Origin: Flavobacterium sp.
GTDB taxonomy: Bacteria; Bacteroidota; Bacteroidia; Flavobacteriales; Flavobacteriaceae
Direction of reading: 5' to 3'
Assembly: GCF_027484705.1 (NCBI RefSeq)
Contig: NZ_JAIXSL010000004.1
Coordinates: forward strand, 56,996 to 120,995
Length of the DNA stretch: 64,000 nt
The position numbers were made by a program, and so were the translations under genes. Numbering within the stretch: the stretch's first letter is position 1; every line of letters starts with the position of its first letter. Below, piece by piece: positions 1-64,000 of the stretch. The notes under the pieces are model-generated. The model did no database searches and was not told where the DNA came from. It was given only the letters and a program-made list of their open reading frames with translations.

Positions 1-579
1 ATTCATTTGCTGCGCCGCATAGGTTATAACACCAACGCCAACAAAACCGTTATGAGTAAAATTTTTAAAGTGCAGAACCTCAGATGATAAAAGCGGTTTA
101 TTATAACCACGAACATAATACAAAAGTTCACCATCAACTTTTTTAATATCAATAACATCATCCCAATCAATGAAGGTCAATTCTGTAATATCACCTTTGT
201 AATTCGTTTCTATTTTTGAAAGCGAGTTCCCACGAAGCAACAAAGAAATTCCGGTTACTTTTTTCCAAATAAACGATGTCATAAACGGATTAGGCTCAGT
301 AGATAAAAGCCAATCTACAGGATGCGCTTTATAACGTTCGCTGCCGTTTTCAACAACTTTATATACAAAAAATGGAATCTTAGCTATGTCATTACTAATC
401 TGCTCAACAGCATTAAAAACAGCCGAAAGTTTTAAAGAAGATTTATAGTTAAGTGAAGAAGTTTTAGCCTTTGAATCACCGATAAAAAATGATGAGAAAT
501 CATTGAATAAAGAAACGTTTTCCGCGCTTCTTTGTTCACCTGAAGAAAACATCATTGAAAAAGCCTGATTTAAAGACAT
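1..579 (-). CDS. phage portal protein (HK97-like), partial; continues past the left edge
   Basis: Manual translation from ATG at 579 (minus): MSLNQAFSMMFSSGEQRSAENVSLFNDF...VFNAVEQISNDIAKIPFFVYKVVENGSERYKAHPVDWLLSTEPNPFMTSFIWKKVTGISLLLRGNSLSKIE; open to window edge; upstream of the terminase in phage gene order. Confidence 0.8.
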   Translation of the reverse strand, partial: MSLNQAFSMMFSSGEQRSAENVSLFNDFSSFFIGDSKAKTSSLNYKSSLKLSAVFNAVEQISNDIAKIPFFVYKVVENGSERYKAHPVDWLLSTEPNPFMTSFIWKKVTGISLLLRGNSLSKIETNYKGDITELTFIDWDDVIDIKKVDGELLYYVRGYNKPLLSSEVLHFKNFTHNGFVGVGVITYAAQQMN

Positions 580-676
580 GGGTTATATAATATTAACCCT
601 GTAAAAGTATTTTTACGGCTTTGCTACGAAGGTATAAAGTTTGTACTTTATAAGCGAGTTCAGATATTCCCTATTT

Positions 677-886
677 TTAAAAAAAGATTCGATTCAAATA
701 TTTAGCTAAGTAATTAATCAACTTGAAAAATACAGTTTTATCAAGATGTTGCTGAAGCTCCCTTCGCGCCTTTAAATTTTCAAAAATTGAAACACATAAA
801 GGCTGAGTATTAAAAGATTTTTTATTTTTATAGTACTCGATAATAATCATACGCTGATAAAAACCAAATAACAATTTATTCTTCAT
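677..886 (-). CDS. hypothetical phage protein
   Basis: ORF in the collinear minus-strand phage block. Confidence 0.35.
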   Translation of the reverse strand: MKNKLLFGFYQRMIIIEYYKNKKSFNTQPLCVSIFENLKARRELQQHLDKTVFFKLINYLAKYLNRIFF

Positions 887-1067
887 CTTTTGAATTTATT
901 TTAGTTAGCTCAGATTTGATATAAAAAATTGCCGTTGCTATTTCAAATAAAATCATCAAAACAACTAAAGCATATCGAACTGGATTTTTAAAAAATTCAA
1001 ACTCTAAAAGCCAAGACGTTGCGATAGCAACTAAAAAAGTAACGATTATTATATAAATTATTTTCAT
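876..1067 (-). CDS. small membrane protein
   Basis: 63 aa with two hydrophobic segments, overlaps neighbours in the phage operon. Confidence 0.45.
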   Translation of the reverse strand: MKIIYIIIVTFLVAIATSWLLEFEFFKNPVRYALVVLMILFEIATAIFYIKSELTKINSKDEE

Positions 1068-1318
1068 TTTTGTTTTTTTCTGTTATAATAATTAATGACA
1101 TTTTTAAAAGAAACGTAATCAGAATATCGGTAAAAACCGAATAATTGAAAATGCAATTCGTTCACGCTATTAAAAGCGGATTCATAAGTTGTATGAGATG
1201 GTAATGCCTCATAATACATTTCAAAAAAACCTTGCCGAGCAGACAGGCGTTTCATGACTTCGGCTTCTTCTTCAAGCTTCTGAATCCGAAGACGCAATGC
1301 ATTTTCTTCTGGTGTCAT
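1064..1318 (-). CDS. hypothetical phage protein
   Basis: 84 aa ORF overlapping the next gene by 4 bp. Confidence 0.45.
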   Translation of the reverse strand: MTPEENALRLRIQKLEEEAEVMKRLSARQGFFEMYYEALPSHTTYESAFNSVNELHFQLFGFYRYSDYVSFKNVINYYNRKKQK

Positions 1319-1426
1319 ATATGTTGTTTGTTTTGGGATGAAAATTAATAACTTAACAATTAATTAATTATTTTGTTGCAATATTGGTATTTTGTTAACT
1401 ACTAGATATTTAGATTGATTATTGAT

Positions 1427-3175
1427 TTAACATTCGAAGGTTGTACCTTCCTTACTGTAATAACTTTCATTTGTATCTTCTGGAGGCGAAAGCGAACCAC
1501 CTAAAGCCATAATAGACGCAATTATACCGTCGATGCGTTTGCCGTTCGCATGGCTCTTACCTTTTGAAATTCTGATATTTTCATTTGTATCTTCAATCTT
1601 CACACAACCTGAAAGCATCCATTCCATCACCGGATTACCTTCGTGGATGATTTCACACTTATATACCAAACTTTCAAAAGTTTTAGTAGGATGCGAATAA
1701 TTCGGTAATGTTTGCGTGAACTCAGACAAATTAAATCCTTCATCATCTAAGCGGTTCACCAATGAACTGGAATTATATCGGTCAAATTCAATGCGTCTAA
1801 TTGAATGAGACAAATAATGACTACGGATATAATCTTCAATAATTGCGTAGTCAACTTGATTACCAGGTGTTGCAATCATAAACCCAGAATCAACCCAATA
1901 TCTATAAGGAACAGCATCTTCTTTACTACGTTTTTGAACTGTATCTTCAGGACAAAATAGAAAAACTTTTAGGTAGCGTTTATTTTCATCATCGGGTTCA
2001 GATAATATAGCAAAAGCAGTGATATCTGTAGTTGTAGATAAATCAACAGCCGCATAAGAACCAAACTGATGAAATTTTTCAATAGGCAAAGCCCTTCTTT
2101 CATTTGCAGTCTTAGCACCTTTGTTAAAATCACACATTTTCCAAATTTCAGAAGGAATCCAGATATTATTTCCATCAACCCACATGTTCAGAGATTTTGT
2201 TTTAAAATTTGGAATCTTTGACGGTTGGTTTTTTGCTTTTATAAATTCACGGCGTAAAAAATCGAGTAGTGTAGTACTATGCTGCAAATTAGGATTTGCT
2301 TTTTCCCAATTTTCTTCTAACTCCCAATCATCATCATCATCAAGCTGATGGATCATAATTAAAGTATGATCATCTACATTCAGACCGTTCAAAATATCTT
2401 TATAAGAATCTTCTGCATGCTTACAAACACTTTTTAAATTAAATCCAGCAGTGGTGATAATATATACTAAAGGATTTTCACGCGCTCCCATTGCAGATTC
2501 TAAAACCTCACGAACCCCATCATCTTTATGTGCGTGATACTCATCAATGAAAGCTACAGAAGGATTAAGACTATCAAGCGTTTTACTGTCACCACCTAAA
2601 AACCTGAAAACCGCAGACATTCTAGCGAAACGTATTTCACGCATCGTATTACGAAAACCTAACGTACGCAGTTTTAAAGATTTTTCAACGAAATTATAAG
2701 CTTGTTCCCAAAGCGTTTTAGCCTGAGCTTCTTTCGTAGCTCCTACATATATTTCCGCACCTTCTTCACCATCCATTGCCTCACAATACAAACCTAAACC
2801 CGATAATTGTGTTGTTTTACCGTTTTTACGGCCAACAGTTTCATAAACAAAGTTGATACGACGAAGTCCTGACCCTTTTATTTTCCATGCAAAAATATTG
2901 TATATTGTAAACTGCTGATAAGGCGATAAAACAAATGGTGCTTTCAATTTTGCTAATGGACCTTTTGTATGAACCAAATATCTAGGAAACCATTCAATAA
3001 CAAACATTCCTTCTTTATGATCAAGATAAAAACCTTTTTCATCTGCTTGATCAATCCATTCAGAAAAGCGTTTTGCCGCTAGTTTTATGTATTTTCCACA
3101 AACGATTTTTCCATCTAATACATCCTGAGCGTATTGGAAAGGAACCGAAGATTTCATTTCATCAGAAATAATCAT
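1427..3175 (-). CDS. phage terminase large subunit
   Basis: VYETVGRKNGKTTQLSGLGLY (Walker A region), SVAFIDEYHAHKDDGVREVLESAMGARENPLVYIITTAG, nuclease-like YAAVDLSTTTDITAF. Confidence 0.93.
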   Translation of the reverse strand: MIISDEMKSSVPFQYAQDVLDGKIVCGKYIKLAAKRFSEWIDQADEKGFYLDHKEGMFVIEWFPRYLVHTKGPLAKLKAPFVLSPYQQFTIYNIFAWKIKGSGLRRINFVYETVGRKNGKTTQLSGLGLYCEAMDGEEGAEIYVGATKEAQAKTLWEQAYNFVEKSLKLRTLGFRNTMREIRFARMSAVFRFLGGDSKTLDSLNPSVAFIDEYHAHKDDGVREVLESAMGARENPLVYIITTAGFNLKSVCKHAEDSYKDILNGLNVDDHTLIMIHQLDDDDDWELEENWEKANPNLQHSTTLLDFLRREFIKAKNQPSKIPNFKTKSLNMWVDGNNIWIPSEIWKMCDFNKGAKTANERRALPIEKFHQFGSYAAVDLSTTTDITAFAILSEPDDENKRYLKVFLFCPEDTVQKRSKEDAVPYRYWVDSGFMIATPGNQVDYAIIEDYIRSHYLSHSIRRIEFDRYNSSSLVNRLDDEGFNLSEFTQTLPNYSHPTKTFESLVYKCEIIHEGNPVMEWMLSGCVKIEDTNENIRISKGKSHANGKRIDGIIASIMALGGSLSPPEDTNESYYSKEGTTFEC

Positions 3176-3192
3176 AGAAGGTGGTTTTTAAT

Positions 3193-4989
3193 TTATACAG
3201 CAATTTTTTGAAAATAATTATGTAGTGATAAATAATTACAACTTACTAATGCTTTAGCTTGGTTTACTTCAACTGCATTACCAATAAATTTTTTTTGTTC
3301 AGTTTGGTTGCCAACAAGTTTATAGTCTTTTGGAAATCCTTGTATTTGTTTTAATTCTGGAATGTTGAGCATTCTCATTTTAATATCATAAATACCGTAA
3401 GAAGCCATGAATTCTTTAATACAAATCATTGTTTCGCTATCATCATCATAAATTGGTATTTGCAACTCACCTAATGAAGTAGATACAATATAAAGAGGCG
3501 CTTTATCTTGACGCGCTACAACCGTGCAGCATGGATTGTCAACACTTCCATTATTTCCACCCCATGAAGGATTGAGAATGAAATTTTTTGTTTTGATAAT
3601 TGAAAACTTCGGAACTGTAGTTAGTGTATTACATGGCTGGTCAATGCCAATTGGTTCACTACTTGTGTATTGTTGATCTATAAAATTGACATCAATTTTA
3701 GCAACTCTATCTTTTGTAGTTATTGTTGGTGAAGGACTTTCAATTGAATGAACACCACCATTACCGTAATAAGTATTTAGATGTGATGCTGTAACAAGTT
3801 CCTGATTTCCTCCTGTCTGTGTAATCGTTCTTGAAGGATTATTAATATCAACCAACTTTGAATTAGGATCACCGGAATTTCTTTGTTGAATAAACTGTGA
3901 TGCTGTAACTATAGCTTGACCGCCAACCGTTGTAACCGATCCTGCTGGACCATCTACACCAATTACTTTTCCTGCTGGTCTACCCGAATAGTATTTCTTA
4001 ATGAAATTAGTTTTTACAAGCGCATGAGTTCCATTTGTGCAAATGGTCCCCATCGGTCTATTGATTGAATTAACTTTTTGTTCTGGATTAATTTTACCAC
4101 CGTTGTAACGTTTTGTAAAAATATCATCACCGTTGGCCACAAATTTTATAAGACCAGCATGGATTCGTTTTAAAGTGTTATCTGATAAAGGTTTTTTTCG
4201 AGTAAAGATGCTTTCGCCTTCATCATCTAAATCTAAAACTTCACGAACTGCTTTCCATTTAAACATAGGAAATAAAGGACTAACTATCTTATCTTTTGTA
4301 TGTGTTTGCTCTGGCCATTGAATAGGATAACCATAATTAGCAAACTGTATAAACAATCGTTCACGACTTTGATAAGCTCCATAGTTCGCAGAATTTAAAA
4401 GTTTAGCATCGTATCGGAAACCATACGATTTTACTTCTTCAATCCATTTAACATAATCTTTTCCTTCAGTTCTTGAAATTGGTTTGCCATTTTCAGAAAG
4501 TGGACCCCAACTCATAAATTCGCGAACATTTTCAACCCAGAAATAATCTGGATCTAATTCCTTCAAATACATAAACATATGTTCTGCTAAAGTTCTACTA
4601 TCAGCATCACGAGCCTGACCGCCTTTAGCTTTTGAAAAATTCGTACATTCCAATGAAGCCCATATATTTACTTTACAATTTGGGAAAACTTTTCGAAGTA
4701 TATTTACTAAATACTTTAATTTTTTAACAACCTCAAAATCACGAATATCTTCAGTAAAATGAAGTGTATTTGGATGATTTAAAGCATGGCTTAATATAGC
4801 ATTTGCATCATGATTTACACAAGCTGCAACAAACATATTTTCAATATCAGTAAAATGAATTCCAGTAGAAGTTCCACCAGCACCGCAAAACAAATCAATC
4901 CAAAAAACCAAAGGTTTTGCAGGATCGTAACTTTTCTTAACGTGCTCGATAAAAAGACTTACGTTTTGTTTTAATTCAAACTTTGTCAT
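3193..4989 (-). CDS. phage DNA (cytosine-5) methyltransferase with repeat-rich C-terminal half
   Basis: WIDLFCGAGGTSTGIH, WASLECTNFSKAKGG, FWVENVREF, MLNIPELKQIQGFP...FIGNAVEVNQAKAL C5-MTase motifs. Confidence 0.93.
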   Translation of the reverse strand: MTKFELKQNVSLFIEHVKKSYDPAKPLVFWIDLFCGAGGTSTGIHFTDIENMFVAACVNHDANAILSHALNHPNTLHFTEDIRDFEVVKKLKYLVNILRKVFPNCKVNIWASLECTNFSKAKGGQARDADSRTLAEHMFMYLKELDPDYFWVENVREFMSWGPLSENGKPISRTEGKDYVKWIEEVKSYGFRYDAKLLNSANYGAYQSRERLFIQFANYGYPIQWPEQTHTKDKIVSPLFPMFKWKAVREVLDLDDEGESIFTRKKPLSDNTLKRIHAGLIKFVANGDDIFTKRYNGGKINPEQKVNSINRPMGTICTNGTHALVKTNFIKKYYSGRPAGKVIGVDGPAGSVTTVGGQAIVTASQFIQQRNSGDPNSKLVDINNPSRTITQTGGNQELVTASHLNTYYGNGGVHSIESPSPTITTKDRVAKIDVNFIDQQYTSSEPIGIDQPCNTLTTVPKFSIIKTKNFILNPSWGGNNGSVDNPCCTVVARQDKAPLYIVSTSLGELQIPIYDDDSETMICIKEFMASYGIYDIKMRMLNIPELKQIQGFPKDYKLVGNQTEQKKFIGNAVEVNQAKALVSCNYLSLHNYFQKIAV

Positions 4990-5012
4990 GTTTTGATATT
5001 CATTTTTAAATT

Positions 5013-5309
5013 TTAATCGAAAATATACCTGCCATCATCTTCCTGTCTGATTGTTGTTTTAAATGGAAAACCTGAAGGTTTTGGAACTTGTTTAATTGTA
5101 TCCATTAAATAAGAAGAATCTGTCCAGGTTACACGTTTTTCACCTTTATATTCGATTTGCATATCCAGCCTTAGACCTTCATACTTTGATGGACCAATCT
5201 TAAAATCATGCACAATTATTAAAACATTCAATATTTTAGCAATCTTTATTTTTTCGCCAGCGAACCCGGCGCTTTTTTGTTCTATTTTGAAATCTTTGAA
5301 GTTGTTCAT
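5013..5309 (-). CDS. hypothetical phage protein (98 aa) overlapping the RT gene end
   Basis: ORF overlaps RT by ~74 bp; EGLRLDMQIEYKGEKRVTWTDSSYLMDTIKQ; not recognisably Avd. Confidence 0.55.
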   Translation of the reverse strand: MNNFKDFKIEQKSAGFAGEKIKIAKILNVLIIVHDFKIGPSKYEGLRLDMQIEYKGEKRVTWTDSSYLMDTIKQVPKPSGFPFKTTIRQEDDGRYIFD

Positions 5310-6279
5310 GGGTTAGAAGTTTGTTTTGTAAGTTTTTGGTATCTGCATGTATCAACCATCCCCAATAAGCTGCAATAGTTTCATGCTTAGGATGTCTTTT
5401 GAGTTTTCGCACGAAGTTTTTCTTTATCGATTTCCTAATCATGATGTGATCACGAAAAAACACGTAGCCTAGAAAATCAATTCCACGACCATCAAGACTG
5501 TAGCGACTTTTAGCGATTGGGAAAACCTGATAATTATTTTTAACTATAAGTTTTAGATTTACATCAAAGTATTGAGAAATTTTAAAAAATAAATTATGCA
5601 AATAATCTTTGTTATCTGCACAAATCACGATGTCATCAGCATAACGCCAGTAGTATTTTACTCCAATAGTTTCTTTGATCCAATGGTCAAAACCCGTCAA
5701 ATAGAAATTTGCAAAATATTGACTTAAATAATTACCGATTGGAATACCATCAGTGCTATCAATTATTTCATCAAGCAGTTTTAACAAGCGATAATCTTTA
5801 AATTTTCTTCGTAAAAGATTTTTAAGTATTTCGTGATCAACACTAGGATAGAATTTTTTAATATCCAGTTTCAAACAGTATTTTGTACTCGATTCATCTA
5901 AAAGCGATTTCTGCAAGGATTTTTTAGCTGCATGAATACCTTTTCCTTTAATACAGCTATACGTATCATTTGTGAACATTCCTGTAAAAATAGGTTCAAG
6001 CACATTCATTATTGCGTGATGTGTTATGCGATCAGGATAATATGGCAACCTATAAACGATACGTTCTTTTGGCTCGAAAACTTTAAAAGTTGAATATTCT
6101 GATGTATGGTAATCCTGATTGATAAGAATTTCTCGTAACGCAACTAAGAACCCTTCGGGATTTTTATCGAATAATCGAATACCATACTGTTTAGATTTTC
6201 CCTTTCTGGCTTTTTTATCAGCCAGAATGAGATTATCCATATGAGTAATTTTATCGAAAAGATTATTTATGCGTTTCAT
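5236..6279 (-). CDS. reverse transcriptase of a diversity-generating retroelement
   Basis: RT motifs KYCLKLDIKKFYPSVDHEIL, GIPIGNYLSQYFANFYL (DGR-like SQ box), YYWRYADDIVICAD, FLGYVFF; adjacent to TR/VR repeats. Confidence 0.95.
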   Translation of the reverse strand: MKRINNLFDKITHMDNLILADKKARKGKSKQYGIRLFDKNPEGFLVALREILINQDYHTSEYSTFKVFEPKERIVYRLPYYPDRITHHAIMNVLEPIFTGMFTNDTYSCIKGKGIHAAKKSLQKSLLDESSTKYCLKLDIKKFYPSVDHEILKNLLRRKFKDYRLLKLLDEIIDSTDGIPIGNYLSQYFANFYLTGFDHWIKETIGVKYYWRYADDIVICADNKDYLHNLFFKISQYFDVNLKLIVKNNYQVFPIAKSRYSLDGRGIDFLGYVFFRDHIMIRKSIKKNFVRKLKRHPKHETIAAYWGWLIHADTKNLQNKLLTHEQLQRFQNRTKKRRVRWRKNKDC

Positions 6280-6396
6280 AGCCTTTGTTTCTCAGTCCAC
6301 GTTCTTAACAAATTATTGAATACTAGCGGACATCTTTATTCTTTATGTTTTTTGCCTAGAGGCAAGGTCTGCACCGAGCAATTATATTACAAATAT

Positions 6397-6467
6397 GGGC
6401 ACTGGCATTCGTGTTCGTGTTCCAGTTATCGTAGTCGTTGTACGCCCAGCTGGAACTGGAAGAAGAA
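6397..6467 (-). repeat. DGR template repeat (TR), ~71 bp
   Basis: Non-coding copy between RT and the targets; minus-strand reading has AAC/AAT/AGT/AGC codons (SSSSSWAYNDYDNWNTNTNASA); matches three VRs except almost only at TR adenines. Confidence 0.95.
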
Positions 6468-6501
6468 CAGAACAACAGTAACGATGCACAACCCTTTTTA
6501 T

Positions 6502-6888
6502 CTATAGAACTGCGTTATACAATTCTGGAAATGTTTTAACCGTGTCAATCATTACATCGTACGATCTAAATTCACGGCGGGCACCGGCATACGAGTACGT
6601 GAGCCAGCGAACGTAGTCGAAAGACGCCCAGCCGGAACCGGAAGAAGAAGGTCTAAAATATGGTTTATACTTATACCGGCTATAATTTTCATAATCGGGA
6701 ATCCAAGGATTATCTTGACCTTCATTATTTTTTGCAGGAATAATAATGTCGAGTTGATAATTTGCAATAGCGCGTGACCTAGCAGGCTCCGAAAGTTGTT
6801 CCAAAATTGCAAGATCTTTCCCAACAATTTGCATATCGATTTTTTCAGCCTGACAAGCGGCCTCGAATGATTTGATTTTTGATTCCAT
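6502..6888 (-). CDS. DGR target protein 1 (C-type-lectin-like variable domain)
   Basis: ...PSSSGSGWASFDYVRWLTYSYAGARREFRSYD; VR near C-terminus. Confidence 0.9.
   Translation of the reverse strand: MESKIKSFEAACQAEKIDMQIVGKDLAILEQLSEPARSRAIANYQLDIIIPAKNNEGQDNPWIPDYENYSRYKYKPYFRPSSSGSGWASFDYVRWLTYSYAGARREFRSYDVMIDTVKTFPELYNAVL
6579..6649 (-). repeat. DGR variable repeat VR1
   Basis: Aligned by eye to TR: 14 substitutions at TR adenines (T on + strand), 1 elsewhere. Confidence 0.95.
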
Positions 6889-6891
6889 GTC

Positions 6892-7272
6892 TTATTTTTT
6901 TTGATTTAAGTAATTCAATATATGCACGTATTTTTCGAAAAACTGATCAACAGTTTCCCGCATCATTTCGTATGATCTGAACGGGCGGGCACCGGCATCC
7001 GTGATCGTGTACCAGAAAACGTAGACGTAGTACGCCCAGCCGGAACCGGAAGAAGAATCTTTAGTAAATACTGGCCAATACTTTCTTGATAGGCCATTCC
7101 AAGGTTTTTCTAAACCTTCATTGTTTTTTGCTTCAACGATGGTATCTAGTTCAAAAAGTTCATTAAAGTAATTTCTTTGTAACTCAGGTAACATCGAAAA
7201 ATCTGGACGAACATTTGGGTCTTTTCCCAAAGCTACACATGCAGCTTCGTAGGAGTTAATTGTTGTAGTCAT
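6892..7272 (-). CDS. DGR target protein 2 (C-type-lectin-like variable domain)
   Basis: ...DSSSGSGWAYYVYVFWYTITDAGARPFRSYEMM; paralogue of target 1. Confidence 0.9.
   Translation of the reverse strand: MTTTINSYEAACVALGKDPNVRPDFSMLPELQRNYFNELFELDTIVEAKNNEGLEKPWNGLSRKYWPVFTKDSSSGSGWAYYVYVFWYTITDAGARPFRSYEMMRETVDQFFEKYVHILNYLNQKK
6987..7057 (-). repeat. DGR variable repeat VR2
   Basis: 11 substitutions relative to TR, all at TR adenines. Confidence 0.95.
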
Positions 7273-7282
7273 TTTGTTGGTT

Positions 7283-7759
7283 TTAAATTAATTGATAAGC
7301 TTTTTTATATATTTCCGGAAATCTTTCTACGCAAATTTTTACGTGATCAGGATTGATAAATCCGAGGCGGGCACCGGCATCCGTGCTCGTGACCCAGTAA
7401 ACGGAGACGTCGAACGCCCAGCCGGAACCGGAAGAATATTTAGCATAAGGGAAATAAAAGTAATTTCCTGTTGACCAATCAGCATCTTTACAACCATTGA
7501 AGCAGTAAACAATTAGCAGCCATAAAACCATATTATTGCCAGCAATAACATCACGGTTATTTGTTGCTGGAAAATTATAATCTTCAGGATTAGCACCAGT
7601 TTCTTTAAAAACATCATCGAGCGTTAGCACACGATCTTCAACATTTTTTAAAAATTGGTGATCAGGATAAAGACTGATCAAAAGTTTTTTACCTTCAGAA
7701 TCAGCAACCGCGAATGCTTTATCCGCATCTGAAGATTTGAGTTTAAGTGTTTTTTTCAT
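7283..7759 (-). CDS. DGR target protein 3 (C-type-lectin-like variable domain)
   Basis: ...YSSGSGWAFDVSVYWVTSTDAGARLGF; longer divergent N-terminus. Confidence 0.9.
   Translation of the reverse strand: MKKTLKLKSSDADKAFAVADSEGKKLLISLYPDHQFLKNVEDRVLTLDDVFKETGANPEDYNFPATNNRDVIAGNNMVLWLLIVYCFNGCKDADWSTGNYFYFPYAKYSSGSGWAFDVSVYWVTSTDAGARLGFINPDHVKICVERFPEIYKKAYQLI
7369..7436 (-). repeat. DGR variable repeat VR3
   Basis: 13 substitutions relative to TR core, all at TR adenines. Confidence 0.94.
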
Positions 7760-7797
7760 TAGATTAATTTTAGGTTTTATAATTGTTGTTTGGGTTT

Positions 7798-8307
7798 TTA
7801 CCCTTGTTTTTTAAGCATTTCTTTTTCAAAAAGCGAAAGCTGTGAACTATCATCGCTTCCAGTTTCTTTTAAACTCAGACGATCTTTAAAGCTAAATCCA
7901 AAATGCTTTGAAAATGATTCAATTTCTTTTAGCATTTTTTCCCGAAGCGTAACATGTCCTGAAACATTTGAGGCTCCAGAGCCAAAAGTTTGAACTAAAC
8001 CTCCATTATAGCCACGAGTATTTATCTGTTCTTCTGCTTGTAAATAGTAATCAACAGATCGAGCTAATGCATGAAGATGAATTAAATCAGGCTTTGTAAG
8101 TTTGTTTGATTCTACCAACATTTTTCCGAAATAACGATACCAGAATTTTTGATTATCAGTCAAATTAATTTTAGGCATTGGTGCCGGTAGGGATTTTAAA
8201 ATCTCATACAGATTTTTGTTCACTTCCACAACTTCACCGTCATTTCTTAAAACTTTCATATTTGCTTTTGACATAACTAACATTATTAAATTAGACCCCC
8301 CCACCAA
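7798..8307 (-). CDS. phage terminase small subunit (P27-like)
   Basis: LPAPMPKINLTDNQKFWYRYFGKMLVESNKLTKPDLIHLHALARSVDYYLQAEEQINTRGYNGGLVQTFGSG...; size and position. Confidence 0.72.
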   Translation of the reverse strand: MVGGSNLIMLVMSKANMKVLRNDGEVVEVNKNLYEILKSLPAPMPKINLTDNQKFWYRYFGKMLVESNKLTKPDLIHLHALARSVDYYLQAEEQINTRGYNGGLVQTFGSGASNVSGHVTLREKMLKEIESFSKHFGFSFKDRLSLKETGSDDSSQLSLFEKEMLKKQG

Positions 8308-8360
8308 AAAACTACACCGAGTAAAATCCTAACTAAACAGCGATGTACGCATTTATTGAC

Positions 8361-8696
8361 TTATCGAGATTTTACCCCATACCCCTTATGCGCTTCACTT
8401 CCCGATTTACTATCGTGGTGCTTTTTACATCTTGACATTAACCACTTCATATCATAAGGATCATCACCACGCGCAATCAAAACTTTTGCCTGAGGTTCAT
8501 GATCAGCTACGGTTGCAATAGTTACTATTCCTTCCGCTTCACAATCGCAACAGCAAGGAAAAGATTCTAATTGTTGCTTACGAACCTTTCTCCATCTTCG
8601 GCCATTGTAATCAAAATCATCATCATGCCTTTCACGATCAAAAGGCTTCCTTTCACCAACCCACGGCCTTTTTACCTTATTTAGTTTCTTCGCCAT
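8361..8696 (-). CDS. phage HNH endonuclease
   Basis: FPCCCDCEAEGIVTIATVADHEPQAKVLIARGDDPYDMKWLMSRCKKHHDSKSG. Confidence 0.85.
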   Translation of the reverse strand: MAKKLNKVKRPWVGERKPFDRERHDDDFDYNGRRWRKVRKQQLESFPCCCDCEAEGIVTIATVADHEPQAKVLIARGDDPYDMKWLMSRCKKHHDSKSGSEAHKGYGVKSR

Positions 8697-10246
8697 CAGA
8701 AAGGAGTATCAAGACCATTATCATCACTCATGTTTTTATCACCGGATTCAAAAGCTTCGGAAGGTTGAGCCGTCGGAACTCTATCATTATGCCTTTCGTT
8801 TGGATCCTTTTCATCAACCCATTCAGCAGGATCAATAAACTTTGTTTTATCACCAATCCATTTTAAACCAATAGTAGTATCAGGCGCACCCTCACGATAC
8901 TTAGCGAAGATGATTTCAGTATCAGCACCAGCCTGTAGTATTTCATCATCAACCTCAAAACCGTAATATCCGGCACGATAAATAAACTTCACAATATCTG
9001 CATCCTGCTCAATTGCTCCTGATTCACGCAAATCCCTTAGATTTGGGCGTTTGTTTCCGCTTCGAGATTCACACTCACGTGATACTTGCGATAAGGCTAT
9101 AACAGGAATTTCCAACTCTTTAGCCAATGCTTTCAACTTTCGAGAAATTGAAGCGATTTCCTGTTCTCTATTACCCGACCGGTTCACTTTTGTAGCATCA
9201 CAAAGCAGTTGCAGATAATCAACAACCAAGTATTTTATTTTGTACTTTCTTTTCCATAACCTCGCAGTTGCAATTACATTTCGAATATCAGGACTAGGCG
9301 AATCGTCAATGTAAATCGGAAATTCTTTCATCCGATGCTTATGCCTGTTTAGAGTTTGGAAGTAATTTTTATTATCGCCGAACCCTTTTTTAGTTAATTG
9401 AGAAAGATGAAAGTTTGTATCTATTGCTACAGTTCTGGCAACAAGTGAGTAAATACTCATTTCAGCAGAAATAATGCCACCCGGAACGCCAGCTTTAGCG
9501 TTCTCAACCACCATTTTTAAAGATTCCGCGGTTTTTCCCATTCCTGGCCTTGCAGCAGAAATTACAAGTTCGCCCGGCTGATAACCACCAGTAAAGCGAT
9601 CCATTACAGGAAAGCCAGTTCTTATACCGGTAACTTCATTTTCAGGATTATTTGATAGAAACTCAACACGCTTTTCCACAACCTCTAAGGCCTCAGAATA
9701 GCTTACATTTTTTTTGCCCTGCATGGACATTTCAACAATTGAATCCAAAGCATTCGACCAATCATTCAACAACTCCAAACTGTCTATTTCATCATCATAG
9801 GCCAGCGACATGAATTCAGCCGATGATTTAATAATCCAGCGCTTAATAAACATTTGCAGGATAATTCGCGAATGATATTCAATATGCGCTGATGAAGATA
9901 TTTTTTGAGTAAGTTGAATCAGAAAGAAATCACCACCAACAGCCTCTAATTTTCCGACTGATCGTAAGCGCGCAGAAACTGTTAAAATATCAATAGGCTG
10001 ATTATCATTATACAAATCACAGATAGCATCAAAAATAAATTTGTGAGCTTCTTTATAAAAACAATCGGAATTTTTAAGAACCATCAAACATTCATCAACA
10101 CCTTTCACATCAATCATCATTGCACCCAAAACCGCTTCTTCTAATTCGATAACTGACGGCGGTAATTTAACCTGTTCAAGTTGCACGACTTTCATGTTAA
10201 AATCAGTATTCGATTTTTCCTTATTTTTAAATTGCTCCATGATCAA
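8696..10246 (-). CDS. dnaB: replicative DNA helicase (DnaB-like)
   Basis: LEEAVLGAMMIDVKG, GYQPGELVISAARPGMGKTAESLKMV, YLVVDYLQLLCD, ISRKLKALAKELEIPVIALSQVSRECESR. Confidence 0.95.
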   Translation of the reverse strand: MIMEQFKNKEKSNTDFNMKVVQLEQVKLPPSVIELEEAVLGAMMIDVKGVDECLMVLKNSDCFYKEAHKFIFDAICDLYNDNQPIDILTVSARLRSVGKLEAVGGDFFLIQLTQKISSSAHIEYHSRIILQMFIKRWIIKSSAEFMSLAYDDEIDSLELLNDWSNALDSIVEMSMQGKKNVSYSEALEVVEKRVEFLSNNPENEVTGIRTGFPVMDRFTGGYQPGELVISAARPGMGKTAESLKMVVENAKAGVPGGIISAEMSIYSLVARTVAIDTNFHLSQLTKKGFGDNKNYFQTLNRHKHRMKEFPIYIDDSPSPDIRNVIATARLWKRKYKIKYLVVDYLQLLCDATKVNRSGNREQEIASISRKLKALAKELEIPVIALSQVSRECESRSGNKRPNLRDLRESGAIEQDADIVKFIYRAGYYGFEVDDEILQAGADTEIIFAKYREGAPDTTIGLKWIGDKTKFIDPAEWVDEKDPNERHNDRVPTAQPSEAFESGDKNMSDDNGLDTPF

Positions 10247-11013
10247 CCTTTAAATATTTTTCGCACCGGCGCGACATCTTTATTTATTTCAGACTTCGAT
10301 TCTTTCGCGTTTTCATTTCCTAAATAATTCAAAACAAATGCTTCAGCCCGATAGAAAATCTGCACACCAACAAACTCTAATTTTCGTTGAGAAACTTCAA
10401 TTTGAATTTTAGAATTCAATTTGATACAGAATTCTGAAAATTGAGCTTCAGAAAATCGGTTACGATATTTCATCATAAAAGTTTCATAAAGCGAAGGCGA
10501 TTCATTTTGCAAAAAAGTGAGCGCGTCGTTTTCCTCACTCTTATCTTTGGTTATAGTAATAATATTATTTGTCGGATTCATTTCCGACAAATCAGGCTTA
10601 ACTACCTTAAAATCAATAACCTTAACCTGTTTTGCGATTTCGGATTCATTTCCGAGTTCACTCGGATTCATTTCCGAGTTTGAAATAAAGTCGGATTCAT
10701 TTCCGAGTTTGTTCCAGCGTTTACCTTTTTCGGTTAACCGTAAATAATCCCGACGATTTTCTGTTTCATAATCGACCAAACCAATTGCGGCCAAATATTT
10801 GAAATGACGGTAAACAGTATCCGGTTTTTCATAAAATAGCGGCAGCTGCTCAATCACTTTGTTTCGCGAAACCCACCAATACGTTTTTCCTTTTATAACT
10901 TTTTCAGTTGCCCAACTGCTAACTTCAGTCAATACCGACATTAAAGCCGCTTGATTTACATTTAGCTTAAATTTGATACACCGATTTTGATTAATCACGA
11001 TATTGAAGCGCAT
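10243..11013 (-). CDS. phage replication initiator / winged-HTH protein
   Basis: HTH-like N-terminus, 4-bp overlap with the helicase, internal iteron-like repeats. Confidence 0.65.
   Translation of the reverse strand: MRFNIVINQNRCIKFKLNVNQAALMSVLTEVSSWATEKVIKGKTYWWVSRNKVIEQLPLFYEKPDTVYRHFKYLAAIGLVDYETENRRDYLRLTEKGKRWNKLGNESDFISNSEMNPSELGNESEIAKQVKVIDFKVVKPDLSEMNPTNNIITITKDKSEENDALTFLQNESPSLYETFMMKYRNRFSEAQFSEFCIKLNSKIQIEVSQRKLEFVGVQIFYRAEAFVLNYLGNENAKESKSEINKDVAPVRKIFKG
10572..10706. repeat. four copies of TCGGATTCATTTCCGA (iteron-like) inside the initiator gene
   Basis: Identical 16-mers at 10572-10587, 10640-10655, 10662-10677, 10691-10706; each has TCGGA/TCCGA dyad ends; AT-rich stretch next to them at ~10540-10571. 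Confidence 0.85.
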
Positions 11014-11023
11014 TTACTGATTT

Positions 11024-11536
11024 TTATGATTCAACTACATTAAGACAATTTGCATATGCTTCCATAAACCGGCGCTTTGCTTCAGCAGAATCCCAAACCA
11101 CATAATTCGGTTCAGTTTTCAGTACCATAGCCCGCCATTCCAAACCCAATAATTCAGAATCAATTTGTTTTATCTGATCTGCAAAAGGAAATTGAAATCC
11201 AAATTTTTCAGCAATAACACCTGATAATCTTTTTTCTATAGCCTGGTAATCGGGTAATAATTTTTTATACGGAGAAGGCATATCCAGCATATAAGCTTCC
11301 GATGCATCATGAAGCAATGCAGCTAACTTGTTTTGAGGTTCAGCCATCATGTAAGCGTAAACTGAATGTTGAGCAACACTCAAAAATTCATCAAGTTGGC
11401 CACCAAAGCGCGGCATAAAACTCAATCCATGTGCGATATCTTCGATATCGATTGTATCAGGATCCATTATCAACAAATCGAAATATTTTCCCGAATTAGT
11501 TCGGATAGAATTAGGCGTATGGAGATTATCGGGCAT
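11024..11536 (-). CDS. HD-domain phosphohydrolase (YfbR-like)
   Basis: DIEDIAHGLSFMPRFGG...SVAQHSVYAYMM...LAALLHDASEAYMLDMPSPYKK. Confidence 0.88.
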   Translation of the reverse strand: MPDNLHTPNSIRTNSGKYFDLLIMDPDTIDIEDIAHGLSFMPRFGGQLDEFLSVAQHSVYAYMMAEPQNKLAALLHDASEAYMLDMPSPYKKLLPDYQAIEKRLSGVIAEKFGFQFPFADQIKQIDSELLGLEWRAMVLKTEPNYVVWDSAEAKRRFMEAYANCLNVVES

Positions 11537-11541
11537 TATTT

Positions 11542-11883
11542 TTATATTGCGGAGTAGCTTTTTTGTAAGCTTTCCAGATTAATACTACATTTGAAATTCA
11601 TTTGATGACAAACTGAAATTATTTTATCCCGAAAAACGGCATTGCGTAACATTTGTAATTCCATTTTTTCAACTACGGTCGGAACATACAAATCAGTCAT
11701 TTTATATTCCGAAGCGATTTTGTATTTGCTAAAACCATAAAGCTTTGATAAAATAAAAACCACGACTTTTTTAGGAACAGTATCAGCAAACCCAATAATA
11801 TCAGAATATTTGCAGTCGAAAATTTGACATACAGCAGTTTCTAATTTTTTAACAGTTTCACTATTGTAAGCAGCAGCTACCAT
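11542..11883 (-). CDS. hypothetical phage protein, possibly DnaA domain IV-like
   Basis: KKVVVFILSKLYGFSKYKIASEYKMTDLYVPTVVEKMELQM, helix-turn-helix-like. Confidence 0.45.
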   Translation of the reverse strand: MVAAAYNSETVKKLETAVCQIFDCKYSDIIGFADTVPKKVVVFILSKLYGFSKYKIASEYKMTDLYVPTVVEKMELQMLRNAVFRDKIISVCHQMNFKCSINLESLQKSYSAI

Positions 11884-11889
11884 CGACGA

Positions 11890-12093
11890 TTATTGATTAT
11901 ATTTTTCAATAGCTTCTGCCTTTGAAGCAACAACATTACAAACCATCCGCATAGTAACTGTAGCTGAATCAATACCATCATCGGTAACAGTCTGAACCAG
12001 ATGAGAAATTACATGACCATCCGGAAGCATAACTTTATGTGCACCGTTTTCGACAAAAACAGTCGCAAATACTTTCATAAATTCTTTAGCCAT
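11890..12093 (-). CDS. hypothetical phage protein
   Basis: ORF in collinear block. Confidence 0.45.
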   Translation of the reverse strand: MAKEFMKVFATVFVENGAHKVMLPDGHVISHLVQTVTDDGIDSATVTMRMVCNVVASKAEAIEKYNQ

Positions 12094-12120
12094 TCATATA
12101 TTTTTTAAAAATTAATACTC

Positions 12121-12411
12121 CTATTTACCGTGAAACTCTATTCTCAATTTTTTTCTGATTTTGAACACATAGCATAAATCTTTACCATTTAATGCTTTTT
12201 CGAAAAATTTACTTTTCAGATCATCATCGACAAATTTTGATAGCTTTTTTGCCGTTGTCAATTTTGGTTCAGAATAAACAGGAAGCAATTGAAATTCCGT
12301 GAAATCATCATCAACAGGCCACCAATATTCACCGATCATTTCCGAAACTCTGATCACAAAATTTTTGTTCACCAAAACATTTATCCTATTTTCTGATTTA
12401 ATTGCTTTCAT
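12121..12411 (-). CDS. hypothetical phage protein
   Basis: ORF in collinear block. Confidence 0.45.
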   Translation of the reverse strand: MKAIKSENRINVLVNKNFVIRVSEMIGEYWWPVDDDFTEFQLLPVYSEPKLTTAKKLSKFVDDDLKSKFFEKALNGKDLCYVFKIRKKLRIEFHGK

Positions 12412-12412
12412 A

Positions 12413-12667
12413 CTAAAATTTTAAACCACATTCGTTACACAACCATTCGGTTTTTATAGATTCAGATTTTATATACTTACATCGATAGTGTGCGCATTTT
12501 TCCTGTTTCAATACCCTTTTTGATGATCTTTTAAAAAGATAACTATCAATTAATCCGATGCAAAAAAACCAAAGCCACCAAACCACAACAAGACTGATTA
12601 ATAGGATAGTCAAAGCCAATAACACATCGCTCAGAATTTCTATATTACGCGGTTGCATAAACGACAC
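12413..12667 (-). CDS. small membrane protein with C-terminal Cys pairs
   Basis: TM segment then CAHYRCKY...WLCNECGLKF. Confidence 0.5.
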   Translation of the reverse strand: MSFMQPRNIEILSDVLLALTILLISLVVVWWLWFFCIGLIDSYLFKRSSKRVLKQEKCAHYRCKYIKSESIKTEWLCNECGLKF

Positions 12668-12819
12668 ATTTCAATTCGTTCAAAGAAGTTTTCAGGATAA
12701 CATAATACAGGTGAATTACAGCCACTTTCAGCTATATCGCCTGAATGATCAACCTTTTGATTTGTACCCGAAAACGGAATGTTATCTTTCGGAATATCCT
12801 GTTTATTATTTTCCATCAT

Positions 12820-13041
12820 TTACTTTTTAGATTTGAACTTTCTTTCGCCGGAATCAATTAGCCTTTTATACTTATCAACCCTTTGCTGTTTGGTTACTTT
12901 TGACTTTGATTCAGGAGCAACACGCTCGCTTGCATTGCTCCCAAATTCAAAATCCGCAATTCCTAAAATTTTAGAAACTGCTGTTAAATGCCCCCGCAGA
13001 CATTGTATCTCTGTTGCCGATATTGAAACCATTCTTTCCAT
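12820..13041 (-). CDS. hypothetical phage protein
   Basis: ORF in collinear block. Confidence 0.4.
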   Translation of the reverse strand: MERMVSISATEIQCLRGHLTAVSKILGIADFEFGSNASERVAPESKSKVTKQQRVDKYKRLIDSGERKFKSKK

Positions 13042-13212
13042 CAGGCAAATTGTTTTTTAACAATTTCACTCATACACCAATAAACATCCCAAATCATCAC
13101 CGGATATTTATCACGGTTCACGATTAAAGCACATCGAATATTCATCACTTCACCCTTATTTTTACATAATCCTAAAGCGATTAAGATTTCAGAAAGTGTG
13201 TATAATCTCATA

Positions 13213-13470
13213 TCAATTCAGTTTTTTCAATACATCTTTTAAAGCAGTAAGAATTTCAGAATCAAAATTTCTAAAATGCCAAAAATCCCATAACCGGGAT
13301 TCATCAGTATTTGGAAAATAATTTTTCACTATCGCCTTTAAAGCTTCAAAACTTTGAAACCCTTTATCGAAAAAATCACTTAAAACCTGAGCAGAATTTT
13401 GAGCGCTTTCAATCCTTTTGAAAGTTTTCAAATCCCTCTGTTTCAAATTAGAAGTATCAGTGATTGGCAT
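13213..13470 (-). CDS. hypothetical early phage protein (first leftward gene)
   Basis: 85 aa, starts at the divergent promoter region. Confidence 0.5.
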   Translation of the reverse strand: MPITDTSNLKQRDLKTFKRIESAQNSAQVLSDFFDKGFQSFEALKAIVKNYFPNTDESRLWDFWHFRNFDSEILTALKDVLKKLN

Positions 13471-13483
13471 AACCTTTGTATAT

Positions 13484-13560
13484 TTGTATTATAATTCTGT
13501 GTATAATTATGATACAAACCTAATATAAATTATAATACAAAAAACAAAAAAGTATTATAA
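13484..13560. promoter_or_regulatory. divergent prophage operator/promoter region
   Basis: TTGTATTATAATT (13484-13496), AATTATGATACAA (13505-13517), AATTATAATACAA (13528-13540), partial GTATTATAA (13552-13560) between divergent genes. Confidence 0.65.
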
Positions 13561-13601
13561 AAAATATTATTTTTTAAATTTATTAATGTAAAGCACTGCC
13601 T

Positions 13602-13988
13602 ATGAATGAATTAGACTATGAAAAAAAATTGAAATTTATATTAGAAATTGCAGAAAAATTTCAACTCACGGCTTACGAAATAGGCTCAAACACCAGCCAA
13701 AATGTATCCGGTATTGACAGAATATTAGACAAATCTGTGAAGAAACCACATAAAAAAACTGTGGATAATATATTTAATTGGTTAAATTCTCAAGAAAAGT
13801 ATGCTATTTATATTAGAGAAAATATCATAAATGATCCATCACAATCATACACAACAATTCCCCAACTTCAAGAAAGAATAAGAGAACTAGAAATAATTTC
13901 TGATTTAAAGGATCAGGTGATCAATTTACTTACAGAAAAAATAGATACCATCTTAAATACTTCAAAATCTAAAAATGATCAACAATGA
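13602..13988 (+). CDS. phage repressor-like HTH protein
   Basis: Only plus-strand phage gene next to the operator; QLTAYEIGSNTSQNVSGIDRILDKSVKKPHKKTVDNIFNWL. Confidence 0.65.
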   Translation: MNELDYEKKLKFILEIAEKFQLTAYEIGSNTSQNVSGIDRILDKSVKKPHKKTVDNIFNWLNSQEKYAIYIRENIINDPSQSYTTIPQLQERIRELEIISDLKDQVINLLTEKIDTILNTSKSKNDQQ

Positions 13989-14368
13989 AATTAAAAATAT
14001 TAATAACAGCATTCTGCTTTTACTGGTGTAGTACATTTTCGCAATCAGCACATTTCAACAAAATAACCAAAGAAGGTAAATTCACCGAATATTTTTCAAA
14101 ATCCGGCAAATCAATCAAAGTAAATGACACCATCGAAATCGGTTACCCAGGTAACGGATCGAGATTCAATTTTATAACACAAGGGAACGAACCGGCCGGA
14201 GTGATAATAGCAAATACCAAAGTTGTTGTAACAAAAATAAAATCCATTGGCAACCCAAAAAGAGGGTATAAGGCTTACATGTTTTTTTCCGGCTATGGAT
14301 TATTACCGGTAGTTATCGATTACGAAGCTGCTTTGGAAACCCGCGAACTTAAAGGAAAAATCAACTAA
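13985..14368 (+). CDS. small exported protein co-transcribed with the repressor
   Basis: Signal peptide-like MKLKILITAFCFYWCSTFSQS; 4-bp overlap with the repressor. Confidence 0.6.
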   Translation: MKLKILITAFCFYWCSTFSQSAHFNKITKEGKFTEYFSKSGKSIKVNDTIEIGYPGNGSRFNFITQGNEPAGVIIANTKVVVTKIKSIGNPKRGYKAYMFFSGYGLLPVVIDYEAALETRELKGKIN

Positions 14369-14472
14369 ATACAGTGAACAAAAAAGTGAACAAAAACTAA
14401 TAATTAAACATTTTAATTTGTTTGTAAAGCATTAAAAACCAACATTTTACTATTTTAATAATTTACGTGCAG

Positions 14473-14491
14473 AGAATCCCTCTTTCTCCGC
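14473..14491 (+). other. probable prophage attachment site: duplicated 3' end of a tRNA-Ser-type gene
   Basis: AGAATCCCTCTTTCTCCGC resembles tRNA-Ser T-arm/acceptor 3' end; no tRNA body upstream; terminator hairpin follows. Confidence 0.5.
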
Positions 14492-14615
14492 GAAGAAAAA
14501 CCGAAAGTGTAAGCTTTCGGTTTTTTTGTTTTACGGCAGCGTCGAAAGCTCCGCTTTCGTAAGCAGCTGTAAAACAAAAAAACACAATCGCTGCAAGCGA
14601 TTGGTTTTTCTTCGC
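14490..14615 (+). other. nested stem-loop element with terminator-like hairpin
   Basis: Outer GCGAAGAAAAACC (14490-14502) / GGTTTTTCTTCGC (14603-14615); inner CCGAAAG/CTTTCGG + T-run, GTTTTAC/GTAAAAC, CGAAAG/CTTTCG, CAATCGCT/AGCGATTG. Confidence 0.6.
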
Positions 14616-14805
14616 AGGTTCCCCGCGCTAGGGATCAACGAAGTTAATCCCTCAATCATTAAACTTCCATTAGCTATATCTGAAATCGTATTTTATGCAG
14701 TATCTATACATTATCGACAGGTAATGTATGGTTCTAATTTAGCTGTACAGATTAATGAATAAATTCTGATATAGTTAGACGAAGTTGTGTCTTAAGGAAT
14801 CCCTC

Positions 14806-14900
14806 TTTCTTTTGTCTTGATACAAATCGACGGAGGAGATTCAGCGAACACCACTGATAAATAATATCTAGGTGAGCTAAAAGAAACAAAAAATCAAGTC
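14806..14900 (+). repeat. left copy of inverted repeat A
   Basis: TTTCTTTTGTCTTGATACAAATCGACGGAGGAGATTCAGCGAACACCACTGA... near-identical to reverse complement of 24742-24837. Confidence 0.88.
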
Positions 14901-15000
14901 TTCATATTTTCACCTGTAAATCATCACAACCCGGCCAACGCGCCACCTGGCTCCTTCGCTAAAAATGTCCACCGGACATTTTCTCAACGCTCGGCCCTCG

Positions 15001-15110
15001 CGCGACCACAGCCGTTCGTCGTGCCTCCTCAACTCCGTGGTCACTCCCTAAGGCCAGCGCGCAAAATGCGTTGTGTGATTTACGACGGAGAAAATATGAG
15101 GACGGGTTTT
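15001..15110 (+). repeat. left copy of inverted repeat B
   Basis: CGCGACCACAGCCGTTCGTCG...CTCCTCAACTCCGTGGTCACTCCCTAAGGCCAGCGCGCAAAATGCG... matches reverse complement of ~24515-24620. Confidence 0.88.
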
Positions 15111-15308
15111 TGGGGTGGGTTGAACTTGTGGATAATTGAGGGGAGGGGTAATTGGTTTGGTGTATTTGTGTATTGGGGGCTATCTGGATACTGTGGTTTT
15201 TTTTAATCAGTGTTTTTAATTTGTTGTCTTCTGGTGTTTGTGGTCACAAACCTCAAGTCCGCTCTATTTTTCGTTCGAGGAACATTTGCACGATTGGAAT
15301 TTGCATAA

Positions 15309-16262
15309 CTATTTAATTAAACCTAATTCTTTACCAATATCCTGATACATTTTAGACAACGGTCTTTTGTGCTGCTCTTTTTCCAAGGCATAATTCCCTA
15401 ATATCATTCTGTCAATTTCAGATTTACTAAACTGCAATCCTTTATAAGAACTTAAATATTCTCTATATTTTTTAGAGTACTTTAAATTTCTTTTTATAAT
15501 TAATTCAATAGCATGATCATAGTGTAATTCATATAAATCTTTTAAATTAAAAACTTCTAAATGCCCTGGAATGGATTTTTTAAAATAAACTTCAATCTCG
15601 GATTTTCCAGATAAAGGGTTAATAATTGCTATGTTTTTTATTTTGTGACTTAATTCAAAGTCATTGTAGTTTAATAGGTAAGGATTTGATAAACCTTCAA
15701 TAAATGGGTCTCTCTCTTCTTTAGCTCCGAAACCGTTACAAGGTTTACACGATGGTATTAAATTGAAATAACTTAAACCTAAAATTGGATATTTTGATTT
15801 TGGATAAAAGTGGTCAATTTCTGGTTTAGTTTTTTTGTTTTTACTTGTAGTATATATATAATTTCTATTACAGTAAGGACAAGTATCAATACATACTTTA
15901 TTAATAAATTTCCATTTATCTAATGCTTTTTCATTTTCATAACCATTACTAATAAAAATATTTCTTAATACTATATTATCTCTATGGTTAATATTTATAA
16001 AAGTTGAATTAATCACATTTTGGTGTGAAACAAAATTATTTAATTCAAAAGGACTTTTTGTTATTAATTCTTTTAAAGAATTATTATTTAAGTCACTTAA
16101 TCTCAATAAAATTACTCTTAAGTCTACTGAAACATTATAGGTGTTTGTTTTGTATTTAACACTTCCTTTGTTTAGTATTCTATTGATATGATGTACTATC
16201 AAATCTTTTACATTTTCATAATGTTCCTCTGCAAAAAAATTATTTATTTGTATTGGTATCAT
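15309..16262 (-). CDS. ptuB: HNH nuclease, PtuB-like (Septu)
   Basis: CIDTCPYCNRNYIYTTSKNKKTKPEIDHFYPKSKYPILGLSYFNLIPSCKPCNGFGAKEERDP; overlaps upstream ATPase by 23 bp. Confidence 0.8.
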   Translation of the reverse strand: MIPIQINNFFAEEHYENVKDLIVHHINRILNKGSVKYKTNTYNVSVDLRVILLRLSDLNNNSLKELITKSPFELNNFVSHQNVINSTFININHRDNIVLRNIFISNGYENEKALDKWKFINKVCIDTCPYCNRNYIYTTSKNKKTKPEIDHFYPKSKYPILGLSYFNLIPSCKPCNGFGAKEERDPFIEGLSNPYLLNYNDFELSHKIKNIAIINPLSGKSEIEVYFKKSIPGHLEVFNLKDLYELHYDHAIELIIKRNLKYSKKYREYLSSYKGLQFSKSEIDRMILGNYALEKEQHKRPLSKMYQDIGKELGLIK

Positions 16263-18318
16263 CTTTCAATTTTTTAATTTTTTCCTCAAGTTTTTTAATT
16301 TCTTCGCCCTTAAACTCAGGAAATGCCTCTAAAAACATATCATTAAGTTTTTCACTTAAATACGGTTCTCCAATTTGTTCAATAACTTTTTTGGCAACAA
16401 GAGGTTCGCTTATCCATTCTTTTTTAGAACGTTCGGCATTGTAATTTATATATTCTATAATATCTTGAATTTTGTTTTTTGCGTATTGACCAATTAGTCC
16501 ATCTGAAAGAAAAAAAGAATCTGAAAGAAGATCACTAATATTTGCGCCAAATGTTAATTCATTTTCTTTCCATTGTTCAGGAGAACCATCATTCAATTTT
16601 AACACATTAGTTGCAATGATATCTGACAGAATAAATGGTGAGTGGGTTAAAAAAAGGATATTAATATTAGTTATGTATTCTAGTTGACAATTTTTAATCA
16701 GTAACAATAAATTATTGATATAATTTTTTTGAAAAGTAGGATGAAAATACAATTCAATTTCATCTAAAATCAAATTAACAGAACGATACCTTTTTATTTT
16801 TTTTGAGGTAGAACTTTTATGAACAGAATCAATATTTTTTAGATGGTAAATTATGGAGTTTAACGAATAAATACTCTGTCTTTGACCTGAACTCAGATTT
16901 TTAAACAAGCTTTCATTTGTAAATTCAATTTCACTAAAGAAAATTGGGGGAGGCAAATAATCAATTATATCAGTAAATAACTTCCTTTGTCGTATTGATT
17001 CAACTTTTGTCTCAATCTCGTCAAGTTTAACTTCAAAGTAGCCGTCATATAGTTCGACTTGAAATAAGTTTAATGCCAAAAAGTTTAATGCCTGCCGTAC
17101 TTTTACAGTTACATGGCTCCTGTCTTCATATAACCTCTTAATAAAATCATCAATGAGTTCATTGTCCAGATCAAAGTTGTCTTCTATTTCGTCCTGCTTC
17201 TCAAGTTTAAAATTGAATTCTTCAAAATTGGTATATTTTGAAGGTATTGTGATTAGCTTATTTATCAGATATAACTCAACGATGTTTTGAATATTTACTG
17301 AGTCATGTCCTTTAACAGGGTAATCTGATTCTAAGACTTTATTTTTTCCTTTAGAACCATACATCTTAGTATAAAGAGGTATGATTATTCTTTTTCTGAA
17401 TTTTCGAATAAATTGTTCAGAATATCTTTCTTGATTGCGATTTGATAAAGAGAATAGTCGTTCAATTTTATTCTCATCTCTATAAAAACTAACTTTCGAG
17501 ACTTGTAAATTTGTATCAATTTCTTTGTATTCGTTTATGCTAATAACATTTGCAAGAAACCTAGACCTTGTAAGAAAGGTCTCAATATTAATATCAATTT
17601 TTCCTTCTTCTCTAAATGGATTAACAACAGCAGGCATTTGATAGCCATCATTTTTATGGAAAATCGATTTTATCCAAATTCCGATTTCATTCGTATTAAA
17701 GGAGTAAAGCGAGTAATTTACAATCATAGTATAAAAAAAATCTGCCAATTGGTCACGTCTAGTAATAGTGTTGTAAGATTTTCTGTCAATTGTTGTTATT
17801 CCGTTCTTCTCCGTTTTAATGCAGGCTAATATATTATTTCCATCAATTTTTATAATCTCTACGCTGTCGTTAATTGAGTAATAAAGTTCTGCCTTAAGTC
17901 CGGTTTTAATTCTATCAAGATCTTCTTTAAATCGTATACTCTCAAATTCATTAAAGATAAAATTCTCTTTCTTAACGTATCTGAGTTTATTTGAGACATT
18001 GAAAAGAATATATAATAGCAATTCTGTCAACGCACTTTTTCCTGAACCATTTGCACCAACTATTGCAGAAATATTTACTGATATATTTTTTTCATTACTG
18101 ATTACTGAATATAAATTTTCTAGCGGGTTCGGTTTGACATGAATTTCGGTTACATTGCTGTCGAAGTTAGAATCAGTGAGTAAATCAAAGTTTTCATCAC
18201 CATTTTTAAAAGAGATATTATTGTAGAATTTGTATAGTTGCCCTGCTCTGAGATTTTTTAAAAACCACGGGTCGCAATCCCATAGAGGCCTTATTGCTAA
18301 TAACTTAAATCCACTCAT
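16240..18318 (-). CDS. ptuA: AAA/ABC-type ATPase, PtuA-like (Septu)
   Basis: AIVGANGSGKSALTELLLYILF (Walker A), NLSSGQRQSIYSLNSIIYHL signature, NLILDEIELYFHP (Walker B), ILFLTHSPFILSDI. Confidence 0.8.
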   Translation of the reverse strand: MSGFKLLAIRPLWDCDPWFLKNLRAGQLYKFYNNISFKNGDENFDLLTDSNFDSNVTEIHVKPNPLENLYSVISNEKNISVNISAIVGANGSGKSALTELLLYILFNVSNKLRYVKKENFIFNEFESIRFKEDLDRIKTGLKAELYYSINDSVEIIKIDGNNILACIKTEKNGITTIDRKSYNTITRRDQLADFFYTMIVNYSLYSFNTNEIGIWIKSIFHKNDGYQMPAVVNPFREEGKIDINIETFLTRSRFLANVISINEYKEIDTNLQVSKVSFYRDENKIERLFSLSNRNQERYSEQFIRKFRKRIIIPLYTKMYGSKGKNKVLESDYPVKGHDSVNIQNIVELYLINKLITIPSKYTNFEEFNFKLEKQDEIEDNFDLDNELIDDFIKRLYEDRSHVTVKVRQALNFLALNLFQVELYDGYFEVKLDEIETKVESIRQRKLFTDIIDYLPPPIFFSEIEFTNESLFKNLSSGQRQSIYSLNSIIYHLKNIDSVHKSSTSKKIKRYRSVNLILDEIELYFHPTFQKNYINNLLLLIKNCQLEYITNINILFLTHSPFILSDIIATNVLKLNDGSPEQWKENELTFGANISDLLSDSFFLSDGLIGQYAKNKIQDIIEYINYNAERSKKEWISEPLVAKKVIEQIGEPYLSEKLNDMFLEAFPEFKGEEIKKLEEKIKKLKDDTNTNK

Positions 18319-18320
18319 CC

Positions 18321-19619
18321 CTAATTCTTTTTATATTCAACACTATTCTCCGCAACCATCCCCAACTCATTCTCAACCTCCCCAACACTAATTTGCCCAT
18401 TCATTAGCATAGGCAACAACCAATCACGGAGTGACGCTAGTTCTTGGTTTTGTTTGAGATTCTTTAAAATCAATTTGAAATGAGAATTTGCTGTTTTGTA
18501 GAATTTTTCAGTTAATTCATCTTCAGGGATAACAAAATAGAGTTCTTTAATTTTATCCTGTGACAAATTATCTCTTGCTGAGCCTGAACTTAGATTTATT
18601 AAATAATCATACAATTGGTGTAAACCAAATTTTAAATATGGAATCAATTTTTTATCTTTTGGCATAATTCCACAAACTGCTTGATTAGTTGAGGCTTCAA
18701 TATCAATTAAACTGACCTGACCTGCTGTTGCACCGTACATGGCCATTAAAATTGTTCCTTTTTTAAATAGCTTTGCACTTGAATTTTCTAGGCCTTTTGG
18801 AGTAATAAATTTCTTTGATGAAATAATAAAAGATGCATTTACTTCTCCACTATTAATCCAGGGAATAGTTCCGTTTTCGAAATATTCTTTTTTAGACTTC
18901 AAAGGAGTTCCACCTGAGCCTGTTTCTGCAATATCTTTGATTCTTTTAACCTCCCAACCCTCAGGAATTTCTCTCTTTAACTCTTCATTCCAAACCATTT
19001 TACCACCACTGGTTTTATAAGGTTTACCATTAGCATCAGGAAAATCAAACTGCACAAACCAATAATCATAAAGCGTTTTGGTCATTGCTTCTAGCTCAGC
19101 ATTAACTTTGTTGTTGAGTTCGATTTTGGCATCTAATGAACTAAGAATTTTAGAGATTCCTTGCCAAATATTTTTTTCTGGTACAGGGACTTCAAAATCT
19201 TGAATAGATTTTAGTGATAGATTTTTAATTGTAGAACCAGTTGCGACATTATAAAAATGTTCTTGAACTCCTGGTAATTGAAAATAATAGTAATAAAATT
19301 TATTAATACTTGTTTTAAAATTTAAGTAGGCAGCACTTTTTCCCAACATAACCTTTTCGTTATTAAAAAAAGCCATACTGCCTAAAGTACCATTGATGGA
19401 AAGTAAAAGAGTATTTACATTTAGTTCAATAAAATTTTTTGACAATTCTTCTGAAGTTACCTTTTTAGTATTTTCATTAATCTCAATTTTCCCATTTTTT
19501 AAGTTATTTCCATTAATAAAGTAAATATCTGAATCTTCAGAATATTCAGGTGTACCATGTAATCCATCGCCAATTCTAAAACATAATTTTGATAACTTTT
19601 CGTATTTCCAATTATTCAT
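18321..19619 (-). CDS. hsdS: type I restriction-modification specificity subunit
   Basis: Two TRD halves, LSSLDAKIELNNKVNAELEAMTKTLYDYWFVQFDFPD spacer, IPEGWEVKRI. Confidence 0.93.
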   Translation of the reverse strand: MNNWKYEKLSKLCFRIGDGLHGTPEYSEDSDIYFINGNNLKNGKIEINENTKKVTSEELSKNFIELNVNTLLLSINGTLGSMAFFNNEKVMLGKSAAYLNFKTSINKFYYYYFQLPGVQEHFYNVATGSTIKNLSLKSIQDFEVPVPEKNIWQGISKILSSLDAKIELNNKVNAELEAMTKTLYDYWFVQFDFPDANGKPYKTSGGKMVWNEELKREIPEGWEVKRIKDIAETGSGGTPLKSKKEYFENGTIPWINSGEVNASFIISSKKFITPKGLENSSAKLFKKGTILMAMYGATAGQVSLIDIEASTNQAVCGIMPKDKKLIPYLKFGLHQLYDYLINLSSGSARDNLSQDKIKELYFVIPEDELTEKFYKTANSHFKLILKNLKQNQELASLRDWLLPMLMNGQISVGEVENELGMVAENSVEYKKN

Positions 19620-21234
19620 ACTTTACAGTTTTCAAATTATTCTGAATCTCTTTTTCCAACGATTTACTTTCAGCAAATAATTCACTTAAATTACTTTCAA
19701 AAGCTTTCATCTTACTAGCAAATTCAGCAGGAGTGATATCCGTATATTCAATTTTTACTTCAAAATATTGCCCGGCACTCAAGCTGTAATTTTTGGCAAT
19801 AATGTCTTCATAACTCACTACTATCGAAAAATCATCAATCGCCGTTTTGGTGTTAAAGGTTTTAATAATTTTATCTTCTTCCTCTGTAGATAAAAGTGTT
19901 TTTTGGTTTTTACCTTCTTTTACTGTAGTTCCTAGTTTAGAAGCGTCAATCAGCACAACATCGCCTTTGTTTTGCTTGTCTAAAAAGATAATAGAAACGT
20001 TAGTTCCTGTAGTGGCAAAAATATTACTGGGCATACTCACCACACCTGCTAACATTTTATCGGCTACCATTCTTTCTCTAATCTTTTTGTCAATACCACT
20101 TTGTGCCGTTATAAATCCTGTGGGTACTACAATAGCCGCTTTTCCGTTGGGTTTTAACGAATACATAATGTGTTGCAAAAACATCAAATAAATCGCCATG
20201 CTTTCTTTCTTAGCAGCAGGTATATTCGGTATTCCGGCAAAAAAGCGTTCGTGGTTTTCTTTGGTGTCTAAATCGGCACTAAAATCTGAAAAGTCTAATT
20301 TAAACGGTGGGTTACTCACAATGTAATCAAACTGCTGCAAGCGTCCGTTTTTGTCTTTGTGAAATGGTTCTAATATGGTATTGCCTTTTACTACATTGGG
20401 TATTGAATGCACCAAATCGTTTAGGATTAAATTTAGGCGCAATAGGTTAGAGGACTTCTGCGAAATATCCTGAGTATAGATCGTGCATTTGTCTTCTCCA
20501 ATCTGGTGGGCTAAATTCATCAACAATGTTCCCGAACCTGCAGAAGGATCATAACAAGTTACATTGCTTACCTTTTCATGCACCAAGCAACGCGCCATGA
20601 TTTTAGCAACGGCATGTGGCGTAAAGTATTCGGCGTATTTTCCGCCGCTGTTGGTGTTGTAATCTTTGATTAAGTACTCAAATATCTTCGCGTAAAAATC
20701 AAACTTCTCATGGAAGATATTCTCAAAACTAAAGTGTATTAGTTTGTTGATAATTGCCCTGCAAAAGTCATCGCGTTTATCGGTTACGTATTTACTGATG
20801 TTTTCAAACAGTACTATTTTTTCGCCACCTTCTGTAATTACCGAGAAAATGTCGCTGTTCTCTTTAGCGATATCCAACAAGGTGTTGTCAAAAATGTCGG
20901 CAAACTTAGGTTCGTTTTGTTTTTCAAATAAAGTCGATATAAATTGTGAAGGCTGAATCCGCGCCGTGCTTTCGCTCATTTGCATCATCAGCATTTCGTA
21001 GTCATTCTCGTTATAGCTTTTTAATACGGTTTCCCAATTGTCGGCTTCGGCAATTTTTTTGTCTAGCTTTTTTACTTCATGAACAAACTTATCGTTCAGG
21101 AATTTATATAGAAATACTTGGGTAATAATTTTAAATTCATTGCCATCGTTTCCCAAACCATAATTGGCACAAACGCTTTTTAAATCGTCAATGAGTGCTT
21201 CGGTTTGTTTCTCGAAATTTTTTGTGGTGGTCAT
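19612..21234 (-). CDS. hsdM: type I restriction-modification DNA methyltransferase
   Basis: CYDPSAGSGTLLMNLAHQIG, YIVSNPPFKLDF, GGKYAEYFTPHAVAKIMARCL. Confidence 0.95.
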   Translation of the reverse strand: MTTTKNFEKQTEALIDDLKSVCANYGLGNDGNEFKIITQVFLYKFLNDKFVHEVKKLDKKIAEADNWETVLKSYNENDYEMLMMQMSESTARIQPSQFISTLFEKQNEPKFADIFDNTLLDIAKENSDIFSVITEGGEKIVLFENISKYVTDKRDDFCRAIINKLIHFSFENIFHEKFDFYAKIFEYLIKDYNTNSGGKYAEYFTPHAVAKIMARCLVHEKVSNVTCYDPSAGSGTLLMNLAHQIGEDKCTIYTQDISQKSSNLLRLNLILNDLVHSIPNVVKGNTILEPFHKDKNGRLQQFDYIVSNPPFKLDFSDFSADLDTKENHERFFAGIPNIPAAKKESMAIYLMFLQHIMYSLKPNGKAAIVVPTGFITAQSGIDKKIRERMVADKMLAGVVSMPSNIFATTGTNVSIIFLDKQNKGDVVLIDASKLGTTVKEGKNQKTLLSTEEEDKIIKTFNTKTAIDDFSIVVSYEDIIAKNYSLSAGQYFEVKIEYTDITPAEFASKMKAFESNLSELFAESKSLEKEIQNNLKTVKYE

Positions 21235-21253
21235 TTTTGTTTTTTAATTATTG

Positions 21254-24200
21254 TTAGGCAACCCTGCCGTAAAATTCGTTCATGTATTCTTTTACTATCA
21301 ATCCGTTGATGCGTTTGGTTGCAGCAGCGTCAATTTCTATGTGTTGTTTGTTTTTAAATTGGTCAATGACTAGGCGCATCATCATACGTTCTACAAAACT
21401 TTCATTTTCTAAAAGCTTGGAGTTTTGCAGTATTTGGTTATCGACTTCTTTTTTCAATCCTTGTAAAGCCTCAAACAATTTACTCTCACTGTCGGTTAAT
21501 GGGTCTTTTTCCATCAAGCGTTTGTGCAGGCGCGCATATTTTTCGTCGTTGTCGTATTTGGCTTTAAGCAATTGGTTTTTGCGTTCGAGTTCTTTGGCTT
21601 GCGCGTATATTTTTTCCAAAGCAGCAATATTGCTTTCCATTTCTTCTTTGGTTACCTCATTGAGGTTCTTCTTTTTAAACAAGCGCTCCAATTCTTCTCT
21701 TAGTGAAATAAATTCGGGTGCTTTTTGGTCGAAATTGCCGCCTAGCATTTCACGTGTTCTTTGAAGAATATCTTTCAATTGGTCGGCCAATATCATTTCT
21801 TCTTCTTTTACTTTTACAAAAGCAAACAACACGTCTTCTAGAGCAATATTTAACAAATTGGTTGTGTCTACATTGGTTTCTAACGCTATTTTAGTGTTAA
21901 TCAGTGCCAAGTGATTATTGGCTTCTCGTGACAGCACTGTTAGTTTATGAAAATCAAGTTGGTCTAATAATTCGTAATTTCCTGAAAGACGGATTAAGTT
22001 GTAAAGACTTTTTGCATTGTTAAGCACACGCGCAATTTTTAGAACCTCGTTCCGGTCTTGAATCTGGGTAATTTGCTGCGAGAAAATTTCAGCGTTTCTC
22101 GTATCGAAATGAAATAGCACTTCTTTAATTTCATCTATTTCCGTTTTTATTTCTTCTGCGGATTTGAATAGATTGGAGTAATGCTCCATTTCATCGCCCA
22201 ATTCCGATTGCAGCTCTCTGAAATAATCCTGATTGGTTTTATCAAACTCTTTTTGAATATCAGCAAAATCAACTACATAACCATAGCGAAAGTCTTTGTA
22301 AGTTCTATTTACCCTTGTTAGGGTTTGCAATAAATTATGTGCTTTTACAACGCGTCCGATGTATAATTTTTTCAATCGGGGCGCATCAAAACCAGTCAGC
22401 AGCATATTGAAGACAAACAGAAAATCTATTTTGCCGTCTTTAAAATCCTCAACTTGATCCTTGCGGTCTTGTTTCGTTCCGATATCGTGCAGAATCAAAG
22501 CAGCAGTTTTTACCTTACTGTCGTTTTTCTTTTGATTGCCATAGCTTTTATTGGGTTCAGCAGCTATTGCAATAGGTTCTTCGACAGCCTTTTCTTCATA
22601 TTTAGATTGAAAGATTTCATACATCATTTTGGCTTGTTCTGACGAATCGCAAACCACCATGCCACCAATAGAATTATCATTCATGGTTATTCTGGCATTC
22701 TCAAAATCCTGAACGATATAATCCAACATCGGTTCAACAAATTTATGGTGCGCATAAACTTGTTTTCGGTCACCATGTCCTTTTAGAATTTCAATTTCTT
22801 CTAAAGCTTTTTTCAGCGTTAATTTATAACTGGTTTCAATTTCTTCCCGAATCAAGCGTAAGGTATAACCATCAGCAATCGATGAATTGTAATAGTATTT
22901 GTGAATATAGCCACCAAATAACGCTTTAGAATTATAATCATCACCTAATAATGGCGTTCCCGTTAGTCCGATTTTTATGGCATTACTATCTGATTCATTC
23001 AGGTTGGCTAAGAAACTTCCTTTGGGATTATAACTACGATGCACTTCATCTAAAAAGTATACACGCTGAATGTTCAACTGATAATCCATATTTTTTATAA
23101 CATTCGGATCGTCTTCAAATTTTTGAATATTGACAACTGTAATTTCCGGCTTTCCGGAATTATTATGAATTACACTTGTAGACTTAATGTCTTTTGCAAA
23201 AGCATCTCTTGAATTAATTTCGTGAACCACAAGACCACGGCTTTTAAACTCTTTCGCCGATTGCGTCAGTAAATCAATTCGATCAACTATAAAATAAAAT
23301 TTAGGAATGATACCTTTCTTCTGATAATAATCAGTTAAGTACTTTACGTTGTAATAAGCCAAAGCTGTTTTACCACTGCCTTGGGTGTGCCAAATAATTC
23401 CTTTTTTGATTCCATCCTCCAGTTTTGCTTCAATGGCCTTGGTAGCAAAAAGTTGCGGATAACGCATGATGTGTTTTTCCAATCCTTTACTGCCTTTCAC
23501 ATAAGCAAAGGCATATTGCAACATAAATTGCAAACGTTCTTTTTGAAATAACGACGTGCAAATTCGGTTAGTAGGTGAATTTGGATTTTTATTCGTGATA
23601 AATTCAGGGGCATTTTTAATTCCGACTAAATTGGTGTCTTTTAAAACATTTGTTTCAAGCTCGTCATCTATATCAATAAGCAATACGTCTAAAGAAAATT
23701 TTTCTTCTTCTCTGAAATAATTAAAGCTAGGTTTATGATAAGAAGAGGTAGAGTAGAAGGCTCCTTCTATAGGTTGTGGTGACGAATTATCATATTCCAT
23801 GTTGTTAGAGAACACCATCAACTGAGTAATATTAATGAACTTCCGGAACTTCTTATTTTGAAACCGACGTTCCATTCGCTTATGTTCCGCCAAAACACCA
23901 TCTTGATTATTAGGTTTTTTAACCTCAATAAAAACCAGCGGTATTCCATTGATCAATAACGTAATATCGGGTCTGAATTCTTCTTCGTCCTTTTTACAAG
24001 GCAATTCAGTCACAACATTAAAAGTATTGTTATTGAAATTCTCAAAATCTATCAAACGAATTCCAGATTGGCTGGTAAGCTTTTCATAAAAGGCTTTTCC
24101 TAAATCTTCATTTTCCAAAGTAAGTGCTACTTCATCATAGAAACGGGAAACATCGCTATTACTTAACTCAGGATTCAGCCTCTTAACACTTTCGTTAAAG

Positions 24201-24325
24201 ATGTCAGTAAAAATATTGGTATTCTCATCCCATAGCTGACCTGACAACGATAAGTACTTATACCCTAATCGCATAAGGTGCAGTATAGCAGGTATTTTTA
24301 CACGAGAGTCTTCGTTAAAAGCCAT
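21254..24325 (-). CDS. hsdR: type I restriction endonuclease subunit R
   Basis: RPDITLLINGIPLVFIEVKKPN nuclease motif, GIIWHTQGSGKTALAYYNVKYL, FLDEVHRSYNP, IGLTGTPLL. Confidence 0.96.
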   Translation of the reverse strand: MAFNEDSRVKIPAILHLMRLGYKYLSLSGQLWDENTNIFTDIFNESVKRLNPELSNSDVSRFYDEVALTLENEDLGKAFYEKLTSQSGIRLIDFENFNNNTFNVVTELPCKKDEEEFRPDITLLINGIPLVFIEVKKPNNQDGVLAEHKRMERRFQNKKFRKFINITQLMVFSNNMEYDNSSPQPIEGAFYSTSSYHKPSFNYFREEEKFSLDVLLIDIDDELETNVLKDTNLVGIKNAPEFITNKNPNSPTNRICTSLFQKERLQFMLQYAFAYVKGSKGLEKHIMRYPQLFATKAIEAKLEDGIKKGIIWHTQGSGKTALAYYNVKYLTDYYQKKGIIPKFYFIVDRIDLLTQSAKEFKSRGLVVHEINSRDAFAKDIKSTSVIHNNSGKPEITVVNIQKFEDDPNVIKNMDYQLNIQRVYFLDEVHRSYNPKGSFLANLNESDSNAIKIGLTGTPLLGDDYNSKALFGGYIHKYYYNSSIADGYTLRLIREEIETSYKLTLKKALEEIEILKGHGDRKQVYAHHKFVEPMLDYIVQDFENARITMNDNSIGGMVVCDSSEQAKMMYEIFQSKYEEKAVEEPIAIAAEPNKSYGNQKKNDSKVKTAALILHDIGTKQDRKDQVEDFKDGKIDFLFVFNMLLTGFDAPRLKKLYIGRVVKAHNLLQTLTRVNRTYKDFRYGYVVDFADIQKEFDKTNQDYFRELQSELGDEMEHYSNLFKSAEEIKTEIDEIKEVLFHFDTRNAEIFSQQITQIQDRNEVLKIARVLNNAKSLYNLIRLSGNYELLDQLDFHKLTVLSREANNHLALINTKIALETNVDTTNLLNIALEDVLFAFVKVKEEEMILADQLKDILQRTREMLGGNFDQKAPEFISLREELERLFKKKNLNEVTKEEMESNIAALEKIYAQAKELERKNQLLKAKYDNDEKYARLHKRLMEKDPLTDSESKLFEALQGLKKEVDNQILQNSKLLENESFVERMMMRLVIDQFKNKQHIEIDAAATKRINGLIVKEYMNEFYGRVA

Positions 24326-24514
24326 AGGCTAATTATTATAAAAATTTGAATCCGTAGTTTCACCAAACATACCAATAAATACCCACACCAACAATAGTAT
24401 TTACACGGATTTTGAAAGGTGTTTTTACCGCGTTAATACGTAAAATCAATAAAGATTATTGATTCCGCAAACAAAACGCCATTAATGAACGATTAACCCA
24501 ACCCACCGCAAGCC

Positions 24515-24620
24515 CCGTCTTATTATTTTCTTCGTCGTAAATCACCCAATGCATTTTGCGCGTTGGCTTTAGGGAGTGACCGCGGAGTTGAGGAGCCCGC
24601 GACGAACGGCTGCGGTCGCG
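24515..24620 (-). repeat. right copy of inverted repeat B
   Basis: Inverted relative to 15001-15110; ~10 mismatches over ~90 bp by eye. Confidence 0.88.
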
Positions 24621-24662
24621 ATAGGGAAAATGGATTGGGATGATTTACAGAATAAAATAATC

Positions 24663-24704
24663 AGACTTGATTTTTTGTTTCTTTTGTATCAAGACAAAAG
24701 AAAG
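24663..24704 (-). repeat. short derivative of repeat A (ends joined, centre missing)
   Basis: AGACTTGATTTTTTGTTTCTTTTGTATCAAGACAAAAGAAAG carries only the two outer parts of repeat A. Confidence 0.65.
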
Positions 24705-24741
24705 CCATTAGCACAACAATTACATAAACACAAAAATCAAA

Positions 24742-24837
24742 GACTTGATTTTTTGTTTCTTTTAGCTCACCATGGTATTATTTGTCAGTGGTGTTCGCTG
24801 AATCTCCTTCGTCGATTTGTATCAAGACAAAAGAAAG
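24742..24837 (-). repeat. right copy of inverted repeat A
   Basis: GACTTGATTTTTTGTTTCTTTTAGCTCACC...GTGGTGTTCGCTGAATCTCCTTCGTCGATTTGTATCAAGACAAAAGAAA. Confidence 0.88.
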
Positions 24838-25171
24838 AAACGTCATTGTTTAAGAAAAATTTCTCGCCGAACCTCCAGCGTCAAATTACATCAAGACAAA
24901 AGAAAGTCATGAGTACAATAAAACCAAAACAAATTTAAAAACAAAAATCCTAAGCAGTGCAAAACCGATCAACATTCTATAATTTAACACCATTTCATTA
25001 CTTTTAATACATTTGACACACTATATCTTTCGCCACTTTTGTTTCCGACTACGCCTTACCATGCGTTGCTTAAAGACGATAAGATATAAAGACATGACGC
25101 TCTGGATTTTTTACACAAATCTTGCGTCTATTTGATTGTAACCACGTCATCCTATTTATAATTCCAAACAA

Positions 25172-25720
25172 ATGACAACTGAAGTAACTACGATATGGAT
25201 TGACTTTCATCAAGAATTGAAAGCATTTATTTTGAATAAGACAAGAAATTCGGCTGACACTGATGATATTTTACAGGAAGTATTCATCAAAATCATACGC
25301 AATATTGAAAAGGTAAATCAAGCTGAAAATTTGAGAAATTATTTATATGGTATCGTTAGAAACTCCATTAACGACTATTTCAGAAATAAGAAAATAGTAA
25401 GTGATGACTTAGAAATGGTGGAAAAAATAACTGAAGAAGATACCCAATCTTTAAATATGACTATTGCTGAGTGTTGCATAAAACCTTTCATCAATAAACT
25501 GCCAAACGATTATCGGGAAGCTTTATTAATCACGGAGTTCCAAAACATTTCTCAGAAAGAATTAGCAGAAAAATTAAACATCTCCTATTCTGGCGCAAAA
25601 TCAAGGGTTCAACGCGGTAGAGAAAAATTAAAAGAACTAATCCTTAATTGTTGTTCTTATCAAAGCGATAAGTATGGCAATCTGGTTCAAAATGATGATG
25701 AAAATTGTAAGTGTTCCTAA
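25172..25720 (+). CDS. sigZ: RNA polymerase sigma factor, ECF/SigZ-like
   Basis: NSADTDDILQEVFIKIIRNIEKVNQAENLRNYLYGIVRNSINDYFR; LPNDYREALLITEFQNISQKELAEKLNISYSGAKSRVQRGREKLKELI. Confidence 0.85.
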   Translation: MTTEVTTIWIDFHQELKAFILNKTRNSADTDDILQEVFIKIIRNIEKVNQAENLRNYLYGIVRNSINDYFRNKKIVSDDLEMVEKITEEDTQSLNMTIAECCIKPFINKLPNDYREALLITEFQNISQKELAEKLNISYSGAKSRVQRGREKLKELILNCCSYQSDKYGNLVQNDDENCKCS

Positions 25721-25901
25721 TTTTTTGCTTCTTTTTTAAGATGGTTTAGTGTTACTATTGAACGGTATTATTACCAACTTATCAGTAACTCACTATTAAA
25801 AAATCTAATAAATTGTTTTTTCAACCTAACTAAAGAGCTTTTAAACTTGCGTCTAAATTAGATTACCATCGTCTTACTATAAACATTAAAAATGATAAAA
25901 C

Positions 25902-26112
25902 ATGAAAACAGAATCAATTGAAGTTTTAGGAAAAAACAAAATCGAAAAAGAGGGTCAAAAAGTAGCCGTATCAGGTTGTTGTGGTGGTGCTCCAACAAGC
26001 AATGAAAAGGCTTGCTGCAAACTGGATGAAGACAAAAAAAGCTGAAGGGGAAGAGGGTTGCGGATGCAATTCGCCAAACGAAAATTCAAAGTCAAAATCT
26101 ACATGTTGTTAA
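25902..26112 (+). pseudogene. Cys-rich small protein gene with frame disruption at an A7 run
   Basis: Frame 0 MKTESIEVLGKNKIEKEGQKVAVSGCCGGAPTSNEKACCKLDEDKKS* (stop 26043-26045); skipping one A continues KKAEGEEGCGCNSPNENSKSKSTCC* to 26112. Confidence 0.6.
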
Positions 26113-26304
26113 AAAAAAAAGATAAGATAACTTGGTTGTCTTGTCTTTTTTTTAAATAGTTTTGAAGCATTGCATTCCATACTTTGTAGAGTATTTGTTT
26201 GAATAACAAATTTTTAGTTTTTCTTAAAATTGGTTTTTTTGTGATTCAAATTTGATTGCAAAAACTGTTTTACAATAAATCAAATACGAAAAGTAAACGT
26301 TATT

Positions 26305-26898
26305 ATGGACCACACGAACGATCTGGAAATCGCAATTGAAACCATTAGCAAAAATTATTCGCCTTTGACTGTTGACTGTAAAAACGACTTAAAAAAGGCC
26401 AGCAAATTAGTATGTCTTGACAAATCATCAGAAATTGTAAAAGAAGGCCAGTTTGCAGACAAATTGTATTTTATTGTGAACGGCTGCGTCAGAGCATTTT
26501 ATAATAAGGATGGTAAAGAGATTACAGATTGGTTTGCTTTTGAAGGTGATTTTATTAGTTCAAGAAACAGTTTCTATCAAAAAGTAATAAGCAATTACAA
26601 TATTGAATTATTGGAGCAAACTACTTTTTTAGAAATATCAAGAGAAGCAATTTTAATACTTCTAGACAAACACCATTGTTTTGAGCGGTTAGGCAGAATT
26701 GCCATAACCAAAACAATGCTTCAATTACAGGAAAGAATTGTCTCCATGCAATTTGAGACCGCGCAACAAAAATATGAAAATCTTATCAAATTGCGTCCTG
26801 ATATACTTCAAAGAGTGCCTTTAACCTTTATAGCCTCCCACTTAGGGATCACACTCGAAACCCTAAGCAGAATTCGCAGCCCCAAAAATCGAATTTGA
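26305..26898 (+). CDS. Crp/Fnr family transcriptional regulator
   Basis: cNMP-binding fold plus C-terminal VPLTFIASHLGITLETLSRIR. Confidence 0.88.
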   Translation: MDHTNDLEIAIETISKNYSPLTVDCKNDLKKASKLVCLDKSSEIVKEGQFADKLYFIVNGCVRAFYNKDGKEITDWFAFEGDFISSRNSFYQKVISNYNIELLEQTTFLEISREAILILLDKHHCFERLGRIAITKTMLQLQERIVSMQFETAQQKYENLIKLRPDILQRVPLTFIASHLGITLETLSRIRSPKNRI

Positions 26899-27104
26899 TT
26901 TATATCAAATAGATTTCATTTATTTCGGTACATATTTACATAAATTTTTAGGGAAATGTATACTGAAGTTTTAATAGCCAATAGATCGGTTTTTTAAGCA
27001 TTATCCTGCAGACCTTGTGGCAGAATTCTGTTATTCAGCATTTGACCTGAAAATCCGCAAGAGCAACAAGCCAGAAAAGTATATTATTAACTTAACAAAG
27101 AGAG

Positions 27105-27626
27105 ATGAGCAACGCAACAACAAGAAAAGATTTTTTAAAGAAGAGTTTGTTTTTGGCAACGGGAATTACGATTGCGCCAAATTTAATTTTTTCACAAAGT
27201 GAAAAAGCAAATGAGGGTATTGATGCTAAAATCGTTTATGAATTTGTAAACGAGGCACATACAAATTTTGATGCAGTCAAAAAAATGCTTGAAGCACATC
27301 CCTTATTGCTTAACGCTGCCTGGGATTGGGGCCATGGTGATTTTGAGACAGCGCTTGGCGCTGCGGCTCATATGGGGCAAAAAGAAACGGCCAATTTTTT
27401 AATATCTCATGGTGCACGAACAGATATTTTCGTATTGACTATGCTTGGGAAAACTGCCATTGTAAAAGCAATGTTGAAAGAATACCCCAATTTATTGAAC
27501 GCACAAGGCCCACACGGATTTACGTTATTGCATCATGCGGAAAAAGGGGGTAAAGCGTCGGAAAAATTATATAAACATATACAAAATCTTGGTTTAACAG
27601 ATACGTTTGTAGAACTTAAAAAATAA
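27105..27626 (+). CDS. exported ankyrin-repeat protein
   Basis: Tat-like N-terminus (RKDFLKKSLFLATGITIAPN), ankyrin-like LLNAQGPHGFTLLHHAEKGG. Confidence 0.75.
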   Translation: MSNATTRKDFLKKSLFLATGITIAPNLIFSQSEKANEGIDAKIVYEFVNEAHTNFDAVKKMLEAHPLLLNAAWDWGHGDFETALGAAAHMGQKETANFLISHGARTDIFVLTMLGKTAIVKAMLKEYPNLLNAQGPHGFTLLHHAEKGGKASEKLYKHIQNLGLTDTFVELKK

Positions 27627-27633
27627 AAACCAA

Positions 27634-28014
27634 ATGAAAGTAAAAGTAGATTCCATAATCCTTTTTGTGCAAAATATTGACCATTTAAAAGCATTTTATG
27701 TCAATATGTTGGGGTTTGAAATTGTCGAAGAAAACAGTTCCAGTTGGCTGTTGCTAAATGCGGGCAGTTGTACTATAGGACTGCATAAGATTGGTGCAGA
27801 ATACATCGAAGAAAATCAAGAAGCGTTTAAATTTGATAACAATACTAAAATAGTATTTGAAATCGAAGGCGATATTCACGTTTTTAGAGAAAACCTGACG
27901 TCAAAAGGCATCAAACTTAAAGAAGTAATGTCTTGGGAAAATTATCCCTATTGGCTATGTGATGGGGAAGACGCAGAAGGAAATGTTTTTCAGTTAAAAG
28001 CAAAAAAAGAATAA
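27634..28014 (+). CDS. VOC/glyoxalase-family protein
   Basis: VDSIILFVQNIDHLKAFYVNMLGFEIVEEN...DAEGNVFQLKA. Confidence 0.88.
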   Translation: MKVKVDSIILFVQNIDHLKAFYVNMLGFEIVEENSSSWLLLNAGSCTIGLHKIGAEYIEENQEAFKFDNNTKIVFEIEGDIHVFRENLTSKGIKLKEVMSWENYPYWLCDGEDAEGNVFQLKAKKE

Positions 28015-28338
28015 TAGGCTTATCAAAAAGAGAGCAATAGGAAGCGATTTTTTAAATATACAATAGCCACCTTAATTTTAACATCTGAATTTAACCATGT
28101 TCAGGTGACGGAATAATTATTCCGAAAACAGCTAATCCAGATTTGGTTTCAAGAATGGCTAGTGATCGGGTCTATTTGAAAACAGGAAAAGTAGATACTT
28201 TACTATTTACTATGCTGTTAGGGAATGCAATTAAAATTGCGTAAGTCGGAGTAGTGCTCATTATAATTTTTATAATGGCATTAGCGTGATGGCGTAAGAA
28301 AGGAAAAACTGCTGCAAACGTTAAATAGAAAACAACTT

Positions 28339-28827
28339 ATGAAAGTATTAAATATCCATAAAAGAGAAATTAATCAACCAAAAAATGAGATTGTTGCTTT
28401 ATTCAAAACATTGGCATCTGCTAACGACCTGATGATTGCAACTGATAAATGGCCACCAATGAAATTAGATAAAGGTCTGCAAGTTGGCTCAAAGGGTGGT
28501 CATGGTCCGATAAAATATCATGTTATCGATTATAAATGGGATGAGTCGATACTCTTTAAGTTTGACTTAAAAGGATTTGATGGAACACACAAATTCAATA
28601 TTTTGGAAACCGATCAAAATAGAACCGAGATTTCACATACCATTGAAATGGTCACATCAGGTTCTGCTACATTCAAATGGATTTTTACCATTCGTTGGCT
28701 ACACGACGCCTATATTGAAGATGCATTTGACAAAGTTGAAAATCATTTTGTCACTTCAAAAAAAACAACAGCGTGGAGCCTTTGGGTTCGAATACTGAGA
28801 AAAATAATGAAACCTAAAAAGAAATAA
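28339..28827 (+). CDS. SRPBCC-fold protein
   Basis: START/SRPBCC-like pattern; ATDKWPPMKLDKGLQVGSKGGHGPIKYHVIDYK. Confidence 0.6.
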   Translation: MKVLNIHKREINQPKNEIVALFKTLASANDLMIATDKWPPMKLDKGLQVGSKGGHGPIKYHVIDYKWDESILFKFDLKGFDGTHKFNILETDQNRTEISHTIEMVTSGSATFKWIFTIRWLHDAYIEDAFDKVENHFVTSKKTTAWSLWVRILRKIMKPKKK

Positions 28828-28837
28828 AAGCAACATA

Positions 28838-29275
28838 GTGATGGTACTATCAATTTTATTAAGTTGCATTTTAATCGGGCTTGGATCCATTCATTTTTAT
28901 TGGGCTTTTGGCGGAAAATTTGGATTTGCCCGAACACTACCCACCAAAATAACTGGTGAGAAAGTTTTAAATCCAAAAAAAATAGATTGCTTGATTGTAG
29001 CGTTCGTGCTAACTTTATTTGGCGTTTTTTATGCCATTGAATCCGGACTTATAGTTTTTAAATTATCAGAATGGATAATAAGTTATGTCAGTTGGATTAT
29101 CCCAATAATTTTTATTTTAAGAGCCATTGGTGAATTTAAATTTGTTGGTTTCTTCAAATCTGTAAAAGAAACAAACTTCGGCAAATCAGACACAAAAATA
29201 TACACTCCTTTATGCTTAATCATTGGTATATTGGGAATAACGATAACTCTTTTAAAATTTTACCATGCCCACTAA
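28838..29275 (+). CDS. DUF3995-like membrane protein
   Basis: GLGSIHFYWAFGGKFGFARTLP and four hydrophobic segments. Confidence 0.7.
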   Translation: MMVLSILLSCILIGLGSIHFYWAFGGKFGFARTLPTKITGEKVLNPKKIDCLIVAFVLTLFGVFYAIESGLIVFKLSEWIISYVSWIIPIIFILRAIGEFKFVGFFKSVKETNFGKSDTKIYTPLCLIIGILGITITLLKFYHAH

Positions 29276-30204
29276 GTCAATATTACTCCGGTAATGATCC
29301 AGAAAAAGTTACAGAAACGCAACCCCCAATTTATTCAATCGTCAATAACCTGAAGAATTATATAAAACAGCTCACAGGATTTTTCGAGAAAGTTGCAAAA
29401 ACGAAAAAGGGGAAGTGGTTTTAAAATATTCAAAGAAGTTTCTTATCACCATGGCAGAACTCAAGGGTAATGGTTATGAATTGAAAGAAGCGAAAGTGAA
29501 CCCATTAATAGGTTTATTTATCAAGCTCATGTTTCAAATTCAAATAGAAATTTCTTTTGGAACTATTTAGTTTCCGGATCATTGCCGACAACAGTTGTTG
29601 ACTTTCACTCCCCAATATTAATTGTCATTTTAAATATTTAGTTAGTAGTCAAGTCCGTTCCCTATCCATTAAACCAACAAATCAAAGTCTCGAAATTCGT
29701 GCTAAACATTATTGAGACCAAACAAGTTCCGGAGCCTCAATAAATTACAGTTTTTTGATCATTGAATTTGAAAGAATTCGGATAATTTAGAACAGGAGAA
29801 GTATTCAAGTAAGATTATTCTGTTAGTGTAAATACGTAATTTTTATTGTAAATACATATAAAGTCCTGAAGGTCATGTGCATTTTAAAATTCCATCATTA
29901 TATTTATTATAGATTTTAAGCTGTAATTTTTACCTGCCAGTTAACAAAGAATGCCACAATTGCTGCTATGGGAAGTCATGGGCAGCATTAGCTGTAAATA
30001 TATTCAGGAAAGAAAATCCAGAATTGGAAGGTGGAAATGCGAATATTTTCGGCTGTGAATGTTTTAAAAAGCTTACAGGTTCTTATACAAGGAACACAAA
30101 TTTTTAGCGGAAGTGTTGTGTTGTCAATAGATCTAACTTGAAAAATCATCGGGAGGAATAGCAACATATCCCTTTCGGATAGTCAAACTTATTGCTTAAT
30201 TATT

Positions 30205-31551
30205 ATGATATTCATTTCTTACAGGAGAAAAGACGAACCTTTTGCTGCAGGCAGGATTTTTACGGACCTTAGCCATACATTTGGTAAAGAGTTTTTGTTC
30301 AAGGATGTAGATAACATAAGGTTTGGAGACAATTTCAAGGAAGTAATTTTTAACCATATCAGCAAAGCGCAGATATTTTTGACAGTTATTGGTGAAAATT
30401 GGAATGAGCAAAATGAGGAAGGCTTGTTTAGGTTATTTGAAAAGGAGGATTACATCAGGTTGGAAATAGAATGTGCGTTGCATAACGGCACACGGATAAT
30501 CCCTGTTCTGATTGGTGATGCTAAAATGCCTAAAACAGACTCAGTTCCGGAAAGTATTCACACAATACTACCTTTAAATGCCGCTAAGGTTCGGGTAGAT
30601 CCTGATTGGACTCCGGACATGCAGCGTCTGACAAGTATAATTAAGGATCTTATTTCTAATGATAATGCCCTTATTGATGCTGCACAAGTCAATAAAGACG
30701 TAAAGGCAGAGGAAAACTTATGGAGTTACGCCAAGAAAACAAACATTATAAAAAGATATAAATCTTATCTGGAGCAGTTCCCCAACGGGAAGTATGCTGC
30801 CGAAGCCAAAAGCAAGATTGAAACCATCAGGAAAAAATTTATAGCGGACGATATTGAGTCGCAGGAAACAGAAATTACTACAGAAACCCATGAAAAGCTC
30901 GACAATGTCTTCATCACCGTTAAAGGAGGTGAATTCATTATGGGATCCTTTGGAACAGAAAATGAGGAACCTCCACATAAGGTTAGTCTACAGGGGTATG
31001 CCATTTCAGGAACTCCCGTAACAGTTGGGCAGTATCGTACTTATTGTTTGCAAACCGGTAAGCTTATGCCTGGCGCGCCCAAGTGGGGTTGGAACGACAT
31101 CCATCCTATGGTCAACGTAACCTGGCACGAAGCTTTTGCTTATTGCGAATGGGCAGGGGGAAGGCTACCTACTGAAGCCGAATGGGAATATGCCGCCAAA
31201 GGTGCCCATAAATCTGAAGAATCTGCGCCTTTAGGACAGCTTGAATTTTCCGGACGATCTATTGGCAAGCAATCGGAAACCATGCCAGTTGCGACCTATG
31301 AGGCCAATAAAATAGGACTATATGACATGGGTGGCAACATCAATGAGTGGTGCTATGATTTTTATGCGGATTATGATTCGGGTAGGAAAATCAACCCGAG
31401 AGGGCCGATGCGGGGAATCACAAAAGTCGTAAAGGGCTGGCCGTTTGACGATACCAGGAACCGCTCCCATAGCCAAAGAAAAGAATCGTTCGCAGATGAG
31501 CGTAGCAGCAGCCTGGGTTTTAGGATTGTAAAGGAAATTTTAAACAGATAA
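30205..31551 (+). CDS. TIR domain fused to formylglycine-generating-enzyme-like (FGE/sulfatase-modifying) domain
   Basis: N-term MIFISYRRKDEPFAAGRIFTDLSHTFG...VIGENW; C-term FITVKGGEFIMGS...HPMVNVTWHEAFAYCEWAGGRLPTEAEWEYAAKG...GNINEWCYD...SSSLGFRIV. Confidence 0.93.
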   Translation: MIFISYRRKDEPFAAGRIFTDLSHTFGKEFLFKDVDNIRFGDNFKEVIFNHISKAQIFLTVIGENWNEQNEEGLFRLFEKEDYIRLEIECALHNGTRIIPVLIGDAKMPKTDSVPESIHTILPLNAAKVRVDPDWTPDMQRLTSIIKDLISNDNALIDAAQVNKDVKAEENLWSYAKKTNIIKRYKSYLEQFPNGKYAAEAKSKIETIRKKFIADDIESQETEITTETHEKLDNVFITVKGGEFIMGSFGTENEEPPHKVSLQGYAISGTPVTVGQYRTYCLQTGKLMPGAPKWGWNDIHPMVNVTWHEAFAYCEWAGGRLPTEAEWEYAAKGAHKSEESAPLGQLEFSGRSIGKQSETMPVATYEANKIGLYDMGGNINEWCYDFYADYDSGRKINPRGPMRGITKVVKGWPFDDTRNRSHSQRKESFADERSSSLGFRIVKEILNR

Positions 31552-31554
31552 GGT

Positions 31555-33048
31555 ATGAACAGTATTATACACAATCCTTTTAGAATCCTGAACAGTTCCA
31601 TTGCTGCGGACCAGAAAAACATAAACAGGAATTATTCCGACCTGCAAATGTGCATAAAGTTCGATGACATTAACCAAATCGATGACAGTTGGAAAGGTAT
31701 TCTGCCCAGGATAGAATACTCTGAGACACTCATCAATGATGCCCATCACAAAATATCAAACGATAATGACAGGCTTTTTCATTCGTTGTTTTGGTTCCAG
31801 ATCAACAATCAGACAGACTCGGCTTTTTTCGAGGCGGTAAAGCAAAACAACTTTTCCCATGGCCTCGCGCTGTTGCAAAATGAAACTGCCAAGCCGCTTA
31901 CCGACACGAACTTTTCTTCCTACAAGAACTTCGCATTGTTGAGCTTGATTTCGCTTTCAGGGCAGGCCACTTCTAAAACCAATGTCCTAAGGGGCATTTC
32001 GGTGGCTTTCGAATCGATCTATTTTTTTACCGAAAACCAGAACCATACCTTCCTGCCTGGAACAGAATATATAACAGACCTTACGACGGTAAGGGTTCGT
32101 TTTGCCAAAGAGATTGCCATGATTCTGAAGCCATTCGTCGGTGAAGGAAAACGGTTCAAATTGAGCGAGATCATCGGTGCCATCCCGGAATTGCCAAAAA
32201 TTGAGATTGTCATTGATGTCATCACGAAAGAGTATTCGACCATACCGCTGGAAATGCTCAAAAAAAAGATAGAAGAAGCCGACCAGGCTTTAGAACAGGA
32301 TGAGGCGAATGATTTTGAAAACGGTTATAAGATTGGCGCCGGACTATTGGATTCCGTTCTTCATCTCTACCAGAGTTCGGCTGCGTTGATGCTTGAAACA
32401 GAGTATGCCCTGATTTCAGATATGCTTGCCTCAACGCTCAATTTCTGTGCGGTAAAGCATTACAATAAAAACTACAAAAAAAAGAACGGGGCAGTCGTGA
32501 CAAAGAATACGATCAGCCTCTCGGAAAAGGCATTGAGCATATGCATGGATGCCAGTACCAGGGAAACCATAACGGCCAATCTGGAAGTTTATCGCTCCAA
32601 TAAACTAAAACTACAGGTTGATGCCATTACGACAAAACTGCCCGATAATATTTATGTCTTAAGCAACGCTGAAATAGATGCGATACCCGGAAAAATATTA
32701 GGGCTGCTCATTGAGTATGATGCCCTGATGGTAAAATTGAAAAGCCGTGAGATAACATTTGATGAAATCAGCATCGACCTCAATGATGAGCTGGTCTTTA
32801 CGGTTTTCAACTTTATAATTGATTATATAAACCACACAGGGAAAAATAAGGAAATGCTACAGGTTTTAAACAAGCTGTGTACTTATCCGATGTCTGAAAG
32901 TGTGGCCAGCTTCTACAACAAGAACATAAAAGTCTACAATGAGAATATGCAAAAAGCCACAGATAATTCCGGTTGCGCAGGCGTGTTGGTGATCATGATC
33001 GTATCAACCGGATTGGCTTTTTTCGCACTAATGCAAACAGTAATGTAA
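31555..33048 (+). CDS. J-domain-like co-chaperone candidate with C-terminal TM helix
   Basis: N-term NPFRILNSSIAADQKNINRNYSDLQ...RLFHSLFWF resembles degenerate J-like N-termini of Hsp70-associated proteins; C-term GVLVIMIVSTGLAFFALMQ. Confidence 0.55.
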   Translation: MNSIIHNPFRILNSSIAADQKNINRNYSDLQMCIKFDDINQIDDSWKGILPRIEYSETLINDAHHKISNDNDRLFHSLFWFQINNQTDSAFFEAVKQNNFSHGLALLQNETAKPLTDTNFSSYKNFALLSLISLSGQATSKTNVLRGISVAFESIYFFTENQNHTFLPGTEYITDLTTVRVRFAKEIAMILKPFVGEGKRFKLSEIIGAIPELPKIEIVIDVITKEYSTIPLEMLKKKIEEADQALEQDEANDFENGYKIGAGLLDSVLHLYQSSAALMLETEYALISDMLASTLNFCAVKHYNKNYKKKNGAVVTKNTISLSEKALSICMDASTRETITANLEVYRSNKLKLQVDAITTKLPDNIYVLSNAEIDAIPGKILGLLIEYDALMVKLKSREITFDEISIDLNDELVFTVFNFIIDYINHTGKNKEMLQVLNKLCTYPMSESVASFYNKNIKVYNENMQKATDNSGCAGVLVIMIVSTGLAFFALMQTVM

Positions 33049-33059
33049 TTATCAAGCTT

Positions 33060-33542
33060 ATGGACCCTAAAATTTTCTTACTCATAATATTCGCAATACT
33101 GTTGCTGATGTTCTTCGCATTGTCGGCCGTATTTATGGCTGCGATGAGAATATACATTCCTGTTCCCGGAGAACTGCAGTCGGAGCCTGCCAGTCTGGAA
33201 CCCGCTGAAGCCATTCTCGAGATTGACCATACACCGTTTATCAAGATGTCCATAGAAATTACAAGGATGAAGAAACGACTCGTCAAATCGGAATTCAAGG
33301 ACAGGAAGCATTTAGAAAAAGCCCTCGAGCGGATCGAAGAATTCTTCAAGGAGAAAGGCTATTATATCATTGATTACGAAGGCGTGTCTTATGATGAGGG
33401 CATGAACCTGATTGCGCATTTCGTGCCTTCTGAAACATTGAACCCCGACGAAAAAATAATAACAAAAGTGATAATCCCTCAAGTAAACTTTCAAAACATC
33501 CTGATACATCCTGCTGAAGTCGAGGTGAGTTTTGGAGAATAA
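33060..33542 (+). CDS. membrane-anchored GrpE-like nucleotide exchange factor candidate
   Basis: N-term TM, helix, then FKEKGYYIIDYEGVSYDEGMNLIAHFVPSETLNPDEKIITKVIIPQVNFQNILIHPAEVEVSFG, resembling the GrpE head; between J-like and Hsp70 genes. Confidence 0.6.
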   Translation: MDPKIFLLIIFAILLLMFFALSAVFMAAMRIYIPVPGELQSEPASLEPAEAILEIDHTPFIKMSIEITRMKKRLVKSEFKDRKHLEKALERIEEFFKEKGYYIIDYEGVSYDEGMNLIAHFVPSETLNPDEKIITKVIIPQVNFQNILIHPAEVEVSFGE

Positions 33543-33553
33543 ATTCTTATAAG

Positions 33554-36094
33554 ATGGCAATGAAAAAAATTAATTTTGGTATAGACCTGGGCACTACAAA
33601 TTCCGCATTGGTAAAGGTAAACCAAGGGTCGTTGATGGTATACAAAAGTGAATTCCAGAAAGATACGACACCGTCGTGTGTCAGTTTCAACAAAAAAGGA
33701 AATATCAGGGTCGGGGATGGAGCGCTCAATGGTTTTCGCAGTGATATGAGGCTCGCCTTGCGGAAAACCGATGACAATACTTCAAATACCTTTCTGGAAT
33801 TTAAAAGGACAATGGGCACTGACAAGGTGTATTACAGCTCCAATGTCAGCGAACAGTTCTCTTCCGAGCAATTGTCAGCGGAAGTCCTGAAAAAGCTAAA
33901 GACTTATGTCGATAATGAAACGGTTGATGCAGCTGTAATCACAGTGCCCGCAAAATTCCGGCAGAACCAGCTCGACGCCACGCAAAGGGCAGCAAAACTC
34001 GCCGGATTCAAGTATGTGGATTTATTGCAGGAACCCATAGCGGCCTCCATAGCTTACGGATTGGAAAGCAAAAACCTGAATGGCTTCTGGATTGTCTTTG
34101 ATTTCGGAGGAGGAACATTTGATGCCGCACTCATGAAAGTAGACCAGGGCGTCATGAAGGTCATAGATACCGAAGGCGATAACCACTTGGGCGGTAAGAA
34201 TATCGATTACCAAGTTGTCGATGAGATATTCTTTCCTTTCCTGCGCAAAAACTACCAGATCCAGGAACTCGAAAACAATCCGCTAAAAAAAGCACTGTTG
34301 CGTGATGCTCTGAAATCATTGGCCGAAGAAGCCAAAATCCAGCTCAGTGTAAAGGATAAGTATGAGATTCTGACCGACGAGCCTATCTGTCTGGATGATG
34401 TCGGTGAGGAAATTGAAGTTGACCTGCAGCTTGACGTTGCGCAGTTCCACGATGTAGTGAGGCCTATATACCAAAGGTCTGTCGATATCATCAAGACAAT
34501 ACTGGACAGGAACAATATGTCCAAAAGCCAGCTCAATACGATAATACTCGTAGGAGGTGCCACCTATTGCAGGCTCATCAGGGAAATGCTTGCCGCGCAG
34601 ATTTGCCCGAATGTAGACACCAGTATAGATCCTATGCTCGCCATAGCCAAAGGTGCGGCCGTGTATGCCTCTACAAGGGATGCACAAATTACCGATACCA
34701 ACAATGATGCTCAGCAACCATACCAGCAGCGAGATTCCAACGACATCTTGGAACTTGATATCACCTATCCAAGCACAACGACAGAAATGGAAGTAAAGGT
34801 TGGGATTAAAATCCTCAACAAAGACGAGAAGAACTACAGCTATCAATTGGCGCGCAACGATGGTGCCTGGACAAGTGAGACCATTAAGTTCAATAACGAC
34901 AGGGCAGTTTTATCGGTGCTACTACTCAAGGACACCATCAATACATTCAAAATAACCATGATATCAGATCAGGGCGATATCGTAGCTTTCCACCCAAACT
35001 ATTTCTCCATCATACAAGGAATGGATATCGCCAATGCCACATTGCCCTATTCGATCTGTATCGATGTATTCAATTCCAAGCGCCAGGCAGATTTATTAGC
35101 GTTACTCCCAGGACTTGAAAAAAACCAAAAGCTTCCGGCCAAAGGGAAAGCGCTGTTCTATACACCATCTGATATCAGGCCAGGACACAATGAAGACAGG
35201 ATAGAAATTACGATTTATGAAGGCGATCCTGAAACCCGCGCGGTCTATAATGAACCCATAGGCAAACTTTCTGTTACCGGAGAGCATGTAAACCGTTTCA
35301 TTCCGGCACATCAGGAAATAGAGGTCATGCTTGAAGTGGACAGTTCGCGCAGGATGAAGTTGTCGGTTTATTTGCCTTATATCGATGAATCGATCGATTT
35401 CGATTTGCCTGAGATGAAGCAGAACGAGTATGATTCCGAGAATATCGTGGCCGAGATCAATACTGCTAGGGACGAGCTTTTCCACCTTAAGGGAGAACCA
35501 AAGCAAGGGCAAAACGAAAAGGTCCTGAAACTTAGCAACGAGCTCGATGTCATCAATACGCTATTGCAAAACAGCGCGAATGATTACAATACTAAAACCC
35601 AGGTTGTGGAGCGGCTACGCGAAATCTGCATCATAATCGATAATTTGAAATACCAGAACGAATGGCCTAAAGTCGAAGAAGTATTGCGCGAAGGGTTTGA
35701 AAGCATGGGCGAGATCATCCAGACTTATGGCGATGAGAACCATGCAAAACAATTTGCGTTGCTGCAGAAAATGGCCAATCAGATATTGGTTACAAAGGAT
35801 ATTCCCAATGCTAAGTTGCTCATAGAAAAAATTATGGATTTCAGGCAGGAATTGATCAACCGCAATCCGCAGTCATGGGTATATGCACTAGAAAACTTTG
35901 AGATGCAGTTTGACCTTTATTCCTGGAATGACAGGCAATTGGCGAAGGACACCATGGATTATGCACTCCAGAATATAAGCAACGCTGCCGTAGTGAAAAG
36001 TTCTGTCCTCAAACTGTTTTCCTTATTGCCAAACGAAGAGAATGAGGAAATCCTGAGACCAATTAAAAATAATTACAAACCACGGATGAATTAA
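33554..36094 (+). CDS. Hsp70/DnaK-family protein (divergent, 846 aa)
   Basis: INFGIDLGTTNSALVKV, LLQEPIAASIAYGLE, WIVFDFGGGTFDAALMKV, TIILVGGATYCRLIREML. Confidence 0.95.
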   Translation: MAMKKINFGIDLGTTNSALVKVNQGSLMVYKSEFQKDTTPSCVSFNKKGNIRVGDGALNGFRSDMRLALRKTDDNTSNTFLEFKRTMGTDKVYYSSNVSEQFSSEQLSAEVLKKLKTYVDNETVDAAVITVPAKFRQNQLDATQRAAKLAGFKYVDLLQEPIAASIAYGLESKNLNGFWIVFDFGGGTFDAALMKVDQGVMKVIDTEGDNHLGGKNIDYQVVDEIFFPFLRKNYQIQELENNPLKKALLRDALKSLAEEAKIQLSVKDKYEILTDEPICLDDVGEEIEVDLQLDVAQFHDVVRPIYQRSVDIIKTILDRNNMSKSQLNTIILVGGATYCRLIREMLAAQICPNVDTSIDPMLAIAKGAAVYASTRDAQITDTNNDAQQPYQQRDSNDILELDITYPSTTTEMEVKVGIKILNKDEKNYSYQLARNDGAWTSETIKFNNDRAVLSVLLLKDTINTFKITMISDQGDIVAFHPNYFSIIQGMDIANATLPYSICIDVFNSKRQADLLALLPGLEKNQKLPAKGKALFYTPSDIRPGHNEDRIEITIYEGDPETRAVYNEPIGKLSVTGEHVNRFIPAHQEIEVMLEVDSSRRMKLSVYLPYIDESIDFDLPEMKQNEYDSENIVAEINTARDELFHLKGEPKQGQNEKVLKLSNELDVINTLLQNSANDYNTKTQVVERLREICIIIDNLKYQNEWPKVEEVLREGFESMGEIIQTYGDENHAKQFALLQKMANQILVTKDIPNAKLLIEKIMDFRQELINRNPQSWVYALENFEMQFDLYSWNDRQLAKDTMDYALQNISNAAVVKSSVLKLFSLLPNEENEEILRPIKNNYKPRMN

Positions 36095-36154
36095 ACTCTA
36101 ACGCAATCTAGAATGATTTATGAGCTTATTTATTAATCCCTTAATTAGCTAAAA

Positions 36155-36475
36155 ATGGAAGATGTTAAAAATCAGGATTTGGTACTCTACAATCAGGTAG
36201 TGGATATGAAAAGAAACGGCAAGACTAAAGCTGAAATCAAATTGAGCTTGACAGAACAGGGCATTGATGAGGTCAAATGCAACGAAATCCTCGGCAATGT
36301 CTACCGTTACGATGATAAAATAAAAAGTTCTGAGTCTTCAGGCAATATAGGTTGGGGATTATTTCTGATATTAGTAGGGGTAATTGCAACGTCAGCTTCC
36401 GATGGGCATACGGTTTTTTATGGGGCCATCCTTGTTGGGATTTATAAATTGTTCAAAGGTTTTTCGCAAAACTAA
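36155..36475 (+). CDS. small membrane protein in the TIR/Hsp70 cluster
   Basis: 106 aa: helical N-term, two hydrophobic segments. Confidence 0.6.
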   Translation: MEDVKNQDLVLYNQVVDMKRNGKTKAEIKLSLTEQGIDEVKCNEILGNVYRYDDKIKSSESSGNIGWGLFLILVGVIATSASDGHTVFYGAILVGIYKLFKGFSQN

Positions 36476-36502
36476 AATCAAACTTTTAATTCAAAGGATA
36501 AT

Positions 36503-37690
36503 ATGGAAACAACATTTTCTTCGCGTTGGGGGCATTTGGCCCAGAGATATGAAAAGCAGCAACCCAGAAAAATATTGTCGCTCGATGGTGGCGGGATACG
36601 TGGCGTATTGACACTCGAAATCCTGCTCGAACTCGAAACGCAACTAAAAGCCACTTCAACAAAAAAAGAAGATTTCAGGCTTAGCGATTACTTTGATTAT
36701 ATCGGCGGAACCAGTACAGGTGCTATTATTGCTGCCGGATTATCAATTGGGATGTCGGTTACTGAATTGCTTGATTTTTATGAGAAGCGCGGTGAAGCAA
36801 TGTTCGATAAGTCTTTTCTGTTTAAAAAAGTCAAATCTTTTTATAAAGACGGACCGCTTCTGAATGAATTGAAAAATACGTTCGGCACCGGAAGCATCGA
36901 TATTCTCTCTGCAAGCGAAAAACCTTTTAAAACACTTTTGTTGGTGGTAACGATGAACAGATCTACAGATTCTCCATGGCCCATCAGTAATAATCCCGAC
37001 GCCAAATATAACAACAAGGAAAAAAACGATTGCAATCTCAAAATACCGCTATACCAACTGGTTCGTGCAAGTACTGCGGCACCGGCATATTTCCGGCCTG
37101 AAACCCTGCAATGGGATCCTGCCGATCCTGATAAAACCTTTGTTTTTGTTGATGGAGGCGTTACACCATACAACAATCCCGCTTTTCTGATGTATCGTAT
37201 GGCAACCCAAAGTCCGTATAAATTAAACTGGCATACTGGTGAAAAAAATCTGCTGATTGTGTCGGTCGGAACAGGATCGGCGGCAAGTCCGGGGGTGTAT
37301 GACAATCTTTTGGAGACACTGACGGAACTCCCGACCAATCTCATGTATGCGATGCAGACCGATCAGGACATTAATTGTCGTACCGTCGGGCGTTGCATAT
37401 ATGGCGCTCCAATCGACCGGGAATTGGGAGACCTAATTCCACTGGATGCTAATAATAAAGCACTGCCGTTAGATAGTGACGCGAACCGCCATTTTAGTTA
37501 TGTTCGTTACAATGCTGATCTGAGTCAGGAAGGATTGAATGCCCTCGGACTTGATGATATCGATAGTTCCGAAATCAGAGCAATGGACAATGTTAAGAAT
37601 ATTACTGACCTCAGACTTGTAGGAAGGATAACCGCAAAGAAACAGGTAAAAGTAAGCGAGCATTTTATTAATTTTAAGAACGAATCCTAA
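36503..37690 (+). CDS. patatin-like phospholipase
   Basis: ILSLDGGGIRGVLTLEIL, YIGGTSTGAIIAAGL (GTSTG), FVDGGVTPYNNPA (DGG). Confidence 0.95.
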   Translation: METTFSSRWGHLAQRYEKQQPRKILSLDGGGIRGVLTLEILLELETQLKATSTKKEDFRLSDYFDYIGGTSTGAIIAAGLSIGMSVTELLDFYEKRGEAMFDKSFLFKKVKSFYKDGPLLNELKNTFGTGSIDILSASEKPFKTLLLVVTMNRSTDSPWPISNNPDAKYNNKEKNDCNLKIPLYQLVRASTAAPAYFRPETLQWDPADPDKTFVFVDGGVTPYNNPAFLMYRMATQSPYKLNWHTGEKNLLIVSVGTGSAASPGVYDNLLETLTELPTNLMYAMQTDQDINCRTVGRCIYGAPIDRELGDLIPLDANNKALPLDSDANRHFSYVRYNADLSQEGLNALGLDDIDSSEIRAMDNVKNITDLRLVGRITAKKQVKVSEHFINFKNES

Positions 37691-37702
37691 AATTAGTAAT
37701 CC

Positions 37703-38290
37703 ATGCATACACTTTTGTTTACCGGGCATTTGATTGATTCAAAAAATAGAAAATCACCACGCTTTCCCGCAGAAAAGGAATCGTTGGTCAAAGATGCGAT
37801 GACAAACCAAATTATGGAAATCAATGCCCAGTTCACTAATCTCATAGGCATTGCAGGCGGAGCTAGTGGTGGTGACATATTATTTCATGAAATATGTGCT
37901 ATGCTAAACATCCCGACGGAAATCTATCTTGGACTTTCGGTTGAAGATTTCATGTCTGAATCAGTTTCCCCCGCTGGAGCGCATTGGGAAAAGCGATACA
38001 TGAATCTCATTGATACATTGCCAGTGCACATTTACAAGGGCTTGAAGGAAGGTGAGAACGTATGGGAGCAAACCAACCTCTGGATGCTGCGCAGCGCCAT
38101 GAAAGACGGACCCAGGCAGGCAACCCTGCTAGCACTATGGGATGGTAAAGAAGGAGACGGCCCGGGCGGTGTGGCACATTTCATTGAAGCCGCAACGCAA
38201 TCTGATGTTAAGGTCAAAACAATAGACATTAAATGTATTATAGATAGACTGCATATTGCATCAGAAACAGTAAACAAAGCAAAAAAATAA
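37703..38290 (+). CDS. SLOG/TPALS-like nucleotide-binding domain protein
   Basis: LLFTGHLIDSKNRKSPRFPAEKE...IGIAGGASGGDILFHEICAMLNIPTEIYLGLSVEDFMSESVSPAGAHWEKRY. Confidence 0.6.
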   Translation: MHTLLFTGHLIDSKNRKSPRFPAEKESLVKDAMTNQIMEINAQFTNLIGIAGGASGGDILFHEICAMLNIPTEIYLGLSVEDFMSESVSPAGAHWEKRYMNLIDTLPVHIYKGLKEGENVWEQTNLWMLRSAMKDGPRQATLLALWDGKEGDGPGGVAHFIEAATQSDVKVKTIDIKCIIDRLHIASETVNKAKK

Positions 38291-38297
38291 ATAAATT

Positions 38298-39584
38298 ATG
38301 ATACATCCGGAATTATTAAAATTCGCACCTGAACCCACGCCGTTAATCAATGGCAATCTATGGCATGTTTTTCTTTCTTATCGCTCGGTAAACAGGTCTT
38401 GGGTTTTAAACCTCTATGATATACTGACGGAATTAGGACACAAGGTTTTCTTAGACCAGTATGTTATGAAATCCGGGGATATATTGATAGAACAGCTCGA
38501 AAATGCGTTGGAAAAAAGCCAAGCTGGAATCCTTGTTTGGTCGAACGAAGCAAGGGATTCAGAGTGGGTCAAAAAGGAATACTATACCATGGAAAGTAAG
38601 GTCACCAAAGACAAATCATTTCATTTTGTCCCCCTAAGGGTAAATCAGGTGAGTTTGCCACTTTTCGCGAGTAACAGGATTTTTATTGATTTTTCGGCAT
38701 ATCCTGACGGGCCGAATGGCGGTGATCTGATAAGATTGTTGCATGCGATTGTCGGTCAGCCTTTGAGCGCGGCCGCGGTTAAATTCTCAAACGAGCTTGA
38801 CGAATCCTCCGAGATGGCTTCTGCACAGGTCAATGCATCGATAAGGAATGGCAGGGATGAAAGATTGTTGCAATTGTTTGATGCAGGTGGCCTTCCATGG
38901 GAAACATCAGCGGCACTCGGCTGTAAAGCCGCGAATGGTTTGATTAGCCTTAAAAAATATACTGAAGCAATAACGATGCTCGACAAGCTTGAAAAAGCAT
39001 TCCCAAAATCATTAAGACCCAAACAACTGAAAGCTTTGGCATTAGCAAGAAGAAATGAAGGAAATGACGCTGAAGATTCGCAAGAAATTTTGGGTATCCT
39101 CAAAAGGCTCAATTATTTAGATACGGAGTCGTCGGGCATTTATGCAAGGACATGGATGGACCGCTATGAAAAAAGCAAAGACATCAATGATCTGCTGCAA
39201 TCTCGAACGCTCTATGCCGAGGCTTTTGAAAGATCTCCGGATGATTATTACACGGGGATTAATGCAGCAGCAAAAAGTATTTTCATTGGTACAGATGAAG
39301 ATATTGCAACGGCATACGATTATGCGGATCGCACTCAAAAAATTGTAGGTGATCAGATGGTTCCCGACGATTATTGGAAAACCGCGACTGTAGCAGAAGT
39401 GATGTTGATTAAAAAGCAATATAAAGAAGCGGGGGCAATGTATGCAGAAGCCATTCAAATCGAACCAAAATCTTTTGGAAGTCAAGAATCTACAAAAAAA
39501 CAAGCCTTAAGATTATTAGAAAAACTAAAAGCCACCGAAGAGGAAAAATCATGGGTATTGGCTGCGTTTAAGCATTTGAATTGA
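38298..39584 (+). CDS. TIR domain plus TPR protein
   Basis: WHVFLSYRSVNRSWVLNLYDILTELGHKVFLDQYVMKSGDIL...VWSNEARDSEWVKKEY; helical repeats downstream. Confidence 0.85.
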   Translation: MIHPELLKFAPEPTPLINGNLWHVFLSYRSVNRSWVLNLYDILTELGHKVFLDQYVMKSGDILIEQLENALEKSQAGILVWSNEARDSEWVKKEYYTMESKVTKDKSFHFVPLRVNQVSLPLFASNRIFIDFSAYPDGPNGGDLIRLLHAIVGQPLSAAAVKFSNELDESSEMASAQVNASIRNGRDERLLQLFDAGGLPWETSAALGCKAANGLISLKKYTEAITMLDKLEKAFPKSLRPKQLKALALARRNEGNDAEDSQEILGILKRLNYLDTESSGIYARTWMDRYEKSKDINDLLQSRTLYAEAFERSPDDYYTGINAAAKSIFIGTDEDIATAYDYADRTQKIVGDQMVPDDYWKTATVAEVMLIKKQYKEAGAMYAEAIQIEPKSFGSQESTKKQALRLLEKLKATEEEKSWVLAAFKHLN

Positions 39585-39632
39585 ACAATTGTCTTGACTG
39601 GATTTGAAATTAATAATTTTAAATTTTGAAAA

Positions 39633-42290
39633 ATGAAAAGAGCATTACCACTATTACTTTTTTTCATATTGTCGAATGCATTCGCCCAACATCCGGAAAA
39701 GAAATGCGATGATGTTTATCATGCGGCAAACAGTCTGTTCCTTAAAGGTGATTATTCGCTCGCGATAAAGAAGTTGTCGGCTTATAAATTGTGCGGAAAT
39801 ACTGCCCAGAATAAACAAGCTGATGAATTGCTCCTTAAAATTTACAACACCGTAAACCAGCAAAAAAAAGAAGCAGAACTTCAAACAAAAATTGCAAGAG
39901 AACAGCAGTATTTAGCAGAAAATAGGGCAAAAGAATTAGAAGTTTCAAACAAAAGAATCACCCAAGCCAATATTGAATTACAATCCGGAAGCCTTGCTAT
40001 TCAAGCCCACGAATTATATGGTAGTAAAGATTATACCAATGCACTAAAGAAAGCATACCAAGCCTATACAATTTATCCCGGAAAAGATGCTATAGGAATA
40101 TTAAAAGCCATCACCAGTGATTCTGACGCTATCTTTTTCGAAAAGCAAAGGAGTGTTTCCGGGAACATGGATTTTTCGTTATCCAGAAATGAAATTACTA
40201 TATCACCCGATGAAAAATTCTTAATTTCGGCCTACCATAACCTTGTTTTTTATAGCCTAACCGACACTATTATAAAGTTTATCAAACCTGTTCAGGAAAC
40301 GATACAACAGCTCTCATTCTCAGGTGACGGAAAAAGTTTTGCAACACTACATAAAAACGGCAAAATTACGATTTGGAATTATCCGGAATGCCGACAGTTA
40401 AGTTTTATAACGCCTGAAGCTAATAAGGATTATCGTGACTATTCAGATCATAAAAATATTGCAATATCCTATGATGGAAGTGAACTCATTTATTCCTGTA
40501 AGGAATCATTGTGTATATATTCTGTAAACGATAATAAAATGAAGGTTTCGCGCATGCCCGGAAAAAAAGAATATCAAATAATGTCAATCATGGTACCTAA
40601 AAAGCAAGACAGATTCTATCTTGAATATTCTGAAGGTTTTCTTACAATGGATTTTAATGGGAATATTATCAATAAAAAACCCACGTTTAGTAATGGTTCA
40701 ACGATAAGCAAATTATCACCTAGCGGTAAATATTTAGCTTTTGCACGATACAATAACGATAGCATTGTCGTATATAACGTTCAAAAGCCGGAGGAACCCG
40801 AATATCGCTTCAAAACAAATAATGGAGGTACTTCGGCAATAGGGTTTTCAGCGGCAGATGATAAAATTGTTGTCGGTTCATACAGTAATGGTAAATCAAT
40901 CTTATATGAATTAGGTGATGATCGTCCAGTTAAAGTACTTCGCAATGAGTCGACCCCAAAAAGCATTGATTTTATAGAGAATGATCAAAAGGTGATAATT
41001 ACTGATTATTCTAATGCGATAACCTGGGTGGTTGAAGAGAACCAAAGAACTCCAAAATGCCATACAAAGTATATCAGCAGCGCATCATTTTCAGCTGACG
41101 GTCAATATATGGTTACAGGTAGTATAGATAATGATGTAAAGCTTTTTGATAAAAGAGGCAAGTTGCTCGATACTTTCTCCCACAGCAGGTATCTTAAAGA
41201 TGCAAACTTAACTTTTGATGAAATTTTAAATGAAACATCAAGAATGTATTTGAGCAGCACGAATGTTGACTATACATCCATTAGCCCTGATGGCAACTAT
41301 GTATTGTTTAAATATTCCAATGGTATATTGCTGATTTGGGATTGCAAAAACAATAAATTCCTGAAGAAGTTTGAGGTTGAGTCTGAAAATAAAAGCAAAT
41401 CATCTATAATTGAGATGCCTCAAAACAGCATCATTTTTTCCGGTAATGGAGAATTTTGTGCTTTCAAAAAGGCAAATGATAAAATCGCATTATATTCTTT
41501 TGCTGACGATAAAGATTTCTATTTCGATATGGAAGATATCGTGTTTTCAAACACTTCCTTTTCACCCGATGGAAAATTGCTGTGCTTTGCCAATTCCGCG
41601 AAAATTAGAATCATAAAGTGTGACAGCAAGGAAACGATCTTCGAAAACATTGTGCCATCTGAAATCGATAAAATTTATTTCACTGATAATGTGAACATTC
41701 TAATCATAAATAAAAGGGGATCGATTTCAATGCACAATTCCCTAACAAATAAAATCATCTTGCTGAAATCCTATATAGCTGAACCGGAATTTGTACATTA
41801 TTCAAACCATGAAATCATAGCAGTTTCAGGATCACATACAATTAAATTGATAGATCTTGCGAGCGATACAGAACAAATAATAACAACAGGCATCGATAAG
41901 ATTACAATGCTTGCCTGGGTAAATGATGCTTATATTGTTCTCGAGAGACAAGATGTTTTAGAAGTATGGAATGTTCCACAGAGAAAAAGGACTGGGATGA
42001 TATATCGTGGCATGTATGATCCAACGCATATTTATCCAATCCTTGATAAAAATCTTATTGCCATAAGTTCTACGGGCTATGACGGTGACAGTGGAGATGT
42101 ATCAATTTATAATTTAAAAGGCGAGCTTCTGCAATATTTTCCTGAAATGACATTTCCTCACAATCCGGAATCGATAGTGACTTCAGATGGAAATTATCTG
42201 CTGGCTGTACCCTGCAAAAAGAAAGAAAACGACGGGACTTTAAAAATATTAACCCTTACCGATAAAATTTTGTCCTATATAAAACAATAA
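39633..42290 (+). CDS. exported protein: TPR-like N-term, coiled coil, beta-propeller (WD40-like)
   Basis: Signal peptide MKRALPLLLFFILSNAFAQ; KGDYSLAIKKLSAYK; repeated ISPDEKFLISA, FSADGQYMVTGSIDNDVKLFDKRG, ISPDGNYVLFKYSNGILLIWD. Confidence 0.82.
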   Translation: MKRALPLLLFFILSNAFAQHPEKKCDDVYHAANSLFLKGDYSLAIKKLSAYKLCGNTAQNKQADELLLKIYNTVNQQKKEAELQTKIAREQQYLAENRAKELEVSNKRITQANIELQSGSLAIQAHELYGSKDYTNALKKAYQAYTIYPGKDAIGILKAITSDSDAIFFEKQRSVSGNMDFSLSRNEITISPDEKFLISAYHNLVFYSLTDTIIKFIKPVQETIQQLSFSGDGKSFATLHKNGKITIWNYPECRQLSFITPEANKDYRDYSDHKNIAISYDGSELIYSCKESLCIYSVNDNKMKVSRMPGKKEYQIMSIMVPKKQDRFYLEYSEGFLTMDFNGNIINKKPTFSNGSTISKLSPSGKYLAFARYNNDSIVVYNVQKPEEPEYRFKTNNGGTSAIGFSAADDKIVVGSYSNGKSILYELGDDRPVKVLRNESTPKSIDFIENDQKVIITDYSNAITWVVEENQRTPKCHTKYISSASFSADGQYMVTGSIDNDVKLFDKRGKLLDTFSHSRYLKDANLTFDEILNETSRMYLSSTNVDYTSISPDGNYVLFKYSNGILLIWDCKNNKFLKKFEVESENKSKSSIIEMPQNSIIFSGNGEFCAFKKANDKIALYSFADDKDFYFDMEDIVFSNTSFSPDGKLLCFANSAKIRIIKCDSKETIFENIVPSEIDKIYFTDNVNILIINKRGSISMHNSLTNKIILLKSYIAEPEFVHYSNHEIIAVSGSHTIKLIDLASDTEQIITTGIDKITMLAWVNDAYIVLERQDVLEVWNVPQRKRTGMIYRGMYDPTHIYPILDKNLIAISSTGYDGDSGDVSIYNLKGELLQYFPEMTFPHNPESIVTSDGNYLLAVPCKKKENDGTLKILTLTDKILSYIKQ

Positions 42291-42293
42291 ATT

Positions 42294-43043
42294 ATGAAAC
42301 AGTTGATTCAATACAGATGCTTTGTTTTTTGTGCTACTGGTTTACTTTTTGTTTTTCCTTCATGTAATATCCGTGAAGAAATATGGCTCAATAAGAATGG
42401 TAGTGGAAAATATACTTATGAGATTGTTACCGATCCAAAAGCAACCGAACTGTTTACTTCTAATTTTCCGGCAGAAGGAAAAGCATCCGATGTTTTGGAG
42501 ATCATGTCGCAAAAAGATATTGATACCATATTGCCTCAAAAAGAGTACTCAAATATGCTGCAACCGGCTTTCCCTAATATGTTCAATAAGACAACATTAA
42601 ATTTAAAAAGCGACCATAAGATTCAGGAATTGAAATTCAGGATTCAAATTCCATTTAAGAATATTGCTGAGTTGAATGAAGGCATATCCAATTTCAGGTT
42701 TATGAAACTGTCGATTTTTAGGAACGCTTTCGCAGATACCATAACAAAGGCGGCGCAATTTTATGAATTAAAAGACGGCGCCTTAAAAAGAAATAAAGTT
42801 GAGGATTTTTCAAGAGGGCTTCCTGTTACGCAAACGGATTTGGAATTAGGAAAACTAATGTTCATGAACTCGTATCAAACCATTGTTTTTCACTTGCCTA
42901 ACAAAGTAAAATCGACTTCTTATGTCAATAGAGAAACTGAAGAAGAAACAGTGGAAGTCAAAGAAAAAACAGTGACCGTTAAAATGCCATTCGCAGGCAT
43001 CCTAACCGAAAAAAACAAAGTGACGGGAAAAATAGAATTCTAA
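42294..43043 (+). CDS. lipoprotein
   Basis: Lipobox-like GLLFVFPSC; starts 4 nt after previous stop. Confidence 0.7.
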   Translation: MKQLIQYRCFVFCATGLLFVFPSCNIREEIWLNKNGSGKYTYEIVTDPKATELFTSNFPAEGKASDVLEIMSQKDIDTILPQKEYSNMLQPAFPNMFNKTTLNLKSDHKIQELKFRIQIPFKNIAELNEGISNFRFMKLSIFRNAFADTITKAAQFYELKDGALKRNKVEDFSRGLPVTQTDLELGKLMFMNSYQTIVFHLPNKVKSTSYVNRETEEETVEVKEKTVTVKMPFAGILTEKNKVTGKIEF

Positions 43044-43056
43044 TCCAGCAAGCACC

Positions 43057-43974
43057 ATGGAAAAATACCACGCTTTTATATCCTATTCACACAACGATAA
43101 GCATTATGTTTCAGCCATACAAAAGTCGATTGAAACTTTAGGACTGCCTTTTCATAAGAAATGGAAATCCGATGTAAGCTTTTTCATTGACGAAAAGAAA
43201 ATGAAAGTTTCCGAAGATTTGTCCGAAGAAATTAAGAAAGGTTTAAGGGATTCCAAATACTTGATCGTGATTGCCTCTCCGAATTCAGCGAGTACTGACT
43301 CTTGGGTCATCAAGGAAATAGAATATTGGTACGCCATTAAAAATAATTCTACTGGTGGCATCAGTAGTTTTCATCTAATAGTATTGGATGGTTCTATAAA
43401 ATGGGACAGTCAGGCGCAAGCATTCAGCGTCGATTCTTCAGCACTTCCGAATTTTGGCAATATCAAATTCAACGCACAACCCATTTGGGCTAACGTCCAA
43501 AACTACTGTAAAGACGGTAAAATTCAGACTAAAAACCCCAACTATGAATGGGAAATTGCGAAAGTGAAAGCATTGTTGTTGGATAAAAGTCCTGATGAAA
43601 TAATTGATGAAGTTGCAAAAGAGAAACGATTGTTTCGAATTATCACAGGCTTTGTAATTTCCTTACTGGTCATGTTGTCTGCATTTGCTTTTTACTTGCG
43701 CGGCGAAGCTGTTTCTAAAAAAAATCTCGCGGAAGCCAAAACAAAAGAAGCATTGAACAACCTTAAAAGATTTAAGTTAGAAGAGTTCGAAAGAAACTTC
43801 AAAAATGGCAATACTTATTTGAATGCTGAAGAATATTGCTTTGCGGACAGTTGTTTTTCGGAAGCCCTTAAAACCACAAAAAATAAGGATTATAGAGAAT
43901 TGTTTCCAAAATCAAAAATCAAATATCTCGATTCTATTTCTAGTGTATGTAAATCTAAATCTAGCTGTAAATGA
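43057..43974 (+). CDS. TIR domain protein with one TM helix and extracytoplasmic coiled-coil tail
   Basis: YHAFISYSHNDKHYVSAIQKSIETLGLPF...SWVIKEIEYWY; TM FRIITGFVISLLVMLSAFAFYL; Lys/Glu-rich helix after TM. Confidence 0.9.
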   Translation: MEKYHAFISYSHNDKHYVSAIQKSIETLGLPFHKKWKSDVSFFIDEKKMKVSEDLSEEIKKGLRDSKYLIVIASPNSASTDSWVIKEIEYWYAIKNNSTGGISSFHLIVLDGSIKWDSQAQAFSVDSSALPNFGNIKFNAQPIWANVQNYCKDGKIQTKNPNYEWEIAKVKALLLDKSPDEIIDEVAKEKRLFRIITGFVISLLVMLSAFAFYLRGEAVSKKNLAEAKTKEALNNLKRFKLEEFERNFKNGNTYLNAEEYCFADSCFSEALKTTKNKDYRELFPKSKIKYLDSISSVCKSKSSCK

Positions 43975-46900
43975 AATACTATTTATTAATCGCATTATTC
44001 TTTTCATTGACGATACATTCACAGTCAACCCATAAATGTGAGCGGATTTATTCCATGGCAGATTCGTTATGCAAAAAAGGGGATTATGCATTGGCCATAA
44101 AAAAAATATCGGCATATAAAATTTGCGCGCAGACATTTGAAAATAAAAAAGCTGATGATTTACTACTCAAAATTTATGAAACTGTAAACAAGCAAAAGGA
44201 AGACGCGATTCAAGCAAAACAAGAAGCGTTAAAACAAAAGGCATTGGCAAATTCAGCAAAAAATGAAGCTATCAAAGAAAAAGAAAATGTCAAAAAAACC
44301 TTCTCAAATGCAGATTTCGCACAGTATAATGCGAATATAAAAAGCGGTAACGATCAGTCGGGTACGCTCAATCTGATAAGATCTCTCAAAACCATGCCTT
44401 CTAATGTAGGGGCATTATCAGCTTTATATGCGAAGCTTACGCTTAGTTCTTTTCCCATTGAAATCAGTAAGGCGATTAAGACCGGAAATAATAATGTGAA
44501 AGGGGTATCGCATAGTAATGACGGGAAATACATTGTTGTGTTTTCGCACGAAGTTTTGTCAATCGTCAACCTTTCGTCTAATACTGTAAAAAACATTCCT
44601 AACCCTTTTTCATGCTACCTTACCGCCGCGGTGATAAGCCCGACCAACGGACAGATTTTGATCGCCGGCGGATTTGATGGTAATATGCGTCAACAGGGTT
44701 ATGGCGAATTTTCAGAATTTGATATTGAAACCGGAAAGCAACTCTATGATATCAAAAAGGTTGAAGGAATGCTATGGAATGCACATTATAGCCCCGAAGG
44801 CAGCAAATATTTTGTGGCTACGGCTTTTGATACACAACTGTTCGAAAGTCAAACAGGAACTCCTAAAACTACTATCGATTATTGCAAAGATAAAACAGAA
44901 ACTCCCGATAATTCCTACGCCAATGCGGCAGTAAGTGATAATGCAGAGAAAATCATAACACTGTCAGGCCTCATCGGTAATGGCTGTGGGCAAATATATC
45001 ATTGCGATAAACTCGATAAAACAGGTGATCCAATTAATAACGAGTATGGTTTCTATCAGGCAAAATTTTCACCTGACAATAAATCCGTAACAATTACCAG
45101 TCCATCTCCAATGAGTGAGTTTTTGACGTTGAGTAAAGCCAAATTCGGGTTTGCCCAAATATACAATGCGGAAACGGGAGCGATGATAAGTAACCCGTTA
45201 GATCACCATGATTTGATCAACACCATTGATTACAGTCCAGACGGTACGTTGATTGTTACGGCATCTTCTGACAATACTGCAAAAGTATGGTATGCCGATA
45301 CTGGAGAATTGAAAAATGAAATGTCACATCAAGGACCGATAAACAGTGCAAGATTTAGTCCCGATGGTTTGCTCATAGTAACCGCTTCAAGTGATCGCAC
45401 CATAAAAATATGGGATAGATCGGGAAACCCGTACAGCGAATCCGGAGTCCATAATGCTGAGGTTATCGATGCTTATTTTAATGCTATAGGCAATGTTGTG
45501 ATTTCTATTTGTGCCAATGGTGAGATTCATCAATGGGATCCGTCACTCAGAAGAATGATGCCGACAGTATTGTCAGTGAAATCAAGTTTCGCGGAATATG
45601 CGACTGAGAATATTATTCTAAAGCAGGATTCAATTGTTGATTCCGCAATCAAGTTGGAACTCAAGATCGTGTTGCTAAATCAAAATCAGGAATTGGCAGA
45701 AACTAGCCATAATAAAAAATACAATGCGATCATTACTGCAAATGGATTGCAGATTATGGATTCAAAAACTGGCGATATGCAAAGTATTCAGCGCACCCAT
45801 AACGGGCATATTTACCAGGCAACTTTCAACAGTAACGACGAATACATTGCGACGGCTTCGGAAGATTCTACCGCAGTAATATGGAATATCAATAAGGCTA
45901 AAAGCATTAAACTATCCCATCCTTCAGCAGTATATTCCTGTACGTTCAGTAATGACAATAATTTTGTAATGACATCCTGCGGGCATTCGATGTATTTGTG
46001 GGACATTAGAGGCAGACTTCTCAAAGGCCCAATCGATACCAATTTTACTGCAGCGCCAACAATCAATGAAAATGGAGAAAAAGAATATTATCCTGATGAT
46101 ATCGTCGATCTCAAGTTTACTGCAGACGATAATAACATATTAGTGACCTATGGCTATATGGGATCTTCAGTAATGACTTCAAGAATCCGCGACTTTACTG
46201 TTGACGGCTATCAATTGTGGGATGTTAAAGCAGCAAAATTAGACTATACGCTGCTACACAACAAAGATATTACTTCGTGTACGCTATCCAAAAATAAGAA
46301 ATTCATCGTTACGACGTCGTGGGATAAAACGGCAAAAATATGGAGTGCAAAACCAGGATATCCTACTGTCGAACTACTGAATGACGATGTAGTGAATAAC
46401 AGCGTTCAAAGCCCCGACGGTAATTTCCTTTTAACATACGGTGAAAGCAACAAGTGTTTTCTTTACAATACGAAAGATTTTACGCAGCGTGGTCAGCCGT
46501 TAGTACATAACGAATCAGTCAAACATGCTATTTTTTCACCTAACAGTAAAGTTGCCATAGTAAGTTCAGGAAATGTAATCAGTTTATGGGATGTGAATAC
46601 TAGCCAGTTGATTACGAATCAAATCGTCACGCAATCGAATGTCAAATGTATGAGTATAGATCCCAGCGGATACAGGCTGCTTACATTGGGTGAAAATGGG
46701 GAAGTAATGATGTGGGATATCGTTACAGGAGAGAATGATAATTTGGCTGAAACCTGCATAGAAATAGCAGAGAAAAGCGTGAGTAAAAGCTTAAACGATT
46801 ATAATGTTGAGCAAGCGCTAGATCCTTCGCAATATCCTCAAAAAATGTCGAGTCTGACTGATGGAATTTCAAATCAGATCCGCACATGGTTTAATGCAGT

Positions 46901-47117
46901 AGGGGAGCAAAGAAAAATATCTCCGAATGCCACTATAACTACGAAGGAAGTTGTTGATGAGATGATAAAAGAAAACAGCCTTCAGGAGTTATACATTGCG
47001 AGATTGTTGATGCCATCTAATACTAAAATACTTTCCGATATGAGTGATTTGGCATCATTTGGAAATTCGATAATTTTTTCGAAGATATGGAAAAGTATTT
47101 ATATAAATTCGCGCTAA
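43971..47117 (+). CDS. exported WD40-repeat beta-propeller protein
   Basis: Signal peptide MKYYLLIALFFSLTIHSQ; N-term paralogous to 39633-42290; IDYSPDGTLIVTASSDNTAKVWYADTG, ARFSPDGLLIVTASSDRTIKIWD etc.; ATGA overlap with TIR gene. Confidence 0.92.
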   Translation: MKYYLLIALFFSLTIHSQSTHKCERIYSMADSLCKKGDYALAIKKISAYKICAQTFENKKADDLLLKIYETVNKQKEDAIQAKQEALKQKALANSAKNEAIKEKENVKKTFSNADFAQYNANIKSGNDQSGTLNLIRSLKTMPSNVGALSALYAKLTLSSFPIEISKAIKTGNNNVKGVSHSNDGKYIVVFSHEVLSIVNLSSNTVKNIPNPFSCYLTAAVISPTNGQILIAGGFDGNMRQQGYGEFSEFDIETGKQLYDIKKVEGMLWNAHYSPEGSKYFVATAFDTQLFESQTGTPKTTIDYCKDKTETPDNSYANAAVSDNAEKIITLSGLIGNGCGQIYHCDKLDKTGDPINNEYGFYQAKFSPDNKSVTITSPSPMSEFLTLSKAKFGFAQIYNAETGAMISNPLDHHDLINTIDYSPDGTLIVTASSDNTAKVWYADTGELKNEMSHQGPINSARFSPDGLLIVTASSDRTIKIWDRSGNPYSESGVHNAEVIDAYFNAIGNVVISICANGEIHQWDPSLRRMMPTVLSVKSSFAEYATENIILKQDSIVDSAIKLELKIVLLNQNQELAETSHNKKYNAIITANGLQIMDSKTGDMQSIQRTHNGHIYQATFNSNDEYIATASEDSTAVIWNINKAKSIKLSHPSAVYSCTFSNDNNFVMTSCGHSMYLWDIRGRLLKGPIDTNFTAAPTINENGEKEYYPDDIVDLKFTADDNNILVTYGYMGSSVMTSRIRDFTVDGYQLWDVKAAKLDYTLLHNKDITSCTLSKNKKFIVTTSWDKTAKIWSAKPGYPTVELLNDDVVNNSVQSPDGNFLLTYGESNKCFLYNTKDFTQRGQPLVHNESVKHAIFSPNSKVAIVSSGNVISLWDVNTSQLITNQIVTQSNVKCMSIDPSGYRLLTLGENGEVMMWDIVTGENDNLAETCIEIAEKSVSKSLNDYNVEQALDPSQYPQKMSSLTDGISNQIRTWFNAVGEQRKISPNATITTKEVVDEMIKENSLQELYIARLLMPSNTKILSDMSDLASFGNSIIFSKIWKSIYINSR

Positions 47118-47148
47118 TTTGTTGTCTTAAATGAAATGTCGCAAATCA

Positions 47149-47322
47149 TTATCTTACCCCATTTTTGGTTACTGAAAAATTAGGGTTAATTGCTGAGCCA
47201 CCCGTTATGCCAGAGGGAATATTTTGTGATGCCACCTGAGCAAAACCAAAAGTGAATACCATCAACATGAATAATGTAATCGATTTGTTGAAATAAAAAG
47301 ATATAGTAAAATTTTTATTCAT
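47149..47322 (-). CDS. short exported peptide, possibly a truncated surface-protein remnant
   Basis: MNKNFTISFYFNKSITLFMLMVFTFGFAQVASQNIPSGITGGSAINPNFSVTKNGVR* by manual translation. Confidence 0.4.
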   Translation of the reverse strand: MNKNFTISFYFNKSITLFMLMVFTFGFAQVASQNIPSGITGGSAINPNFSVTKNGVR

Positions 47323-47677
47323 GTAATTTATTGTGGTTTTGTTTAACTAAGGTAGGGTTTTTTATACTTTTCTAATTATTAAGAACTTACTATATTCTAT
47401 GTGGTTTTAATGTCTCAAGACTTTTTTATTTTATAACAGTTACTATAAAAAATACCCTATTTATTTTAAGAAGATATATATTTAAACTGTTGGTTGTGAT
47501 TTGATGATTTGATTTTTGATACTATTTATGCGCTCTAAAATAAAAGGTTGAAATTACTTTTTCTCCGTTGGAAGCATGTTTAAAAAGAAGCATAAAAAAA
47601 CAAAAACCCTTTAAACATGAGTGTTTAAAGGGTTTTTATTTTTTACGAATTATCGAAAATTATAAAATTTACCTGTT

Positions 47678-47851
47678 TTATAGATTATTGTTTACTTCAT
47701 CATCATCTTCTTCTTTTTCAATGGGAAGATCATTATTTTTTAAAAATACTTCTAAATCTTTTTCATCTTTTAAGTTTCGTTTGATAAGAAAAAGAATTAA
47801 AAGAATTGCAAAAATTACTACAACGCTGATTATAATCCAATTGATTTCCAT
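47678..47851 (-). CDS. small single-pass membrane protein (57 aa)
   Basis: MEINWIIISVVVIFAILLILFLIKRNLKDEKDLEVFLKNNDLPIEKEEDDDEVNNNL* by manual translation; opposite of the tracked plus ORF. Confidence 0.5.
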   Translation of the reverse strand: MEINWIIISVVVIFAILLILFLIKRNLKDEKDLEVFLKNNDLPIEKEEDDDEVNNNL

Positions 47852-48052
47852 TAGGTTTAATTTTTAATAAAATTACAAAAACTAAAATGGGTTTATAATT
47901 TTCTATGCATTATCAAATCATTATTTTTCAGAGAGTACATTTCAGAATTTCAGTGTTTAAAATTCTTGCTTTACAATTGACTTAGAAGCTTTTCAGAAAT
48001 TACTTTTATCGGACAACAGTTGCTAAAGTTGGATAAAAATCAGGGTAAGTCG

Positions 48053-48268
48053 TTATTCCTTTTGATTAAAATAAGCAACGCCCATCCAGACTAAACCCAG
48101 GCCAATTCCTAAAGTAGCCGAAAGCTGAAGAGTATCATATATAAATCCGATGACTAACCCTATGATCACGCAGCAAAAGAATACCATTAATGCATTTCTA
48201 AACTCTTTTTTCTTAGTTTCCTCTAGCGCCTTTAAAAAAATACTTTTCTTTGTTTCCTTATTTTCCAT
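48053..48268 (-). CDS. small two-TM membrane protein
   Basis: 71 aa, two hydrophobic helices. Confidence 0.55.
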   Translation of the reverse strand: MENKETKKSIFLKALEETKKKEFRNALMVFFCCVIIGLVIGFIYDTLQLSATLGIGLGLVWMGVAYFNQKE

Positions 48269-48603
48269 GATGGTATATTTTAATTGTTAGTCTAGTATTT
48301 AGGTCTTTTGCCCGCACTTTCGCATTTCTATTGCCCTAAGATTCTGCCGGCATATATAGCGTCGTGGCTTGTCGAATGCCTTTTCTCAAGTTAGCAGAAA
48401 ACGAATATAGGAAAATATATTTACAATGCATCGAATACTGACGATTGTGTTTACTATCAGTTATTTGCGAGTTGTTGGTTGCGATAGTATTTTATTGTTT
48501 CATAGTTTACCATCGATTCAATATCAAATTTGTTCTCTAACATTCCAAAATAGGAACCTTAAATAGTGCTGTCTACTGAAAAAAGATGGATAATGTTTCA
48601 TTT

Positions 48604-49095
48604 TTACACCAACTCACCTGTATCATTTTGATTTTCAATGTCATAACGTATTGCAGCTTCAAGGATATTCATGTTGATATCTTTCAGCGTTTTGAACTTA
48701 ATGCAATAGCCGCTCAAACTAGCTTTGCCCAGTTCTTTCCCATATGTTTGGGCTAAATAGTTCTTATCTTGTATGCCCATAAGATACACAGAGATTCCGG
48801 TTGTGTTTGCACTTTGTCCAATTTGATAAAACGCTTTTGTGGTTCCGTTTGCGTATTTTATATGGTGAGATCCGTATCCTATGTTAGGATTAGAAACCGT
48901 TTTATGTTCACTGTTTTTTCCATCCAAGAACCATAATTTACATGCTGGCATTATTTCCAGAATGAAGTGGTGCAACTCCAGCATATCACTTCGTTTTGGT
49001 TCGGGTTGGCTATCAATATACTTTTGGATTTGTTCCGGTACGTTCATAGAATATATAATACGTTCAAAGGATTCATTAAAAATAGTAATATTCAC
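48604..49095 (-). CDS. DUF1801-family protein
   Basis: VPEQIQKYIDSQPEPKRSDMLELHHFILEIMPACKLWFLDGKNSE...GYGSHHIKYANG; true start probably at the MNVPEQ Met. Confidence 0.75.
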   Translation of the reverse strand: MNITIFNESFERIIYSMNVPEQIQKYIDSQPEPKRSDMLELHHFILEIMPACKLWFLDGKNSEHKTVSNPNIGYGSHHIKYANGTTKAFYQIGQSANTTGISVYLMGIQDKNYLAQTYGKELGKASLSGYCIKFKTLKDINMNILEAAIRYDIENQNDTGELV

Positions 49096-49308
49096 TCTTG
49101 TAATACCAATTTGTTCGCTGAAATTATATTCTCATTCAGGCCGAAGCAATTCAGGGTTTTCGGCTTTGTCTGCAAAAGCATTCAACATCAATAGGAGTAA
49201 CGATAATAAATTAATACTGAAAGCAATTGTGTGTAACAGCTATTAGGCGCTGCCCTTTAAGGTCTTTTTATTTGCTTCAAAATATTTTTTCTTTAGGAAT
49301 TCAGTAAA

Positions 49309-50241
49309 TTAATACCTTCTTACCGGCAATATTTGCTCTGACATCGCTTTAGAATTCATATTAATTATAATGGTTGATGGATCGCTTAAAGTATTTGAAG
49401 TACAATTGGCAAAATCTGCATCTACTTGTGTTGACGACCAAGCACTGTAATGAATAGAAATCCCGGCTTTCCTTAATTCCGTACTCATTTGATATAATTC
49501 CTGTATCGATGGCAGAAACCAATCAGAATAGCCATTTAGAGTAAGGTTATAACATAATTTAGCTGCACAATTTGCATCAGTAGTTCCGTTTACTATAGCC
49601 ATTGTATTTTCTAAACCTTTTCCAAAATCCGGATACGTTGACGCAATAAAATTACTCATATTTCCCCATTGGCCACCTACACCAGAACTGCTATAGTTTA
49701 AAGTTGTCGGATGAATTTCCATATACCTCCAGCCATCAGAAATGGTTCCCTTATCATAGGCAACATATCCGCCGGCGGGCCCAAAATATCCGGTGGTCTT
49801 AAACGTATATTCAGCAGAATACAGATAACTATTATCGGCTTTTTTTACGAATGCTTTAATGTAATACGTTGTGTTTGGTAGTAAGGATAACGGACTAAAT
49901 TCAAATGTCGCATTCCCACTTCTAAAATCACTAACGGTATTGGTGTTGCTATTGTCAACGACCGGATTTTGTGCTGTAGAATAGACAAAACCAACCAATC
50001 GGTTATTGTCGCTATTTTGTGCAATAGTTCCATTAAATTTTGCCCAAGTGGGAAAAATATCCCGAACAGTATTCAATTCGATAACAATATTTTCTATAGG
50101 CTCATTATTTTGTGGATTTGGATTGTCATGATCACTTGAGCAAGAGAATAATGCAATTACTATTGTGAATAGTAAACAACAATTTTTAATTTTCATGGCA
50201 CTTTTTTTTTGATAGATTTTATTCATATTCGTTTTCTCCAA
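49309..50241 (-). CDS. lipoprotein with Fn3-like and DUF1566-like domains
   Basis: CCLLFTIVIALFSCSSD lipobox; GPAGGYVAYDKG, GYSDWFLPSIQELYQM, YSAWSSTQ, ILPVRRY. Confidence 0.8.
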   Translation of the reverse strand: MEKTNMNKIYQKKSAMKIKNCCLLFTIVIALFSCSSDHDNPNPQNNEPIENIVIELNTVRDIFPTWAKFNGTIAQNSDNNRLVGFVYSTAQNPVVDNSNTNTVSDFRSGNATFEFSPLSLLPNTTYYIKAFVKKADNSYLYSAEYTFKTTGYFGPAGGYVAYDKGTISDGWRYMEIHPTTLNYSSSGVGGQWGNMSNFIASTYPDFGKGLENTMAIVNGTTDANCAAKLCYNLTLNGYSDWFLPSIQELYQMSTELRKAGISIHYSAWSSTQVDADFANCTSNTLSDPSTIIINMNSKAMSEQILPVRRY

Positions 50242-50268
50242 TCTTGCGCAATGCTTGCCGCCAAAATG

Positions 50269-50910
50269 CTATTGTTTTTTTTCAAACACGTCTTGAAACC
50301 TTTTTTCCATTTCATGCGCAATCACTTGTCCGTCATGGCTTCCGAGTTTTAATTGCGCTATGATGTTTTGATAGCTTTTTGCGTCTCGGTCTTGACTTAA
50401 TTTGAAAACGGTATCTGTTTCCAAAACTTCAATCTCAAAAGCTACGACGGCATTCATAACCCGTTTTTTAAACTCGCTTGGAAGATTATCATAGATAGTA
50501 CTGGAATTTTGATCATTGTTTTCAAAATGAAGCGAAGTTATCCTGAGAACTTCTTCCAAGGCACTATCGTTCAGAAAACGAATGGCTCCTTTCATATGAA
50601 CGCTCATGTAATTCCATGTTGAAGGTATATAAGGATTGCTATACCATGTTCCGCTTACATAAGTGCTTTTCCCGGTAAAAACCACCAACACATTTTCGTT
50701 GCTTAAAAATGCTTTATGATGATCGGTATTTTTCATGATATGCCCACGCAATATTTTTTTGCCTTCTTTTTCTTCGATGAATATTGGAATTTGTGTAGCA
50801 ATTGGTTTGTTTTCTATATCACAACCCGTGATAAAAGCAAAAGGATGTTGATTGATGAAATCATTGATTTCTTTTTCATTATGTGCTTTGTGATACGGTA
50901 AATCGTACAT
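50269..50910 (-). CDS. PaiB-family FMN-binding protein
   Basis: MYDLPYHKAHNEKEINDFINQHPFAFITG...VVFTGKSTYVSGTWYSNPYIPSTWNYMSVHMKGAIRFL. Confidence 0.92.
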   Translation of the reverse strand: MYDLPYHKAHNEKEINDFINQHPFAFITGCDIENKPIATQIPIFIEEKEGKKILRGHIMKNTDHHKAFLSNENVLVVFTGKSTYVSGTWYSNPYIPSTWNYMSVHMKGAIRFLNDSALEEVLRITSLHFENNDQNSSTIYDNLPSEFKKRVMNAVVAFEIEVLETDTVFKLSQDRDAKSYQNIIAQLKLGSHDGQVIAHEMEKRFQDVFEKKQ

Positions 50911-50949
50911 AAAATAAGTCTTAATTTGAGTTTCTATCTTCTATTGGTT

Positions 50950-51087
50950 GCCTGTAACGATTCCATGCTCGAACTAGTGTTGGCTTATGAAAATCTTTTT
51001 TCCATAACCGATTGAGCAAATTTATGAAAAAAGAACCGAACCACTTATCGAAGAACCAGCCATGAGATTTAGCAACTGTTAAGCGTT
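50950..51087 (-). repeat. attC-like element 1
   Basis: GCCTGTAACGATTCC...TTTAGCAACTGTTAAGCG; shares internal motifs with elements 8 and 9. Confidence 0.7.
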
Positions 51088-51090
51088 CGT

Positions 51091-52548
51091 TTATTTATTG
51101 GTTGCTATTTGTTTTATTAAAAAATCCATTGGTCTGTCAAATTGCGTTTTTAGGTCCTTGGGTTGCATTTGAATTTCAACATCTGGTTTTATTCCTTTAG
51201 GGTCGTATACGAAATTCGGTGTTCTCATTTTGTATTGAAAAGTAGGTATCCAAACAAGTGTTTTAGAATATGGAAGAACAAATGCCTGTCCGCCTGAATT
51301 GCTATAATTGCTTCCTTGTGAATATTCGCCATAACACTTTCCAATTCTATATGCTCTCATCAAAGATAATAAATGTCCTGTTGTGGAAAAACAGCCACCG
51401 TTTATTAATACGCTAATTTTTCCTTTGTAATAATTTGACTTGCCTTGTTGTTGTTCAAACCACCAATAATCTGTGGCGTCTGTTTCTGTGTAGCAATTCA
51501 GCCCATTCTTGGATTTTGTTTCATTGAGGTTTATTTCTTCGATATTATCAGGATATTGGGCATAATGTTTCCAAGCTTTTACACTATTGTATTTTGCGCC
51601 TATATAATCGAAATAGAAGTAAGGTTTATTTGTTAAATACGAAAACAAATAGTTTGCGATCTCAGCTGAACCACCGCCATTATCGCGCAAGTCAAGAATT
51701 AGATTTTTTGTTTTTAAACTATCAAGTTGCGCAAAAAAAACATCCAATTGCTTTTCTGCAATTTTTCTATCGGTTTCGTTATATCCGTTTTCAAAAGATT
51801 GAAATTTAAGTACAGCAATATCTTTTGATTTAAATTCAGTGGTTAAAGGTTCTACTTTTTCAGTTAGATTTTTTGTATGAGTTTCAAAAGAAATTCCTTT
51901 TAAGATTGTTTTATGTTGGTGTTTATTTTCGTCTAAATATTCTATTTCAAATTTTTCAGTTGGATTGAAAATAAAGTAATAAAAAGGAAAATTTCTAAAT
52001 CTTGTGTTTAAACCTGTTTCGTTTTTTCCCTCAAGATGAATGTATTTTTGAATTTGATTTGCAATGAAATGGATATCGCTTCCGTTTATTTTAAGAATTC
52101 TTAAACCTGAATAGTTTTTATTTTCTGCTGTTGTTTTGTCTAAATAAAAGTGGTTTTTAATTTTGTAAATGCTAAATGGGAAAACCAATCTTTCCTTCAG
52201 TAAAGCGCTAATTTGACTTCTGTCAACAGCTGTATGGCCATCTTTAATTTTTGCCATCAGAGTAGCGGTCAATTTATAATATTCTACAACTGAAAGGTCT
52301 GTCTTGATTGAATTTTTTAAGGTCAAGTAAGTTTTGTCAAATTCATTTTTGGTACAGAACATCAACTGACCCGGATGAATGGTATTGGTCAGATGGTACA
52401 GTTCCGTAAATTCAGCACTAACGCTATCTTTTTTTAGTGTTTTGTCCAATAATATTTTTTTTGCTTCTGTATTTTGTCCAAAAGCAAAATTGATGATAAG
52501 CAATAAAAATGGCAATAAAATCTTCAAACTCATTTTAGTCTTTTTCAT
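51091..52548 (-). CDS. S41-family peptidase (exported)
   Basis: LILDLRDNGGGSAEIANYL, KISVLINGGCFSTTGHLLSLM; start trimmed to MKKTKMSLKILLPFLLLIINFAFGQ because the tracked ORF runs into element 2. Confidence 0.88.
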   Translation of the reverse strand: MKKTKMSLKILLPFLLLIINFAFGQNTEAKKILLDKTLKKDSVSAEFTELYHLTNTIHPGQLMFCTKNEFDKTYLTLKNSIKTDLSVVEYYKLTATLMAKIKDGHTAVDRSQISALLKERLVFPFSIYKIKNHFYLDKTTAENKNYSGLRILKINGSDIHFIANQIQKYIHLEGKNETGLNTRFRNFPFYYFIFNPTEKFEIEYLDENKHQHKTILKGISFETHTKNLTEKVEPLTTEFKSKDIAVLKFQSFENGYNETDRKIAEKQLDVFFAQLDSLKTKNLILDLRDNGGGSAEIANYLFSYLTNKPYFYFDYIGAKYNSVKAWKHYAQYPDNIEEINLNETKSKNGLNCYTETDATDYWWFEQQQGKSNYYKGKISVLINGGCFSTTGHLLSLMRAYRIGKCYGEYSQGSNYSNSGGQAFVLPYSKTLVWIPTFQYKMRTPNFVYDPKGIKPDVEIQMQPKDLKTQFDRPMDFLIKQIATNK

Positions 52549-52570
52549 TTCACTATGGTTTTTTGGAATG

Positions 52571-52704
52571 ACGCATAATGTTTCGTTTCCGAAGCAGTTG
52601 CGAATCAGCGAAGGCGCTTTCTCTGTCTGGTGAAAACTAAAGTAGGGAAAAAAGCGCACAATAAACGGAATCTTTAGCGATTGCTTTTACCGCTGTTGCA
52701 GGCT
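52571..52704 (-). repeat. attC-like element 2
   Basis: ACGCATAATGTTTCG...TTTAGCGATTGCTTTTACCGCTGTTGCAGG. Confidence 0.7.
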
Positions 52705-52714
52705 GTTTTTCTGT

Positions 52715-53800
52715 CTATTGCAGTATTTCAATTGCTTTTAGAATCATTGGGTCTGATTTGTTTTCAAGGTCTTTTTTTGTGTTTTTAATTTCAAATTTCA
52801 CAGGAACACCAATATCTTCAAGTTGTTGTTTGTCAGTGGAATAATATCTTTGATTTGAAAGTGTAAAAGAAATTTTATGGGATAAATCAGTGCTAAACAT
52901 ATCAGACAACATTCCGGAAGTATTGGTTCCAATGGTTGTTACGTTTTTCTGTTGGTAAAGCGCAATTGTAAAATCCTCCGCTGAACTTGCAGTCTTGTCA
53001 TTTGTCAAAATTACTATCGGGCTTGCATATTTGATTCCAGTATTTGGTTCTATATAAACCGGTTCCAGTGCTGTAAAATTTTCATAACCACCTTTTTGCC
53101 TAATGGCTTTATAATGCGTTATAACTTTCTCTAAAGCAAACCGACTGGCCAATTGTTCTCCGCCATGCCCACCGCCATTAGCCCGAATATCAATTATAAT
53201 TCCTTTAGTTTTTGAAAGCGAATTTAAAATACTATCGAATACAGAGAGCATTAGTTTTGTGTCTTCTATTTCTTTAGCGTCATCAAAAATACTTTCAGGA
53301 TTGGCAAAGCAACGTGAAATTCTAATATAACCTATTTGAGAATTGTGCGAGACATAATAAAGATTTTCATCCTTAAAAATGGGCCCAATACCTTTTACTT
53401 CCTGAAAACCATTATGCTCTAAAGTTGCAAAACTAGTTTTCCATAAATCTTTTTCAATTCCTTTGAATTCTTCTTTAAACACGGATGGTTTTTTAACTTT
53501 ATATAAAATGTCCTCGCCTTTAGAAATAATGATATGGCCATCTTTTAATGGTTCAACCATTTCACTGAATATTTTTATTAATTCATTTTCTTTACTTTGC
53601 TTTTTAATTAGTGGCTTATATTTTTTATAAACTTCGTCCCAATCAACACCTTTGAGTTTAAAAAACGCATAGTGATCTCTGAAAGTTGTCCAAAATTTTT
53701 CAAAATCTTTTTCGGGTTGGTTCGCTTTATTTTTTGATTGACCTTTAGCGTTTAGACAAAATGCTAAGCTTAAGATTAAAACAATGTGGTTTATTTTCAT
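52715..53800 (-). CDS. S41-family peptidase (exported)
   Basis: GIIIDIRANGGGHGGEQLASRFA, PIVILTNDKTASSAEDFTIAL; start trimmed to MKINHIVLILSLAFCLNAKGQ. Confidence 0.88.
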   Translation of the reverse strand: MKINHIVLILSLAFCLNAKGQSKNKANQPEKDFEKFWTTFRDHYAFFKLKGVDWDEVYKKYKPLIKKQSKENELIKIFSEMVEPLKDGHIIISKGEDILYKVKKPSVFKEEFKGIEKDLWKTSFATLEHNGFQEVKGIGPIFKDENLYYVSHNSQIGYIRISRCFANPESIFDDAKEIEDTKLMLSVFDSILNSLSKTKGIIIDIRANGGGHGGEQLASRFALEKVITHYKAIRQKGGYENFTALEPVYIEPNTGIKYASPIVILTNDKTASSAEDFTIALYQQKNVTTIGTNTSGMLSDMFSTDLSHKISFTLSNQRYYSTDKQQLEDIGVPVKFEIKNTKKDLENKSDPMILKAIEILQ

Positions 53801-53841
53801 TTCAATTTTGAATTTCAATTTAGATTCCGTTGCTCTAAAAT

Positions 53842-53979
53842 AGCCTACAATGTTCCGGCGCCAGGAGTAGTTGCGCCAAAAGAACTGCATTTTCTCTATT
53901 AGGAGAAACGAAAATAGGGAAATAATGCGAACAATAAACCAAATCTTCAGCGATTGCTTTTGACGGCTGTTAGTGACAG
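53842..53979 (-). repeat. attC-like element 3
   Basis: AGCCTACAATGTTCCGGCGCCAGG...CAGCGATTGCTTTTGACGGCTGTTAGTG. Confidence 0.72.
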
Positions 53980-53984
53980 TTTTT

Positions 53985-54176
53985 TTATTTTTTTGGTCGT
54001 TTTGGATAGTCTTTTATGATTAAGAAAATCGAAATTAAAAACACAATGATATATAAAATGTCTAAAGCAGGTTCTTTAAGTGTTAAGTTCTTAAAGTCAA
54101 TGTGCTTAATCAATGTCAAACCTAATGTAAATGCAATAAATACAAAAAACCAATTCAGTCCTTTTTTATTTTCCAT
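53985..54176 (-). CDS. small membrane protein
   Basis: 63 aa, two hydrophobic segments. Confidence 0.5.
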   Translation of the reverse strand: MENKKGLNWFFVFIAFTLGLTLIKHIDFKNLTLKEPALDILYIIVFLISIFLIIKDYPKRPKK

Positions 54177-54179
54177 ATT

Positions 54180-54893
54180 TTAATGTGTTATCGTGTCAAT
54201 GGTTAATCCGATTGCAAAAATAATAATGTAAAATGTTATTGTCCCTAAAAGGAAAGCAAATAGTGCTTTTAAATAGTTTCCCAATTTTTTTTCTTCAAAG
54301 AAATTTCCAGATGCCCAAACTACATAAGCCACACCAATCATACCTGCAATGTTTAGCAATTTAAAATGTAGCATTCCCTCTAAAAGTGCAAAAACCGCAA
54401 AAATTAACATGGAAATTCCTTGCACAAAACATAACATTATTAGCAATTCATAAAAGTTATATCCATATTTTTTAAAAAAGATTTTTAGCCAAATCGCAAC
54501 AAATACTCCTGTCAAAATACTTGCATAGCCATAATTTGCTTGTATCCATTTCAAAATACTACCAATAGTTGATTTTTCAAATCCTTCATGTTTTACATAT
54601 TCATCTTCAATATGGAAAAAATGACTTATTAAGGTATATATTAATGATGTTAGAATTATGAAAATAATTGGTTTTATGAGTCGGCTTCTGTTTTCAGAAA
54701 GATAATTCCTTATGTTTTGCCCCGGATTGGTTACGAGTTCTCTAATTGTATACAAAATCCCACGTTCAAAATGCAGAATATGTTCAATTTCGTGAACAAT
54801 GTAATGTCCGTCAATTCTTTTAAGGCTTGTAGGTTGTCCGCAGTTGGGGCAAAAGTTTGAATTTACTTCGTTGTTACAGTTTTTACAGTTCAT
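54180..54893 (-). CDS. DUF3667-like membrane protein with N-terminal zinc ribbon
   Basis: CKNCNNEVNSNFCPNCGQPTSLKRIDGHYIVHEIEHILHFERGILYTIRELVTNPGQNIRNYL. Confidence 0.88.
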   Translation of the reverse strand: MNCKNCNNEVNSNFCPNCGQPTSLKRIDGHYIVHEIEHILHFERGILYTIRELVTNPGQNIRNYLSENRSRLIKPIIFIILTSLIYTLISHFFHIEDEYVKHEGFEKSTIGSILKWIQANYGYASILTGVFVAIWLKIFFKKYGYNFYELLIMLCFVQGISMLIFAVFALLEGMLHFKLLNIAGMIGVAYVVWASGNFFEEKKLGNYLKALFAFLLGTITFYIIIFAIGLTIDTITH

Positions 54894-54945
54894 TTACTTC
54901 GTAAATATTTTGTCAATTTTTTTTTCAGTTGGTTAGGTAAAACTT

Positions 54946-55055
54946 CCACTAGCGTTCCTACGCCAGGCCTAGTGGCAGCTTGGAAAACGAAGATAGGAAA
55001 AAAAGCTGACAACGAACAGAGTAGGAGCGATTGCTTTTGAGAGCTCTTAGCAAGC
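54946..55055 (-). repeat. attC-like element 4 (shorter)
   Basis: CCACTAGCGTTCCTACGCCAGG...GGAGCGATTGCTTTTGAGAGCTCTTAGCAAG. Confidence 0.65.
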
Positions 55056-55073
55056 GTTCTTACGTTTAATCTT

Positions 55074-55601
55074 TTAATCCCAAAAATTGGTAATTTCTGA
55101 TAATTTTTCTTCGTCCCAATCTGTTTCATGTTTATAAAAATTATCCCAATAAATTTCTCCTCCGATTTTAACGAATACTTTATAATATCCTTTTTCAAGA
55201 GTTTTAATATTTACAATAATATTATTTGAAGATTGTTGGGCTGATGAAAGATCAGAGTTTGAAATAATTGATTGTTCACTATAGATATTAGTATTCAAAA
55301 TATTGCTAAAGTTTACATTTTGATGAATTTTTTCAGGATTTGCTGGTACAAACCAAATATTTGTAACATTTCCTTCGGCTAAAAAATTAAGTGCTTGTCC
55401 TGCTGGATTTGGATAAATTAAAAACTTGTTATTTACCAAAATGTTAGGGTTTCCAAGTTTCAATGGTAAGTCATCTGTAGTTTGTCTAAAATTTATTCCA
55501 GTGACTAAATTCATAGTGAGTGGATCAGTTACAGGATTACTTTCATCTTTATTGCAGCCTAATGCAGAAATAATGAGAAGAATAAAAAGTACTTTTTTCA
55601 T
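55074..55601 (-). CDS. lipoprotein, hypothetical
   Basis: MKKVLFILLIISALGCNKDE lipobox; YPNPAGQALNF. Confidence 0.7.
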   Translation of the reverse strand: MKKVLFILLIISALGCNKDESNPVTDPLTMNLVTGINFRQTTDDLPLKLGNPNILVNNKFLIYPNPAGQALNFLAEGNVTNIWFVPANPEKIHQNVNFSNILNTNIYSEQSIISNSDLSSAQQSSNNIIVNIKTLEKGYYKVFVKIGGEIYWDNFYKHETDWDEEKLSEITNFWD

Positions 55602-55714
55602 AAGAATTTACTTCAAAGGTTTGCTAAGAAACAACTTTTTTTCCAAATGAAACAAGTTTAAGATTTTTCGTTTCTTGCACTAAGTTATTGAATTTACGAT
55701 TTTTTCATGAAATG

Positions 55715-55850
55715 TCATATAACGTTCCGGCGCCAGACGACGGTAGCGGCTGAAGAACTTGGTTTTCTCCACTAGTAGAAAACCAAGTTAGGAAAATAAG
55801 CGTCTCGAAATCGAATTCTTAGCGATTGCTTTGACACGTGTTGGCAATAG
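55715..55850 (-). repeat. attC-like element 5
   Basis: CATATAACGTTCCGGCGCCAGACGACGG...TTCTTAGCGATTGCTTTGACACGTGTTGGC. Confidence 0.7.
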
Positions 55851-55852
55851 TT

Positions 55853-56641
55853 TTATTCTATCCAAAAGTTCCCAACAGAATAGGTTTTTGCTGTTCCGCT
55901 AATAATAACTCGGTCACCCTTGTCTTCACAATATAGTTTTCCCATTCGATCCGAAACTTGTTGCCCATAAAGTACTTTTTTGTCAAGTCTTTTTGACCAA
56001 AATGGCACTAAAGAACAATGAGCAGAACCTGTTACAGGATCTTCTAGAATGGAAGCTTGTGGTGTAAAAAAACGAGAAACGAAATCACAGTTATCTCCAA
56101 TTGCGGTTACAATTACTCCGCCTGGATCAAGATTGATTTGGTCAAATAATTGTCGATCAATTTTAATATTTCTGATTGCTGTTTCGTTTTCATAAACCAA
56201 AACATAGTCTCTTGATTTCAAAATTTCCTTAGGTTGTAAGTTTAATGATTTTGAAATGGTATCTGGTAAATTGTCTGCAATAGGCATTCTTGCTGGGAAG
56301 TCCATTTTGTATAGTCCATCTTCAGCTTTGACAATCAAGTCGCCACTTAATGTTTCAAAAATAATTTCTTCTTTCTTGTAATTAAGTATTGTCTTTAAAC
56401 AATGTGCTGTTGCAAGTGTAGCGTGTCCACACAAATCCATTTCAATTTCTGGCGTAAACCATCGTAAATGGATTTTATCTCCTTTATCCACAAAAAAAGC
56501 GGTTTCTGCCACTGCATTTTCTTTAGTTATTTTCAATAAGATGTCGTCTGATAGCCAGTTGTCAAGAGGCACCACGCATGCAGGATTTCCACCAAAAATG
56601 GTGTCTGTAAATGCGTCAATTTGGTAAAGTTTTAATTCCAT
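55853..56641 (-). CDS. PhzF-family protein
   Basis: YQIDAFTDTIFGGNPACVVPLDNWL, EMDLCGHATLATAHCL, EDPVTGSAHCSLVPFW. Confidence 0.95.
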   Translation of the reverse strand: MELKLYQIDAFTDTIFGGNPACVVPLDNWLSDDILLKITKENAVAETAFFVDKGDKIHLRWFTPEIEMDLCGHATLATAHCLKTILNYKKEEIIFETLSGDLIVKAEDGLYKMDFPARMPIADNLPDTISKSLNLQPKEILKSRDYVLVYENETAIRNIKIDRQLFDQINLDPGGVIVTAIGDNCDFVSRFFTPQASILEDPVTGSAHCSLVPFWSKRLDKKVLYGQQVSDRMGKLYCEDKGDRVIISGTAKTYSVGNFWIE

Positions 56642-56760
56642 TTTTATTTTTATAGTTTGTATTCAAATTTTCAACTCAATACTCATACATTTCTCGGATG
56701 TGACAATGTCGTTTCTAAAAATAGCTCAAAATGATAATGCATAGTTGGTAATAGGCTTTA

Positions 56761-57558
56761 TTAATACACTAAACTTTCTCCATCATTGGGAATAAAAACC
56801 TTATCAGAAAGTCCAATTTTTAATACTTCTGCATCTAATTGTTTTCTTGTTGTCGGACAATGATTTACGGCTTCTAAATGATTTGCGATTACTTGATTCG
56901 GTGCATTTTTTACGAATTTTAAAATATCGTCCATTCGCATTAATAAAGGTTGAAAAATATCTAGTTGAGCCGTTCCACAAGCGACAACTGAAATTTCAGG
57001 TTTTAATTGTGTCAAAACTTTGTGAACGTCATCAGTATAAATGGTATCGGCACTCAAATAAATCGATTTTTCATTCGGTAATTCTATGTAAAAGCCCATC
57101 ACATTTCCCATTGGTTTTGCTACAAATCCGTATCCATGAACTGCTGGAATACCTTGAATTTTTCCACCTAAAAAAGAGCTTTCTTTCCAATATTCAACCG
57201 TTTGGGAAACGTTTAATCCTTTTTTCCTTAATGTAGCTTCGTCTTTTATACTACAAATGACAGGAATTTGTTTAGTGCGAAGAAAATGTTCCGCTTCCTT
57301 GTCCAAATGGTCTGGGTGCAGATGTGTTATTAAGCAATGTGTAGTTTTTTCCACGATATTCATTGCATTGGTTGGTAAAGCTACAATTGGATTTCGTTGT
57401 GGTTTAAAACGAAAAAGTGTAAAAGTTGGACCTGCTGTTCCTTTTTTTCCAAGCATTGGATCAACTAAAATGACTTTATTTCCGGTTTCTATTACCATAG
57501 TGGCATTTCGCAAATGATGTACTTTCATTGTTTTTATATTTTTAAATTGAAAGCGCAA
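56761..57558 (-). CDS. metallo-beta-lactamase-fold hydrolase
   Basis: HCLITHLHPDHLDKEAE, YLSADTIYTDDV, NHCPTTRKQL. Confidence 0.9.
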   Translation of the reverse strand: MRFQFKNIKTMKVHHLRNATMVIETGNKVILVDPMLGKKGTAGPTFTLFRFKPQRNPIVALPTNAMNIVEKTTHCLITHLHPDHLDKEAEHFLRTKQIPVICSIKDEATLRKKGLNVSQTVEYWKESSFLGGKIQGIPAVHGYGFVAKPMGNVMGFYIELPNEKSIYLSADTIYTDDVHKVLTQLKPEISVVACGTAQLDIFQPLLMRMDDILKFVKNAPNQVIANHLEAVNHCPTTRKQLDAEVLKIGLSDKVFIPNDGESLVY

Positions 57559-57595
57559 AGTTGCTCAATACTAAAATAGAGTCCATTGATTCAAA

Positions 57596-58177
57596 TCAAG
57601 AAATCATTTTTTTTTTTCTGATTCTACTTAACGTTTCGGGTGTAATTCCCAAATAAGAGGCAATGTGATATTGAGGGATTTTTAGTAACCAATCTGGTTT
57701 TGACTTCATAATGTCATGATAAAGTTCTTCCACGGTATTTACAAAATGGTTAAATTCTTCGGTTTCTTTATTGACAACAATTCGTTGGAAAATGCTTTCT
57801 ACAAACAACTTACCACAATTATATTGGTTGATAAAAGTCGAAAATATTTCTTTCGATAATACCCTCAAATCTACATCAGTTAAACATTCTTGGTGTTTTT
57901 TTGTAGCGGTAGAATGGGTAAATGAGGAAAAATCGGTTATAAAACCAGCATCTGTAAAAAAATTGATGTTTTTTTCTTTGTCGGTGGTTGCATAATATTC
58001 TCGAATGATTCCTTGATCTAAAAAACGAAGTTCATTATCTATATTTCCATTTTCTAAAATGATTTGCCCTTTTTTGAATGATTTAACAACAAAAGTAGAT
58101 ACAAATTCATCTAAACCTTCTTTATTAAAAGGAAATTCATTGCTAAAAAATAAAGATAATTTGTCGGTTTCTGTCAT
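57596..58177 (-). CDS. Crp/Fnr family transcriptional regulator
   Basis: cNMP-binding-like N-term; IPQYHIASYLGITPETLSRIRKK. Confidence 0.88.
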   Translation of the reverse strand: MTETDKLSLFFSNEFPFNKEGLDEFVSTFVVKSFKKGQIILENGNIDNELRFLDQGIIREYYATTDKEKNINFFTDAGFITDFSSFTHSTATKKHQECLTDVDLRVLSKEIFSTFINQYNCGKLFVESIFQRIVVNKETEEFNHFVNTVEELYHDIMKSKPDWLLKIPQYHIASYLGITPETLSRIRKKKMIS

Positions 58178-58359
58178 TTTTATTATTAAAGTTGATTTTC
58201 TGGTTGGTTTCGGAAGGCGGTTTCAAGTTGCTAGCGCAATTTTTCCAGTTTGTGATTTGCCGTTTTATTTTCCGGATTTTTCCACCAAATTTTGAAAGAT
58301 TTGGTTTCAAAATTCGAAAATAAAACTAGATTATTTTTTTTGAATAAAGAAGTCATGAT

Positions 58360-58659
58360 TTAAATAAAATTTTGGTTCATGTAAAGTCTCGATACAGTGT
58401 TCAGCGGCGATTCATATTCGAGTGTTTTTCTAGGCCTTTCATTGATCTGATTTTGAACTTCAAAAATGTTTTTTTTCGAGAGTAAATTAAAGTCAGTTCC
58501 TTTTGGGAAATAGTTTCTAATTAGCCCGTTAGTATTTTCATTTGTTGGTCTTTCCCAAGGTGAATATGGATGCGCAAAATAGACTTTTACTCTTGAGTTG
58601 GCAATGATATACTTGTGTAACCTATGGAAAAAACTCGTGCAACGAACTGAAACGAGCAA
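58360..58659 (-). pseudogene. IS30-family transposase C-terminal remnant
   Basis: VYFAHPYSPWERPTNENTNGLIRNYFPKGTDFNLLSKKNIFEVQNQINERPRKTLEYESPLN; homology fades near 58625. Confidence 0.85.
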
Positions 58660-58684
58660 TCGAGCGTGACGGCTGTTATAGGCT
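58630..58684 (-). repeat. truncated attC-like element 6
   Basis: Only the ...GTGACGGCTGTTATAGGCT end remains next to the IS30 remnant. Confidence 0.6.
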
Positions 58685-58927
58685 GGTTTTCTTATTCGAC
58701 AATTTATGCTAATCCAACTTTCTAGTTTTCACATTTGTTTATCGCGATCAAGTTTCGAGAGTTTCTGTTTCGCTTGTCAACTCCAATATTCCAGTTTTCA
58801 CATTCGCCAAACGCGAACAAATTTCCATTATAGATCCGAACTCGTTGAATAAACGAAAACATCAAAATTTAAGATTAAAATAGGCGAGTGGCTATTGCTG
58901 AATTTTGTGTTTTACGTTTTTCAAACT

Positions 58928-59062
58928 AGCCTATAACGTTCCGCCAATAGGCGGATTTGCGACTAATGGAAAGAAATCTTTTCATTAAAGCAAAACGAAA
59001 ATACGAAAATAAACGTTCCCAAACCGAAAATTTAGCAATGGAGCTTGTTGGCTGTTAGCGGA
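58928..59062 (-). repeat. attC-like element 7
   Basis: AGCCTATAACGTTCCGCC...GGCTGTTAGCGGA. Confidence 0.78.
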
Positions 59063-59141
59063 TGTGCCAATATTTATCTGCATTTTTCAAATTAAAATCA
59101 AATAAGTTTGCAAATTGAAAACTTTTAATTAGATTTGCCCC

Positions 59142-59471
59142 ATGAAAATCCTTGTAAAGAAAACGATTCTATTTTATACCGAAAAATATCCAATTGCTAA
59201 AACTCAATTGTTGATTTGGTATAATGAATTTTCAAAACTAGATTTTCACAATTTTAATGAACTCAAACGGGTTTATGGAAATGCAAGTATCGTAAACAAT
59301 GAAAGAGTTGTTTTCAATATTAAAGGAAATGATTTTCGGTTAGTGGTTTCAGTAAACTTTTTGCAAACAGCTTGTTATGTAATTTGGTTTGGAACTCACA
59401 AAGAATATGATAAAATTAATGTTGAAACTGTTGCTTTTGATACCGCAATCTTAAATTATAAAAAGCTATAA
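59142..59471 (+). CDS. higB: HigB-type mRNA interferase toxin
   Basis: IVNNERVVFNIKGNDFRLVVSVNFLQTACYVIWFGTHKEYDKIN. Confidence 0.93.
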   Translation: MKILVKKTILFYTEKYPIAKTQLLIWYNEFSKLDFHNFNELKRVYGNASIVNNERVVFNIKGNDFRLVVSVNFLQTACYVIWFGTHKEYDKINVETVAFDTAILNYKKL

Positions 59472-59473
59472 CT

Positions 59474-59830
59474 ATGAATTGGAAAGTATTGAAAACAGAG
59501 GAAAATTACAATAAAGCTTCTATGCGATTGATGGAAATATTCCATGCAAAACCTAACACGCCAGAAAGTGACGAGTTAGATTTACTGATGGTTTTGGTAA
59601 AAGATTACGATGATAAGCATTATGAATTACCTGAACTTGATGCTTTAGAAGTTATCAAATATAAAATGCAGGAAATGGGAATGAAGGCAAAAGATCTTGA
59701 GCCAATAATTGGAAGTAAAGGTCACGTTTCATCCATTCTTTCGGGAAAGCGCGAAATCACTTTGAAAATGGCACAAAAACTCAAAAATTATTTCAGTATT
59801 CCTGCTGAAGTATTTTTACATAACGCATAG
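59474..59830 (+). CDS. higA: HigA-type HTH antitoxin
   Basis: MGMKAKDLEPIIGSKGHVSSILSGKREITLKMAQKLKNYFSIPAEVFL; 2 nt after toxin stop. Confidence 0.93.
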   Translation: MNWKVLKTEENYNKASMRLMEIFHAKPNTPESDELDLLMVLVKDYDDKHYELPELDALEVIKYKMQEMGMKAKDLEPIIGSKGHVSSILSGKREITLKMAQKLKNYFSIPAEVFLHNA

Positions 59831-59866
59831 CAAAAGTTCAATTACACGCAATTTTTTCAAGGCATT

Positions 59867-60001
59867 TCCGCTAACGGTCGATGCTAGAGCTTGTGGCGGC
59901 TTATGGAAATCATTTTTTCCATAAACGACAAAGCGAAGTTATGAAAAGTAAACGAACAATTTACCGAGAACTAGCCATAAGATTTAGCATTTGTTAGCGG
60001 C
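59867..60001 (-). repeat. attC-like element 8
   Basis: TCCGCTAACGGTCG...AAGATTTAGCATTTGTTAGCGGC. Confidence 0.78.
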
Positions 60002-60022
60002 TGGCTTTTTCGATTTAAACTA

Positions 60023-60706
60023 TTAGTTCTTGACAATTTTCTTATTTATTATTCCCATGTTGGTGTCAATTCTTAGAATGTAAACTCCGGAATTTAGGTC
60101 AGCAATATTTATGGCTTCAAAATCGCTTTTAGTGGTCTTTACAATTTGTCCAATTGAATTGACAACGTCAATTTTTGAAGCTATTAATTGCTTTAAATTT
60201 AAATAAATAGCTGCATTAGTTGGGTTTGGATAGATAGTTATCTTCTCTGAATCAAATTCAGTTGTATTTAACGGAAAATTTTGGAATATTTCATAAGCCA
60301 TGAGCGGGCTGCTTAACGTCAAAGTGTAACCTTGCCCTTGTGGATAAATATTATAGTAAACTGGATATCGCAAAAAATCAAAGAAGTTTAGTTCAAATAA
60401 TTCATGTGTTTGTGAGCTACAAATTGATAATGTAGAGACTAGGTCAAATGGATCTAAATAATCCGAAGTTATATTAGAAAAAGAACCGAAAAAGCTGTTA
60501 CATGCACCTTGACCAGTAAAACTAAGATCATCGGAAATGGTGAGTGTTGGCGTAATTGGAGGGTCAATTTCAGAGACATTGAATGATGGACTAAAATCAC
60601 CGACGTATTGACTTAAATACCATGTCTGGAATAATAGAGGATTTGGCTCTTGAGAGAAACAGTTTAAGCTGTAAAGTACTGAAATTACGATGGTTAATTT
60701 TTTCAT
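60023..60706 (-). CDS. META-like domain protein with T9SS type A C-terminal sorting signal
   Basis: Signal peptide; GQGACNSFFGSFS; C-term IYPNPTNAAIYLN...GVYILRI...KKIVKN. Confidence 0.85.
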   Translation of the reverse strand: MKKLTIVISVLYSLNCFSQEPNPLLFQTWYLSQYVGDFSPSFNVSEIDPPITPTLTISDDLSFTGQGACNSFFGSFSNITSDYLDPFDLVSTLSICSSQTHELFELNFFDFLRYPVYYNIYPQGQGYTLTLSSPLMAYEIFQNFPLNTTEFDSEKITIYPNPTNAAIYLNLKQLIASKIDVVNSIGQIVKTTKSDFEAINIADLNSGVYILRIDTNMGIINKKIVKN

Positions 60707-60751
60707 CTTTATTGATTTAAGTTATTGAATTTACGTTTTCGCGCTCCGCTT

Positions 60752-60893
60752 GCCGCTAACGTTTCGCCGCCACGACTGGTTGCGGCTGATGGAAATAGTT
60801 TTCTCCACCAAGTAGGAGCGAAGTTAGGAAAAAGAAACAGACAATTTACCGAAAAACTAGCCATGAAGTTTTAGTATGTGTTACCAGTAGGCG
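60752..60893 (-). repeat. attC-like element 9
   Basis: GCCGCTAACGTTTCGCCGCC...GTTTTAGTATGTGTTACCAGTAGGCG. Confidence 0.78.
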
Positions 60894-60905
60894 TCTTATT
60901 CATTT

Positions 60906-61463
60906 CTATTGTTCATCATCATCTTTTTGATAACCTTCATAATAATATGATTGTTCGATTCCTTTAAAGATGACTTCTCTGTTGTCAATTTCGTCAGTTA
61001 AGTTTTGGCCAAGCAAAGTTCTTAATTCCAAATCGTTGATTGGGCTTCTTTCCATTGCTTGTAAGTAAAGTGATTTGTCAACAAATTGCCAGTTTACTAA
61101 TTTTTTTAGTCTAGCTTTTAAAATCATATCGAGCCAAATTCGCATTGTTCTTCCATTTCCTTCCATAAATGGATGGGCAATATTAATTTCAGTATATTTT
61201 GCAATAATTTCTTCAAAACTATTCTCGGGCATTAGCTCGATTTTCACCAAGATTTCATTTAAGTACAATGCGTTTGCAAATCTGAAACCGCCTTTTGAAA
61301 TATTTAGAGTTCTAACTTTTCCAGCAAAATCATACAATCCACCAAATAAATATTGGTGAATTTCTTTCAACCCTTTTGTGGTTCCAATTTCGATTTTATC
61401 AATATCATTTGATTCAAACAAACGATAAGCATTTTCTAAACTTTCTTTATCAATATTCTTCAT
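60906..61463 (-). CDS. Fic/DOC family protein
   Basis: [29 protein letters not shown]; Fic motif [12 protein letters not shown]. Confidence 0.95.
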
Positions 61464-61583
61464 ATAAAATCAGATTTTTAATCTATCTGTTTATTGTCAA
61501 AAATACTTTAAAAGTTTATCATTTACTTAAAAACTGACTACTTTTTTGTCAATATTGATTTGTATTTATTTCCGGTTTCGATA

Positions 61584-61722
61584 CGCTTACTGGTAACGTT
61601 TCGCTGCCAGAAGCATTCGCGGCTGGGCGAATGCGTTTTCTCCATTAGGAGAAACGAAAATAGGGAAAAGATTTGACAACGAACCGAATTCTTAGCGATT
61701 GCGTTTGACAGCTGTTAGCGGT
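61584..61722 (-). repeat. attC-like element 10
   Basis: CGCTTACTGGTAACGTTTCGCTGCC...TTCTTAGCGATTGCGTTTGACAGCTGTTAGCGGT. Confidence 0.8.
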
Positions 61723-61742
61723 TCGTTGTTTTTATTCCGTTG

Positions 61743-62438
61743 TTATTTTCTTTCAGACTTTACACCGACAATTATTAACCATAAACAAATTCCAATTTCT
61801 CCAACGCTTGCTGGTATACTAATGAATTTTAGTATTCCGATTTCAGAATAATTTTTGAGAAGTGTATCACCTATAAAATCTATCAAATACCCAAAACATC
61901 CTAACATCAATAGTATTCCTAAAAATTTAGGAAGAAATCCGGATTTGAATATTAAGTATCCGAATGGAAACAACCAAAGCCCAGAGAATATGTGAATAAT
62001 CCTCATTCCATTATCATATTGGTTAAGAAACAGCATAACCTGTGAATGGATTTGATCTGATGAAAATCCATATACGTTATTTGAATCATTCACAAAAAAA
62101 AGAACAGAAAACAAGTTTTGAACATTTATAAAATATATAGGCACACTTATTAAGGCAAAAAGCACCATAAGTTTTGCGTAATCATCATTGACTGGTTTTA
62201 GTAGTTTATATAAAACAAGTGGTAGGAACAGAAAAAATGTATAACAAGCCAAACCGCAGACAATCCAAAATCGAAAAAGTGTTTGATTGGCTACAATAGC
62301 ATTATATGTATTTGTTGCATTATCCCAATCAATTAGTTTTGAAGGAGCATACATTAAACTAAATATCCCTGTAATTACCACTCCTAAATACAGTAATCCT
62401 GCAAGTCTTGCTATTTTTTTTAAAGACATATGTTCCAT
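61743..62438 (-). CDS. DUF4386-family membrane protein
   Basis: KKIARLAGLLYLGVVITGIFSLMYAPSKLI...NIWLFPFGYLIFKSGFLPKFLGILLMLGC-like pattern. Confidence 0.88.
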   Translation of the reverse strand: MEHMSLKKIARLAGLLYLGVVITGIFSLMYAPSKLIDWDNATNTYNAIVANQTLFRFWIVCGLACYTFFLFLPLVLYKLLKPVNDDYAKLMVLFALISVPIYFINVQNLFSVLFFVNDSNNVYGFSSDQIHSQVMLFLNQYDNGMRIIHIFSGLWLFPFGYLIFKSGFLPKFLGILLMLGCFGYLIDFIGDTLLKNYSEIGILKFISIPASVGEIGICLWLIIVGVKSERK

Positions 62439-62444
62439 AATATA

Positions 62445-62858
62445 CTATATTTTAGGCCATTTCCAAGCGTGAAATACTATAATAGTTGTGATAATACTTT
62501 CAAGAAAAGAAAGATACATATAAAACGCGTGCCATTTAGATATTGATGATATTCCAACAAAAAAAGTAAAAAAAGTAAAAAATATTCCTAAACTAATACT
62601 TAACCATTTTGTCAATTTTGGATTTGCTACTAATGAAATAAAAATCATCAAAGCGGGAATTGCTAATACAAAAGTTGCGATGAACAATTTTAATGGATCG
62701 TCTAACATGTTTTGTCCATTTATTAATCCTTCTACTTTATTAGGAACATACAATTCAAAATAGTCGCCATATATATAACAAAACATGACAGCAGTCCACA
62801 ATGCAGATAGTTTAATTCTTACATTTATTTTATAATTTTCTAAATTCTCTCTACTCAT
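62445..62858 (-). CDS. hypothetical four-TM membrane protein
   Basis: 137 aa, four hydrophobic helices. Confidence 0.65.
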   Translation of the reverse strand: MSRENLENYKINVRIKLSALWTAVMFCYIYGDYFELYVPNKVEGLINGQNMLDDPLKLFIATFVLAIPALMIFISLVANPKLTKWLSISLGIFFTFFTFFVGISSISKWHAFYMYLSFLESIITTIIVFHAWKWPKI

Positions 62859-62905
62859 TTTTATTTTTTTGAATGAGTCGAAGTTCGCTCTTTTTTGTTA
62901 CAATG

Positions 62906-63040
62906 ACCGCTAACGTTTGGCCGCTACCCGAAGTTGCGGCATGGCAACCGAGTTTTCTCCATTACCGCAAACGAAAATAGGGAAAAAAGACGAACAACTT
63001 AACGAAAAACAGCAATTTCGGGTAACGGCTGTTAGCAGCA
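62906..63040 (-). repeat. attC-like element 11
   Basis: ACCGCTAACGTTTGGCCGC...TAACGGCTGTTAGCAGCA. Confidence 0.78.
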
Positions 63041-63047
63041 GGAAAAT

Positions 63048-63362
63048 TTAAATTTTATTTAGTTTTTCTGGATTTCTACGTGTATCAAAAACATGAGAAA
63101 CAATTATCATTTTATTGGTTTCATCAATCCAGTAAATGATTTTATAACTCTTGAAAATTATATACCTATATTCTTGAACTCGATCTTTTAATAGTTCTTC
63201 TTTTTGTCCGCCGTAAGGATTTTTATCTAGTTCAAATGAAGAATCAACAATTCCATTTATTAGCTTTTGAGCAACTCTAACTCCAGCAGTAAATTTATAA
63301 TACTCAAAAATATCGTTAAGTTTATCTTCGGCAAATACTGTCCAATATACAACTAACTCCAT
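63048..63362 (-). CDS. RelE/ParE-type toxin
   Basis: VVYWTVFAEDKLNDIFEYYKFTAGVRVAQKLINGI...LKDRVQEYRYIIFKSYKIIYWIDETNKMIIVSHVFDTRRNP. Confidence 0.92.
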   Translation of the reverse strand: MELVVYWTVFAEDKLNDIFEYYKFTAGVRVAQKLINGIVDSSFELDKNPYGGQKEELLKDRVQEYRYIIFKSYKIIYWIDETNKMIIVSHVFDTRRNPEKLNKI

Positions 63363-63595
63363 TTCTGAATTTTAGCTTTTAATTCATTTGATGAAATGTA
63401 GCGGCCATTTTTAAAATCATCTTCAGCTTGGTCGATATCCTTATTGAACTGTTCAAGGCTCATTGGTTTCATTTCTTTTTCAATTAATTCTGCTTTACGC
63501 TTATGAAGTAATTTTTCAAGACCAATAACAATTTCCTCATTTTGGAGTCTGAGAAATTCCTGGACAAAAGATATTTTACGAGCTTCTAAATTCAT
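63353..63595 (-). CDS. cognate antitoxin (80 aa)
   Basis: Upstream of and overlapping the toxin by ~10 bp; acidic small protein. Confidence 0.75.
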   Translation of the reverse strand: MNLEARKISFVQEFLRLQNEEIVIGLEKLLHKRKAELIEKEMKPMSLEQFNKDIDQAEDDFKNGRYISSNELKAKIQKWS

Positions 63596-63692
63596 GTCTT
63601 TTATTTTTATTTCAAATGTAATATAATTTTTCTATTTCAATTTAATTTTAACGCTGGTGTCTTGTCCTGAAATAGGTTGACTCTTTTTGTTA

Positions 63693-64000
63693 TTAATTCA
63701 GGCTATAATATTTGTATTTATGTTCTTGATTTTTGTGTGCAAACTCCGGCGTTTTCATTTTCAGGCTGTAATGTCTTCTTTGCTTGTTGTAAATGTTTAC
63801 AGCTTGTTTGAGCATTTTCTTAGCCATGACCAAGTTAGGTAATGTTTTGATAAAACCAAATTCATATTTTAGGATTCCGTTGATTCTTTCGGCTACGGCA
63901 TTTTCATACGGATCATACTTTTGAGTTGTGCTAAGTAGCATGCCATTATTTTGTGCGTAATCGGAGAATTCCGGGCAGCAATATTGAATTCCTCTGTCAC
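63693..64000 (-). mobile_element. IS3-family transposase OrfB (integrase core C-term), partial, continues past the right edge
   Basis: DRGIQYCCPEFSDYAQNNGMLLSTTQKYDPYENAVAERINGILKYEF...YNKQRRHYSLKMKTPEFAHK; frame stays open to 64000. Confidence 0.92.

Follow-up and report, generated by a model that had tools for sequence, protein, structure and literature searches.

Does the reverse transcriptase (RT) cassette in a Flavobacterium prophage belong to a working diversity-generating retroelement (DGR), and if so, what are its three small target proteins for? The cassette lies in the window, a 64,000-nt stretch of Flavobacterium sp. DNA, and all of its parts are carried on the minus strand in the order target 3, target 2, target 1, template repeat (TR), RT and a 98-aa gene (Table 1). 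It is virtually certain that the locus is a genuine DGR. A non-coding TR lies near the RT, and homologous variable repeats (VRs) lie in coding genes. We favor a reading, to which we assign a probability of about 0.6 as a whole, in which this is a functional DGR with three small targets, a helper protein in an Avd-like role, and targets that are binding proteins outside the tail. The device is known; the build of this lineage is unusual, combining two to three tiny paralogous targets located away from the tail genes with a helper that is not Avd.

The cassette sits inside a temperate Flavobacterium phage, a prophage. Upstream of it are genes for a DnaB helicase, an HNH endonuclease and the small terminase subunit, and downstream of it those for a C5-cytosine methyltransferase and the large terminase subunit; a head protease, the major head protein, connectors, a tape measure protein, a tail protein and an integrase follow past the left edge of the window. 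The original prediction of a DGR with one template and three targets in a prophage is supported by the phrog_1423 match of the RT, the four copies of the repeat in the genome, the adenine bias and the relatives described below. All of its coordinates were correct, but its span (5236-7759) left the 98-aa gene, which overlaps the RT and is co-conserved with it, outside, and its list of parts lacked both this helper gene and a structured spacer RNA.

Table 1. Coordinates of the cassette and neighboring genes in the window, followed by distal VRs of the same target family in other phages.
Feature	Position	Strand	Length	Remarks
Terminase large subunit (TerL)	1427-3175	-		PF03354, PF20441, phrog_9
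C5-cytosine DNA methyltransferase	3193-4989	-		PF00145, phrog_116
Helper gene ("A4" family)	5013-5309	-	98 aa	phrog_19665; start overlaps RT 3' end
DGR RT	5236-6279	-	347 aa	RVT_1 E = 1.1e-16; phrog_1423 E = 1e-112
Structured spacer RNA	6265-6369	-		Rfam RF03020 RT-17; between TR and RT
TR	6397-6467	-	71 nt	19 adenines
Target 1	6502-6888	-	128 aa	target-family HMM E = 9.8e-34
VR1	6579-6649	-		15 differences from TR, 14 on A; p = 7e-10
Target 2	6892-7272	-	126 aa	target-family HMM E = 2.6e-31
VR2	6987-7057	-		11 differences from TR, 11 on A; p = 3e-8
Target 3	7283-7759	-	158 aa	long form with N-terminal extension; target-family HMM E = 2.5e-23
VR3	7369-7436	-		13 differences from TR, 13 on A; p = 5e-10
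Terminase small subunit (TerS)	7798-8277	-		PF05119, phrog_83
LoVEphage distal VR	L198:16260-16372 (record MW660583.1, ~34004-34116)		113 nt	19 A changes, 0 others
Versailles distal VR	L205:1741-1847		107 nt	14 A changes, 0 others
BT-TP2 distal VR	L210:122-239		118 nt	13 A changes, 0 others
crAss cr60_1 distal VR	L199:4213-4275		63 nt	14 A changes, 2 others

The RT and the repeats

The RT open reading frame is intact and carries the motifs GIPIGNYLSQ and YADD, and models of group II intron, retron and DRT reverse transcriptases gave no hit to it above cut-off. Its identity to close RTs is 57-65% across 80 IMG/VR loci, or 52-65% when 36 genome loci are added, and most of the 80 IMG/VR loci have A-biased TR/VR pairs of their own. 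A quick tree placed the window RT among entries that have both small targets and the helper; support for the whole grouping is moderate (80-91 SH-aLRT) and a number of outgroup branches are long, so that the tree is supportive rather than decisive. RT phylogeny had been proposed as a check on the original prediction, which an RT outside the DGR clade would have refuted; this did not occur, as the RT clusters with those of loci possessing TR/VR pairs themselves.

The TR, which would encode SSSSSSWAYNDYDNWNTNTNASA, aligns without gaps to the VRs, which lie in frame within three consecutive ORFs. With the three VRs pooled, 38 of 39 differences from the TR fall on its adenines (hypergeometric tests for each VR in Table 1), and 17 of the 19 adenine positions vary, those at TR positions 50 and 60 being invariant. 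The sole non-A difference is a C to T change at TR position 28 in VR1. A recount reproduced exactly the previously reported repeat coordinates, the number of TR adenines and both of these ratios. A masked-A pattern search of the 3.35-Mb genome matched exactly four places, the TR and the three VRs, with no places matched by the reversed pattern; this search found no further VR copies elsewhere in the host genome. Hairpins like the BPP-1 cruciform were not enriched 3' of the VRs (5.2% vs. 4.2% in shuffled sequence, stem of at least 6). A plus-strand ORF spanning the TR (6241-6507) shows no sign of being a gene and is probably spurious.

Compared with the BPP-1 DGR (Brt, Avd, Mtd), the cassette shares an RT, a TR upstream of it, adenine-directed TR/VR differences, a structured spacer between TR and RT, and VRs near the target C-terminus, although about 25-31 residues follow the VRs here, unlike in BPP-1. 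It differs in its shorter TR (71 vs. 134 nt), in having three targets of 126-158 aa rather than one 381-aa tail protein, and in lacking Avd and having another helper, of 98 aa, downstream of the RT.

The small targets and their possible role

The targets form a single family whose members are either short (~125 aa) or long (~155 aa, with an N-terminal extension), and target 3 is homologous to target 1. Of 52 short members, 50 are matched by phrog_11581. BLAST with the window's own target returned no match in phages or IMG/VR, and relatives were found via the RT. Of 88 non-redundant loci, 65 have two VR-bearing targets, 19 have three and 4 have a single one. A published survey (PMC6642488) found several VRs in 28.6% of its DGRs, and the original prediction regarded three targets as less usual; in this RT lineage, 84 of the 88 loci have two or three. 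In most outgroup DGRs (RT identity up to ~44%), a single long VR (>100 nt) sits within a large protein. Of 327 adenine changes close to the 5' end of the repeat, 281 are to G, and the TR there codes for Ser where the family keeps Gly; this preference probably results from selection. Some relatives arrange the targets differently. At L037:6523-7374 and in L118 (286-aa ORF), a single ORF joins two target units that both have a VR of their own, and in L078-L080 a third target lies ~6 kb downstream of the RT. In L193 (7824-8573, genome G642), one VR-bearing member of the target family has an extra C-terminal domain of ~125 aa, and only the last 76 nt of that DGR's 113-nt TR feed it.

The targets had been described as C-type-lectin-like from the residues around the VRs. 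This was not borne out at the level of the whole protein, as the family has no relatives in Pfam, NCBIfam or the PDB. Two AlphaFold target models (pLDDT 86, pTM 0.79-0.80) are helical at the N-terminus, end in two helices at the C-terminus and have a VR loop of low confidence; they matched no PDB fold, and in a viral structure library they matched uncharacterised phage proteins alone. The VR segment by itself does resemble the VRs of tail-collar lectins that are targets of the same TR in LoVEphage, Versailles and cr60_1. It is possible that the target is a reduced lectin.

This resemblance also counts in favor of a role at the tail. Most described phage DGR targets are tail proteins (PMC8144416), and the small targets could be virion or tail-tip receptor-binding subunits, like Mtd of BPP-1, with the paralogues widening host range. 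Since the window targets lie between TerS and TerL and share a strand with the structural genes, a virion role and late expression are possible. Against this, none of the targets matches a tail family, and the tail genes of this prophage are not adjacent to the cassette (~12-18 kb away). In 25 Mu-like relatives, the cassette shares its strand with MuA/MuB and follows them wherever they can be recognized, and 23 of these loci carry the head genes on the other strand; together with the lack of similarity to tail proteins, this argues against a tail-fiber role. We consider the tail-subunit explanation less likely than not, though far from negligible.

Members of the same family outside the cassette point in the same direction. 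They are DGR targets too, in two bacterial genomes at 11 and roughly 38 kb from the RT, and in LoVEphage, Versailles, BT-TP2 and cr60_1, where the same TR also feeds a tail-type target; a shuffled control of the distal-VR search gave 0/60. In LoVEphage, the second VR is unannotated and lies ~15 kb from the DGR, on the strand opposite to the tail-collar target. The small-family gene that bears it is annotated as "hypothetical, no hits" and is in the early region, ~1.7 kb from a cytosine methyltransferase gene; in both LoVEphage and crAss cr60_1 the family occupies early or accessory regions. Phages of the LoVEphage type thus already diversify a tail collar, and the small-family protein is separate from it, among early genes. 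A 2025 Nature paper (PMC12629997) independently found that four gut prophage species carry a second, distal VR close to DNA methyltransferases, and the account of distal VRs given there does not name the small target family. Those gut prophage DGRs resemble the present one in that a single TR serves multiple targets and a second VR is near DNA methyltransferase genes; their main target is a tail protein, whereas the window has only small-family targets, in tandem in the cassette.

Under the reading that we prefer, the targets would most likely be soluble, phage-encoded binding proteins whose loop is randomized and which are produced apart from the tail module and, judging by gene context, are perhaps aimed at host or defense factors rather than serving as tail fibers. 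We put the odds that they are non-tail proteins at about even, and a role against host defense is a conjecture from context. A broader proposal, which we offer tentatively, is that this is a branch of DGRs with a dedicated non-Avd partner, serving small non-tail binders, so that hypermutation would also operate inside the cell, for example against variable host defense factors, and that the same family is a hidden additional, distal target in several gut Bacteroides and crAss-like phages. If the targets do act inside the cell, programmed hypermutation in phages would serve a role other than host attachment, an idea open to testing in those cultured Bacteroides phages that have a distal copy (BT-TP2, Versailles, LoVE-type).

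The putative helper gene and the spacer RNA

The 98-aa helper is the most constant companion of the RT and the targets. Clustering of neighbors across the 88 loci found the RT in 88, targets in 87, the helper in 67 at BLAST level, and any other family in at most 23; with an HMM, the helper adjoins the RT in 110 of 116 clade loci. RT stop and helper start overlap by 13 nt in 36 of 67 loci, and this overlap suggests coupled translation. No helper was detectable in the clade loci L019, L032, L078-L080 and L124. The position of the helper varies beyond this layout. In the archaeal virus ANMV-1 and the Methanosarcinales phage vir525 it is a separate gene after the RT, in L142 it precedes the RT, and in hankyphage p00 (L186:2023-3327) and L138 it is fused as the RT C-terminus; for p00, hhalign supports homology of the RT C-terminus to the helper with E = 1e-16. 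The Bacteroides hankyphage p00 DGR (PMC6199706) thus has a homologous helper domain, and differs in this fusion, in its single very large lectin tail target and in its 116-117-bp TR. The ANMV-1 DGR (PMC4372165) likewise has a homologous helper, directly after the RT, and differs in its single large target, AdtA.

The helper family has no meaningful match in Pfam or the PDB. An Avd of the BPP-1 type was found in nine loci, all of which lack the helper, and the window's cassette has no Avd-like ORF. A search of nine clade phage records with PF05635 (Avd family) gave no match, and the copies in host genomes are on other contigs. Because the helper co-occurs with the RT, is fused to it in some phages and is found where Avd is absent, we infer that it may be the RT's partner, its product most likely serving the RT as Avd does in BPP-1; we hold this replacement of Avd to be slightly more probable than its opposite. 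According to PMC10053308, Wu et al. 2018 (NAR) reported one DGR-linked protein that has no Pfam family, and the helper may be this unnamed accessory protein. If the helper is the RT's working partner, two or more unrelated proteins fill this role in DGRs, which would open the way to comparative enzymology and to new tools for mutagenesis, built on a 71-nt template with three targets.

The spacer between TR and RT is conserved and matches the Rfam family RT-17 over its full length, but in the window it scores below the gathering threshold (cmscan, 34.2 vs. 40.4 bits; E = 9e-5), which the relatives L013, L021 and L048 pass. It forms a hairpin (6364-6353) that shows compensatory changes, a second stem (~6332-6300) in which an invariant GUA stands opposite GAA, an arrangement reminiscent of a loop-E/S-turn motif, and an upper stem that covaries. 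Across 69 sequences including the window, there were 177 double-change cells versus 46.9 in shuffled alignments, and 95.7% of cells pair, falling to <46% when the alignment is slid by one column.

Homing activity in the lineage

By analogy with BPP-1, whose DGR has been reconstituted in laboratory E. coli (PMC12875486) and from which the enzymology of cDNA synthesis and homing is drawn, the TR transcript with the RT-17 spacer RNA at its 3' side would be reverse-transcribed by the RT with random bases placed opposite adenines, and the cDNA would replace the VR of any of the three paralogous targets through mutagenic retrohoming that acts on each VR independently. The 191 repeat pairs obtained by scanning for an A bias contain 2,677 A versus 63 non-A mismatches, a biased estimate given that the scan tolerates A mismatches; the unbiased test of A-direction is the comparison among near-identical relatives. 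Five near-identical versions of one phage (L061/63/64/65/71) show 37 differences in their VRs, 35 of which are at TR adenines; elsewhere they differ at 2 sites in ~2,800 columns, the TR is unchanged, and the three VRs have each changed separately. Two near-identical pairs gave 11/11 (L068/70) and 9/9 (L078/79) VR differences on TR adenines. VR differences among relatives are therefore concentrated on TR adenines, as the original prediction requires of a DGR. Because these relatives differ almost solely at the TR-adenine positions of the VRs and never in the TR, the DGR belongs to an active lineage. Such sequence comparisons show that homing is A-directed and that this type of cassette is active in relatives of the same RT clade; the window's own copy would by extension be active at present.

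The same evidence weighs on two further explanations. The repeats could be footprints of past retrohoming in a DGR that has since decayed, and a same-genus search indeed found neither a same-species strain match nor a near-identical copy of the window's prophage, the nearest relatives having ~60% RT identity. Such decay is improbable, given that all five genes are intact, the alignment of the repeats is gap-free, a single change in 39 is not on an adenine, and the RT-17 RNA is kept. The targets are paralogues, and the idea that the three VRs arose from gene duplication and ordinary divergence rather than repeated homing can be dismissed, as it would lead one to expect non-A differences between VRs and conflicts with the observed A bias: differences from one VR to another are on TR-A positions (11/12, 12/13 and 7/7) while the rest of the proteins diverges freely, and strain comparisons of relatives show independent change in each VR.

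Follow-up and report, generated by a model that had tools for sequence, protein, structure and literature searches.

In the mitochondrial import motor, which includes mtHsp70, Pam18/Pam16 and Mge1, a membrane-tethered Hsp70 works with a GrpE-type factor and with Pam16, a J-like protein that has no HPD motif. DjlA-type proteins combine TerB and J domains with a membrane anchor. Dedicated chaperone genes have also been predicted in the operons of GAP1-N2 GTPase conflict systems, which encode HSP70, GrpE and DnaJ-FNIII proteins; these systems are centred on the GAP1-N2 GTPase, occur in actinobacteria and firmicutes, and have GrpE and DnaJ domains proper (Kaur et al., 2020; PMC7159879). In addition, DnaJ/DnaK function can feed phage infection to an immune receptor in bacteria: bNACHT25 depends on host DnaJ and uses the housekeeping DnaJ and DnaK (PMC12169576).

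The window analysed here, a stretch of 64,000 nucleotides of Flavobacterium sp. DNA, contains genes for a J-like protein, a GrpE-like protein and an Hsp70 family protein in a row on the plus strand (31555-36094), where the initial annotation had placed them. Because canonical DnaK, DnaJ and GrpE genes are also present elsewhere in the same genome, the trio constitutes a private set, and sequence comparison supports a dedicated Hsp70 machine in addition to the housekeeping one. The association with the membrane that the initial annotation had proposed for this machine agrees with the predicted transmembrane (TM) helix found on both partner proteins. None of the three proteins was matched by PADLOC 2023, and single-protein scans of the GrpE-like and J-like proteins against Pfam, NCBIfam, PADLOC and PHROGs were all empty. 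Features described below lie on the plus strand unless they have no strand.

The Hsp70 protein

The Hsp70 family gene (33554-36094, 846 aa) matches Pfam HSP70 with E=5e-70, and its PDB matches are DnaK. The nucleotide-binding domain (33575-34675, residues 8-374), delimited by the Pfam span and by motif alignment to the genome's own DnaK, contains the ATPase motifs GIDLGTTNSA, FKRTMGT, LLQEPIAA, DFGGGTFD and ILVGGATY, of which GIDLGTTNS, EP.AA and D.GGGTFD align with that DnaK. It is followed by a linker-like sequence, NDILELDIT (residues 396-404), which aligns with DVLLLDVT of DnaK. In DnaK this sequence runs straight into PLSLGIE, whereas in the window protein an insert of about 90 residues, extending to about residue 495, separates the linker from the substrate domain (linker and insert, 34739-35038). 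The insert is absent from DnaK and common to relatives across phyla. Alignment to DnaK then places a region resembling the substrate-binding beta domain at 35039-35395 (residues 496-614), and the family profile matches residues 387-578 of DnaK (6w6e) with E=0.004. The C-terminal region (35396-36091), lid-like and beyond, is judged helical from the family alignment. The score against NCBIfam prok_dnaK is 231 bits, compared with the 823 required, and falls below the DnaK and HscA equivalog cut-offs. Judged by sequence, the window Hsp70 is a distinct subfamily and not DnaK itself; in the Hsp70 tree it lies on a deep, poorly supported branch (support 0.41 and lower).

The GrpE-like and J-like partners

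The GrpE-like gene (33060-33542) encodes 160 aa, one residue fewer than initially annotated; the N-terminal TM helix described for it is present at residues 5-23 (33072-33128; mean hydropathy 3.08). This helix is followed by a helical pair (58-98) and a GrpE beta head (101-159). The structure prediction proposed as a check of the initial annotation returned a GrpE fold rather than an unrelated one: an AlphaFold (AF2) model of the protein, predicted as a monomer, has a pLDDT of 87, and in a Foldseek search of the PDB with this model ranks 1-13 are all GrpE, with E down to 1.2e-5. At the level of the model, the GrpE fold, made up of a helical pair and a beta head, is confirmed, including the C-terminal head recognised earlier from the sequence. 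The window protein taken alone gives no Pfam GrpE match at E<=1 and falls short of the gathering score, and PF01025 (GrpE) is matched, weakly, by 18 of the 77 family members (best E=7.6e-5). A comparison by hhalign of the family with 20 Bacteroidota GrpE sequences gave no match, the alignments being shallow and two ORFs mis-extended; for this reason the GrpE identification rests on the fold and on Pfam. The family profile also matched BAG domains (E about 0.4), but these matches were discounted as similarity between helices. Most relatives are longer, at about 300 aa with a coiled coil; this long coiled coil is missing from the window copy, which has the TM helix in its place. A TM segment is found in 71/71 long relatives.

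The J-like gene (31555-33048) encodes 497 aa arranged as a J-like N-terminus (about residues 1-80), a long helical, TPR-like body and, as had been annotated, a C-terminal TM helix (32974-33030, residues 474-492; mean hydropathy 2.43 over 19 residues). The N-terminus carries NPFRIL from residue 7 and LFHSLFWF at about residues 74-81, and AF2 predicts helices at 8-11, 20-35, 57-68 and 70-77. The family's N-terminal profile matched 13 PDB sequences at E<=5, all of them J domains (best E=0.002), and hhalign against DnaJ gave a probability of 66% and E 5e-5 over 66 columns; by these results and the predicted helices, the N-terminus has the topology of a J domain and its helix I/II signature. The description of this protein as degenerate J-like is thus upheld by the profile matches and left without guidance from the whole-chain fold search: Foldseek of the full model recovered helical-repeat proteins only, none below E=0.001, and not J domains. 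The HPD motif is absent from the window protein and from 67/67 relatives, and the protein is accordingly classed as J-like rather than as a J protein. A profile of the proteobacterial members matched nothing in the PDB, so their reading as J-like rests on alignment by eye. Taken together, sequence profiles support an HPD-less J-like domain at the start of the 497-aa protein.

Operon context

The trio belongs to a close-packed operon of 12 genes, with gaps of -4 to 60 bp, that also encodes three TIR proteins and one patatin. The first gene (30205-31551) encodes a protein with TIR and FGE-sulfatase (C-type-lectin-like) domains (Pfam TIR_2 E=2e-10, FGE-sulfatase E=1e-42) and ends 3 bp before the J-like gene. 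Downstream of the Hsp70 gene are a 106-aa protein of no family, in which a single TM segment is predicted (36155-36475), and a patatin-like phospholipase (36503-37690; Pfam patatin E=5e-27, PADLOC effector E=6e-46), related to CBASS phospholipase effectors. The next gene encodes a 195-aa protein with no Pfam match (37703-38290), which is homologous to part of fused proteins adjoining patatin elsewhere and appears SLOG-like by reading only. It precedes genes for a TIR and TPR-S protein (38298-39584; Pfam TIR_2 E=2e-20, TPR-S E=1e-13), a WD40 beta-propeller protein (39633-42290; Pfam), a 249-aa protein with a lipoprotein-like start and no family (42294-43043), a ThsB-TIR-like protein with TIR and a TM helix (43057-43974; Pfam TIR_2 E=6e-11, ThsB_TIR E=4e-8) and, as the last member, a second WD40 protein (43971-47117; Pfam). 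A strong bidirectional terminator-like hairpin with a 16-20 pair stem and T tails (47602-47637, no strand) lies 3' of the operon and is far longer than any other in the 29.2-48.6 kb region. That all 12 genes are closely packed into a single operon, which ends in one strong terminator, speaks for coupling of the trio to the effectors.

The cassette among relatives

A search of relatives with the J-like protein alone found nothing, whereas a search with an Hsp70 motif alignment found 345, of which 80 were kept. The GrpE-like gene lies directly upstream of the Hsp70 gene in 69/72 loci, and 55 of the 60 loci with enough upstream sequence show the full order J-like, GrpE-like, Hsp70. All 166 matches to the J-like and GrpE-like models lie within 6 kb of a relative of this Hsp70. 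Given this recurrence and this proximity, the order of the trio is beyond chance. An AAA+ ATPase gene is usually found downstream of the Hsp70 gene (56/66 loci); its product has a Walker A motif in 71/71 cases and is mostly fused to a protein-kinase-like domain. The window copy has neither the AAA+ nor the TerB gene. PADLOC gave no match to the relatives except generic AAA+ and kinase similarity.

Cassette relatives occur in many phyla. Individual copies adjoin BREX, Zorya and RADAR (the last in E. coli HeN100, where the cassette spans 11630-18413 of locus L227) or are carried in Tn7-like elements and viral contigs. The hypothesis that all cassettes reside in defence islands was dropped, as many chromosomal loci have housekeeping neighbours. 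Most relatives have no TIR or patatin effectors in the operon, and among the relatives examined no second genome was found that pairs the trio with them. Fixed coupling is opposed by relatives that normally have AAA+ and TerB without TIR/patatin, and by a patatin module that occurs without the trio; a pairing seen in one genome only, and the many relatives among housekeeping genes, also speak against the interpretation given below. The cassette is widespread, often on mobile DNA and apparently so far undescribed, no published description having been found in the literature searched.

Functional interpretation

On balance, 31555-36094 probably encodes a private Hsp70 machine at the inner membrane. 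The GrpE-like protein would be the putative exchange factor of the neighbouring Hsp70, and the HPD-less J-like protein may dock Hsp70 or its clients at the membrane instead of triggering the ATPase in the classical way; the two TM anchors would hold the chaperone cycle there. In the usual cassette, the AAA+ protein, often with its protein-kinase-like domain, would complete a private Hsp70-AAA+ pair. In the window operon, which lacks AAA+, the chaperone might, with low confidence, monitor its load of clients or damage to the envelope when phages attack and then, with equally low confidence, switch the co-encoded TIR and patatin effectors. Sharing an operon with immune-type killer enzymes suggests, without proving, that the trio controls them; such control is plausible and unproven, and the roles put forward in the initial annotation, keeping the TIR/patatin effectors inactive or sensing misfolding during infection, are likewise unproven.

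A serious competitor, granted somewhat less than an even chance, sees the trio as a chaperone of general use in the envelope or in proteostasis, which by coincidence shares its operon, in a defence island, with unrelated defence modules and exerts no control over TIR or patatin. Relatives without AAA+ adjoin biosynthesis genes in several lineages, Flavobacteriaceae members adjoin folC, ExbBD/TonB-like or Gld genes, and the patatin plus SLOG/TPR module recurs alone elsewhere; moreover, the usual cassette partners are AAA+, TerB, DUF6804 and TPR proteins, not toxins. Such a chaperone fits less well with the interleaving of the genes in a single tightly packed operon, where the TIR-FGE gene almost abuts the J-like gene, or with two further loci (L014 and L076) in which an immune-type DUF4062-NACHT-FGE protein is encoded just upstream of the J-like gene. 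A broader and rather doubtful proposal is a mobile immune system in which the private, membrane-tethered Hsp70 cycle, with its GrpE-fold exchange factor and its HPD-less J-like platform, would sense infection. The output modules would be exchangeable: most genomes would use kinase-AAA+ plus TerB, one would use NACHT-FGE, and the present genome would use TIR/patatin.

It is unlikely that the cassette is instead a stand-alone anti-phage system, whose Hsp70 machine remodels or sequesters phage proteins while TIR and patatin form separate systems. Copies in Tn7-like elements, in viral contigs and beside BREX, Zorya and RADAR, without co-encoded toxins, favour it, but no PADLOC model covers the Hsp70, GrpE-like or J-like proteins, and vertical-looking housekeeping contexts exist. 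An accidental resemblance of the J-like and GrpE-like genes, which would then be small unrelated partners, is highly improbable: although neither of the two window proteins reaches a Pfam cut-off by itself, the fold matches GrpE only, which largely refutes this explanation for GrpE, the J-like profile matches J domains only, and gene order is fixed across phyla.

A complete second Hsp70 machine moves between bacteria as a cassette, and its presence in E. coli strain HeN100 makes its function testable in a laboratory host. If infection sensing holds true, the bNACHT25-DnaJ finding would be generalised to immunity that watches or supplies the chaperones on which phages depend. Even outside immunity, an Hsp70 cycle that is bound to the membrane, lacks HPD and includes an inserted domain would probe what a J protein needs to drive Hsp70.

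Comparison with known systems

Like the GAP1-N2 systems, the window operon encodes a dedicated Hsp70 with GrpE-type and J-type partners; unlike them, it has no GTPase, as no GTPase family was found among the scanned operon products. In contrast to bNACHT25, the window machine is encoded together with effectors, to which its link is only inferred. With DjlA-type proteins, many cassettes share TerB-like and J-like genes found together with a membrane anchor, but these are separate genes with no HPD and an Hsp70 of their own, and TerB is absent in the window. The mitochondrial import motor likewise joins a tethered Hsp70 to a GrpE-type factor and to a J-like protein that lacks HPD; the likeness is one of shared folds, whereas the function differs. 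The DnaK-DnaJ-GrpE bichaperone system with ClpB resembles the cassette in its Hsp70 ATPase motifs, its substrate-binding-like domain, its GrpE-fold and J-like partners and, for most relatives, the addition of an AAA+ ATPase, which the window copy lacks. The cassette differs from it in the insert after the linker, the HPD-less J-like protein, the anchors on both partners and a different type of AAA+ protein, in most cases joined to a protein-kinase-like domain, and in being operonic and mobile.

Gene organization

The genes for a J-like protein (497 aa, 31555-33048), a GrpE-like protein (160 aa, 33060-33542) and an Hsp70 (846 aa, 33554-36094; Pfam E=5e-70) occupy positions 2-4 in a plus-strand run of twelve genes spanning 30205-47117. 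Because the spacings between these genes are tight (in order, 3, 11, 11, 60, 27, 12, 7, 48, 3, 13, and -4 bp) and a strong bidirectional terminator-like hairpin appears only after the run's end (47602-47637), with none comparable within it, the run is read from its sequence as one operon. The other products are TIR-FGE (first gene, 30205-31551), a 106-aa TM protein, a patatin close to CBASS phospholipases, a 195-aa SLOG-like protein, TIR-TPR-S, two WD40 proteins, a 249-aa protein, and a TIR-TM protein. A nearby minus-strand cluster (15309-24325) includes, at 21254-24325, what looks from its sequence like a type I restriction HsdR-type protein, giving the operon an apparent defence neighbourhood.

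Identity of the Hsp70, GrpE-like, and J-like proteins

Ordinary DnaK, GrpE, and DnaJ are encoded elsewhere in the same genome, and the trio is therefore an additional set. This agrees with the initial annotation, which had proposed a dedicated Hsp70 machine, and the trio is very probably a private set. Alignment with the genome's DnaK shows intact ATPase motifs and a recognisable linker (NDILELDIT vs. DVLLLDVT). Between this linker and the first SBD-beta strand lies an insert of about 90 residues that is shared with relatives from several phyla, and a profile built from the family's C-terminal half matches the DnaK SBD (E=0.004). The protein belongs, by sequence, to a separate subfamily rather than to DnaK, since it scores 231 bits where the DnaK cut-off is 823 and a long branch separates its family from DnaK in the tree.

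A Pfam scan of the GrpE-like protein alone returned no GrpE match, and such matches occur in 18 of 77 relatives (best E=7.6e-5). A structure model built on 77 relatives (pLDDT 87) predicts a TM helix followed by a helical pair and then a beta head. When it was searched against PDB folds, ranks 1-13 were all GrpE (from E=1.2e-5, the top ones with probability 1.00), and the first other entry, at rank 14, was unrelated (E=0.05). The proposed GrpE-like identity is thus borne out by the model, as is the N-terminal TM helix, predicted at the strongly hydrophobic residues 5-23. Each of the 71 relatives that exceed 200 aa has a predicted TM segment. The coiled coil found in most relatives is missing from the window copy; proteobacterial relatives (~115-125 aa) have neither the TM nor the coiled-coil part.

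The J-like reading of the upstream protein is supported by sequence profiles. Its family begins with the pattern NP[FY]R-(I/V)-(L/I)-G, and the domain ends in a conserved LFWF. All 13 distinct PDB sequences matched by the N-terminal profile at E<=5 are J domains (best E=0.002), and hhalign aligns the family with Bacteroidota DnaJ over 66 columns (66% probability, E=5e-5). The model (pLDDT 87) predicts a short helix, a long helix, a loop, and two helices, followed by a long helical body and the C-terminal TM helix that the initial annotation had noted; the whole-chain fold search gave no help toward a J-domain assignment. Functional J domains are defined by the HPD motif, but none of the 67 relatives examined has this motif. 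The 497-aa protein is best called J-like on sequence grounds, and because HPD is missing, the usual triggering of ATP hydrolysis should not be expected of it. Membrane tethering of the trio is likely.

Distribution of the cassette

A motif scan of 84,980 genomes found 345 relatives of the Hsp70, 80 of which were kept, from Bacteroidota, Desulfobacterota, Gamma- and Betaproteobacteria, Campylobacterota, Chlorobi, Ignavibacteria, Verrucomicrobia, and others. Among loci with enough flanking sequence, the GrpE-like gene lies immediately upstream of Hsp70 in 69/72 and is preceded by the J-like gene in 55/60; an AAA+ gene follows downstream in 56/66, and a TerB-like gene is present in 30/53. None of 166 J-like or GrpE-like matches lies more than 6 kb from Hsp70. 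Walker A is found in 71/71 copies of the AAA+ protein, the product of the usual fourth cassette gene (L013 11880-13691 and 70 other loci), and most non-proteobacterial copies carry an N-terminal protein-kinase-like domain, with the HRD motif degenerate in several. The combination of Hsp70, J-like, GrpE-like, and AAA+ proteins looks like a private bichaperone, and the AAA+ gene suggests a private Hsp70-AAA+ pair. The AAA+ and TerB genes are both missing from the window copy. In that genome the AAA+ protein has one match, confined to the AAA domain, in a 651-aa frame taken to be FtsH. Loci L043 and L056 each hold one cassette with two Hsp70 genes of the same family. In Flavobacteriaceae (L210-L213), Hsp70 and a 97-aa GrpE-like protein form a core-like pair. 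Its neighbours are folC and ExbBD/TonB-like genes or Gld genes, and the opposite strand carries a possible J-like gene.

Plasmid-borne copies of the cassette adjoin BREX in Haliscomenobacter and Zorya in Polaromonas, and further copies adjoin hsdM at L013 and RADAR rdrB in E. coli HeN100; others lie behind Tn7-like transposition genes, among phage-type genes on viral contigs, or among biosynthesis genes. The defence neighbours form a pattern, not a statistic. PADLOC has no model covering its Hsp70, GrpE-like, or J-like protein. The HeN100 chromosomal copy (L227 11630-18413) comprises GrpE-like, Hsp70, AAA+, 228-aa, and J-like genes, in a mobile island, next to rdrB and a dptF remnant. Among 5,426 complete E. 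coli genomes, only one matches the Shewanella Hsp70 DNA. The IMG/VR contigs with the cassette are L214, L215, L216, L217, L218, L219, L220, and L222, some adjoining phage-type genes or recombinases, and the cassette may thus be phage or prophage cargo. WD40 proteins occur near the cassette in the window (39633-47117) and on the Haliscomenobacter plasmid (L017 1088-5338), their likeness coming partly from the repeats.

Possible coupling to the TIR and patatin proteins

The shared operon says that the trio and the TIR/patatin proteins are probably made together. One point against a fixed coupling is that other Bacteroidota loci carry the patatin with a protein in which the SLOG-like and TPR parts are fused, yet lack the trio; another is that the trio recurs in other genomes without TIR/patatin genes. 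In favour of coupling, a DUF4062-NACHT-FGE protein, immune-type and sharing the FGE domain, is encoded just upstream of the J-like gene at L014 (7531-10533) and L076 (444-3446), the position equivalent to that of TIR-FGE. L014 and L076 are probably one lineage and therefore a single independent parallel. Control of the co-encoded effectors by the trio is a plausible but tentative reading, less likely than not. The patatin and fused TPR/SLOG-like protein form a recurrent two-gene Bacteroidota module (L182-L188), which in the window is split into three genes (36503-39584) with the TIR-TPR-S protein.

Proposed mechanism and comparison with known systems

What the analysis shows directly is the folds and motifs, the order of the genes, and the predicted anchors. 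Given what is established for GrpE and Hsp70, the head of the GrpE-like protein would act as nucleotide exchanger on the Hsp70. The J-like protein, lacking HPD and by analogy with Pam16, might serve as a membrane platform. Upon infection, clients or envelope damage could conceivably alter how far the Hsp70 is occupied and thereby switch the TIR/patatin effectors, a step proposed with low confidence.

No published description of the cassette was found in the openly licensed literature, an absence that is weak evidence. The known kinds to which it can be called to belong are Hsp70 machines and chaperone-linked conflict systems. A precedent for chaperone function feeding a bacterial immune response is bNACHT25, whose response to phage requires DnaJ and its J-domain function (PMC12169576). 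Kaur et al. (2020; PMC7159879) predicted conflict systems that centre on a GTPase and include Hsp70, GrpE, and DnaJ, so there is a parallel for a conflict operon having its own Hsp70 set. The family described here differs from those systems in every partner.
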